Source: a virus. Taken from it: a DNA stretch of 37,483 bases. Location: the IMG/VR virus record IMGVR_UViG_3300034073_002379, positions 1-37,483 of that record; one strand, given 5' to 3'. The position numbers and the translations under genes are program-made. Below, piece after piece: positions 1-37,483 of this stretch (its first letter is position 1; every line of letters starts with the position of its first letter). Under the pieces are notes generated by a model, which worked only from the letters and a program-made list of their open reading frames with translations, was not told the origin of the DNA and ran no database searches.

Positions 1-141
1 CACGGTGAGTCCAGTTTCCACACGAACGGGTCGCTGATGAGTTTTGCAGAAGGACGCAAATCAGTGTCTTATGACATCGAGAAGCGGATCAAGGCCTTGG
101 CACCCAAGGACTATCTCAAGATGTTGGAGGAGAACCAATGA
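1..141 (+). CDS. Bbp19-like virion protein, C-terminal part
   Basis: An open frame enters from the left edge and ends at the TGA at 139-141, giving 46 residues. The pattern (Phe-rich start, then FAEGRKSVSYDI and a DYLKMLEE tail) resembles the C-terminal end of the small Bbp19 family found between portal and scaffold genes in BPP-1-like podoviruses. Its last codons overlap the start codon of the scaffold gene (ATGA), so the two are probably translationally coupled. The N-terminus lies outside the window. The family call rests on recognition of a short stretch plus gene order. Confidence 0.6.
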   Translation, partial: HGESSFHTNGSLMSFAEGRKSVSYDIEKRIKALAPKDYLKMLEENQ

Positions 142-812
142 CGGATACAAGCGCGCCCGCAGTAGCGGAGCAGCCTACACAGACGACGGCGGCGGAAGCA
201 GGAACCACCCAATCCACCCCGGCGAATGCCAGCGAGACCTTGCTGACGGGCAAGGAGGAGACTGGCAATCAGGAAGGCCAACCGGCGACCGAGGACATCA
301 AGGCGGAAGACAAGCCCGCTGATGAGGGCTCCGAGGCAAAGGCTGAAGTTCCCGAGGCGTATGAGTTCAAGTTTGCCGATGGGCTTGAGGTTGACCCCTC
401 GACCCTTGGTGAGTTGAGCGATGTGGCCAAGGAGCTGAAGCTGACGCAGGAACAGGCCCAGCGCATTGCCGATCTCGGCGCGAAGCAGTCTGAACGCTGG
501 CTACAAGCCCAGCAGGAAGTCATGCAAAAGGCTGAGGAGCAATGGCTGGAAACGGTGCAGACGGACAAGGAGATCGGCGGCGACAAGCTGAACGAGAACG
601 TTGCCGTGGCACTGAAGGCAATCGAAACGTTCGGTTCGCCTGAGCTGAAGGCATTCCTGAAGGAAAGCCGTCTCGGCAATCATCCGGAGATGATCCGGTT
701 TGCTTACCGTGCCGGCAAGGCCATCGCTAATGATAGCGTGGTTCCCGGTGGGCGTCATACGAACCAATCAGATGTGCTCGCCCTCATGTATCCAACAATG
801 CAGAAAACTTAA
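138..812 (+). CDS. Capsid assembly scaffolding protein
   Basis: The product has 224 residues. The first 80 or so are low-complexity and rich in Ala, Glu and Thr. A YEFKFADGLEVD stretch follows, then a helical, highly charged region rich in Gln and Glu (LTQEQAQRIADLGAKQ) and a C-terminal GNHPEMIRFAYRAGK segment. This layout is typical of podovirus scaffolds that fill the procapsid and leave before or during packaging. It lies directly before the major capsid gene, as expected for a scaffold, and overlaps the Bbp19-like gene by four bases with GGAGGAGAACC as ribosome-binding site. No protease motif is visible, so it is called a plain scaffold. Confidence 0.75.
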   Translation: MTDTSAPAVAEQPTQTTAAEAGTTQSTPANASETLLTGKEETGNQEGQPATEDIKAEDKPADEGSEAKAEVPEAYEFKFADGLEVDPSTLGELSDVAKELKLTQEQAQRIADLGAKQSERWLQAQQEVMQKAEEQWLETVQTDKEIGGDKLNENVAVALKAIETFGSPELKAFLKESRLGNHPEMIRFAYRAGKAIANDSVVPGGRHTNQSDVLALMYPTMQKT

Positions 813-824
813 GGAGCACTACCA

Positions 825-1835
825 ATGGCTGTTCTTGATACAGCATACCCAACCCTGATGGATGTGGCGAAGACGCTCGATCCTGATGGCAAAGTCGCCA
901 ATGTCGTCAAAGTCCTGTCTCAGAAGAACGAGATTCTGGAAGACATGGTCTGGCTTGAAGGCAACCTGCCGACCGGCCACAAGACCGTAATTCAGACCGG
1001 TATTCCTGAGCCGAGCTTCAGGAAGTTCTATGGCTTCACCCAACCGACGAAGCACACCACGGCCCAAGTCACTGAGACCTGCGCCATGATGCGTGACTAT
1101 TCGGTGGTTGACGCCGAACTGGCCGACCTGAACGGCAACGCTGCGGCTTATCGCAAGCAGCAGGACGAAATGAAGCTGGAAGGCTTCAACAACAAACTGG
1201 CCCGCTCGCTTTTCTACGAGAACCAGTCCACCACTCCGGAAGCGTTCAATGGGCTTTCGATGCGCTATGCATCGAAGGCTTCGGGCATTCCGAGCGGCGA
1301 CAATATCATCCTGCCGTCTGGCACCACGCCAGACAACGCTGACAATGCCTCCATCTGGCTGATCGGTTGGGGTCCGGGCAAGGCGTTCGGGATCTACCCC
1401 AAGGGCTCGAAAGCCGGGTGGGACATGGAAGACAAGGGCCGCGTCACGGACACGGACAACGCCGGCGGACTTCGTGAAGTCTATCGCACCTATTACAAGT
1501 GGGATTGCGGCCTTGTGGTTGAGGACTGGCGCTATGCTGTCCGCATCCAGTACAACGCGGAAGACCTCACCGGCACGGCAGCTACGGGGCCTGACCTCAT
1601 CGACCTGATGACGCAGGCGCTGGAAATTCCGCCTTCGCTCAATGAAGGCCGGTTTGCGTTCTACTGCAACCGGACGGCCCGCAGCTACTTGCGCCGCCAG
1701 ATGGTTGAGAAGGTTAAGCAGTCGTCCTTGATGATGTCGGAAGTTGCTGGAAAGCATGTGCTGACCTTCGACAGCATCCCTGTCCGCCGCTGCGATGCGC
1801 TTCTCAACACCGAGACCGGCATTCCGACCTCGTAA
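825..1835 (+). CDS. Major capsid protein
   Basis: The product is 336 residues long, close to the 330-335 residues of the BPP-1 and epsilon15 capsid proteins, and has the features of the GP7/Bbp17-type HK97-fold shell protein. The N-terminus (TLMDVAKTLDPDGKVANVV) and the LEGNLPTGHKTVI region look like the N-arm and E-loop of that group. The C-terminal part ends with a region on the initial DSIPVRRCDALL pattern. A strong AAGGAG site sits 8-9 bases before ATG 825. It forms a block with the scaffold upstream and the Bbp16-like cement protein downstream. It should be the most abundant virion protein. Confidence 0.85.
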   Translation: MAVLDTAYPTLMDVAKTLDPDGKVANVVKVLSQKNEILEDMVWLEGNLPTGHKTVIQTGIPEPSFRKFYGFTQPTKHTTAQVTETCAMMRDYSVVDAELADLNGNAAAYRKQQDEMKLEGFNNKLARSLFYENQSTTPEAFNGLSMRYASKASGIPSGDNIILPSGTTPDNADNASIWLIGWGPGKAFGIYPKGSKAGWDMEDKGRVTDTDNAGGLREVYRTYYKWDCGLVVEDWRYAVRIQYNAEDLTGTAATGPDLIDLMTQALEIPPSLNEGRFAFYCNRTARSYLRRQMVEKVKQSSLMMSEVAGKHVLTFDSIPVRRCDALLNTETGIPTS

Positions 1836-1863
1836 CCCCCGATGTGATGAAAGGACTAACAAC

Positions 1864-2319
1864 ATGATTATGGATGAACTTGCAGAGTTCTGTGATGCCA
1901 CGGCCCTGAACACGGGCGGCGCAGGATCGTATCTTCTCGGTGACGTGTATGACACGGGCGGTGATGGGATCAACGATGTTGACGACCTCTATCTTGTGAT
2001 CCAGGTCGCCACGACTGCCACGTCTGGCGGTTCGGCCACGGGGCAGTTCCATCTTGTCAGTGATGCACAGGCGGCAATTGCGGCGGATGGCTCGGCCACT
2101 TACCACTGGTCCAGCCCGGCCATTGCGGTCGCTTCGCTCACGGCAGGCACCTACATTGCCAAGATCGCTCTGCCGAAAGGTCAGTACGAGCGCTATGTGG
2201 GCATCCTGCAAACTACCGCAACAGCCGCGTTCACGGCTGGCGCAATCAATGCGTTCCTGACGCCTGCTGTGGATACGTGGAAATCGTTCCCGCAAGCGGC
2301 CGGCGCCGTGATTGACTGA
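1864..2319 (+). CDS. Bbp16-like capsid cement/decoration protein
   Basis: I place the start at ATG 1864, preceded by AAAGGA, giving 151 residues. An upstream in-frame start at 1795 would overlap the capsid gene and has no good ribosome-binding site. The protein is small, rich in Ala, Gly and Thr, with predicted beta strands and a conserved-looking layout (YLLGDVYDTGG, then DLYLVIQV, then AKIALPKGQYERYVGI). This matches the Bbp16 family, which binds the outside of the capsid and stabilises it in BPP-1-type phages. Position directly after the major capsid gene supports the call. Confidence 0.7.
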   Translation: MIMDELAEFCDATALNTGGAGSYLLGDVYDTGGDGINDVDDLYLVIQVATTATSGGSATGQFHLVSDAQAAIAADGSATYHWSSPAIAVASLTAGTYIAKIALPKGQYERYVGILQTTATAAFTAGAINAFLTPAVDTWKSFPQAAGAVID

Positions 2320-2328
2320 GGCTGACCA

Positions 2329-2499
2329 ATGACGACCAAGCGAGTGAAAGTGTTGGCGCGGGGCTACCTGTTTGACCGGATCGTTGAGCCCGGTGAAGAG
2401 GTGGTTGTTCCTGCCAAGCTGAAAGGCAAGTGGTTCGAGGAAGTGGACGGGCCGAAGCCCGGCCGCAAGCCGAAAGACGATACTGCTACGGAAGCGTAG
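2329..2499 (+). CDS. Small head-region protein, unknown function
   Basis: A 56-residue basic/acidic protein starts at ATG 2329, nine bases after the cement gene. It begins MTTKRVKVLARGYLFDRIVE, is predicted to be mostly beta, and ends in a charged tail (GRKPKDDTATEA). Small ORFs of this kind are common between the cement and neck genes of these phages, but I cannot name a function. It is supported by its tight fit between neighbours, the lack of frame disruption and a typical codon pattern. A strong terminator-like hairpin begins nine bases after its stop. Confidence 0.6.
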   Translation: MTTKRVKVLARGYLFDRIVEPGEEVVVPAKLKGKWFEEVDGPKPGRKPKDDTATEA

Positions 2500-2507
2500 T
2501 GGTTACT

Positions 2508-2551
2508 GGCCGGGGCGGGTGGGTTCTCCTGTGGTGTCCGCCCCGGCCTTT
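2508..2551 (+). terminator. Strong hairpin terminator after the capsid genes
   Basis: GGCCGGGGCGG at 2508-2518 pairs perfectly with CCGCCCCGGCC at 2538-2548 (11 bp, all but uninterrupted GC), with a 19-base loop and then TTT. The U tract is short, so it may be only partly efficient. It separates the head genes from the neck and tail genes. This is the place where T7 has its T-phi terminator after gene 10. It would lower tail gene transcription relative to capsid. Confidence 0.65.
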
Positions 2552-2568
2552 CATAAACGGAGAAGCGC

Positions 2569-3237
2569 ATGACGGCCCCCATCGACATCTGCAATCTTGC
2601 GCTTTCACACATTGGCGAGCGAGGTGACATCGCCAGCATTGACCCGCCGGAGGCCAGTGTTGAGGCCCAACGGTGTGCCCAGTTCTATCCCATGACACGG
2701 AAGCTGTTGCTTGCCATGCACCCGTGGAGCTTTGCCACGAAGCGTGTCACGGCGGCAGACCTGTCGGCATCCAATACGGTGCCTGAGACATGGACCTATG
2801 CGTTTGGCCTTCCGGCTGGTGTCATCAAGATACTGGGGGTTTATGACGGCGGGGAATGGCGGGATGAGACCTATGCGGATCAGATTGCTTACGAGATCGG
2901 CTCGGACAGTACGGGGCCGAGGGTTCTCTACAGCAACGCGGAAGACGCGGTGATCCGGTACATTTTTGACCAGACGGATTCGACACTTTACCCACCCTTG
3001 TTTGTGGAGGCATTCTCCTGGCTACTCGCAGGACGGCTTGCAGGCCCGACTATCAAAGGCACAGAAGGTGTGCGCGGGGGACAGGCCGCGACCCAGCAGG
3101 GCATGGCATGGGCGATGAAGGCAGCAGCCGAAGACGCAAACCAGAGCGCGAGCCGACGGATACAGCAGGATGACCGGCACATGGCGCCTTGGATGGGCGC
3201 AAGGTCTTCTGCGCTGTGGGGCCGGACGGATCGGTAA
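2569..3237 (+). CDS. Tail tubular protein A-like adaptor
   Basis: The product has 222 residues and starts at ATG 2569 with GGAG eight bases upstream. Its start (IDICNLALSHIGERGDIASI, then ASVEAQRCAQFYP and MHPWSFATKR) is the typical opening of the T7 gp11/P22 gp4-like adaptor family, which joins the portal to the nozzle. The rest contains a beta region and a helical end rich in Ala. It overlaps the next gene by one base (TAATG), and the pair adaptor-nozzle is the usual order in podoviruses. Confidence 0.8.
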   Translation: MTAPIDICNLALSHIGERGDIASIDPPEASVEAQRCAQFYPMTRKLLLAMHPWSFATKRVTAADLSASNTVPETWTYAFGLPAGVIKILGVYDGGEWRDETYADQIAYEIGSDSTGPRVLYSNAEDAVIRYIFDQTDSTLYPPLFVEAFSWLLAGRLAGPTIKGTEGVRGGQAATQQGMAWAMKAAAEDANQSASRRIQQDDRHMAPWMGARSSALWGRTDR

Positions 3238-5696
3238 TGGCCAAGCTCTACACGAGGTCATTCAACGGCGGTGTCATCTCCCCCGAGATGGTGGGCCGTA
3301 TCGATGACGTGAAGTATAACACGGGCCTCAAGTCCTGCCTGAACTTCATGGTATTGCCGCAGGGGCCGGTCACGGCGCGGCCGGGTACGCAGTACGTGCG
3401 GGAAGTGAAAGACAGTGCAAAATATACGCGGCTGATCCCGTTCAAGTATTCCACAACGCAAACGCAGGTCATTGAACTGGGTGAGGCGTACATCCGGTTC
3501 CATTCATTCGGGGCGACACTGCTATCCTCGGCCAGCGGGCTGAGTGCATGGGATAGTGCCACGTCCTACACGCCCGGTGACAGGGTAACGAAGGGAGGTA
3601 AGATTTGGTACAACCAGGTCGCATCATTGAACCATGACCCGGAAGTGGGAGCCAACCAGTACAGTTCGACCCCATCGGTCTCGACGGCATGGGACCTGAC
3701 GGTTGCGGCGCAGACAACGCCCCCCACGGGGTATAGCAATGTGGGCGATACGCTACCCTTGACCGTTACGGTAGGCGCTCAGGTGTATATCCGGGTCATT
3801 GCCTACAACACCACGGGCCGGTGGATCACGGATGCTGAGGGCTACCCGGAATACGTCGAGACGGTGACTGAGGTCACAAACTACGTGGGCTATACCGGGG
3901 TGTCTGTCTCTGCACCTACGGGATACTGGATCGATCAGGGGCCTGATACCGGGACGCCCTCACCCTATGAGATTGCCTCGCCCTATGCCGAGAATGACCT
4001 GGCCAGCCTGACCTATGTCCAGTCCGGGGACGTGCTGACGCTTTGCCATCCCCGGTACAAGCCAAGGGAATTGCGCCGGCTGGGGGCTCTGGAATGGGTG
4101 CTGACGGAAATCACGTTCGGGTCTACGTTGTCGGCCCCTACGATCAGCGCGGTGACACCGACGACGGCCACGAGCCCAAGTGATACGCAAAGCTATAGCT
4201 ATGTGGCCACGAGTGTCAGCGATGACCAGTTGGACGAGAGTGTTGCGTCGGCAGTTTCGAGCGCAACGAACCAGCTCTTTGATACCGGGGCCAGCAATGC
4301 GATCACGTTCAGCGGGTCTGCCCGGCGCAATGTCTACAAGCTCAACGGGGGGATTTACGGCTACATTGGCCAGACCACGACGACCAGCCTGATTGATGAC
4401 AACATCGCGGCCGATACAAGCCGGGCGCCTCCGAACAATCAGAACCCGTTCGCCTCGGACTATCCGGGGGCTGTGGGGTATTTCGAGCAGCGCCGGGTAT
4501 TTGCCGGGACGACGCTGCTACCCCAGACGATATGGATGACGAAGACGGGCCTGGAGAGCAATCTGGATTATTCGATCCCGGTTCGGGATGATGACGCGAT
4601 CAGCGTGAAGATGGCCGCGCGTGAATCCTCGATCATCCGGCACATTGTCCCGATTGGTGAGCTGCTTGTCCTGACCGACAGTGCGGAATGGGTCGTCTCG
4701 TCGGGCGATAACGGGCCAATTACCCCGTTCTCTATCTCACTCCGGCCCCAGTCCTATATCGGGGCAAGCCTTGTTCAGCCGGTGATTGTGGGCACCTCTG
4801 CCGTGTATGCCGCTGCGAGGGGAGGCCATATCCGGGCAGCGGGCTATGACTTTGATGTCAACTCGTATGTGTCGATTGATATGAGCCTGCGGGCGGCTCA
4901 CCTGTTCGATTACAAGACAATCACGGACATGGGCTATGCCAAGGGGCCAATCCCGGTGATCTGGGCCACGTCCAGCGATGGCAGGCTACTCGGTATGACC
5001 TACGTTCCTGAACAGCAGGTCTACGCATGGCACACCCACGAGACATGGAACGGAACTTTTGAAAGCATCTGCGTCGTGGGTGAGGGCAATGATGACATCC
5101 TGTATGCCGTGGTCAGGCGCACGATTGATGGCAGTTCGGTGCGCTATGTCGAGCGAATGGCGAGCACATACTATGCTGAACTGGAAGACTATTTCGGGGT
5201 GGATTGCGGGCTGACCTATAGCGGATCATCGGCCACGGTGATCAGCGGGCTGGATCATCTGGAAGGTGAGACCGTCTCGATATTTGCAGAGGGCGGAGTG
5301 CAGACCCCGAAGGTCGTTGCCTCGGGATCGATCACGCTGGATAGCGCAACGACCTATGCCCATATCGGCCTTCCCCTGATTAGCCAGTTTGAGACGTTGC
5401 CGATAGCGGCGGAGATCGAAGCCTATGCTCAGTCCACAATCAAGAATGTGAACTCTGTGACCTTGAACGTCTACCGTTCGGGCGCGTTCCTGACTGGGCC
5501 GGATGTGGACCGCCTGATTGAAGGCAAGGTGAGGACAACGGAGCCTTATGGCTCTCCGCCCTCTTTGCAAACTGGGGAAATCGAAGTCAAAGTACCAGGA
5601 TCGTGGACCGATAGCGGAACGATTGTGGTATACAAATCAACGCCGACACCTCTCACGGTCGTGAGCCTGACGGCAGAAGTGGTATTTGGGGGCTGA
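3237..5696 (+). CDS. Tail nozzle protein (tubular protein B-like), with a carbohydrate-binding-like insert
   Basis: Starting at ATG 3237 (TAATG overlap) gives 819 residues, within the 750-850 range of T7 gp12-like nozzles. An in-frame ATG at 3189 lies inside the adaptor gene and is less likely. The N-terminus (SFNGGVISPEMVGRID, then NFMVLPQGPVTARPGTQYV) is the hallmark of this family. Residues about 104-155 (AWDSATSYTPGDRVTKGG, then a Trp further on) look like a small chitin/cellulose-binding CBM5/12 module inserted into the nozzle. The rest is beta-rich. The protein closes the tail tube and may touch the cell surface. Confidence 0.8.
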   Translation: MAKLYTRSFNGGVISPEMVGRIDDVKYNTGLKSCLNFMVLPQGPVTARPGTQYVREVKDSAKYTRLIPFKYSTTQTQVIELGEAYIRFHSFGATLLSSASGLSAWDSATSYTPGDRVTKGGKIWYNQVASLNHDPEVGANQYSSTPSVSTAWDLTVAAQTTPPTGYSNVGDTLPLTVTVGAQVYIRVIAYNTTGRWITDAEGYPEYVETVTEVTNYVGYTGVSVSAPTGYWIDQGPDTGTPSPYEIASPYAENDLASLTYVQSGDVLTLCHPRYKPRELRRLGALEWVLTEITFGSTLSAPTISAVTPTTATSPSDTQSYSYVATSVSDDQLDESVASAVSSATNQLFDTGASNAITFSGSARRNVYKLNGGIYGYIGQTTTTSLIDDNIAADTSRAPPNNQNPFASDYPGAVGYFEQRRVFAGTTLLPQTIWMTKTGLESNLDYSIPVRDDDAISVKMAARESSIIRHIVPIGELLVLTDSAEWVVSSGDNGPITPFSISLRPQSYIGASLVQPVIVGTSAVYAAARGGHIRAAGYDFDVNSYVSIDMSLRAAHLFDYKTITDMGYAKGPIPVIWATSSDGRLLGMTYVPEQQVYAWHTHETWNGTFESICVVGEGNDDILYAVVRRTIDGSSVRYVERMASTYYAELEDYFGVDCGLTYSGSSATVISGLDHLEGETVSIFAEGGVQTPKVVASGSITLDSATTYAHIGLPLISQFETLPIAAEIEAYAQSTIKNVNSVTLNVYRSGAFLTGPDVDRLIEGKVRTTEPYGSPPSLQTGEIEVKVPGSWTDSGTIVVYKSTPTPLTVVSLTAEVVFGG

Positions 5697-5697
5697 G

Positions 5698-6345
5698 ATG
5701 GCAGGGGCATCACTGATTGCAGGCGCCGCCAGCGGGGCGATGAACACGGTGGGGGCGTATTACGCTGCCTCCGGCCAGAAGAACGCGCTCAAGCTGCAAG
5801 CCCGTCTGGACGAGATCAATGCGCAGATTGCCGAGAGCCAAGCCCGTGATGCCTTGTTCCGGGGCGAGCGGGCAGAACAGGCATTCCGGCAGGACGTAGC
5901 ACAGCTTCGCTCGAAGCAGCGGGTAGGCTATGCGGCCGGCGGCGTAGACCTTGGGTCGGAGACTGTCGCAGCAACGCTGACATCAACGGACGTGATGAGC
6001 GAACTGGACGCGACCCAGATCAAGGCCAATGCGCTGAGAGAGGCATGGGGCATGAGGACCGAGGCGAGTAACCTCCGGTCCAGTGCGAACATGAACCGGG
6101 CGACGGCAAGTGCGATCAATCCGCTGATGCAGGCTGGCGCTACGCTGCTCACCGAGGGCGCGAAGTGGGGCGGCCAGTACGCGGCGTTCAAGGATAGCGG
6201 GGCGATTGGCGGCAAGCCTCCGCCAGCTACGGGTGTCGGTAAGCAAGCCCAAGGCGTGACGGGCAAGATCGGCTCTGTGGTGTCGAAGTATAATCCGAAC
6301 GCCTCGCTCGTGTCCAAAGTCAGAAGCTGGCTGGGCGGTCCCTGA
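5698..6345 (+). CDS. Internal virion protein, T7 gp14-like
   Basis: The 215-residue product begins at ATG 5698, two bases after the nozzle stop; a TTG at 5686 is in frame but inside the nozzle gene. The N-terminus has a Gly/Ala-rich hydrophobic stretch (SLIAGAASGAMNTVGAYY), followed by a long charged helix (residues about 28-75) and an AGGVDLGSETV motif. These are characteristic of the smallest ejection protein of T7-like podoviruses, which enters the outer membrane during genome ejection. It overlaps the next gene by TGATG. Confidence 0.7.
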   Translation: MAGASLIAGAASGAMNTVGAYYAASGQKNALKLQARLDEINAQIAESQARDALFRGERAEQAFRQDVAQLRSKQRVGYAAGGVDLGSETVAATLTSTDVMSELDATQIKANALREAWGMRTEASNLRSSANMNRATASAINPLMQAGATLLTEGAKWGGQYAAFKDSGAIGGKPPPATGVGKQAQGVTGKIGSVVSKYNPNASLVSKVRSWLGGP

Positions 6346-8069
6346 TGGCGCGGATTCCTCAATACTCAGGCGGTAACGTCCAGCCGATTGTCAGGCCCGG
6401 CCCGCGTGTCACCGGGGCGCCTAGCCAAGATCAGGCATCACTTCCCGGTCGCCAGCTTCAAGGCTTGGCTGGGGCCGTTGGCGCAGTAGGCGATGCCATT
6501 GGTGACTACGCCGCCAAGGAACAGGAGAAGATCAACAAGGTCCGGTTCAACGACGCCTATAACCAGGCGCTCAATGAAGCGAACCGGCTCAAGAACGAGA
6601 TGGCGCAGTATCAGGGCGCCGAAGCGGTCAAGGGGATCAATGGCAGGCCCCTGACGGATCATTACCGCGATGAGTTGCAGAAGGCGTTCTCGAAGATCGG
6701 GGAAGGACTGTCTGCGCCTGACCTGAAGGACGGGTTTGGGCTTGCGGCAGATGACCTTGCGGCGAAGTTCATGCGCGAGGCTGACACGTATTTTGTGGAG
6801 CAGGGTGCGGTCTATACTGAACAGGTCAGGGATGCGACGGTCATTGAATCGTTCAACCAGATTGCCACGGCGCCGTCTTCTCCCCTTGTGTCTGCCCATA
6901 TGGCACGGGCACGCGATGCGATTACCGACAAGTTGCGGGATTCTGGCTTGGACGGGGAAGCCCTTGACCAGCAGGTAAAGCGCACCCTGACGCAGGGCCA
7001 TACCAATATCATCGACCAGCTCAACAAGGCTGGCAACTATGCCGAAGCGCAGGCTTACTTTGACCGGCACAAGTCGGACTTCATGGAAGCCGATGCCAAG
7101 GCGATGCAGACCGCAATGGATGACTATGACCGTGACCTGAAAGTCATGGGCAAGGCAGACGCGATCTGGGCGGAATCCGGCGGTGACTATGGCGTGGCCA
7201 TTGGCATGGCGGCGAAGGTCACTGACCCCCGCGAGCGCGCTGATCTTGAGGCCCGCATCAACACGCTGAAGACGCAGGGCGATGCGGCGCAATCTGCCCG
7301 TGATGACGCTGACTTGCGGGAGGGAATGGGCTTTGTGGTGGCAGGGCAACCCCTGCCGGCAGAATACCGGCGCCGTGTTTCCCCATTGGTTCTCGACCGT
7401 ATCCAGACCGAACAGCGTACCCGTGCGCTCTGGGAACAGCAGATGGCCACATCCAGCGCTGAACAGAAAGCGGCCTTGAAACAGGCCAGCCAGCTATCAT
7501 TCGACTCTCTGAAGGTTGCGAGCGTCACGCGCGGCTGGCGAGAAATTTACATGACGGGACCTGAAAATTGGCCAGAGCGACTAGCCACCGATTACGCCCG
7601 TCTCTCGCCTGAGCATAAGGCAGATATTGAGCTTGATATTGCGACAAAGAAAGCGGGTGGCGGCACGGTTAATGCGGCAGATGCGGTCATTGCGGACGTG
7701 ATTAGCGGTATCGCTATGTATGGCCCGCCTGAAATGAAGGGCAAGGATTTTTCCATGTCCAGCAAAAGCACTGGCAGGGCGCTAGAGGAAGAACGTGCGG
7801 TGCTGGCGTCTATTGTGCGCCAGGCTGAGGATTATTCTCGCCGGTCGGGCGGGGCGCCGATCACGCCGCAGGATCGCAAGATCATGATTGCGCGGGCGTT
7901 CCGAGAAGCCAATCCTGCCGTGTATCCCTATGCGCCGGGAGACCAGCCCAAGAGCGTGGCTGAGGCTGCACGAGAGGCAATGGCTATCCGTGAGGACTTG
8001 CGCGAATTGCTGGGCCGTGAACCGACGCAGCAGGAAATCAACCAGATCGCACAGGAAATGGCCCGTTGA
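6345..8069 (+). CDS. Internal virion/ejection protein (gp15-position)
   Basis: A 574-residue, largely helical protein with a charged, Ala-, Gln- and Arg-rich sequence and no membrane segments. Long coiled-coil-like stretches lie at about residues 70-130 and 240-340. It occupies the place of T7 gp15 between the gp14-like gene and the giant ejection protein. I see no enzymatic motif, so the role is inferred from position and helical character. Its stop codon overlaps the TTG start of the giant gene (TTGA). Confidence 0.65.
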   Translation: MARIPQYSGGNVQPIVRPGPRVTGAPSQDQASLPGRQLQGLAGAVGAVGDAIGDYAAKEQEKINKVRFNDAYNQALNEANRLKNEMAQYQGAEAVKGINGRPLTDHYRDELQKAFSKIGEGLSAPDLKDGFGLAADDLAAKFMREADTYFVEQGAVYTEQVRDATVIESFNQIATAPSSPLVSAHMARARDAITDKLRDSGLDGEALDQQVKRTLTQGHTNIIDQLNKAGNYAEAQAYFDRHKSDFMEADAKAMQTAMDDYDRDLKVMGKADAIWAESGGDYGVAIGMAAKVTDPRERADLEARINTLKTQGDAAQSARDDADLREGMGFVVAGQPLPAEYRRRVSPLVLDRIQTEQRTRALWEQQMATSSAEQKAALKQASQLSFDSLKVASVTRGWREIYMTGPENWPERLATDYARLSPEHKADIELDIATKKAGGGTVNAADAVIADVISGIAMYGPPEMKGKDFSMSSKSTGRALEEERAVLASIVRQAEDYSRRSGGAPITPQDRKIMIARAFREANPAVYPYAPGDQPKSVAEAAREAMAIREDLRELLGREPTQQEINQIAQEMAR

Positions 8070-11000
8070 CCGACACAAGCAATTCGCTGACGCCTGAGCA
8101 GATCGCGGAATTGAAGCGCCGCCGCGATGAACGGCAGGGCAAGGTCATCGACTTCAACACGCAGCGCAACGTTGTGCTGGAAACCGACACGGCGGATGAC
8201 GCTGCCTATGACCTGAAAAAATCTCAGGAATTGGGTATTCCCCGTGAAGCCATTGGCGGGGCGCGCGAGGAATACCGGGCCGAAGATACCCTGCGGAAAA
8301 TGCAGGAAATGCGTCAGGCCGCGCCCAAGGCAAGCGAATGGCTGACCCAGCCGGACAATTACGCGGTTGCCAAGGATGACGTAGAGACGCTTTCCCAGCT
8401 TGAGACCACGCTAAAGAAAATCCCGCCAACCAAGCCTCAATACGCGCTCGGCACCTACAACATCACGCCAGCGGTGGAGATGTTCAAGGGCGCCTTTGCT
8501 GATCCTAAGAAAGCCGCTGCACAGGTTGGCGATGTGGGCCGGTCGGTGTTCTCCGCTGCGCCCATGACGATTGGCAGTGTCTCGTCTGGTCTGGGATCGT
8601 GGCTTGATAGTGCCATCACGTTCACCGAAAAAAACATCTACGGCAACATCCCCGTAGTGAACCGTGGCGTTCAGGAAGCGATTGACTGGGAACGCCGGTT
8701 CTTTGCCCGCCACCCGGAAGTCGCTAAAACCATCACGCCGTATGCCGGGCCGTCTGCCATCCTCAAGACGTATGGCGCCGAGGGCAAGAAAATCCAGCAG
8801 GCATGGCAGCCAGCGGACATGGGGTTCGAGGACAAGGTTGCCCAAGGTGTGGGGCAGATGGTTGTGCAGGTCGGCCTTGCCCTTGCCACGGGCGGCACAT
8901 CCATGGGCGCGGCTATCTCAACCGGCTCGTTCATGGCGATGGGCGCGGACCAGCAGGCTGAAGCCTTGAAAGCCGCTGGGCTTAATCCGGACGAGTATTT
9001 CGGGCAGTTGTCTGCCGGCGCGGCGATCACCGGCAGCGCCGAGATGATGCGCCTCAACTCGATCATGAAGATACTGCCCCCGGCCATGCGGGACCGGGTG
9101 ACTAAATCGGTCGTGTCTCGGATTGCGTCTCAGGCGTTTGAGGAAGGCGCACAGGAGGCGATTGAAGGCGTCCTGCACAACGTGGTCACGATGAGCTATG
9201 ACCCGCGTGCGACGATCCTAGGCGGTGTTGCTGAGGCCGGGGCGGTAGGCGGTACGGTCGGCGGCTTGTTTCAGGGGCTGATTGAGCTTCTGACACCGGG
9301 CCGGATGCGGGGCGGTACGGGCGTCCAGCTTGACAAACTGATGGCAGACATGGCCCGCGAGGAAACCGAGATTGCGGAATCGGCTGACGAGAAGGCGTTG
9401 GCCGAGACCATTGCGCGCGTCGGTCAGATGAAACTGACGGGCCTGTCACCGGAAAAAGCGGCAGAAGTCATTGGCCGGGTTACTGAAGGCACTGGCGTTG
9501 AGACCGTGACGGTCGATCTGGACGGCGCTGTGGAGGCATTGCAACAGGCCGGTGTTGATCCGGTGGAGGCTTTGTCTGCCCTCGGTGTGAGCGAGGAACA
9601 GCTTGGCCAGCGGTTTGAGCGGTTCGGTGAGATTGAGGTCTCAACAGCTACGCTGCTCACGTCTCCCCTGATGCGGGACAATGCGTCGATTGTGACGCCG
9701 CATCTTCGGACGGGGGCGGATAGTGTCACGCCTGCGAAGAAGGAAGCGCTGCGCGAGGAATTTCAGGCGCAGGTTAAAGAGCGTGTTGCCGAAATTGAGG
9801 AAGCTCTGGCAGGCGGCCGCGAACTGGCGGACAAGGAGCAGGCCGTTCTTGACCGTGTGACTGAGCGGCTTTCCGCATCTGGGATGTTCCCTGAGCGGCG
9901 TATTCTGGATGCACAGGCAGCGGTGCAGGCTGCAACGGTGAACACGTTTGCCGCCCGGATCGGCATGGACCCGGTCGAGTTCTACGAGCAGCACTTCCCA
10001 AAAGTCCAGGGCTCCATCGACGGCATGGTGATGGAGGAGAATGCGCTGGATCAGTCATGGTTCAAAGGCTTTGGCAAAAAGCAGGACCAAGGCCCTCGCA
10101 CACAGGACACGATTGGCCGCGAGATCAAGGACATTGAGAAGAAGCTACGCCGCAAAGGCTACACGCTGAACGAGGCTGAAACGCTGGCCGAGGATGGCAC
10201 GTTGCCGCCCGAACTTCGCGGCCTCATGATCCAGCACGGCGACCTTGTGCGCGAAAGCGGGCGAATGCAGGGCGCTGCCCGAACGGCAAAGGGCGGTGTT
10301 GAAACTGACCCTGAATACCTCCGCGCCGAAAGCGAAATGAACAAGGCGATGGATGACGTTGCCAACGCTGAATACGAGATTGCGCTTGAGTTGAGGGAAA
10401 AAGGACTGACGTGGGAAGGCGATGACGCTGAGTTCATGGGCGTCGTTGATCAGCTCCGCCGCGAAGGGAAACTGAGCAATTACATTGCATCCCGTGTGCA
10501 GGATTTGCGAGACGCATCTACGCGCATGTTTGACGCTCAGGAAAAAATGCAGGCGCGCGTCAAGGCGTTTGCCCCCCCTGAAAGCTACCCTGTAAACACT
10601 GGCCAAGCTCCAGTTGTGCCGGGTTTTCGTGCGCTTAGTCCTGAAGAAAAAGCTGCTTTCCGGCCAAGTCAGGGTTTTGACCCGGCACGAAAGCGCATGA
10701 CGCAGGACACGGACGCTCTGGAGCAGGAACGGCGCGGCCAGTTCTCCCCCGACACCAACACCGTCACCTTGTTCGAGCAAAGCGACGTGACCACGATGCT
10801 GCACGAGGGCGCGCACTGGTATCTTGAGACCCTGTTCCGCATGGCGACATCGGAGAACCCGCACCCGTTCGTGACGGAGCAGTACAACGCGATCCTGGCC
10901 TGGGGCAAAGTCGGTTCCAATTTCGAGATGTACGACGCAGCCGGCCGCCTCACCCCTGAAGGCCGCGAACTGCACGAGACATGGGCCGAGACGTTCGAGG

Positions 11001-14000
11001 TCTACATCCAGACCGGCAAGGCGCCTACGTCTGCCCTGCGTGACACGTTCCGCGCGTTCAAGACGTGGATCACGGCGCTCTGGAAGCGCATGTATGGCGG
11101 CGGTCAGCCGGCGCGGGCAAACCTCAACCCCGAAGTCATCGCCATCATGGACCGGATGCTGGCCGTCGATGAGGAGATCGAGGCCGAAGTCGCTGGCATC
11201 ATGGTCGGCGCACAGGCTCAGGCGAAGGCCTTGCTGGACGCCAAGGTCATCACGCAGGCGCAGTATGACAAGGCGCTGGCGAACCTCGATGAGGCGCGTG
11301 AGAAGGCCAAGGAAGACTTCGGCGCGCGTGTCATGGCGGACAAGATGCGCGAAGATGAGGCGTGGTGGAACACAGAGAAGCGCCGGGTGCGGGGCGATGT
11401 GATCCGGGAACTGGACCGCTCGCCTATCGGGCGGGCGCTGTCATGGCTGGGCTATGGGCAGTGGAAGGGGGATGTGCCGGTATCGGAAACCCCAACCGAA
11501 AGCGCTGAGACAGAGTTCTATCAGGGCGCGGATCGCGGCGAGGCGCAGGAGTGGACCGAGGCTGTCGCCAAAGGGCTGCCGATGGATCAGGCAAGCCGGA
11601 TGGCTCGGGCGCAAGAGCAGGGCTGGGTCGGCGGATATTACCACGGCACCACGGCCAACGTGCGGGCTTTTGACCTCTCCAAAGCGAACATCGAAAGCGA
11701 TTGGGGCGCTGGGGTCTACCTGTCAAACACACCGGGCGATGTTGCCAGCAATTACGCTGGCCTTGGTCCAGACCTGACTAACAAGATTGAACGCGAGGCA
11801 GAGCGCATCGCAAGCGAGACAGACCGAGATTACAACGACCCCGAAGTCATCGCTGAGGCCCGCGCGAAGTGGGTTGCCAACGAAGGCATGACGATGCCGC
11901 TCATGGTGCGCCTGCGCAATCCTGTGATTGTTGGCGGGCCGAACGAGACGAAGTTTACCTACGAAGAAGCCTACGATGAAGAAACGGACGAGTACGGTGA
12001 GCCGACCGGCACCCTGATTGACTTCATGGAGAGCCTCGGCAGGGCGGCTGAGAACTTTGACGATGCAGACGTGTCTGATGCGGTCAGCCGCCTTCAAGAA
12101 AGGGCGATGGACTATGGCGAGATCGGAATTTCCGATGCGGTTGCCATCGTCAAAGAGTTTGTTCCGTATGCGGCGGACCCCAATACGCGCGACATGGCCA
12201 ACAATGAACTGATCCGCCAATCTCTGGAGGACATGGGCTTTGACGGCATCATCGACAACACCGTTGATGTGAAGTTCGGAAGCCAGCGCCGCGTCGGACA
12301 GAAGATGGCAGGCATGACGCCGGACACGGTGCATACGATCGTCTTCGACCCCGCTAACATTCGCAGCGTCCATGCCGCCTTCGACCCAGACAACTCATCG
12401 AGCGCTAACCTGCTCGGCCAATCCATCCGCGCCGCCACCCGTATGCCGATGTCCGAAGTAGACGCATGGGTGCGGGCGAACGTCACGGCGACCGAATCCG
12501 ATATGCCGGGCGGCGATGTCCTGACAGTGCTGAAGTTTATGCTGACGGAAGACCCTGATGCGCCGGAGGTGATGCTATCGATCCGGCTCAAAGAACGCTC
12601 GAACCGGAGAGATCAGGGCCGGGCTGACGTGAACCTGTTCCTCGACAACCAGATGGCTGACGCGCTGGAGAACGTTGAAGACCCCGTACAGCGCGCAATG
12701 CTGGCCAAGATCATGTTTGCCAAGACGGTCATGGTCATGCGCCAGTATGGACAAGAATACGATGTGAAGGCGTTCAATTTCACGGCGGCGGAAAGCCAGG
12801 CCGAAGGCACGAACGCGAAGTCCCGCGAAGACCTTTATCGCTTCATGCTTTCCTCGCTGTCGATGCCGGGCTATAGTGCCTACGAAATCGAGAGCCAGAC
12901 CAGCATCGTCAACCGGGACGAAGACGGCGCAAAAGCCGCCAACCCGATGCTCGGAATGGCTGGCTTTGTAATCATCAAGGATGGAGTGAACGTTGAAGAC
13001 TTCGCCAAAAACGAAATCCTCCGAGGCTCCCAACGCGGCGGCGATGCCGGAGAAGTCGTCACCGTCGCCCGTGCGACCCCCCTCGGACGCCGAGATACTG
13101 GAGACGGTAGCGGACGTGGACGGCGAGGAACTGGCGCGGCTGATACTGGCGGCGCGGTAGATAACTCGCTGGGGCAGGAGGCTCCGGCCTCTCCGTTCTA
13201 CTCCCAACTCCAGCGCGTCATTGAACGCTCTGCCACGACACGCGCGCCTGCCTCGCAATGGCTTGGCATCATCCGCAACGCGCCCGGCGTGAAGGCTGAG
13301 GAGGTCGAGTGGACCGGCGTGCAGGAATACCTTGAAGCACAGGACGGCCCCGTCACGCGCGAAGCCTTGGCTGCGTTCCTTGATGGGAATGGGGTGCAGG
13401 TGGAGGAGGTGGTGAGGGGAGGCGCCTCCTTTGATGAAGACCTGCAACGAAAACTGCTGCCACTGATCGAAGAGCTTGACCGCCTCACTGACAGCATGGA
13501 CCCGAACAATCAAGCCAGCATTGACGCCGTTCTTCCGCGTTACCGCGAACTTCAAGATCAAATTGCCAACATCCGCGAAACGATGAATGCGGGGATTGGC
13601 GATGTAATGGATGAAACCAAATGGTCCTCCTACACCCTCCCCGGCGGCGAGAACTACCGGGAGATGCTGCTGACGTTGCCGGTAGGTGAGCGCTCCGAAC
13701 TGGAGGCGCGCATCGATGATCTCGGCGCGCGGATGGAAGCCTACGATATGTCGCAAGGGATGGGCGGGTTCAACGCCCTGTCAATCGAGCGCGACAAGCT
13801 GGTATCTCAGCGCCAAACCTACCGCTCCTCCCACTGGTCCGAACCCAACGTCCTCGCCCACGTCCGGTTCAAGGAGCGCACTGGCCCGAACGGCGAGCGC
13901 GTCCTTGCGCTGGAGGAAGTCCAGAGCGATTGGCATCAGGCGGGGCGGGAGCGGGGCTATAAGCCTAAAGGAGAGCCGCCAAGTTTTGAAGACTGGTACG

Positions 14001-17000
14001 CCGGAAACGGCATGGCTTTGTTTGGCGAGCCGTTCGACCAGCTTGATGCGCGTGCTCAGGGTATGGCGCGCCAGCGCTGGGAAGATGCGACACGCCGGGG
14101 CTTCACAGGCGCTATTCCAGACGCCCCCTTCAAAAACAACGCATGGGCTGAACTCGTCCTCAAGCGGATGATCCGCTGGGCTGCGGACAATGGTTTTGAC
14201 AGCGTTGCGTGGATACCGGGCAACATCCAGAACGGGCGGATCGTGGAAGACACTGGCGATAATCGCGGCGACTTCTACGACAAGATTTTGCCGAACATCG
14301 CCAATAAACTGGGGAAGAAGTATGGGGCGCGATCCGAAAGGCTTGAGTTTGATCTCGGCCCTGACGCCGCTGGATCAAAGTTCGAGATACTTGACGCAGA
14401 CGGAAACTCGTTTGGGCGTTTTCCATCCGAAGCCCGCGCGAACGGGGTAATCATGAGCCTTCTGGCGGACCAGCCGGACGGCACGTTTACGGTGTCTCCA
14501 ATCGGTCCATTTGTCACGTTCCACTCCCTCCCCCTCACCGACGCCCTGCGTACCGCTGCCATCAGCGAAGGCTTCCCCCTATTCCAACCCGGCGACCCCA
14601 AAGGCTGGGGCGAAACCGCGCCGCCTCCGAACCTCCCCCCGATGCGCCTTGACCTCGCAGAGACCGAGCGCCTGTATGGCAAGGAAGCCGTGGCGAAGCT
14701 GCCCAAGGCGATCCGCGACCGGGGCCGGGACCAGACCAGCATCGACAGCATGTTCGCCATTGCACGGGCGACGGCAAAGACCCTGCGCCGCAAGCCGCCG
14801 AAGTCGCTGTTCCAGTTCATCCGGTCCCGCAAGGCCCGCACGGTCGAAGGCAAGACCGTCCCGGTCAAGCAATGGGGCATCCGGGGCGCGGCGGACGAAC
14901 TGAAAGCTATGGACCGGGCCGACCTCATCAACGAGGAAAACGGCATCCATATCGACTACATGCGTGAGCTGGCTGAGGAAGCCGGGTATCTCCCTGAAGG
15001 CTCGACGGTGAACGACATGCTGAACGCCATCGACCGCGAGGCGCGGGGCGAGCCGGTCTATTCGAGCCAGGATCAGAACGAAGTCCTCGACTACCAGAAC
15101 GCCGAGGAATGGGCGAACTGGTTTGATGAGCAGGGCGTGGACATCACCGACAAGGACGAGAAGGCCCTGCGCGCCAAGCTGGCACAGGTCGTCACGTCTA
15201 CCGCTGCCGATGCCGTGACGCCGGATCAGGCCGCAGAGCTTCTGGGCTTCAACACGGGCGAGGAACTGCTGGCCGCGCTGGCAGAGATTGGCAACCGCGA
15301 GCGGTTCATCCGTGAGGAAACAGACCGCCGGATGGCGGCAGAGTTTGGCGACCCTTACAAGGACGGAACATTTGCCGAGGCGGCGCGTCAGGCGGCTGAG
15401 ATCGAAGTGAAGGCCCGCGCGGCCGAGATCGAACTGGAAGCGCTGGCAAGGGCCGTAGGTGAGAGTGCCGCGTCCCGCATGGCGAAGCAGATGGCCGAGG
15501 ACGCCCTTGCCCTGATGACGGTGAAGGAACTGGCAGGTTGGACGAAGTTCCTCGACGCCGAGCGCCGTCATGGCCGCAACGCGCTGGCCGCCACGAAGAA
15601 GGGCGACATGGCAGAGGCCATGCTGCACAAGCGCCGGCAACTCGTGTCGATGCACCTTGCCAAGGCCGCCCGCGAGAAGTCCGAGGCGCTGGAGAAGACG
15701 CGCAAGGACCTGATGAGCTATCTCACGTCCAAGGGGCGGCGGGATAAGATTGCCCGCGATTACCTCGACAAGATCGAGGCGCTGCTTGACCAGTACGAAC
15801 TGCGCGCCTCCAAGCAGGGGCCAGGCACCCAGCGCGCCCGCCTGTCTGCCAAGCAGTACGTTGAGCAGATGATTGCGGACGGGCGCGAGGCAGAGATTGC
15901 GCCGGAAGCCATGCTGCTGGCCGAGATGGCGGACGCGAAGGTGTGGCGTGACCTGCTGGCTGAGGAGGCTGACTATCTGGCGGGGACGGTTCGCAACCTT
16001 GCCCACCTTGGCCGCACTAAGAACAAGCTGATGAAGGCGCAGGACAAGCGCCGGTTTGATGCTGTCGTGGCCGAACTGGTGGATACGCTGGTGGCGTCTC
16101 CGACAACCAGGCCCCGCGCGCAATCGTTCACGCCAACGACCGTGGAGCGTATCGCCAAGGGCCTGCGCGAGTTCGATGCCCGCATGACCCGCCTTGAGTT
16201 CCAGTTGCAGAAGCTGGACGGGCGCGAGAACGGCCCGCTGTGGAACGCATTATTCCGTCCATTTGCTGATGCGTCTGACGTGGAAACCGAGATGATGCGC
16301 GGCGCGGCGGGGTCGATGCGTGACCTTTATGAAGCCTTCACCGCAGATGAGCGCCGCCAGCTATTCCATCGCCGCGTGGCAACACCTGAGATCGACGCCC
16401 CCGGCAAGGGCCTGACCCTGATGGATGTCGTGGTGATCGGCCTGAACTGGGGCAACGAAGGCAACCGCAAGGCCTTGATCGATGGCTATGGCTGGGACCC
16501 GGCTCAGGTCGAGGCGATGCTGAACCGTGTCCTGACAGACAAGCACTGGGACTTCATCGAAGGCACATGGTCCCTCATCGAATCCTACAAGGCCGAGGCG
16601 TTCGCGCTGGAAAAGGCCATCACGGGTGTCGAACCCAAGGCCGTGGCGGGTGTGGACTTCACCCTTGCCAGCGGCCGCGTCATTAAGGGCAAGTATTATC
16701 CGCTCAAGTATGACGGCGCGCAGGCCCGCGCGGACAGCGTTGTCATCAGCCGCCTCGATGAGAAGCAGGCCCTCTCTGATCTGGGCAAGACATTCTCCAA
16801 GCCGATGACGAAGACGGGCCACCTGATCGAGCGTGTCGGCTCTGGCGGCAAGCCGGTGAAGATCAATATCAGCGTCATGCATGACCATGTGCAGAACGTA
16901 ATCCATGACATTGCCTATCGCCGTGCGGTGATCGACGCGCACCGGATGATCCGCGATCCGCGCTTTGCCAATGCGTACATCGCGGCAGCGGGTAGGGAAC

Positions 17001-18133
17001 AATATGACCAGCTTCTCCCGTGGCTCGCTGCGATTGCGACCGAGCGGAACGGCGATCCTGGCGGTATCGTGACGAAGATCATGCAGGTCGGGCGCCGCAA
17101 TATGACCGTGGTGGCAATGGGCTACAAGGTGGGCACAGCCCTCCAGCAGATCACCGGACCTATCCAAGGCATGACCATGATTGGCCCGGCCTATGTGGCG
17201 CAGGGCTTTGTCCGGGCGCTGGCAGGCGGTCCCGGCTCGTTCTGGAGTGCATGGAAATGGGTGTCGGCCAAGTCCGAGTTTATGCGGGACAGGCCGCAGG
17301 GCTTCGACCGTGACATGCGGATGGTTACAAACAGGTTGCAGGAACGCACCCCGCTGGGCGCGATCCAGCGCAATTCGATGATCCTGACGCAGATTGTGGA
17401 CGTGGCATCCTCGACGATTGTGTGGATCGGCGCGTATCAGCGGGCGCTTGACGGCAACGTTGAGGGCATCGCCAAGGGCGCCGAGGAAGACGCGATTGCA
17501 TGGGCCGACAGCGTTGTCAGGCAGACGCAGGCGGCGGGCAAGATACAGGACCTTCCCCAGATCATGCGCGGGACTGAGGCTGAGAAGCTGGTCACGATGA
17601 TGTTCAGCTATTTCAGCGGCCTCTATAACCTGACGCGCAAGCAGGGCAGCATGACCCGGTTCGGGCAGATGAGCCCGATGGTGTTCATGGCAAACATGGC
17701 CTTGCTGTTTGTCGTTACCCCGCTGTTTGCCGCTGTGCTGGCTGGGCGGTTCCCGCCTGACGACGAGGACGAGGAAGAACTTGCCCCGGCTGTGGCAAAG
17801 GAGTTGGCATCGAACGCGGCCGGCACGATCCCGATATTCCGTGACATCGTAAATGCCTCTCTCAATCCGCAGTTCGGCTACCAGATGAGCCCTGTCGGAT
17901 CGGGTATTGACCGCTTGACGAGCGCAGCCGCAAGGGCCGGGGCAGGTGAAACCCTTGAAAGCGAAGCGGCTGTGAAGGAAGCAGTCAATGCTCTGGGCAT
18001 CCTGTTCGGCCTTCCGACCGCGCAACTTGTCATCATGGGCGACTATGCAAATGACCTTGCCACAGGGGAAGAAGACCCCACGGAAGACCCTGTTGATGCC
18101 GCAAGGGAAGCGCTCGTGAGAAGCAACCGATGA
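8066..18133 (+). CDS. Giant polyvalent internal virion protein (3355 residues)
   Basis: The frame is uninterrupted for 10 kb, starting at TTG 8066 after AGGAAATGG. Several domains typical of phage polyvalent proteins are visible. A zincin-like peptidase has HEGAH at residues 913-917 and WAETFE at 973-978 as third ligand. An ADP-ribosyltransferase-like domain spans about 1190-1440, with YHGTT at 1192 and FDPANIRSV at 1427. A following domain has LEEVQSDWHQ at 1949-1958 and AWAELVLKRM soon after. Long charged helical segments fill about 2300-2650. A C-terminal domain has a hydrophobic stretch near 3206-3230 and an acidic PPDDEDEEE tail. The N-terminal 420 residues hold glycine-rich amphipathic segments. 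By position it is the large ejection protein delivered into the host with the DNA; the enzymes may then act on host proteins. Long antisense frames here are shadows. Confidence 0.85.
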   Translation: MTDTSNSLTPEQIAELKRRRDERQGKVIDFNTQRNVVLETDTADDAAYDLKKSQELGIPREAIGGAREEYRAEDTLRKMQEMRQAAPKASEWLTQPDNYAVAKDDVETLSQLETTLKKIPPTKPQYALGTYNITPAVEMFKGAFADPKKAAAQVGDVGRSVFSAAPMTIGSVSSGLGSWLDSAITFTEKNIYGNIPVVNRGVQEAIDWERRFFARHPEVAKTITPYAGPSAILKTYGAEGKKIQQAWQPADMGFEDKVAQGVGQMVVQVGLALATGGTSMGAAISTGSFMAMGADQQAEALKAAGLNPDEYFGQLSAGAAITGSAEMMRLNSIMKILPPAMRDRVTKSVVSRIASQAFEEGAQEAIEGVLHNVVTMSYDPRATILGGVAEAGAVGGTVGGLFQGLIELLTPGRMRGGTGVQLDKLMADMAREETEIAESADEKALAETIARVGQMKLTGLSPEKAAEVIGRVTEGTGVETVTVDLDGAVEALQQAGVDPVEALSALGVSEEQLGQRFERFGEIEVSTATLLTSPLMRDNASIVTPHLRTGADSVTPAKKEALREEFQAQVKERVAEIEEALAGGRELADKEQAVLDRVTERLSASGMFPERRILDAQAAVQAATVNTFAARIGMDPVEFYEQHFPKVQGSIDGMVMEENALDQSWFKGFGKKQDQGPRTQDTIGREIKDIEKKLRRKGYTLNEAETLAEDGTLPPELRGLMIQHGDLVRESGRMQGAARTAKGGVETDPEYLRAESEMNKAMDDVANAEYEIALELREKGLTWEGDDAEFMGVVDQLRREGKLSNYIASRVQDLRDASTRMFDAQEKMQARVKAFAPPESYPVNTGQAPVVPGFRALSPEEKAAFRPSQGFDPARKRMTQDTDALEQERRGQFSPDTNTVTLFEQSDVTTMLHEGAHWYLETLFRMATSENPHPFVTEQYNAILAWGKVGSNFEMYDAAGRLTPEGRELHETWAETFEVYIQTGKAPTSALRDTFRAFKTWITALWKRMYGGGQPARANLNPEVIAIMDRMLAVDEEIEAEVAGIMVGAQAQAKALLDAKVITQAQYDKALANLDEAREKAKEDFGARVMADKMREDEAWWNTEKRRVRGDVIRELDRSPIGRALSWLGYGQWKGDVPVSETPTESAETEFYQGADRGEAQEWTEAVAKGLPMDQASRMARAQEQGWVGGYYHGTTANVRAFDLSKANIESDWGAGVYLSNTPGDVASNYAGLGPDLTNKIEREAERIASETDRDYNDPEVIAEARAKWVANEGMTMPLMVRLRNPVIVGGPNETKFTYEEAYDEETDEYGEPTGTLIDFMESLGRAAENFDDADVSDAVSRLQERAMDYGEIGISDAVAIVKEFVPYAADPNTRDMANNELIRQSLEDMGFDGIIDNTVDVKFGSQRRVGQKMAGMTPDTVHTIVFDPANIRSVHAAFDPDNSSSANLLGQSIRAATRMPMSEVDAWVRANVTATESDMPGGDVLTVLKFMLTEDPDAPEVMLSIRLKERSNRRDQGRADVNLFLDNQMADALENVEDPVQRAMLAKIMFAKTVMVMRQYGQEYDVKAFNFTAAESQAEGTNAKSREDLYRFMLSSLSMPGYSAYEIESQTSIVNRDEDGAKAANPMLGMAGFVIIKDGVNVEDFAKNEILRGSQRGGDAGEVVTVARATPLGRRDTGDGSGRGRRGTGAADTGGAVDNSLGQEAPASPFYSQLQRVIERSATTRAPASQWLGIIRNAPGVKAEEVEWTGVQEYLEAQDGPVTREALAAFLDGNGVQVEEVVRGGASFDEDLQRKLLPLIEELDRLTDSMDPNNQASIDAVLPRYRELQDQIANIRETMNAGIGDVMDETKWSSYTLPGGENYREMLLTLPVGERSELEARIDDLGARMEAYDMSQGMGGFNALSIERDKLVSQRQTYRSSHWSEPNVLAHVRFKERTGPNGERVLALEEVQSDWHQAGRERGYKPKGEPPSFEDWYAGNGMALFGEPFDQLDARAQGMARQRWEDATRRGFTGAIPDAPFKNNAWAELVLKRMIRWAADNGFDSVAWIPGNIQNGRIVEDTGDNRGDFYDKILPNIANKLGKKYGARSERLEFDLGPDAAGSKFEILDADGNSFGRFPSEARANGVIMSLLADQPDGTFTVSPIGPFVTFHSLPLTDALRTAAISEGFPLFQPGDPKGWGETAPPPNLPPMRLDLAETERLYGKEAVAKLPKAIRDRGRDQTSIDSMFAIARATAKTLRRKPPKSLFQFIRSRKARTVEGKTVPVKQWGIRGAADELKAMDRADLINEENGIHIDYMRELAEEAGYLPEGSTVNDMLNAIDREARGEPVYSSQDQNEVLDYQNAEEWANWFDEQGVDITDKDEKALRAKLAQVVTSTAADAVTPDQAAELLGFNTGEELLAALAEIGNRERFIREETDRRMAAEFGDPYKDGTFAEAARQAAEIEVKARAAEIELEALARAVGESAASRMAKQMAEDALALMTVKELAGWTKFLDAERRHGRNALAATKKGDMAEAMLHKRRQLVSMHLAKAAREKSEALEKTRKDLMSYLTSKGRRDKIARDYLDKIEALLDQYELRASKQGPGTQRARLSAKQYVEQMIADGREAEIAPEAMLLAEMADAKVWRDLLAEEADYLAGTVRNLAHLGRTKNKLMKAQDKRRFDAVVAELVDTLVASPTTRPRAQSFTPTTVERIAKGLREFDARMTRLEFQLQKLDGRENGPLWNALFRPFADASDVETEMMRGAAGSMRDLYEAFTADERRQLFHRRVATPEIDAPGKGLTLMDVVVIGLNWGNEGNRKALIDGYGWDPAQVEAMLNRVLTDKHWDFIEGTWSLIESYKAEAFALEKAITGVEPKAVAGVDFTLASGRVIKGKYYPLKYDGAQARADSVVISRLDEKQALSDLGKTFSKPMTKTGHLIERVGSGGKPVKINISVMHDHVQNVIHDIAYRRAVIDAHRMIRDPRFANAYIAAAGREQYDQLLPWLAAIATERNGDPGGIVTKIMQVGRRNMTVVAMGYKVGTALQQITGPIQGMTMIGPAYVAQGFVRALAGGPGSFWSAWKWVSAKSEFMRDRPQGFDRDMRMVTNRLQERTPLGAIQRNSMILTQIVDVASSTIVWIGAYQRALDGNVEGIAKGAEEDAIAWADSVVRQTQAAGKIQDLPQIMRGTEAEKLVTMMFSYFSGLYNLTRKQGSMTRFGQMSPMVFMANMALLFVVTPLFAAVLAGRFPPDDEDEEELAPAVAKELASNAAGTIPIFRDIVNASLNPQFGYQMSPVGSGIDRLTSAAARAGAGETLESEAAVKEAVNALGILFGLPTAQLVIMGDYANDLATGEEDPTEDPVDAAREALVRSNR

Positions 18134-18188
18134 CGGGCTTGGAAAGACAGGCGAACTAGTTCATAGCCAAAAGGGAAAGGGCTGACCC

Positions 18189-18557
18189 ATGAGCGTTGAA
18201 AAGTACCGGGAATTGGGCCGCGAGGGATATGCGGCTTGGCGGGCTGAAGAAGTCGCCAAGCGCCGCATCCGCAAGCCGGGTGAGGTCGTCTATATCGAGG
18301 TGGAAAAAGAGGTCATTGTTGACCGCTACCTTGATGCGCCGGCTGACATCCAGATGCCGGACTTCATGCGCTACGATCCGCTGAGTGAGTTTCTGGCTAA
18401 TGAGGCCAACCCCGGCGAGACGGACGAGGCCACACTGGCCCGCCTCCGGGCTGAGATTGTGGAACTGTTTGCGATGCAAAGGGACGGCGACATGGCCCCG
18501 GAAGAACACGAACGACTGCGGCACCTGACCGCGCATATTCAGTTAACGGGTGACTAG
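18189..18557 (+). CDS. Hypothetical 122-residue acidic protein
   Basis: A protein of unknown function follows the giant gene after a 55-bp gap with no promoter I can support. It starts SVEKYRELGREGYAAWRAEE, has a short basic patch (KRRIRKPGEVV), a VEKEVIVDRYLDAP stretch, and a helical, Glu/Arg-rich C-terminal half that could form a coiled coil. The start at ATG 18189 has a purine-rich but not canonical ribosome-binding site. It overlaps the next gene by three bases (TAGTG), so it belongs to the same unit leading to the Hsp70 gene. Confidence 0.65.
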   Translation: MSVEKYRELGREGYAAWRAEEVAKRRIRKPGEVVYIEVEKEVIVDRYLDAPADIQMPDFMRYDPLSEFLANEANPGETDEATLARLRAEIVELFAMQRDGDMAPEEHERLRHLTAHIQLTGD

Positions 18558-18967
18558 TGGCGGACGGGGCTGAGGGACTGGAGGCACTTCGGGCTGCGAT
18601 CATGAAGCAGACCGACGAAATCGCAGAGATGCGCGGCACGATGAAGTCATTCATCGACTTCGAGCTGGCTGCGAAACAACGCCTTGAAATCAGGGTAGAA
18701 ACCGAAGCGCTGATTGAGAAGGCAGTCAATCAGGCGGTTCGCACAATCACGGCAGACCGGACAGCGGAGATCGGGAAGATGCGGGCAGAGGTCATGGCCT
18801 ATGCCGATTCCAAGGTGCGCGAGCTTGAGAACCGGCTTGCCGCGCAGGAAGAACGTGACAAGAAGCGCGAGGCTGACATTAGCCGTCAGACCATCGCCCT
18901 TGGCGTCGTGGGTGCTGCTGGCATTCTGTACGCGCTGTATAACATGATTATCCACGGGGGCGGCTGA
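18557..18967 (+). CDS. Coiled-coil protein with one C-terminal membrane helix
   Basis: Starting at GTG 18557, overlapping the previous stop, the 136-residue product has a long charged helix (about residues 5-108, rich in Glu, Arg and Ala with heptad-like spacing). A hydrophobic segment IALGVVGAAGILYALYNMII closes the protein. This tail-anchored layout is seen in phage proteins of the xkdA/hemolysin XhlA-like type and in some holin-associated proteins, but no motif settles it. It could help anchor the next membrane protein or act in lysis. It overlaps the next gene by TGATGA. Confidence 0.6.
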   Translation: MADGAEGLEALRAAIMKQTDEIAEMRGTMKSFIDFELAAKQRLEIRVETEALIEKAVNQAVRTITADRTAEIGKMRAEVMAYADSKVRELENRLAAQEERDKKREADISRQTIALGVVGAAGILYALYNMIIHGGG

Positions 18968-20475
18968 TGAAGCTGCCCAAAATTCCATCCTTCAAGCGTG
19001 AGCCCAAGACCCCTGAGCAGCTTGAATCAGCTATCGCGGCGCGGGCAGCACGGCAGGCTGCTCGCATTGCTGCGCGAGGTAAAGCCCGAACCAAACTTGA
19101 TGAAGCAAAAGACGGCATCCACGTCCGCCCGATGTCCGTCATCATCATCAACTGGTCAGTTTATGCTGCACTGATTGCTGCAATCGCTATTATCGCGGCG
19201 GGCTACTGGTATGACCTCCTGTTCTACGGCCAACAGCACGATGACATCGCCGTAGTCATTGGCCTGATTGCATTTGCCTTTGTGGTTCGCACCGTTGCGA
19301 CCGCAGGCGACGTGATCCTGCACTGGTCTAAGCCGGAGCATCGCCGGGACACTGATCCGCCCGATGGAATGAAGGCCATCATTGGCGACAATCGCGGCGT
19401 CCGATGGTCGCTCCGCGTCATGTGGATCGGGTCGATCCTCGCTTGCTCCGTCGCCACGCTATCGTTCTTCTCAGCTGGCCATGAAAAGCGTGTTGCGGAC
19501 GCGGCTGGTATCACGGCGACCGAAACTGGGATTATGACATCCAAGAAGGAGCGCATTGACGCGCTGGAGGCCCAGAAAAAAGAGGCTCTTGGGGCGCGGG
19601 ATACCGTGTTTGAGGCGGCGGACAACACCATCGCAGCCATCAAAGACGAAACGCCCGGCATTAGCGTTGCGGACAATGCCACAATTCAGAAGGCAAATGA
19701 TTCCAAGGACGCCGCAACAATTTCCTACAACGATACGGTCAAGGCCCTGAATGATCAGATCAACGCCATCAATGCAGAGAAAGAGGAGGAAATAAAACAG
19801 GTCACGGTTGAGCGCGTGACGGCCATTCCGTTCCTTTCGGTTTACCAGTTCCTCTCGCGCCTGATCGGAAACGCGGACGGCTGGACGATTGTGGGCGCGT
19901 GGTTCTTCTCGGCTTTGTTTGAGCTTCTGTGTGCCAAGCTGCTATCAACCGTCTTTGCGCTAATGAAAATCGTCAAGCGTGTGTCTCGTGCCATCGAGAT
20001 GCGCGAAGCCGCTGACGAGATGAACGCCCGTATTGCGCTGGAGCGGATGCGGTCGAACATCGAGATTGATGCGATCCGCCTGCGCTCGGCGCAGGCTCAA
20101 GAGCGGGCGCTGGCTGACATTGATCTGGCGCAACGTGAGCGTATGGTTGAAAAGGCCCGCGCTCAGGCGGAGGCCATTCGGACGGGTGCCCCGTGGATTG
20201 ACCCTGACGATCTGCTGAATGTTGAAACGGCCTTGCGCCGTGCGGAGACAGAGGCGCGCATCCGTAAGATCGAGGAACGCGCTGCCAAGATTGCAGCGGG
20301 CGAGATTGATCCGGATGCGCCAGAAGTGGACGCTTCACCTGAACCGCCAAGGCCCAAAGACCCGAACAAAGTCAAGGGCGCTGAGTCCACGAACTTCACC
20401 AAGGAAACAGACAAGATTGACGACAGCCTGCCGATAGATGAGCCGGGCGCTTTTGATCGGGATCAGGGATCATGA
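18967..20475 (+). CDS. Four-helix membrane protein with long coiled coils
   Basis: The 502-residue product has a basic N-terminus (residues 1-55) and three membrane helices at about 58-80, 92-112 and 145-165. The third is followed by FFSAGHEKR. A charged coiled coil of about 100 residues follows, then a fourth hydrophobic stretch around 300-330 (WFFSALFELLCAK). The last 170 residues are a highly charged cytoplasmic coil rich in Arg, Glu and Ala, and an acidic/proline end. I do not recognise a family. The stop overlaps the ATG of the Hsp70 gene (ATGA), so these two are probably translated together. The layout closely parallels the leftward protein at 26305-27042. Confidence 0.65.
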   Translation: MKLPKIPSFKREPKTPEQLESAIAARAARQAARIAARGKARTKLDEAKDGIHVRPMSVIIINWSVYAALIAAIAIIAAGYWYDLLFYGQQHDDIAVVIGLIAFAFVVRTVATAGDVILHWSKPEHRRDTDPPDGMKAIIGDNRGVRWSLRVMWIGSILACSVATLSFFSAGHEKRVADAAGITATETGIMTSKKERIDALEAQKKEALGARDTVFEAADNTIAAIKDETPGISVADNATIQKANDSKDAATISYNDTVKALNDQINAINAEKEEEIKQVTVERVTAIPFLSVYQFLSRLIGNADGWTIVGAWFFSALFELLCAKLLSTVFALMKIVKRVSRAIEMREAADEMNARIALERMRSNIEIDAIRLRSAQAQERALADIDLAQRERMVEKARAQAEAIRTGAPWIDPDDLLNVETALRRAETEARIRKIEERAAKIAAGEIDPDAPEVDASPEPPRPKDPNKVKGAESTNFTKETDKIDDSLPIDEPGAFDRDQGS

Positions 20476-21932
20476 GAATTGGCATCGACTTCGGCACTAC
20501 AAATTCCTCGGTTGCCTATTTCCGTCCGTCTGGTTTTGCCGAGACAATCGAGACGATTGACGGTTCGGACTACATGCCGTCCGCTGTGGCTGACACTCAA
20601 GAGGGTGTTCTTGTCACTGGCGCTGCCGCGCTTCGTCAATTGCGCCGCGCGCCTGAGTTCACGTTCCATAACATCAAGCGCTACCTCGGCGTCGATTACA
20701 ACGAGCAGGAGCACGGCTCGATCCATCTGGCCGAAGGCCCTGACGGCAAGGTCTGGTGGCGGGGGCGTAATGCCCTGCTGTCCGGCCCGATGCTGGTTGC
20801 TGAAGTTCTCAAAAGTCTCCTGCTGGCCGCAGATGTGCGGCTCGGGCGGAGGCCCACGGGTGCGGTTATTGCCGTGCCTGTGGACTTCCGCGAGCCCCAG
20901 GATGACGCCATTCGGGAAGCCGCTGCATTGGCGGGCATCAAGAAGGTTGACCTGTTCCGCGAGCCGTTCTGCGCCGCGTTTGCCTACTCCCTTGACCGCA
21001 CGAAATACAGCCGGGTTCTGGTCTATGACTTCGGCGGCGGCACGTTCGATGCCACGATCCTGAGAATGAAGGACGGCAACCTCAAGCCGCTAGGCATGTC
21101 CGGCTCTGCCCAGCTTGGCGGGGCGGACTTTGACAAGCGGCTGGCTGACTATGCTGTTGACCAGTTCTTTGCCAAGGAAGGCGAAGACCTGCGGGCACAG
21201 CCGAAACAGATGGTTGGTGTTCTCCGTGCGGCCGAAGACGCAAAGAAAGCCCTGTCCACGTCCGAGACCGCGCTGATCGAGGAAGCTAACGTTGCATGGC
21301 GCTCCGGCCTGTCCAGCCTGACAGAGCCGGTTACGCGCACGCAGTTTGAGCAACTGACGGAAGACCTCGTGATCAGGACCATTGCCAGTGTGCAGGACGC
21401 GCTCGCACAGGCGAAGATGACGCCGGCAGAGATCGACGGTGTGCTTCTGGTGGGTGGGCAATCCCGAATGCCCCTGATCCGCTCGGTGCTGGAAGGCATG
21501 TTCGGGGCGAAGAAGATCATCAAGGACGGCCCGAAAGCTGAACAGGCGGTTGCGCTTGGTGCTGCAATCCGGGCGGCAGAACTGGATGGGCGGATCAAGC
21601 CTGCCGTGATGCAGCAGCTTGTGACGGCCTCGGTCGGGGTGCGAGTGGCCGGGGGTGGATACTACGCATTTATCAAGAAGGGCGAGACGTTCCCGATCCG
21701 GCGCGAGCGGGTTCTCCGTGCGGCGCGGGAAGACCAGACCGAGATCGAGCTGGTTGTCCTGCAAGGCGATGATCCGGTGGCGAAAGGCAATACGGAAGCC
21801 TGGCGCTGCACTTTGCCGGTGGAGGCCGGGGCTCGGATTCCGGTCATGCTGGACATTGACCCCGGTGGGCGCTTGAAAGTCTGGATTGCTGGCGAGGTCG
21901 TTTATGGCGGGACGCAGGAGGAAGCGGCGTGA
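20472..21932 (+). CDS. Phage-encoded Hsp70 (DnaK-like), lacking the lid
   Basis: The 486-residue product has every nucleotide-binding landmark of Hsp70. Phosphate-1 loop is GIDFGTTNSS at residues 4-13, phosphate-2 is DFGGGTFD at 186-193 with the DnaK Thr199 equivalent at T191, and the adenosine motif is VGGQSRMP at 327-334. A HNIKRYLG stretch carries the DnaK Lys70 equivalent. Residues 384-478 align with the beta-sandwich substrate domain (VTASVGVRVAGG, VVLQGDD, DIDPGGRLKV). The VLLLD linker is replaced, and the roughly 130-residue alpha-helical lid is absent. It is an ATP-driven chaperone; which client it serves is unknown. No DnaJ or GrpE gene is in the window, so host cochaperones would be needed. 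It lies between late structural and lysis genes. Confidence 0.9.
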   Translation: MRIGIDFGTTNSSVAYFRPSGFAETIETIDGSDYMPSAVADTQEGVLVTGAAALRQLRRAPEFTFHNIKRYLGVDYNEQEHGSIHLAEGPDGKVWWRGRNALLSGPMLVAEVLKSLLLAADVRLGRRPTGAVIAVPVDFREPQDDAIREAAALAGIKKVDLFREPFCAAFAYSLDRTKYSRVLVYDFGGGTFDATILRMKDGNLKPLGMSGSAQLGGADFDKRLADYAVDQFFAKEGEDLRAQPKQMVGVLRAAEDAKKALSTSETALIEEANVAWRSGLSSLTEPVTRTQFEQLTEDLVIRTIASVQDALAQAKMTPAEIDGVLLVGGQSRMPLIRSVLEGMFGAKKIIKDGPKAEQAVALGAAIRAAELDGRIKPAVMQQLVTASVGVRVAGGGYYAFIKKGETFPIRRERVLRAAREDQTEIELVVLQGDDPVAKGNTEAWRCTLPVEAGARIPVMLDIDPGGRLKVWIAGEVVYGGTQEEAA

Positions 21933-23068
21933 TTACCCCACCTGAGTTGCATCCGAAGACGTTTGAACTGTTGTTCGAGTTCGAGGGCAAGCCCCGGCTT
22001 ACGGCCCGGCTTTGTGAAGGCAATCGGTATGAGGTGGCTTATGGTGTCACCTACGATTTGAATGACGTGCCGTTCAAGAAGGGCGACACAATCACCGAAG
22101 ATCAGGTGATGCCCCTGACCCTGTACGCGCTCCGCAAGGAAGCCGCGCCGGTCTGGAATGCCCTGACCCGTGACATCACGGCGTATCAGGCGGGGGCCTT
22201 GGCCTGCCTTGCGTTCAATATTGGCGGATCGGCGGCGGCAAAGTCCAGTGTGGTCCGTCACCTCAATGATGGCCGGTATGAGGATGCAGCGGCCGCGTTC
22301 GGGATGTGGACCGGGGCGACCAGTCCGGGGCCTAGCCCGAGTGAGATTGCAGCCGGAATTGCCCCGTCCTTCCCTGAATGGAGCCGGGCCACGGGCCGGT
22401 GGATTGGACCTGATGGCAAGCCCTGCATGTATTTCCGCAGGTTCCGGGGACTGCTGCGCCGGCATCATGCAGAAGGATGCATGTTCCTTGGCTTGGACTG
22501 GCGCGAGGCGGTCAAGAATGATGCCATCGAACTGGCCACGGAAGCGGTCTGGAACGCTGCCAAGGGCCGGTGGGAAGACCGGATTGTCCGGCAGACTGAG
22601 TTCGCTGCTGTGCTGGCTGTAGCTCGTAAGCATCCCCTGCAAGCCGCCACGATTGCCGCTGAGCCTGATCCGCCCGTGGCTGCCCCGACTATCCCGGTTG
22701 AGGTCAAACCCCTGCCAGAGATCATCCCTGCCCCTCCTATCCCCACCCCCAAGGAGAAACCCGTGTCCGTGCCTAAGCCGCCGCAGCCGACGCTGCCAAA
22801 TGACTTCGACCCGAACGCCGGGGCCAAGGCGATGGTTTACTCTCGCCGGTTCTGGGGATGGGTGCTGATCATCCTCGGGCGGTTCTCGTTCTTCTCCGAT
22901 GGATCGGCCGGCCTGCTTGCCCAGACAGGCGGCACGGTGGGGCAGGTGGCCAATGGTATTGCCGCTGACCCGCTATTGCTGGACGCCTATACCGGCTTTG
23001 CCGTGATGATTACAGGCGAGGCCGTCCGCTGGTGGGGTGAGAAGAAGGCGAAGAAGGTGCTGGTATGA
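21929..23068 (+). CDS. Endolysin, lysozyme GH24-like, with C-terminal membrane domain
   Basis: Starting at GTG 21929 (GTGA overlap with the Hsp70 stop), the product has 379 residues, about twice the size of a plain phage lysozyme. The GH24 opening is visible: FEFEGKPRLTARLC with the proposed catalytic Glu at residue 19 and C29 at the Asp/Cys position. Where T is usual after five residues this protein has E35, and YGVTYD follows. A Pro-rich linker lies at about residues 235-290, and two hydrophobic segments at about 308-325 and 355-372 close it. No signal peptide is seen. The membrane tail could tether the enzyme or act as a holin-like part. Placement before the spanins supports a lysis role. 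Confidence 0.75.
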   Translation: MITPPELHPKTFELLFEFEGKPRLTARLCEGNRYEVAYGVTYDLNDVPFKKGDTITEDQVMPLTLYALRKEAAPVWNALTRDITAYQAGALACLAFNIGGSAAAKSSVVRHLNDGRYEDAAAAFGMWTGATSPGPSPSEIAAGIAPSFPEWSRATGRWIGPDGKPCMYFRRFRGLLRRHHAEGCMFLGLDWREAVKNDAIELATEAVWNAAKGRWEDRIVRQTEFAAVLAVARKHPLQAATIAAEPDPPVAAPTIPVEVKPLPEIIPAPPIPTPKEKPVSVPKPPQPTLPNDFDPNAGAKAMVYSRRFWGWVLIILGRFSFFSDGSAGLLAQTGGTVGQVANGIAADPLLLDAYTGFAVMITGEAVRWWGEKKAKKVLV

Positions 23069-23442
23069 TTGCGGCCATCGGCATTGCGTTCTCAAAGCTG
23101 GGCAACTGGATCGCCAACAACCCGGTTGTGCAGTGGGTGCTGGGCATCCTTGCCTTCCTGATTGCGCTGATCCTGTGGGGTGAACGCCGCGAGGGGCAGG
23201 GCAGGAAACAGGAACGTGTGCGCCAGCGCGAGGTAGATGTTGAACGCAAGGCAGAAGCGGATCAGTCTGCCAAGGAGATTATCGAACAGGAGACGAGTGA
23301 TGCAGATCAGGCCATTGATGCGGGTGAGCGTGCTATGCGCGACCTGCCTAATCCTATTGCCAGCATGTCAGACGGGGAGTTCCGGCTTACCTTCGGACGT
23401 GACCGAGAGGCAGGAGACCCTGGTTTCCGAGGCAAAGACTGA
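23065..23442 (+). CDS. Inner-membrane spanin subunit (Rz-like)
   Basis: The 125-residue product has an N-terminal membrane helix (VVQWVLGILAFLIALILW, residues about 21-38) followed by a charged coiled coil (GERREGQGRKQERVRQRE and onward). That is the i-spanin plan. It overlaps the endolysin stop by ATGA, and the o-spanin gene starts inside it in another frame and runs past its end. Together they would fuse the inner and outer membranes at the last step of lysis. There is no sequence signature in this family, so the call is by topology and context. Confidence 0.75.
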   Translation: MIAAIGIAFSKLGNWIANNPVVQWVLGILAFLIALILWGERREGQGRKQERVRQREVDVERKAEADQSAKEIIEQETSDADQAIDAGERAMRDLPNPIASMSDGEFRLTFGRDREAGDPGFRGKD

Positions 23443-23599
23443 GGTGTGCCGAGGCCAGACCCCTGTTCCAGTCAGTGCGCCGCCTGCTGAATATGCAGGC
23501 TGGCCGGTCGGTGCACAGCAATATGTGCGGGCAAACATCTGCCAGTGGGCAAGCGCCTGCGATCGGGAAGCCTTTCACCAGATGGAATGCCCCCAATGA
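23300..23599 (+). CDS. Outer-membrane lipoprotein spanin subunit (Rz1-like)
   Basis: I chose ATG 23300, which has AGGAG seven bases upstream, giving 99 residues; a longer frame from 23237 lacks this site. The N-terminus is a lipoprotein signal: basic MQIRPLMR, then a hydrophobic stretch, then a lipobox LPAC with Cys at residue 23. The remainder is rich in Pro and Ser, with several cysteines. The gene is out of frame within the i-spanin gene for the first 143 bases and then continues past it, the classic overlapping Rz/Rz1 arrangement. It ends in ATGA with the next gene. Confidence 0.8.
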   Translation: MQIRPLMRVSVLCATCLILLPACQTGSSGLPSDVTERQETLVSEAKTEVCRGQTPVPVSAPPAEYAGWPVGAQQYVRANICQWASACDREAFHQMECPQ

Positions 23600-24027
23600 G
23601 TGAGCGCGTCAGGGACATCCTCCAGAAAGCCGGTGTTGAATCCGCCGTGCGCCAGCCTTTGCCTCAAGGCGTGATTGAGCATCCGCTACGGTCGAAGTTC
23701 CTTGACCGGACGGCGAACGCGGTAGAGGCGCTGTCTGCCCCTGCACAGCCTGAGAAGCTGCCGGGACGGGAAGTCCCTGCGATGGTGGCGCACGTCCTGA
23801 CGTTCGGTCCCTACGTCTCTGTGGCGTTCCTGAGCCTCACAGCGTTCATCCTGGCTTGCATGATCAGCGGATACTTCACTCGGCAGGCGATCCTTGCGGA
23901 CATTGGCGAGACGACCTGCTCCGCCGAGATGTCGCTGATGTGGATCGAGGAAGACCCCGGCAGCAACGTTCCCCGCCTCAAGGATGAGGTTTTGACACGC
24001 TGCGCCAAAGCGCAGAAACTGAGCTAG
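23596..24027 (+). CDS. Single-helix membrane protein, unknown function
   Basis: The start at ATG 23596 overlaps the spanin stop (ATGA) and gives 143 residues; a frame extending to 23545 has no ribosome-binding support. A soluble N-terminal part (residues 1-65) is followed by a hydrophobic segment about 68-90 (FGPYVSVAFLSLTAFILACM), then a short C-terminal domain with two cysteines (residues about 105 and 137). It follows the lysis genes and precedes the tailspike. A holin is possible because no other obvious separate holin is present, but one helix and a long tail make this uncertain. Confidence 0.55.
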   Translation: MSERVRDILQKAGVESAVRQPLPQGVIEHPLRSKFLDRTANAVEALSAPAQPEKLPGREVPAMVAHVLTFGPYVSVAFLSLTAFILACMISGYFTRQAILADIGETTCSAEMSLMWIEEDPGSNVPRLKDEVLTRCAKAQKLS

Positions 24028-24036
24028 GAGATAGCC

Positions 24037-26070
24037 ATGACGATCAGCACAGAGACACGCCGGGCAGGGCCATATAGCGGGAACGGATCGACGCAGGTCT
24101 TCGCGTTCAGCTTCAAGACGTTCGCGGCGGCTGACCTGCAAGTCGTCACGACGACGAGCGGGGTTGATACGGTCCAGACCCTGACCACGCATTACACGGT
24201 GAGCCTGAACGCGGATCAGAACGCCTCGCCGGGTGGATCGATCACGATGCTGACCGCGCCGGCCACGGGCACGACGCTGACGATCATTTCGGACCGCGCC
24301 TTTGCCCAGACGCTCAATGTGCAGAACGCGGGGGCGTTCCTTCCCGAAGCGATCAACACGGCGCTGGACACGCTTGTTGTGCAGACCACGCAGCTTCTTG
24401 ACCAGCAGGAGCGCAGCCTTCGAGGTGCCCTGTCCGATGCGGCATGGGACAGGCTACCCCCGGCCAGCGAGCGGGCAGGCGGCTTGCTTGGGTTCGATGA
24501 CAGCACTGGCCAGCCGATGATTGCAGACTTTGGCACGGTGGAGGCCTTGGCTGCGGACATCAATACCGTCGCGGCGATGGCGGCTGACATTGCGATTGTT
24601 GCGGATGCTGATGTCGATATTGCTACGGTTGCAGATAACATCACGGACGTAACGACCGTTGCGGACTGGATCGGCACAGGGGGGGGCGTTGGGGCGGCAG
24701 AAGTTACGTCAACTGGATCGACTACACCGCGCACGCTGGCAGATCGGTTTGCGGAAACCTTTTGTGTCGAAGACTACGGCGCAGTTGGTGATGGCACCAC
24801 AAACGATGCGGCAGCGATTCAGGCGGCAATTGATGCGGCAGAAGCAGTCAATGGCGGGGAAGTCATCTTTGGCGCAAAGACGTATGCTATTGCCAGCGGG
24901 CTGACCATCACGACGAACAACGTCCTGCTTCGTGGACAGGGCTATGACCAGCGCCATGATGTTGGAACGGCGATGGTGTCCACGACCGTCCTGAAAGCCA
25001 CAACGGCGATGACCACAATGGTGCTTCACGCCCCGACTGAAGGCGCATCTGCGAAGTTCCTGGTCGGCGGCGGCGTTGTCGGCATGGAACTTGATTGCGA
25101 CGACACGACGGACGAGGGCCTGCACGTCAAGTCTGTCCGCTATGGTCAGTATGATTTGGCCGGGCGCGCTGCCAATACGTATCTATTCCGTTTTGGTGTG
25201 GCGACGACGCTCGGCGAAGGCGAAGATACGCAGAACTGCAATATCCGCGTGTTTGGAGACCAGCGCGGGTCAACGGGCGTCGGCTTTGAATGTTACGGCA
25301 ACTTGTCGATAGGCGCCAATTTCTCATACAACCAGTTCGTCAGCGTCACCATTCAGCACACAGATGCGACCGGCATTATTATCGGGAACTCGGACAACAA
25401 TACGTTTCAGCTCTTGCGCGCGACACGCGCCAGCGGAACTGGCGCAGGTATTATCTTTGAAGGCGCCAACGACGCCGGGACATGCCGGGACAACACGTTC
25501 TATCGTGTGGCCTCCAATGCCAGCGTGATTGCGCGCGGCACGTCCAGCTATACGAACGCCTCGGACGGCAACATCATCTTCGATTATGACAAGGCAAACG
25601 GCATCCCTGATCCGACAATCGAGACAGGTGCTACGCTTTACTGGCGCTCCAACCTCAACAACCGCTGGAACTTTCTTGACCTGCAAGCCACTGGCGCGCT
25701 GCGGTTCGGCGGCACATCAATGCTCGAAGGCGTCACGGCAGACTGGACCCCGACTGTTGCGGCAACGTCTGGCACCATCACAACTGTGACCACGCCCACG
25801 GCACGTTATACGCGGATCGGCCCGTTTGTGATGTTCACGATTGTCATCACGGTTACTGATAACGGAACGGGTGCGGGTTCCTTGACGTTCACGCTGCCCA
25901 GCACGCCTGCATATGCCGGGGCTTGTGTGGGCCGGAACGCCACAAACGGCAACGCAGCGCTTGGCATGTGGACAACAACATCAACCGTCAGTGTGGCAAC
26001 TCATGCCGCAGCTTATCCCGTAGCCTCCGGTCAGACGCTTCGTCTGTCCGGCATGTACGCCGCTGCTTAG
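24037..26070 (+). CDS. Tailspike with T7-like N-terminal domain and pectate-lyase-type beta-helix
   Basis: The 677-residue product begins with a T7 gp17-type head-binding domain (TETRRAGPYSGNGSTQVFAF, residues 1-150). A repeated ADINTVAAMA-like helical section leads into a beta-helix at about residue 242: EDYGAVGDGTTNDAAAIQAAID, the entry motif of pectate-lyase/glycosidase tailspikes. A beta-rich C-terminal part starts near 565 (DWTPTVAATSG) and resembles tailspike trimerisation ends. The protein should bind and probably cleave a surface polysaccharide. A good RBS (TAGGAG) lies ahead of ATG 24037. Confidence 0.85.
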   Translation: MTISTETRRAGPYSGNGSTQVFAFSFKTFAAADLQVVTTTSGVDTVQTLTTHYTVSLNADQNASPGGSITMLTAPATGTTLTIISDRAFAQTLNVQNAGAFLPEAINTALDTLVVQTTQLLDQQERSLRGALSDAAWDRLPPASERAGGLLGFDDSTGQPMIADFGTVEALAADINTVAAMAADIAIVADADVDIATVADNITDVTTVADWIGTGGGVGAAEVTSTGSTTPRTLADRFAETFCVEDYGAVGDGTTNDAAAIQAAIDAAEAVNGGEVIFGAKTYAIASGLTITTNNVLLRGQGYDQRHDVGTAMVSTTVLKATTAMTTMVLHAPTEGASAKFLVGGGVVGMELDCDDTTDEGLHVKSVRYGQYDLAGRAANTYLFRFGVATTLGEGEDTQNCNIRVFGDQRGSTGVGFECYGNLSIGANFSYNQFVSVTIQHTDATGIIIGNSDNNTFQLLRATRASGTGAGIIFEGANDAGTCRDNTFYRVASNASVIARGTSSYTNASDGNIIFDYDKANGIPDPTIETGATLYWRSNLNNRWNFLDLQATGALRFGGTSMLEGVTADWTPTVAATSGTITTVTTPTARYTRIGPFVMFTIVITVTDNGTGAGSLTFTLPSTPAYAGACVGRNATNGNAALGMWTTTSTVSVATHAAAYPVASGQTLRLSGMYAAA

Positions 26071-26079
26071 GAGACAGAC

Positions 26080-26283
26080 ATGCTGACAAAACGTACCGGA
26101 GAGTTTGAAGCCAAGTGCGACGTGTGCGGATCGACCGAGACGTTCCACGCCCATACACACGCAGAGGCTTGGGAGATCATCAAGCGCCGGGCTTGGGCGG
26201 TTCGCAAGGGCGGGTTTCCCGTGATCCATGTCTGTCCCGAATGTCCTGTGGACGTGGCACAAAAAAAAGCCCCCAGCCGGTGA
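26080..26283 (+). CDS. Small zinc-ribbon protein
   Basis: A 67-residue protein starts nine bases after the tailspike with RBS TTAGGAGAC. It has two Cys pairs, CDVC (residues 13-16) and CPEC (51-55 region), and a His-rich stretch between them, a typical zinc-ribbon. The function is unknown; such proteins in phages often bind nucleic acid. Its last 20 bases overlap a terminator for the opposite strand, so the end of the coding region doubles as RNA signal. Confidence 0.65.
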   Translation: MLTKRTGEFEAKCDVCGSTETFHAHTHAEAWEIIKRRAWAVRKGGFPVIHVCPECPVDVAQKKAPSR

Positions 26284-26288
26284 GGGCT
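26261..26288 (-). terminator. Leftward Rho-independent terminator
   Basis: On the minus strand AGCCCTCA (26288-26281) pairs with TGGGGGCT (26275-26268), one G-U wobble, five-base loop, followed by eight T residues (26268-26261 read as U). It lies 17 bases beyond the stop of the leftward membrane protein gene and ends its transcript, limiting read-through into the late genes. Confidence 0.75.
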
Positions 26289-26304
26289 GAGGGCTGAGTT
26301 CACG

Positions 26305-27042
26305 CTAGTTCTTTGCGCGAAGCGGGACGACATTGGCGTCGTCCTCTGCATCCGAGGCCGCTCTGAGCTTGCGCTCGAAATCGGCCAGAGACTTTGCTTC
26401 CTTCAGCTTCCGCTGACGAGCCTGAGCTTTGCGCTGGGCTTTCGTCAGACCCATATCCGTAGGCGTTGCGAGCGCCCACAGTCCGCCGATCTTGACGACC
26501 TCGAACAAGGCGAGGAAGACGTAGACCAGTGCGGTAGGGATGGGTTCGGCTTTCATCACGGCGAGCTTGGCGTCGTCGGCATTGTCCTGCCGAGTGGTCC
26601 AGCGCGCCCGGTTCGTATCCGTATCCTCCGCGAGGAAGATGGCGAGATACTTGTCGGCCTCTTTCTGAGCGGCTTCGGCGCGGATCACGAGCGAGCCGTG
26701 ATTGGCCTCAGCTTCAAGGGATAGGGTGTGGAAAGCCCGATGGCCGCTGATGACGCACCCAGCGATAGCCAGGATAAGGATCAGCGCTCCAAGGCGGGCC
26801 TTCCAGAAGTGGTTGTTCGCCCGGTCTGCCATGATGTGGCGGAGCGCGAGGAAGGCAATCACTTCGCCGGCAAAGACAACCGTTGCGAAGGCAAGGGCTG
26901 TCCAGAAGTTCGGGAAAATCTGGGTAGCACCCCAGATGTTAAGGCCGGCCGATCCTGCCGAAGCTGTGAACACAGCAAGGGCAGTGACGCGGCGACCTGC
27001 GAAGTCTTGAAAAAGCGTGGGGGAGTTTTTATGGTTCGACAT
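26305..27042 (-). CDS. Four-helix membrane protein, unknown function
   Basis: The start at ATG 27042 follows GGAG, giving 245 residues; a longer frame from a TTG at 27174 would run through a hairpin-rich leader and is less likely. Membrane helices lie at about residues 20-40, 50-70, 85-105 and 165-190. The third ends with SGHRAF and is followed by a charged stretch of about 60 residues. Helix four has the sequence VYVFLALFEVVKIGG. A basic, helical tail rich in Lys, Arg and Glu closes the protein. The layout mirrors the 502-residue protein at 18967-20475. It has its own promoter and terminator, which fits a function expressed separately, such as exclusion, but this is a guess. Confidence 0.65.
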   Translation of the reverse strand: MSNHKNSPTLFQDFAGRRVTALAVFTASAGSAGLNIWGATQIFPNFWTALAFATVVFAGEVIAFLALRHIMADRANNHFWKARLGALILILAIAGCVISGHRAFHTLSLEAEANHGSLVIRAEAAQKEADKYLAIFLAEDTDTNRARWTTRQDNADDAKLAVMKAEPIPTALVYVFLALFEVVKIGGLWALATPTDMGLTKAQRKAQARQRKLKEAKSLADFERKLRAASDAEDDANVVPLRAKN

Positions 27043-27044
27043 GG

Positions 27045-27223
27045 TGCTATCTCCAAATAGCAGCGCTTCGTAGCGCGGTGTCCGGGCGATGTGCCGCCCG
27101 GCGCCCCATCGGGGCGGGATGAACCACCTCGCAAGGTGGGCCGTCCGGCCTCGATCTGTCGTCCAAGTTTTCAAACATCGGGTGGGCTTGGAAGTTTTCG
27201 CTCGATCCCTGCCGGGAACTTCC
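27045..27223 (-). promoter_or_regulatory. Structured leader with a run of hairpins
   Basis: Transcript from the leftward promoter would carry about 190 untranslated bases. Perfect or near-perfect stems include: 27045-27062 (TGCTAT/ATAGCA with the ribosome-binding site GGAG in the loop), 27063-27076 (GCGCT/AGCGC), 27082-27101 (CCGGGCG/CGCCCGG), 27102-27116 (CGCCCC/GGGGCG), 27124-27139 (CCACCT/AGGTGG), 27139-27150 (GGCC/GGCC) and 27190-27223 (GGAAGTT/AACTTCC). Such a chain fits a regulatory 5' leader or a separate small RNA. No named riboswitch was recognised. Confidence 0.55.
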
Positions 27224-27237
27224 TATCGACAACGAGA

Positions 27238-27266
27238 AGTATAGCGCTTTACCAACCGACAGTCAA
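27238..27266 (-). promoter_or_regulatory. Leftward sigma-70-type promoter
   Basis: TTGACT (27266-27261) and TATACT (27243-27238) are separated by exactly 17 bases; the wider -10 region reads GCTATACT, close to the alphaproteobacterial GCTANAWC form. The start site would be near 27231, giving a leader of about 190 bases. Its -35 box lies inside the palindrome at 27262-27275. Confidence 0.7.
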
Positions 27267-27275
27267 GCGCTTGAC
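27262..27275. promoter_or_regulatory. Perfect 14-bp palindrome, candidate operator
   Basis: GTCAAGCGCTTGAC is a perfect palindrome whose two halves provide the -35 boxes of promoters in both directions (TTGACT leftward and TTGACG rightward). A protein bound here would block both. The small ribbon-helix-helix-like protein at 27307 is the natural candidate. Confidence 0.6.
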
Positions 27276-27299
27276 GTGAATTATTTTGCATGGCATATC
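27271..27299 (+). promoter_or_regulatory. Rightward promoter of the 27307 regulator
   Basis: TTGACGT (27271-27277) and GGCATATC (27292-27299) are 14 bases apart and approach the Caulobacter-type consensus TTGACGS-N10-14-GCTANAWC. The start site would fall at or next to ATG 27307, so the mRNA is probably leaderless. The -10 match is partial. Confidence 0.4.
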
Positions 27300-27306
27300 T
27301 GCCGGC

Positions 27307-27480
27307 ATGGCAAAGCTATCGAAACAGCAGGCATTGCAGCAGAAGCGCCAGGCTGAGGGCTGGGGCCGTGTCAGCGCGTTCCTTGAGCCGGAGTATGTAG
27401 CAAAGGCAAAGGCGCTGGCGGACAAACATGGCACTCTGGCAGACGCGCTTCGCCATTTTCTCGACACACCTCCCCGCTAA
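27307..27480 (+). CDS. Small ribbon-helix-helix-like regulator
   Basis: A 57-residue basic protein from ATG 27307. After a Lys/Gln-rich N-terminus, the GWGRVSAFLEP segment would be the beta strand and EYVAKAKALADKHGTLADALRHFL the two helices of an Arc/ribbon-helix-helix-type dimer. A TTG at 27286 is in frame but lies within the promoter. It faces the leftward membrane protein gene across the palindromic operator, a plan seen in autoregulated phage repressors. A terminator follows at 27516. Confidence 0.55.
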   Translation: MAKLSKQQALQQKRQAEGWGRVSAFLEPEYVAKAKALADKHGTLADALRHFLDTPPR

Positions 27481-27515
27481 CCCACCCTTGCAGCTCGTCA
27501 GCCCCGAGCAGCCGG

Positions 27516-27559
27516 AAGCCCGCCCGCATTGACCCTTGGTCGCAGTGGGCGGGCTTTTT
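27516..27559 (+). terminator. Rightward Rho-independent terminator
   Basis: AAGCCCGCCC (27516-27525) pairs with GGGCGGGCTT (27547-27556), a 10-bp stem, followed by TTTTT at 27555-27559. It ends the 27307 transcript and isolates this regulator from the leftward genes beyond. Confidence 0.8.
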
Positions 27560-27561
27560 GC

Positions 27562-27726
27562 TTACAGAGTGGGGTAATTCAGCCGGGCTTGCAGCTTCCG
27601 CAATTCAGCCATTGCCCGCCATTGTTTTTGTTCATCCTGGCACTCTGCAATCATGCCAGCGGCTTCCTTTATCGCCGCCACCAGCTTGGCTTTCCGTTGG
27701 CGATCTAGGTATGCTGTAAGGTCCAT
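27562..27726 (-). CDS. Hypothetical 54-residue protein
   Basis: Read leftward from ATG 27726 with AGGAG ten bases upstream, this is a short, helical, Lys/Arg/Gln-rich protein (MDLTAYLDRQRKAKLVAAI and a LRKLQARLNYPTL end), consistent with a coiled coil. It ends three bases from the terminator T run. It is the last gene of the ten-gene leftward run; no function can be assigned. Confidence 0.6.
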   Translation of the reverse strand: MDLTAYLDRQRKAKLVAAIKEAAGMIAECQDEQKQWRAMAELRKLQARLNYPTL

Positions 27727-27769
27727 GCCGTTCTCCTGTTGTTGGCAGGATCAGGATGGCACGGGATGG

Positions 27770-28060
27770 TTAAGGCTTCCCCAACACGTCAGGCGCGGCG
27801 TAGCACATCCAGCGGTGCGCGACCGTCACCTGCGTCCGCGTCGGCTTTCGGTAACCGGCTTGTTGCGTGCCCTCTATGGCAACCAAAGCCATATCCTCCG
27901 TCGCCTCCCTCGGCACCACCACCAGCCCCTCTGCATCCATCCACTGGCGCAGGGCGAGGATGGCGGCGTCTGCCTCTTTGCCGTAATACTTCCCGTGCTC
28001 CGGGGCGCCGGTCATTTTGATGCCGATGGCTTCCGCGATCTTCTCTCTCAACCCGCTCAT
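27770..28060 (-). CDS. Hypothetical 96-residue protein
   Basis: The protein starts at ATG 28060 in ATGA overlap with the upstream gene. It begins MSGLREKIAEAIGIKMTGAP, contains an EADAAILALRQWM helix and a VVVPREATEDM stretch. The combination of an N-terminal amphipathic helix with a VVVP segment recurs in small phage ORFs of unknown function. It shows no catalytic motif. Confidence 0.6.
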   Translation of the reverse strand: MSGLREKIAEAIGIKMTGAPEHGKYYGKEADAAILALRQWMDAEGLVVVPREATEDMALVAIEGTQQAGYRKPTRTQVTVAHRWMCYAAPDVLGKP

Positions 28061-28293
28061 CCCTGCTGCTCCTTGATCACTACACGGACAACTTTATAGC
28101 CCTCCGCTCGCCACGTTTTCCATGCTGCCTTTTCTTCTTCAGTCAACCGAACCCGCTCAAGCGGCTCGTCGCCTTCGACCATGCCCCAATTCCACAGCGC
28201 GTGGGCAATGCACTGGCTTCGCCGCGCCTCGATTTCCCATGTCAGCCCCATGTATGGAGACCACATGCAATAGGCGTGTTTCTCGGTAATCAT
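28057..28293 (-). CDS. Hypothetical 78-residue protein
   Basis: Starts at ATG 28293 and overlaps both neighbours by ATGA. It is rich in Trp (five) and charged residues (MWSPYMGLTWEIEARRSQC, then RLTEEEKAAWKTWRAEGYK). The fold cannot be named. Codon use is like that of its neighbours. Confidence 0.6.
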   Translation of the reverse strand: MITEKHAYCMWSPYMGLTWEIEARRSQCIAHALWNWGMVEGDEPLERVRLTEEEKAAWKTWRAEGYKVVRVVIKEQQG

Positions 28294-28397
28294 CCCTGCT
28301 GCCCCGTCGTTTCCCGATGGATTAAAACAAAGTCTCGATTAAAACAGAGGTCAGAAGGCTCGGTCTGTATCCAGCCCCGCCGCTTGTCAGCGTCCAT
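28290..28397 (-). CDS. Possible 35-residue small protein
   Basis: From ATG 28397, with AAGGA eight bases upstream, a 35-residue frame (MDADKRRGWIQTEPSDLCF and on) ends at TGA 28290-28292, overlapping the next start (ATGA). The start is inside the previous gene's last codons. It fills what would otherwise be the only gap of about 90 bases in the run, and both ends obey the overlap pattern of the other genes. Too short to judge by composition. Confidence 0.45.
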   Translation of the reverse strand: MDADKRRGWIQTEPSDLCFNRDFVLIHRETTGQQG

Positions 28398-28569
28398 CGT
28401 TTTTGTCCTTCTGTTGGCGGGCGTTTTCGTCAGGGAACGGAGCGCCGCAATCGATACGGTGTATCAGGCTGCGTATATCGCCGTCGATTTCACCGTACCT
28501 TGCTGCCCGCAAAATTCTTAGGCAGCGTTCTCGCTCTTCCAAGATTGCGTCTGTAATTTCGCTATTCAT
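28387..28569 (-). CDS. Hypothetical 60-residue protein
   Basis: ATG 28569 is preceded by GGAGG and was preferred to an in-frame start at 28599 that overlaps more of the upstream gene. The product is helical and charged (ILEERERCLRILRAARYGEIDG) with a basic C-terminal end. Phage proteins with a leading EERERC helix are common in such operons, but their roles are not known. Confidence 0.6.
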   Translation of the reverse strand: MNSEITDAILEERERCLRILRAARYGEIDGDIRSLIHRIDCGAPFPDENARQQKDKNDGR

Positions 28570-28708
28570 CCCCGTCCTCCACTTCCTTGCTTCTCTCAAT
28601 CGCCCGCAGGCACTCGTCAGACATCGGCAAGCACCGCGCCTCTATCGGGCGAAGCTCGCGCAGCAGGGCCTCCAGGCGCTGCGTCTCGCCTCGTTGTTCA
28701 ATGTGCAT
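28562..28708 (-). CDS. Hypothetical 48-residue protein
   Basis: ATG 28708 with GGAG seven bases upstream gives 48 residues: a short helical protein (QRGETQRLEALLRELRPIEA, then a Cys-containing second helix) with an acidic end. The stop TAG lies inside the next start region. A longer frame from 28819 would run through the upstream gene and is rejected. Confidence 0.55.
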   Translation of the reverse strand: MHIEQRGETQRLEALLRELRPIEARCLPMSDECLRAIERSKEVEDGDE

Positions 28709-29051
28709 CGTCGTCTCCGAGGACTTCGCGGACGTGGACACATTCGATGCGCTCACTGTCTGCCTGATCGTCGGCAACCGATTTGGTTGGCCACGCACCA
28801 GAAAAATCGGGGTACACATTTACCCACCACTCTCTCGGCTTCTTCGGCTCCCGGTAGAGGCGGGTGATGCGGAAGGCGATGACATTGATTGTGCCGCCTT
28901 CAAGGTGGGACCATGTGACGGCGCGGGCAGGGCATACGCCAAAAAGCGTACCCGTAACGGTCATGGCTTCAATCTCCGTCTCCGGATGAACCGGACACTC
29001 GCCGCCATTCCAGCCGTACCAATAGTTCTCTTTGTCGTATGTGTCGGTCAT
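28698..29051 (-). CDS. Hypothetical 117-residue protein
   Basis: From ATG 29051 (ATGA overlap with the upstream stop). The protein begins with a Tyr/Trp-rich segment (YDKENYWYGWNGG), has CPVHPETEIE and a GVCPARAVTW pair that might bind metal, and a beta-rich centre (NVIAFRITRLYREP). The Cys/His spacing is irregular, so a zinc fold is only possible. No named domain is seen. Confidence 0.6.
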   Translation of the reverse strand: MTDTYDKENYWYGWNGGECPVHPETEIEAMTVTGTLFGVCPARAVTWSHLEGGTINVIAFRITRLYREPKKPREWWVNVYPDFSGAWPTKSVADDQADSERIECVHVREVLGDDDAH

Positions 29052-29221
29052 GCCTCAATCCCCGCGCTTTCAAGCAAAGCCTCAACAGCCTCGCCCGGTG
29101 TATCCCCGCCGCCGATTGGCGACTCGGGGCCGTCATAAGATTCGAACGTAGCAATCCAGCGCCAGCCGAGAGGCTCGGGCTTGCCGGTGTGCTGTAGGCG
29201 GATGTCTTCTATGCGGGTCAT
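29048..29221 (-). CDS. Hypothetical 57-residue protein
   Basis: ATG 29221 overlaps the preceding stop (ATGA); a longer frame from 29251 starts inside it. The protein has a Gly-rich middle (GPESPIGGGDTPGEAVEALL) and a short helical end. The GDTPGEAVEALLE pattern resembles a helix commonly seen at the end of HicB-like or small phage proteins, but the remainder is too short to assign. Confidence 0.55.
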   Translation of the reverse strand: MTRIEDIRLQHTGKPEPLGWRWIATFESYDGPESPIGGGDTPGEAVEALLESAGIEA

Positions 29222-29454
29222 CAGCGGCTCCCAAACTCGTCGCGTTCCCACTGGTCATGCCAGTCGTCGTCGCCATCGTCTTCGTCCGCAGGCGGAGCGG
29301 GGTTCAACGAAGCTGCGACGAAATCGTACTCCCCGCCGCTGTCGAGCCGAACCTTGAAGCGATCCCGCTGGCGCCAGTAGTCATTGACAACCGTACCGGC
29401 GCCCAGCCTCCCCAGAAGGACGCGCATTCCTACTTTGACCTGCTCCGGTGTCAC
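29221..29454 (-). CDS. Hypothetical 77-residue acidic protein
   Basis: I chose GTG 29454, preceded by GGAGG at a spacing of five and overlapping the upstream stop (GTGA), over a TTG at 29484. The first 50 residues (TPEQVKVGMRVLLGRLGAGTVV, then RFKVRLDSGGEYDF) look like a small beta-barrel of SH3/KOW type. The C-terminus is a run of acidic residues and Trp (DEDDGDDDWHDQW). No function is known. Confidence 0.6.
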   Translation of the reverse strand: MTPEQVKVGMRVLLGRLGAGTVVNDYWRQRDRFKVRLDSGGEYDFVAASLNPAPPADEDDGDDDWHDQWERDEFGSR

Positions 29455-29735
29455 GCCTTCCTCCACGCACAAAACACCGCCCAAGTCGCGCGCCCGGCAT
29501 CATCCAGCCAGCTTTCATCAAGCTGATCATGTGGCCAGCCGTATTCCTCGAACGCGGCTTCGATCATGTACACCGCCGCGACCGGCAGCGCGTCGCAGGC
29601 GAGTGCCAGCGCTTTGGCCTGGGCGAGGGTGAAGATGGCGTTGCAGGCCTTCGCTGCCATGCGGGCGGCGTAGCCTTCGAGGATGCAGGCGTCCTCGTAT
29701 TCTTGTTCTGAGGCGAAGCCGAGTTGGTAGGGCAT
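29451..29735 (-). CDS. Hypothetical 94-residue protein
   Basis: The first gene of the leftward run starts at ATG 29735 with GGAGAGA eight bases upstream; an extended frame to 29906 would cross the divergent promoter and the opposite regulator gene. It is helical and Ala-rich (EYEDACILEGYAARMAAKACNAI) with several Trp residues toward the C-terminus. The layout recalls small phage proteins placed first in early operons, but no family is recognised. Confidence 0.6.
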   Translation of the reverse strand: MPYQLGFASEQEYEDACILEGYAARMAAKACNAIFTLAQAKALALACDALPVAAVYMIEAAFEEYGWPHDQLDESWLDDAGRATWAVFCAWRKA

Positions 29736-29775
29736 GGGGGTCTCTCCGTTTTGATAGGCAGACCATGCCACACCT

Positions 29776-29816
29776 GTTTCACGCTTGCAACTGGAAAAAT
29801 GTGTCTTGCGCGAAAC
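29776..29816. promoter_or_regulatory. Imperfect inverted repeat, candidate operator
   Basis: GTTTCACGC (29776-29784) and GCGCGAAAC (29808-29816) are an inverted repeat with one mismatch and a 23-base centre, located between the divergent starts at 29735 and 29840. Looping or dimer binding by the Cro-like protein at 29840 is plausible. Confidence 0.4.
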
Positions 29817-29833
29817 ACCGAACACGGTATGTT
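29806..29833 (+). promoter_or_regulatory. Rightward promoter of the 29840 regulator
   Basis: TTGCGC (29806-29811) and TATGTT (29828-29833) are 16 bases apart. The -10 box ends six bases before ATG 29840, so transcription would begin at about the start codon and the mRNA would be leaderless. Match to consensus is moderate (three of six, four of six). Confidence 0.4.
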
Positions 29834-29839
29834 GCACAC

Positions 29840-30046
29840 ATGAAGAAACGCATGACACTAGACGAATGGTGCGCACAAGACCCTCGCGGTCCATCGGCGC
29901 AAGCAAAAGCGCTTGGCATCAGCCGGGCAACGCTGTGGAGGCTAAGGGGCGGCGGTCACGCTATCCTGCCGCAAACAGCGCGTCAGATTGAACTGGCCAC
30001 AGGCGGCAAGGTCCGCGCGGCTACGTTGCTTGGTGTTGACGCATGA
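29840..30046 (+). CDS. Cro/YdaS-like helix-turn-helix regulator
   Basis: A 68-residue protein starting at ATG 29840. The segment AQAKALGISRATLWRLRGGG is a clear helix-turn-helix with the second helix following SRAT, and PQTARQIELATGG completes a Cro/YdaS-type five-helix domain. The C-terminal KVRAATLLGVDA resembles the end of the protein at 32964. There is no ribosome-binding site upstream, which agrees with a leaderless start. It probably represses the leftward ten-gene run and itself. Confidence 0.7.
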   Translation: MKKRMTLDEWCAQDPRGPSAQAKALGISRATLWRLRGGGHAILPQTARQIELATGGKVRAATLLGVDA

Positions 30047-30240
30047 CCCGTCTAACAGACGACGAAGCTGCAATGCTTGAAATCATTGCCCGCGCTATGT
30101 GCGAAACAATGGGCGACGATCCAGACCCAGCTGATCCAGAAGACGGACCCGGTTGGGAAGCTTATGCCACGCACGCCTATAACGCGCTCGTGTCGTTGGA
30201 AAATGCTGGGTTTATCTTTGTGCCAGAGGTGGTGCAGTGA
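30043..30240 (+). CDS. Hypothetical 65-residue acidic protein
   Basis: The start ATG 30043 overlaps the previous stop (ATGA). The sequence is acidic, with DDEAAMLEIIARAMCE, a DDPDPADPEDGPGWE linker and a helical end. Similar small proteins sit downstream of phage regulators, often with the same DDEAA/GPGWE arrangement, but no role is assigned. Confidence 0.6.
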   Translation: MTRLTDDEAAMLEIIARAMCETMGDDPDPADPEDGPGWEAYATHAYNALVSLENAGFIFVPEVVQ

Positions 30241-30353
30241 CCCGCCGCGCCCGCCATATCCCCTCCAGACTTTTCAAGCTAACATGGTTCCCGCTTGCTA
30301 TAGCGCCGTGGGTGATTTTGGTGGTTGTTGTGAAGGATGCTTTCAATGGATAA
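30237..30353 (+). CDS. Possible 38-residue one-helix membrane peptide
   Basis: GTG 30237 overlaps the preceding stop (GTGA), and the frame runs to TAA 30351-30353. A basic N-terminus (MTRRARHIPSRLFK) is followed by a membrane helix (LAIAPWVILVVVV). The tight overlap and the basic-then-hydrophobic plan support a real small membrane peptide, but there is no independent evidence. Confidence 0.45.
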   Translation: MTRRARHIPSRLFKLTWFPLAIAPWVILVVVVKDAFNG

Positions 30354-30426
30354 CCTAGACCGCCCGTTTCAAATCCTGGCGCTCGCCTGCATCATTTGTC
30401 TGGCTGTGATTTGCCTCGCCAGTTGA
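30346..30426 (+). CDS. Possible 26-residue membrane peptide
   Basis: ATG 30346 lies 7 bases after an AAGGA site inside the end of the previous ORF and the frame ends at TGA 30424-30426. The product is MDNLDRPFQ followed by a hydrophobic run ILALACIICLAVICLA. With its neighbour it forms a pair of tiny membrane peptides; the last 35 bases overlap the opposing HNH gene. Very short, so tentative. Confidence 0.35.
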   Translation: MDNLDRPFQILALACIICLAVICLAS

Positions 30427-30793
30427 CGCTACCGTCAAAGCGTCTTGACCCCTGAAAGCCCTTGCTTGCTATCGGCTTATACGTCCCGGCTGCTTTCGCT
30501 CTGGCACGTCTGGCCTGTTGTCCGCTCCGCCCGCCCGCGCGATCCGCTTTAGCAGCGTCACGGGCTTCCTGTATGCCCTTGGCAGCATTGCATTCACGGC
30601 AGAGAAGCTGGCAATTGTCCAGCGTTGACGCGCCGCCGATTGCAACCGGGCGGACGTGATCGAAGTCCCTGCCCACCTGATTGCAATCTGGCGCCTCGCA
30701 CATGCCCGCGCTGCGCTTCAGCACTTCTGCCTTGATGGCTTTGCTGAAGGGCTTACGGGTGGGGATGTGGTCAGGGCGTCGGCTAGTCGTCAT
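30392..30793 (-). CDS. HNH endonuclease
   Basis: From ATG 30793 the product has 133 residues. It contains an HNH fold: Cys pair C32/C37, then FDHVRPVAIGG with the DH at residues 45-46, LDN at about 58-60, and a closing LLCRECN with C65/C68 as the second Cys pair. The C-terminal 60 residues are basic. It may be a homing-type nuclease, a packaging helper or a recombination nuclease; it lies in the recombination operon. The start overlaps the upstream gene by 11 bases, and a longer frame from 30856 is less likely. Confidence 0.8.
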   Translation of the reverse strand: MTTSRRPDHIPTRKPFSKAIKAEVLKRSAGMCEAPDCNQVGRDFDHVRPVAIGGASTLDNCQLLCRECNAAKGIQEARDAAKADRAGGRSGQQARRARAKAAGTYKPIASKGFQGSRRFDGSVNWRGKSQPDK

Positions 30794-31034
30794 CGCTTTG
30801 TGGCTCCCAAAGCTGACACCCCATTCCCGCCTCTGGACCCGTGACAGGTGCGTCAATTACGCGGGCCATGTCGGTCATCCAGAACGGCAAGCGCAGATCG
30901 TAATGGTCAAAGCCGCAATATCCCAGATCGCCGCCTCTTTCAGTCAGCACGGCGCTGATCTTGCGGTCTGGCACGGTCCACCGCACCTCCCAATGCTTGC
31001 AGGTTCCGCATCTGTTATGTTTGCGTTCGGTCAT
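30783..31034 (-). CDS. Cysteine-rich hypothetical protein
   Basis: An 83-residue product starting at ATG 31034, with the first Cys pair at CGTC (residues 9-12) and further cysteines at about 40 and 73. Aromatic residues are frequent (HWEVRWTVPD, RLPFWMTDM). It could be a small zinc-binding protein. It lies between the NinB and HNH genes, overlapping both. Confidence 0.6.
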   Translation of the reverse strand: MTERKHNRCGTCKHWEVRWTVPDRKISAVLTERGGDLGYCGFDHYDLRLPFWMTDMARVIDAPVTGPEAGMGCQLWEPQSDDD

Positions 31035-31416
31035 TGCTTTCCTCCTGAAACTTCACTCCATGCCGAGCCCCAAAGGCTTCCAGCAAATCAAACATGAAAG
31101 CCATTTCCTCCTTGGACAAGTCCGTAGACGAACGGCCAATAGGGACATAGCCCCCGTCCTCGTGCGGCATATACCTCTCCTTGTTCACCTCGCGCATAAA
31201 ATAGCGCTTCCAGTCCGAGGGCGGGTAGCGCTTGCCGTCTGACCAAGTGAGCTGCGTTGCTATGTCGGTCAGCATGGCGTGGAACTTGTCATTCTGCGGC
31301 AGGGACCGCTTCGGTTCCTTGATCTCCACCCTCCACCCCAAGGGAACCTTGGCCAGCCATTCGGCTACCAAGGCCCTGTCTTTTTCGGTGTAGAGTGTGC
31401 GTAGGTAGCGGGACAT
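31015..31416 (-). CDS. ninB: NinB-like recombination mediator
   Basis: The 133-residue product shows the NinB/Orf family signature: a basic N-terminal beta region, then EPKRSLPQNDKFHAMLTDIATQL and SDWKRYFMREVN, followed by the STDLSKEEMAFMFDLLEAF helix region. In lambda this protein (Orf) binds single-stranded DNA and helps the annealing protein replace host RecFOR. Its position next to the annealing protein supports this. The upstream stop overlaps its ATG. Confidence 0.8.
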   Translation of the reverse strand: MSRYLRTLYTEKDRALVAEWLAKVPLGWRVEIKEPKRSLPQNDKFHAMLTDIATQLTWSDGKRYPPSDWKRYFMREVNKERYMPHEDGGYVPIGRSSTDLSKEEMAFMFDLLEAFGARHGVKFQEESNDRTQT

Positions 31417-32102
31417 CAGCGCAGGCTTTCAATTGTCTCGACTTCCACGCCGGGGATCGTGATTGAACCTTTGGCGGCGCGGATCGCCGCATTGGCCAGC
31501 TTCTCGGCAGCGGCTTGCACGTCCGGGTGATGGCCGTAGTGAAGCACAAGGGCGGCGTAGTCGATGACCTTGGCACGGTATGACTTGACCACGCCAGCCG
31601 CACGAAAGCCCTCAGAGCCTTTTACGGTCGCAGCGACCTTGACGGATGCCTGAGCGACTTCGGCGCGCTGCTCTGCCAGCTTGGCAGCGTCAACGGCTTC
31701 CTCGCCAATCAGCGGATCGCTTGCCAGCACAGCGGCGCGGCGGGCTTCTTCCTCGGCGGCCTTGCGGGCCTTCTCAGCGGCTTCAGCGGCAAGGCGCTTC
31801 TGTTCGTTGATATGGTCCATAAGAGCTTTCGAGAGGGGCGCAGGCGCGGCGTCGGCGGCCTCCTTCAGCGGCTTGTATGTAGCATCGATCGCGCGGCCTG
31901 CTTCAAGGTGAGGGCGCTTTTCCTCGTCGCGCTTGGCGTCGATGTCCTTGGCCAGCTTCTTTGCCAGCCCGATAAGGTCACGGGCCTCGCCAGCGTTTGC
32001 ATCGGTGATGGCCGGGAATGACGCAATGCGTTCTTTCAGGCTGGCGATTTCGTCGGCAAACAGTTCGGCGGCAGACGGCGGGTTGTTGTGAAGGTTATCC
32101 AT
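31416..32102 (-). CDS. Coiled-coil protein of the recombination operon
   Basis: A 228-residue, mostly helical protein with an Ala-, Lys- and Glu-rich central coil (residues about 60-135, EKARKAAEEEARRAA) and a C-terminal segment that looks globular (AALVLHYGHHPDVQAAAEKLANAAI). Proteins of this plan stand beside single-strand annealing genes in many phages, though the function is unknown. It starts at ATG 32102, overlapping the annealing gene by eight bases. Confidence 0.65.
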   Translation of the reverse strand: MDNLHNNPPSAAELFADEIASLKERIASFPAITDANAGEARDLIGLAKKLAKDIDAKRDEEKRPHLEAGRAIDATYKPLKEAADAAPAPLSKALMDHINEQKRLAAEAAEKARKAAEEEARRAAVLASDPLIGEEAVDAAKLAEQRAEVAQASVKVAATVKGSEGFRAAGVVKSYRAKVIDYAALVLHYGHHPDVQAAAEKLANAAIRAAKGSITIPGVEVETIESLR

Positions 32103-32844
32103 TGGCTTGTTCCTCGGCGATTTCGTTGTCCAGGTGGGCGTTCAGTTCTTTCTTGTATTCCTCGCGGATTTCCGCTGCCCAGTCCGGCGGCAGTTTCTTG
32201 ATGGCATCAGCAAAAGCGATGCCCCATTGCCGAAGGTCGTTGCTTGACCGTTTCGACCGCAGGCCCTTTTGCAGCGTCTCGAAAAGATCGCGGCTGTTGG
32301 CTTTCGTGCCCGAATTGGCAGGCGCTTCCTTGGCTGGCTCGTCAGCTTCCTCGGCCTCTGGCTCGGCGTGAAGGTCGCCCTTGTGCCACAGGTCCAGCGC
32401 TGCGCCGAAACGCATGGCGGCATTGCGCAGCGCGTCACCGATAGCCTCTTTGACAGCATTGCCGCCTGTCTTGCCATCAGCGTCACCGTATCCGTTGCGG
32501 GTCACGCCGCACACGGTCAGCCTGATCCACAACCCGCCATTGCGGTCCATCAGGGGCAGGCCATCAGACGACACAGCAAAGGGCTCCCATGTCCAAGCCG
32601 GATCGCAATCAAGCAGGCGGTCTGTCAGGGCAGCGTGGCCCACATAGTCAAGATGAACCGCATTTTTGTGATGCGTGCCGCCGCATACGTCGCAGTTCCA
32701 GACGACTTTGCTACGGTCAGATTTGCGTTCATCGATCTGCGCCCGGCTTTCCTTGGGCAGCTTGGAAATTTGATGCGGCGGGAAAGGTTCACGCAATAGC
32801 GCAAGGCCCGTAGCCTTCTCAGGCGGTTTTGTTTCTTTGCTCAT
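32095..32844 (-). CDS. Rad52-like single-strand annealing protein
   Basis: I place the start at ATG 32844, preceded by AAGGAGG, giving 249 residues. The segment HLDYVGHAALTDRLL, DPAWTWEPF and GNAVKEAIGDALRNAAMRFG (residues about 128-150) follows the Rad52/Sak layout, with the conserved glycine and arginine before the helix end. A possible zinc site, C51/C54 and H58/H64, sits in front. These proteins coat and anneal DNA strands. It leads the leftward operon and is divergent from the 32964 regulator. The C-terminal 80 residues are acidic and helical. Confidence 0.7.
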   Translation of the reverse strand: MSKETKPPEKATGLALLREPFPPHQISKLPKESRAQIDERKSDRSKVVWNCDVCGGTHHKNAVHLDYVGHAALTDRLLDCDPAWTWEPFAVSSDGLPLMDRNGGLWIRLTVCGVTRNGYGDADGKTGGNAVKEAIGDALRNAAMRFGAALDLWHKGDLHAEPEAEEADEPAKEAPANSGTKANSRDLFETLQKGLRSKRSSNDLRQWGIAFADAIKKLPPDWAAEIREEYKKELNAHLDNEIAEEQANG

Positions 32845-32887
32845 GTAGTGCCTCCTTGGTGTGCCTATACGTTGCCACGCCCCGCCC

Positions 32888-32934
32888 ATTCGCGCAACCA
32901 AAATATTCGCGCGGCTGAAAGAAATCCGTTGACG
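32888..32934. promoter_or_regulatory. Divergent control region with direct repeats
   Basis: ATTCGCGC occurs at 32888-32895 and again at 32905-32912, 17 bases apart, in the space between the leftward recombination operon and ATG 32964. A TTGACG -35-like box lies at 32929-32934, 35 bases before the 32964 start, but no good -10 is seen. The repeat core TTCGCGC also appears (as GCGCGAA) at 29808-29814. Confidence 0.4.
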
Positions 32935-32963
32935 CATGACCCGGCTTGCGGCATCCATACAGC

Positions 32964-33170
32964 ATGGCAAAGAAAACCACACCGCTGGCCATATGGCTAA
33001 AGCAACAAGGCAAGGGCGCGCAAGCTCGCTTGTCCGAGGCGACCGGGCTTTCGCCGGGTCACATCTGCAACCTGAAAAAAGGCGCGGGCATGACGACCGA
33101 TACCGCGCGAACGCTGGCGAAGGTCACGGGCATTCGTGCGGCGGTTCTGATGGGATTGGAGAACGCATAA
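32964..33170 (+). CDS. Cro-like helix-turn-helix regulator
   Basis: The 68-residue product from ATG 32964 (GCATGGCAAAG start context as in the gene at 27307) carries AQARLSEATGLSPGHICNLKKGAG, a canonical helix-turn-helix, then TTDTARTLAKVTGIRAAVLMGL. The C-terminal end resembles the protein at 29840. It is the first gene of the early rightward operon and probably represses its own and the recombination promoters. No RBS is seen, in line with leaderless translation. A longer start at 32946 is rejected. Confidence 0.75.
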   Translation: MAKKTTPLAIWLKQQGKGAQARLSEATGLSPGHICNLKKGAGMTTDTARTLAKVTGIRAAVLMGLENA

Positions 33171-33331
33171 TGCCACCCGAATTTTTTATGGTCATGGTGA
33201 TGCTCTGCTTTACGCTAATGCCAATCGCCGGAATAATCATCTCGTCTGAGATGACCCTTAGGGATGCCGACAAGCAAATTGCTCGCATTCATGCCCGCAT
33301 GAAAGAAGAAGCGAAGCCCCCAAATGACTGA
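33170..33331 (+). CDS. Small membrane protein, unknown function
   Basis: ATG 33170 overlaps the preceding TAA (TAATG). The 53-residue product begins with a hydrophobic, Met-rich helix (FFMVMVMLCFTLMPIAGIII), then a charged helix (RDADKQIARIHARMKEEA). It resembles small phage membrane proteins with an N-terminal anchor and a cytoplasmic coil. It overlaps the next start by eight bases. Confidence 0.6.
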   Translation: MPPEFFMVMVMLCFTLMPIAGIIISSEMTLRDADKQIARIHARMKEEAKPPND

Positions 33332-33674
33332 CCAGCTTTCCCTCTTAGATTATCAACCCGTCCCCAAGGCCAGACGCGACGGCCCAGCCACACAGAAGCG
33401 CGCTGCACGCCGGGCCGCTGCTTGGACAAGCCCACAGTGTGACACCATTTTGCAAGCAATTTGCGCTGCCCCTGACGGCCTTATCCGTGCCCAGATCATA
33501 GACCGCACCGGTATCAAGGAATCGTCCGCCTGCGCCCGCCTTCGTGACATGGTGGACGGCGAAATCCTGGTTGTCCGTGGCGAGCGCCTTGGACCCTACG
33601 GAACTGAACAGCAAGTGTATCACGCGACCGAGAAGGGCAAGGCTCGGGCGGAAGTGTTGGGGTGGCATCCATGA
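33324..33674 (+). CDS. Winged-helix-like DNA-binding protein
   Basis: A 116-residue basic protein. Residues 40-110 (DTILQAICAAPDGLIRAQIIDRTGIKESSACARLRDMVDGE, then beta strands) follow the layout of a winged helix: helix, turn, recognition helix with Ser/Arg, then a hairpin wing ending in YHATEKGKARAEV. The N-terminus is basic and flexible. It may be an early transcription factor or a nucleoid-type protein. Confidence 0.6.
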   Translation: MTDQLSLLDYQPVPKARRDGPATQKRAARRAAAWTSPQCDTILQAICAAPDGLIRAQIIDRTGIKESSACARLRDMVDGEILVVRGERLGPYGTEQQVYHATEKGKARAEVLGWHP

Positions 33675-33838
33675 CCCGCCGTAAGCAAATCCCACCCCGC
33701 ACCCTCCCATACCTCCAGCGCGTTTTAGAAAACCCTCCGCCAAACGTCTGGCGCACACTGAAAGCCCCTAGCAACTTGCCGTTCGCGGTTGCTGCGCTGG
33801 AATCGTATGTGAATGGGCTGGACAAAACGACAAAGTAA
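33671..33838 (+). CDS. Hypothetical 55-residue protein
   Basis: ATG 33671 overlaps the previous stop (ATGA). The 55-residue product begins with a basic, Pro-rich region (TRRKQIPPRTLPYLQRVL) and ends with a hydrophobic, Ala-rich segment. Nothing in it identifies a function; codon fit and the overlap pattern support it. Confidence 0.55.
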   Translation: MTRRKQIPPRTLPYLQRVLENPPPNVWRTLKAPSNLPFAVAALESYVNGLDKTTK

Positions 33839-33852
33839 CGTCACAAATGTTT

Positions 33853-33882
33853 GAGGCGGCCCGCTGACAACGGAACCGCCTC
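33853..33882 (+). repeat. Hairpin in a 77-base gap
   Basis: GAGGCGG (33853-33859) pairs perfectly with CCGCCTC (33876-33882), with a CCG/CGG inner pair. There is no T run after it, so it is not a classic terminator. The gap 33839-33915 holds only this and a GGAG ribosome-binding site for 33916; an RNA processing or attenuation role is possible. Confidence 0.35.
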
Positions 33883-33915
33883 CACACAATCGCTAAACTG
33901 TTCAGGAGCGCGACT

Positions 33916-34146
33916 ATGTCTAACGATGATTTACCCTCCAATTTGCCCGCAATCAAGCCCTCGATTGCGGACCAGTACGAGGAACGCCGTGCAATTCTAA
34001 AGGCGCGGTATGAGGCTGAGCAAGCGCTTCCCGATGAAGTTAAACGGCTTTTGGACGGGATGCGTTGGCGCCTTCTGTCTGGAGGTCGCGGTTCGGATTA
34101 TACCGAACTGAAGCGCCTTGCCCTCGAAATTTGGGGCGGCAAGTGA
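33916..34146 (+). CDS. Hypothetical 76-residue protein before the helicase
   Basis: ATG 33916 is preceded by GGAG. The product is acidic at the N-terminus (SNDDLPSNLPAIKPS) and helical thereafter (YEERRAILKARYEAEQALPDE). It overlaps the helicase start (GTGA), so it may be a helicase partner, but nothing more can be said. Confidence 0.55.
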   Translation: MSNDDLPSNLPAIKPSIADQYEERRAILKARYEAEQALPDEVKRLLDGMRWRLLSGGRGSDYTELKRLALEIWGGK

Positions 34147-35534
34147 CTTTGGCACCGCATTCACAATCCGCCGAGTATGGCGTTCTCGGAAGCCTGTTGT
34201 TTGAAGGCTCGATTTACTGGCGCCTTGAAGACATTTTGACGCCGGAAGATTTTTTCACCCCTGTTCATGGCGACGTGTTTGCTGCTGTGCGGGATATGAA
34301 CCGCGACGGACGGGCCATCAACCCAACCAGTGTGGCGGATTACCTGAAAGCCAATGAGGTCTTTACCGCGACCGGCGGCGAGGCATGGCTTGAAACCCTG
34401 CTGGACTATGCCGGTTCCGCTTTTGAAGCGGCAGACCATGCCGGGATCATCGCCAAGGCGTCCCAGAAGCGCCGCCTGATGGCCGCTGGCCGTGATCTGG
34501 CTGCGCTGGCAGCGGAAGACGCTGACGCGGCTCTGGAAGCCCACGAGACGGCTTTGCAGGCCATCCGCGAGCGGCAGTCCAGTCACATGGCTATTGATAG
34601 CTGTGCGGACGGGGATGTGTTTACCGAGAACGACGCTGACAGCCTTCTGCTTTCCGGCTTTGCCCGGCTCGATACCGAGATTAGGGGCTTTGAGCGGGGG
34701 GCGTTGTCGATCATTGCAGCCCGGCCCGGCGTCGGCAAGACGGCGTTTTCGATTGCGATGGCGGCGAACATTGCCCGGAATGAGACGGTCGGCTTCCTGT
34801 CGCTGGATATGCAGGGGCGGGTCATTAAGCAACGCCTTGCCTGCTGCCTTTACTTTGCCAAGCCAGGATTTCACCGGACGCCGACAGTGGCGGACCTGAA
34901 GCAGCCCGGCGCGGTGCCGGAGCAGACTATGCAGGCTATGCGGGACATGCTGCGCGGCGACGTGGCCAAGCGCATCCTTGTGAACGATCGCGGCGGGCAG
35001 ACAACCCGCACGGTATCTGGACAGGTCAGGGCATGGCACCGGCATTGCCGGAAGATGGGCCTGCCGCCTTTGGGTGCCGTGTTCATTGACCACATTGCGA
35101 AAGTTGCCCCGGCGCAGAAGGCCGGAAGCCTTTACGAAAAGACCAGCTATGCCGCAAACGAGTTGCTGGACCTAGCCAAGCAAAACCCGCGCACGGCCAT
35201 CATTGCCCTGTGCCAGCTTAACCGTGACACCGAGAAGGCTACCCGGCGCCCGATGATTTCGGACCTGCGGGACAGCGGCAAGGTGGAGGAAGATGCTTCC
35301 CTTGTGCTGTTGCTGCACCGGGAAGACATGCGCTGGGCGTTGGCCGCTAAGACAGCCTCGACGGCTGACGAGAAGCACAAGGCGAACGCCGAGCTTCTGC
35401 GGGTCAAGGGCGATCTGGAAATCATTATTGGCAAGAACCGGAACGGTGAGCAGGGGGCGGTCACGCTCTGGCACAGCATGGCACACAATGCCGTGCGTGA
35501 TCTGCGCGCCCCGGCGATGGAGGAGGTAGGATGA
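34143..35534 (+). CDS. DnaB-type replicative helicase
   Basis: GTG 34143, overlapping the upstream stop, gives 463 residues; an in-frame ATG at 34065 lies within the previous gene. The N-terminal DnaB domain (AEYGVLGSLLFEGSIYWRLEDIL, residues about 10-100) and a RecA-like ATPase domain are both present. The Walker A is PGVGKT at 195-200 and Walker B is FIDH with D316. A conserved RDSGKVEEDASLVLLLHRED stretch and a KNRNGEQGAVTL end are typical. It unwinds DNA at the fork, 5'-3'. No separate loader is obvious; the initiator protein downstream may recruit it. Confidence 0.9.
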   Translation: MTLAPHSQSAEYGVLGSLLFEGSIYWRLEDILTPEDFFTPVHGDVFAAVRDMNRDGRAINPTSVADYLKANEVFTATGGEAWLETLLDYAGSAFEAADHAGIIAKASQKRRLMAAGRDLAALAAEDADAALEAHETALQAIRERQSSHMAIDSCADGDVFTENDADSLLLSGFARLDTEIRGFERGALSIIAARPGVGKTAFSIAMAANIARNETVGFLSLDMQGRVIKQRLACCLYFAKPGFHRTPTVADLKQPGAVPEQTMQAMRDMLRGDVAKRILVNDRGGQTTRTVSGQVRAWHRHCRKMGLPPLGAVFIDHIAKVAPAQKAGSLYEKTSYAANELLDLAKQNPRTAIIALCQLNRDTEKATRRPMISDLRDSGKVEEDASLVLLLHREDMRWALAAKTASTADEKHKANAELLRVKGDLEIIIGKNRNGEQGAVTLWHSMAHNAVRDLRAPAMEEVG

Positions 35535-35776
35535 ACGGTCTCGATTTATTGAAAACGGCATTGCGGGAAATGGAAACCGAAAGCTCTGACTGGAGCTTTT
35601 CGAGAGCCTGGACCCTGCTGTTGATTGGCGTGGCAGAATTGGACGTTTTGAGCGTCGATAAGGACAAGCTGGCCAGCGTCATTGCTTTCCTAACGGATGT
35701 CGAAGGCGGAAGCTCGGAAGATTATTACGAGGTTTGGCGGGACATAGTGGATCACGCAAAGGCGGGCGAGCTATGA
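35531..35776 (+). CDS. Hypothetical 81-residue protein
   Basis: ATG 35531 overlaps the helicase stop by ATGA. The product is helical and acidic, with Trp-rich first half (SSDWSFSRAWTLLLIGVAEL) and acidic second half. Position between helicase and initiator suggests a replication-linked role, possibly as a loader, but without a recognised domain. Confidence 0.6.
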   Translation: MNGLDLLKTALREMETESSDWSFSRAWTLLLIGVAELDVLSVDKDKLASVIAFLTDVEGGSSEDYYEVWRDIVDHAKAGEL

Positions 35777-36657
35777 GCCAAGCAAGGCTTTCAATCACAC
35801 CGGCTGACGCATGGTCAGACCAGCGCTTGACGCCCCTGCAATGCCGTCTGCTGGGCCTGATAGGTTCATATCTGGGCAAAGACCACCGGGCATGGCCTTC
35901 ACAATCGACGCTGGCGGCGCAGCTTGGCGTCAGCCGGAAGGCTGTCAACGAGGGCATCCGGGCGCTCGTTTCCTATGGGTACATCAAGGCAGAACGCCGC
36001 CGCCGGGACGATGGCGGGGAGACTTCAAGCGTCTATTTCGTGGTCATGGACCCTGTGGAAAGAGTGGGTATGGAGGGTTACACCCCCTGTAACTCCACGG
36101 TTACACCCCTGTCACCGCAGCGTGACACCCCCTGTAACCCTATGGAGGTTACACCCCCTGTAACCCCTAGAGGTTACACTAACGATACCATAGAACGACC
36201 CAATGAAGTTCATGCGGTTCAGGTGCTTGAAAACATTTGGCAGGCTTGGTCACCTGAAGGCCGGAAACGGTCGAAGGCAAAAGCGAAAATTGAGGCTCAG
36301 CTAACTTCCCTCGCCAAGCATCACCCCCTGCAAGCCATCGAGCGTGCGGCAATCGCCTTCGCTCGTGATGCCAAGCCAGAGTTCCACCCGGCGCTAGACC
36401 GCTGGCTGAAGGACGGCAAGTTTGAGAACTGGCAGGAGGCTGCGCCGATCGCGCAAACCGAGCTGACCACCGACGAATGGGCAAACGCTATGCGCCATTG
36501 GGTCGGCACTGACGAATGGCTGGCTGGGCATGTCTGCCCCGCCCCTGATCAACCCGGATGCACAGCGCCGGAAGCAATGCTGCGCCACGCTGCAAAACTG
36601 CGGCCCGAACTGGCCGAGAACATCAACCGCAACATCGAACAAAGGAAAGTTGCATGA
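35773..36657 (+). CDS. Lambda-O-like replication initiator
   Basis: ATG 35773, four bases overlapping the previous stop, gives 294 residues. The N-terminal 100 residues are a winged helix-turn-helix: LTPLQCRLLGLIGSYLGKD, then SQSTLAAQLGVSRKAVNEGI and a beta hairpin. A central linker of about 35 residues (102-137) is encoded by the iterons. The C-terminal domain has a helical AIERAAIAFARDAKPEF and a LDRWLKDGKFENWQ motif seen in initiator/helicase-loading proteins of phages. It should bind the iterons in its own gene and recruit the helicase encoded just upstream. A four-base ATGA joins it to the DnaA-like gene. Confidence 0.75.
   Translation: MSQARLSITPADAWSDQRLTPLQCRLLGLIGSYLGKDHRAWPSQSTLAAQLGVSRKAVNEGIRALVSYGYIKAERRRRDDGGETSSVYFVVMDPVERVGMEGYTPCNSTVTPLSPQRDTPCNPMEVTPPVTPRGYTNDTIERPNEVHAVQVLENIWQAWSPEGRKRSKAKAKIEAQLTSLAKHHPLQAIERAAIAFARDAKPEFHPALDRWLKDGKFENWQEAAPIAQTELTTDEWANAMRHWVGTDEWLAGHVCPAPDQPGCTAPEAMLRHAAKLRPELAENINRNIEQRKVA
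36076..36179. repeat. Iteron array, probable replication origin
   Basis: Units built on GTTACA-N5-TGTAAC (inverted repeat arms of six bases) occur at 36076-36093, 36099-36115 (one base shorter, TGTCAC end), 36121-36138 (left arm GTGACA), 36147-36164 and a half unit at 36172-36179. Start spacings are 23, 22, 26 and 25 bases. The units fall in different reading frames of the overlapping initiator gene, so the DNA, not the protein, is conserved. A somewhat AT-rich stretch follows to about 36240. Confidence 0.75.
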
Positions 36658-37028
36658 ATACCGAAGGGCTGACGACACTAGGACCACCCGCCGAAGCGCA
36701 CATCCAATGCGTGATGCAAGAATATGGCCTGACCCGCCAAGAACTGACCGGCGCCACGAAACTGCACAAGGTCATGCCTGCCCGGCGCGATCTGTTCATC
36801 CGCCTCCTCTGCACCCCTTGCAAATGGGTCTACGGCGTCCCTCAGTACCGCTCTCTCCCCCAAGTAGGCCGCATCGTGGGAGGCCGTGACCACACCACAG
36901 CGCTTTACGGCATCAGGGCTTACGCGGTGGAGTTCCTAGACCTGCCTTGGAAATCCAGCGTGGCCGAGATTCGCGTTGCTTACATTGCCAAATCCCAGCA
37001 AGCTGAAGGCATGGAGATTGCAGCGTGA
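36654..37028 (+). CDS. Stand-alone DnaA domain IV-like DNA-binding protein
   Basis: ATG 36654 overlaps the initiator stop. The 124-residue product lacks the ATPase domain of DnaA but carries the DnaA domain IV pattern. There is a helix GLTRQELTGATK near residue 25, then MPARRDLFIRLL, then YRSLPQVGRIVGGRDHTTALYG with GGRDHTTAL at residues 76-84, the DnaA-box recognition signature. It may bind DnaA boxes in the phage or host origin. A C-terminal extension of 30 residues is extra. It overlaps the next gene by GTGA. Confidence 0.85.
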   Translation: MNTEGLTTLGPPAEAHIQCVMQEYGLTRQELTGATKLHKVMPARRDLFIRLLCTPCKWVYGVPQYRSLPQVGRIVGGRDHTTALYGIRAYAVEFLDLPWKSSVAEIRVAYIAKSQQAEGMEIAA

Positions 37029-37225
37029 GCCGCAGCTACCCCATGCAAACCCCGGCAGACGCCCGTGCTGAACGCCACGCGAGAACCTTCATGGCCTCAC
37101 AGCTTCCCCCTATTGACCCCCGCGTCAAAGAACTGGCCTCCCAAGGCTACAACGCGCTCCAGATTGCCAGCTTGCTGCGCCTGCCGGCCATTGACGTTCG
37201 CCTGATGCTGGCGGTGAAGCGATGA
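37025..37225 (+). CDS. Hypothetical 66-residue protein
   Basis: GTG 37025 overlaps the preceding stop. The N-terminus is polar (YPMQTPADARAERHARTF), and the last 35 residues look like a small helix-turn-helix (VKELASQGYNALQIASLLRL, then VRLMLAVKR). A DNA-binding role is possible but only weakly supported. Confidence 0.5.
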   Translation: MSRSYPMQTPADARAERHARTFMASQLPPIDPRVKELASQGYNALQIASLLRLPAIDVRLMLAVKR

Positions 37226-37401
37226 GGCCAGTGTCATTCCGCTGCTCGTGGAACATCCACAAGTTCACCGAAGTGGACGATTGCGGCCGCGTGTTTTGTG
37301 AGCGATGCGGAGAACGCAAGCGCGTCAGGTTCGCCCAGATCGCAGACCCAGCCCTAGCCGGCCGCCAGCTCACCCGTCCCAAAACCAAGGGCCAGCGATG
37401 A
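37222..37401 (+). CDS. Small zinc-ribbon-like protein
   Basis: ATG 37222 overlaps the previous stop. The 59-residue product has Cys at residues 8, 21, 26 and 29 with a His at 13, a FRCSW ... CGRVFCERCGERKRV arrangement like a small zinc ribbon, followed by a basic end. It may bind nucleic acid. It overlaps the next start by ATGA. Confidence 0.6.
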   Translation: MRPVSFRCSWNIHKFTEVDDCGRVFCERCGERKRVRFAQIADPALAGRQLTRPKTKGQR

Positions 37402-37483
37402 AGAAACGCACAGAGCGGGAGCAACTGGAAGCCGAGCTGATCCGCATAGACCGCACCTTGGCACTCGACCGCAAGCACCTAGT
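37398..37483 (+). CDS. Partial hypothetical protein
   Basis: An open frame from ATG 37398 (overlapping the previous stop by four bases) runs off the window after 28 residues. The visible part is charged and helical (KKRTEREQLEAELIRIDRTL), which looks like a coiled coil. Nothing more can be said. Confidence 0.5.
   Translation, partial: MKKRTEREQLEAELIRIDRTLALDRKHL

Follow-up and report, generated by a model that had tools for sequence, protein, structure and literature searches.

A probable lambda-type replication origin within the HTH_36 initiator gene of a BcepC6B-related phage

Replication origins that lie inside the gene of their own initiator are known from phages lambda and SPP1. In lambda, the iterons are inverted repeats that are bound by O dimers, and an A+T-rich region of 40 bp comes after them (PMC5043065, PMC7466680); the four iterons annotated in O (NC_001416) start 20, 24 and 23 bp apart, in frames 0, 2, 2 and 1, and have the core TCCCTC-N5-GAGGGA. 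SPP1, a Bacillus phage, has origin repeats (oriL) inside initiator gene 38, beside an A+T-rich unwinding element, and its repeats are described as direct; it also has a second origin, oriR, a loader, gp39, and a phage-encoded DnaB-type helicase, gp40 (PMC6316719). Iteron plasmids of the P1, R6K and RK2 type likewise place a row of initiator-binding repeats next to an A+T-rich segment, but there the repeats are direct, of the monomer type, and lie outside rep. The Paracoccus plasmids pAES7, pMARC3, pMOS2 and pAES1 encode a Rep of the HTH_36 family (PF13730) and have iteron-like repeats, although their oriV is treated as a separate region by rep and not as an array in linker codons; pAES7 has a partial iteron at the rep start codon, and in pKL1 oriV lies upstream of rep (PMC3832669). 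In the BstA/aba system of prophage BTP1 a short DNA element also overlaps the gene of its cognate DNA-binding protein (PMC8585504), but there the element serves self-immunity in defence and is not an origin, the protein has a KilA-N-like domain, and the repeats are direct (CCCGCC) and sit at the gene start. The accessible (mostly non-subscription) literature yielded the origins of lambda and SPP1, but we found no account there that extends intragenic origins to HTH_36 initiators in general. Judged from its sequence, the locus described here may be an entry point to that wider pattern.

The window, the whole 37,483-nt stretch of viral DNA that was analysed, comes from a relative of the BcepC6B/BPP-1/AF-like podoviruses (capsid about 49% identical). 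The following features of its replication region are relevant here:

34143..35534 (open frame from 34065), + strand: DnaB-type replicative helicase, upstream of the initiator (DnaB_C, 1e-44; phrog_19, 1e-65; TIGR00665, 5e-65)
35531..35776, + strand: small ORF of 81 aa between helicase and initiator, overlapping each by a few bases
35773..36657, + strand: replication initiator gene, 294 aa, winged-helix HTH_36 (PF13730, 4e-12; phrog_270, 5e-22)
35803..36042, + strand: codons of the winged-helix DNA-binding domain (residues 11-90; recognition helix SRKAVNEGI)
36077-36093, no strand: iteron 1, GTTACACCCCCTGTAAC, perfect GTTACA-N5-TGTAAC
36100-36115, no strand: iteron 2, GTTACACCCCTGTCAC, N4 spacer, one mismatch
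36122-36138, no strand: iteron 3, GTGACACCCCCTGTAAC, one mismatch
36148-36164, no strand: iteron 4, GTTACACCCCCTGTAAC, perfect
36173-36178, + strand: trailing half-iteron GTTACA, facing the A+T-rich segment (sequence reading)
36161..36239, no strand: candidate A+T-rich unwinding element (50-mers down to 42% GC against 60% GC for the window)
36654..37028, + strand: DnaA-domain-IV-only protein, downstream of the initiator (Bac_DnaA_C, 1.1e-8, above cut-off)

The initiator scores 46 bits against PF13730, for which the Pfam cut-off is 25, and its best PHROG is one of replication initiation (phrog_270), accompanied by the O-like families phrog_391, phrog_678 and phrog_345. These remote families are common to lambda O and the window protein. 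Their Pfam families differ, however, as O matches PF04492 at 6e-36 whereas the window protein, a PF13730 member, has no PF04492 match at E<=0.1. An AlphaFold model built with 12 sequences folds residues 11-90 into a winged helix (block mean pLDDT about 64-85), leaves residues 98-145 disordered (pLDDT about 30) and ends in a helical C-terminal part. The codons of the array, about 102-136, fall within this predicted disordered segment. The 81-aa ORF upstream matched no family among the Pfam, PHROG and further family profiles.

Direct reading of the sequence places four GTTACA-N4/5-TGTAAC dyads and a trailing half-site at 36077-36178, well within the gene. The sequence-only reading had described four full copies and one half copy, and that count is right, although just two copies are perfect and one has an N4 spacer. 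Start-to-start steps, half-site included, are 23, 22, 26 and 25 bp, within the 22-26 bases given earlier, and dyad centres are 22.5, 22.5 and 26 bp apart, so that the claimed fit to two helical turns is approximate, one step being nearer 2.5 turns. The five copies have reading-frame offsets of 1, 0, 1, 0 and 1 and encode different peptides; copies do therefore lie in different frames, as had been proposed, but two frames are used and the third is not. In the whole 37.5-kb window a single GTTACA/TGTAAC half-site occurs outside the array, at 17324. Four other loci (L129, L167, L169 and L270) also have a lone half-iteron after the last full one and ahead of the A+T-rich segment.

Is it the DNA or the protein that holds these repeats in place? 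In 10,000 synonymous-codon shuffles of the initiator gene, which kept both the protein and its codon usage, the number of dyads ranged from 0 to 3 against the 4 observed, and the best 7-mer, present in 6 copies, reached at most 4 in 1,000 shuffles. Moreover, among near-identical relatives (L121-L123, protein 96-98% identical) none of the 34 third-codon positions in the array varies, whereas 38 of the gene's other 261 do (p=0.012). The iterons are selected at the DNA level, and the earlier proposal that they lie within the initiator gene and are kept as DNA is upheld by these shuffles and by the sites themselves.

That proposal had also likened the locus to lambda O/ori, and the architecture is indeed the same. 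Both have an intragenic origin, here a probable one, with inverted-repeat 6-N5-6 iterons of 17-19 bp placed in several frames at intervals of 20-24 bp in lambda and 22-26 bp in the window, and both have an A+T-rich segment directly 3' of the array (PMC5043065). In the window this segment includes a 50-mer, 36190-36239, of 42% GC, which lies in the lowest 0.4 percentile of the window. One supposed contrast, that the iterons here are palindromic, does not hold because lambda iterons are themselves inverted repeats of identical geometry that lie in more than one frame, making palindromy and frame placement a likeness and not a difference. The iteron sequences do differ (TCCCTC against GTTACA), as does the route to the helicase: lambda relies on its loader P and the host DnaB, whereas the window phage has its own DnaB-type helicase directly upstream, a difference that the sequence-only reading did not name. 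SPP1, which we compared by gene content and array only, resembles the window phage in encoding such a helicase and in having its repeats within the initiator gene. The separate DnaA domain IV protein reported earlier is present, but there is no perfect DnaA box (TTWTNCACA) in the window and so a role for this protein at the origin is unsupported. A weak counterpart of it was seen at 10827-11498 of L133.

We conclude that the locus is very probably a lambda-type intragenic replication origin, on the basis of its anatomy, the constraint on its DNA, the association of arrays with HTH_36 genes, the A+T bias 3' of arrays and the match of recognition helix to iteron class, the last three of which are described below. 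The gene context of initiator, helicase and DnaA-IV protein and the likeness to lambda O/ori also favour this reading, which is the best supported one. We envisage that the N-terminal winged helix, as a dimer, would bind each 17-bp GTTACA-N5-TGTAAC dyad. The array lies in the codons of a predicted disordered linker, whose protein sequence would hardly resist keeping it. Several bound dimers would assemble into a nucleoprotein complex and open the A+T-rich DNA immediately on the 3' side of the array, and the C-terminal part of the initiator may then recruit the phage's own helicase, so that replication would start at this locus. Counting against an origin are that just two copies are perfect and that helicase recruitment is proposed here although no lambda-P-like loader was found, the gene after the initiator being that of the DnaA-IV protein. 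The plan is an ordinary one and the locus is well supported; for this phage, a likely origin, initiator and helicase can be named.

Could the array serve some other purpose? As an operator, the array would let the initiator, or some other regulator, control transcription of the replication genes, and replication would start elsewhere. Winged-helix proteins of the HTH_36 kind do resemble regulators and dyads suit a repressor, but the array sits deep inside the gene, no promoter-like or terminator-like site was found in 35500-37100 (a weak test), and an A+T-rich 3' flank and coupling to initiator genes suit an origin better; we consider an operator unlikely as the explanation, while autoregulation could coexist with origin function. 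It is very unlikely that the repeats are the by-product of a repetitive peptide (TPCN or VTPPVT) of use to the protein. The two frames of the array yield different peptides, its dyads are not reproduced by synonymous shuffles, its third positions are invariant, more than one frame is used in 16 of 26 surveyed arrays, and the segment it encodes is predicted to be disordered. This stands against the observations that some relatives keep their copies in one frame, as 24-nt units reading VTPPVTSD, and that many of the database matches found with the DNA motif come from peptide repeats, tail-fibre GNVTGDVT or PPVTPPVT.

The palindromes might also act in the mRNA as hairpins, in attenuation, decay or translation coupling, and the RNA does fold well (z = -3.8). 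Such folding is, however, expected from any row of DNA palindromes, copies 2 and 3 have uncompensated mismatches, there is no Rfam match, and the array lies within coding sequence away from the start codon, all of which leaves hairpins extremely unlikely.

Further evidence bearing on the origin reading can be found in related phages. Homology (blastn) between the window and sister phage L129 ends at 33918 and restarts at 36660, which delimits one further feature:

33919..36659, + strand: helicase-initiator-origin block, swapped as a unit in L129 (blastn)

The L129 block has a different HTH_36 initiator, 37-38% identical to that of the window, and iterons of GTCACA type, GTCACACCCCCAGTGAC and ATCACACCCCCCGTGAC, 25 bp apart. 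In more distant phages with a 43% identical helicase, the initiator has GATGTC-N9-GACATC dyads (L133) or CCCGTCAAC repeats read by eye (L136). Since the iterons of all three phages differ along with their initiators, initiator and iterons change together, and having reader and site in one gene explains how the block could be exchanged between the window phage and L129 without breaking the match of initiator to origin. A different ORF follows the L129 initiator (3049-3687) and, unlike in the window, no helicase is near by; the part of this ORF that was tested had no family match, and it is possibly a loader.

Does the recognition helix predict the iteron? The helix [ST]R[KP]AVN is common to the window, L145, L153 (Chloroflexota) and the viral contigs L167 and L169, and all have GTTACA arrays, although the latter four were found by DNA pattern. 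A search with the AVN peptide returned further loci, with GTTACA arrays in all that were fetched; apart from relatives of the window, most come from a single close family (L261-L268), and the DNA patterns had already picked out the contigs of L260-L262 and L269. The nearest proteobacterial relative, L270, has an AVQ helix and GTTGCA-N5-TGCAAC iterons, and the far relatives L272 and L280 have an AVQ helix and GGTGCA iterons. Across 15 lineages in 6-5-6 register, helix distance correlated with half-site distance (Mantel r=0.59, p=0.0002) in an exploratory analysis for which lineages and registers were picked by hand and shared ancestry was partly controlled, whereas helix residues 7-9 in the same lineages gave no correlation with the half-site (r=-0.06). 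We also saw TGTAAC/GTTACA repeats at other spacings in three initiator-like genes (L044, L090 and L104) with quite different recognition helices, and GTTACA is therefore not unique to the AVN class.

How far does this arrangement extend? Our survey took in PF13730 genes of Alphaproteobacteria, Chloroflexota and Gammaproteobacteria with 300 nt or more downstream of the HTH; they were gathered regardless of repeats, with the exception of L172 and L173, which lie in genomes found via the DNA motif. An array was scored as a 7-mer present in at least 4 copies and repeated beyond synonymous shuffles (p<=0.01). Such arrays were significant in 22 of 59 HTH_36 genes, a set that includes a few near-duplicates (L212-L214; L172/L173), but in 0 of 108 other ORFs at the same loci (Fisher 5e-12), and the same test in Bacteroidota gave 5/15 and 0/22, respectively. 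About 60% of the sampled HTH_36 genes had no significant array; some of these are LexA-like or truncated (several Bacteroidota negatives resemble LexA repressors by sequence) and others are unexplained. The test is conservative where peptide repeats hold the frame, as illustrated by L172, which fails despite eight evident half-sites. Array sequences are mostly palindromic and vary widely between lineages. The 80 nt that follow the array have a mean GC of 47% over 27 arrayed genes, lower than the 58% of the gene itself (p=1.3e-5), with no difference on the 5' side.

The HTH_36 plan thus looks general, with palindromes very often in the same place but of their own sequence in four bacterial groups, and our survey suggests that initiators of a common but little-studied class, in phages and mobile elements, have their origin within their own gene. 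Origins in uncultivated phages could then be located from sequence. There is about an even chance, in our estimation, that HTH_36 initiators are generally one-gene replicons, with a winged-helix reader, palindromic iterons in linker codons and a 3' unwinding element, in which the helix predicts the iteron (AVN with GTTACA, AVQ with TTGCA/GTGCA, TVN with GTCAC). Winged helices would then have a natural specificity code that might be learned from sequence alone. As reader and site occur together in every such gene, the class supplies matched pairs for studying DNA choice by winged helices.

A universal 6-N5-6 spacing was dropped because dyads are enriched at most spacers and none stands out. The matches listed in a pattern scan of viral contigs were mostly tail-fibre peptide repeats or chance, and were set aside as evidence. 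A nucleotide search with the array gave no match in annotated phages and, among plasmids, a weak match in two Nonomuraea records; a genome-contig scan with alignment A2 gave no relatives.

Another short tandem repeat, (T)GAACC or TAACCGTCAA at 11-14 nt, is often present in the A+T-rich segment after the iterons. We saw it 3' of arrays in L237, L215, L247, L243, L205, L195, L277 and L278, which differ in their iterons, and ATGAAC occurs in 6 of 32 3' flanks against 0.9 expected. This second repeat could be an unwinding motif recognised by the initiator. Elsewhere in the window, a 486-aa ORF at 20472-21932 resembles a DnaK/Hsp70 chaperone when its translation is read by eye, and a single ORF of 3355 codons extends over 8066-18133, within a phage record of 37 kb.
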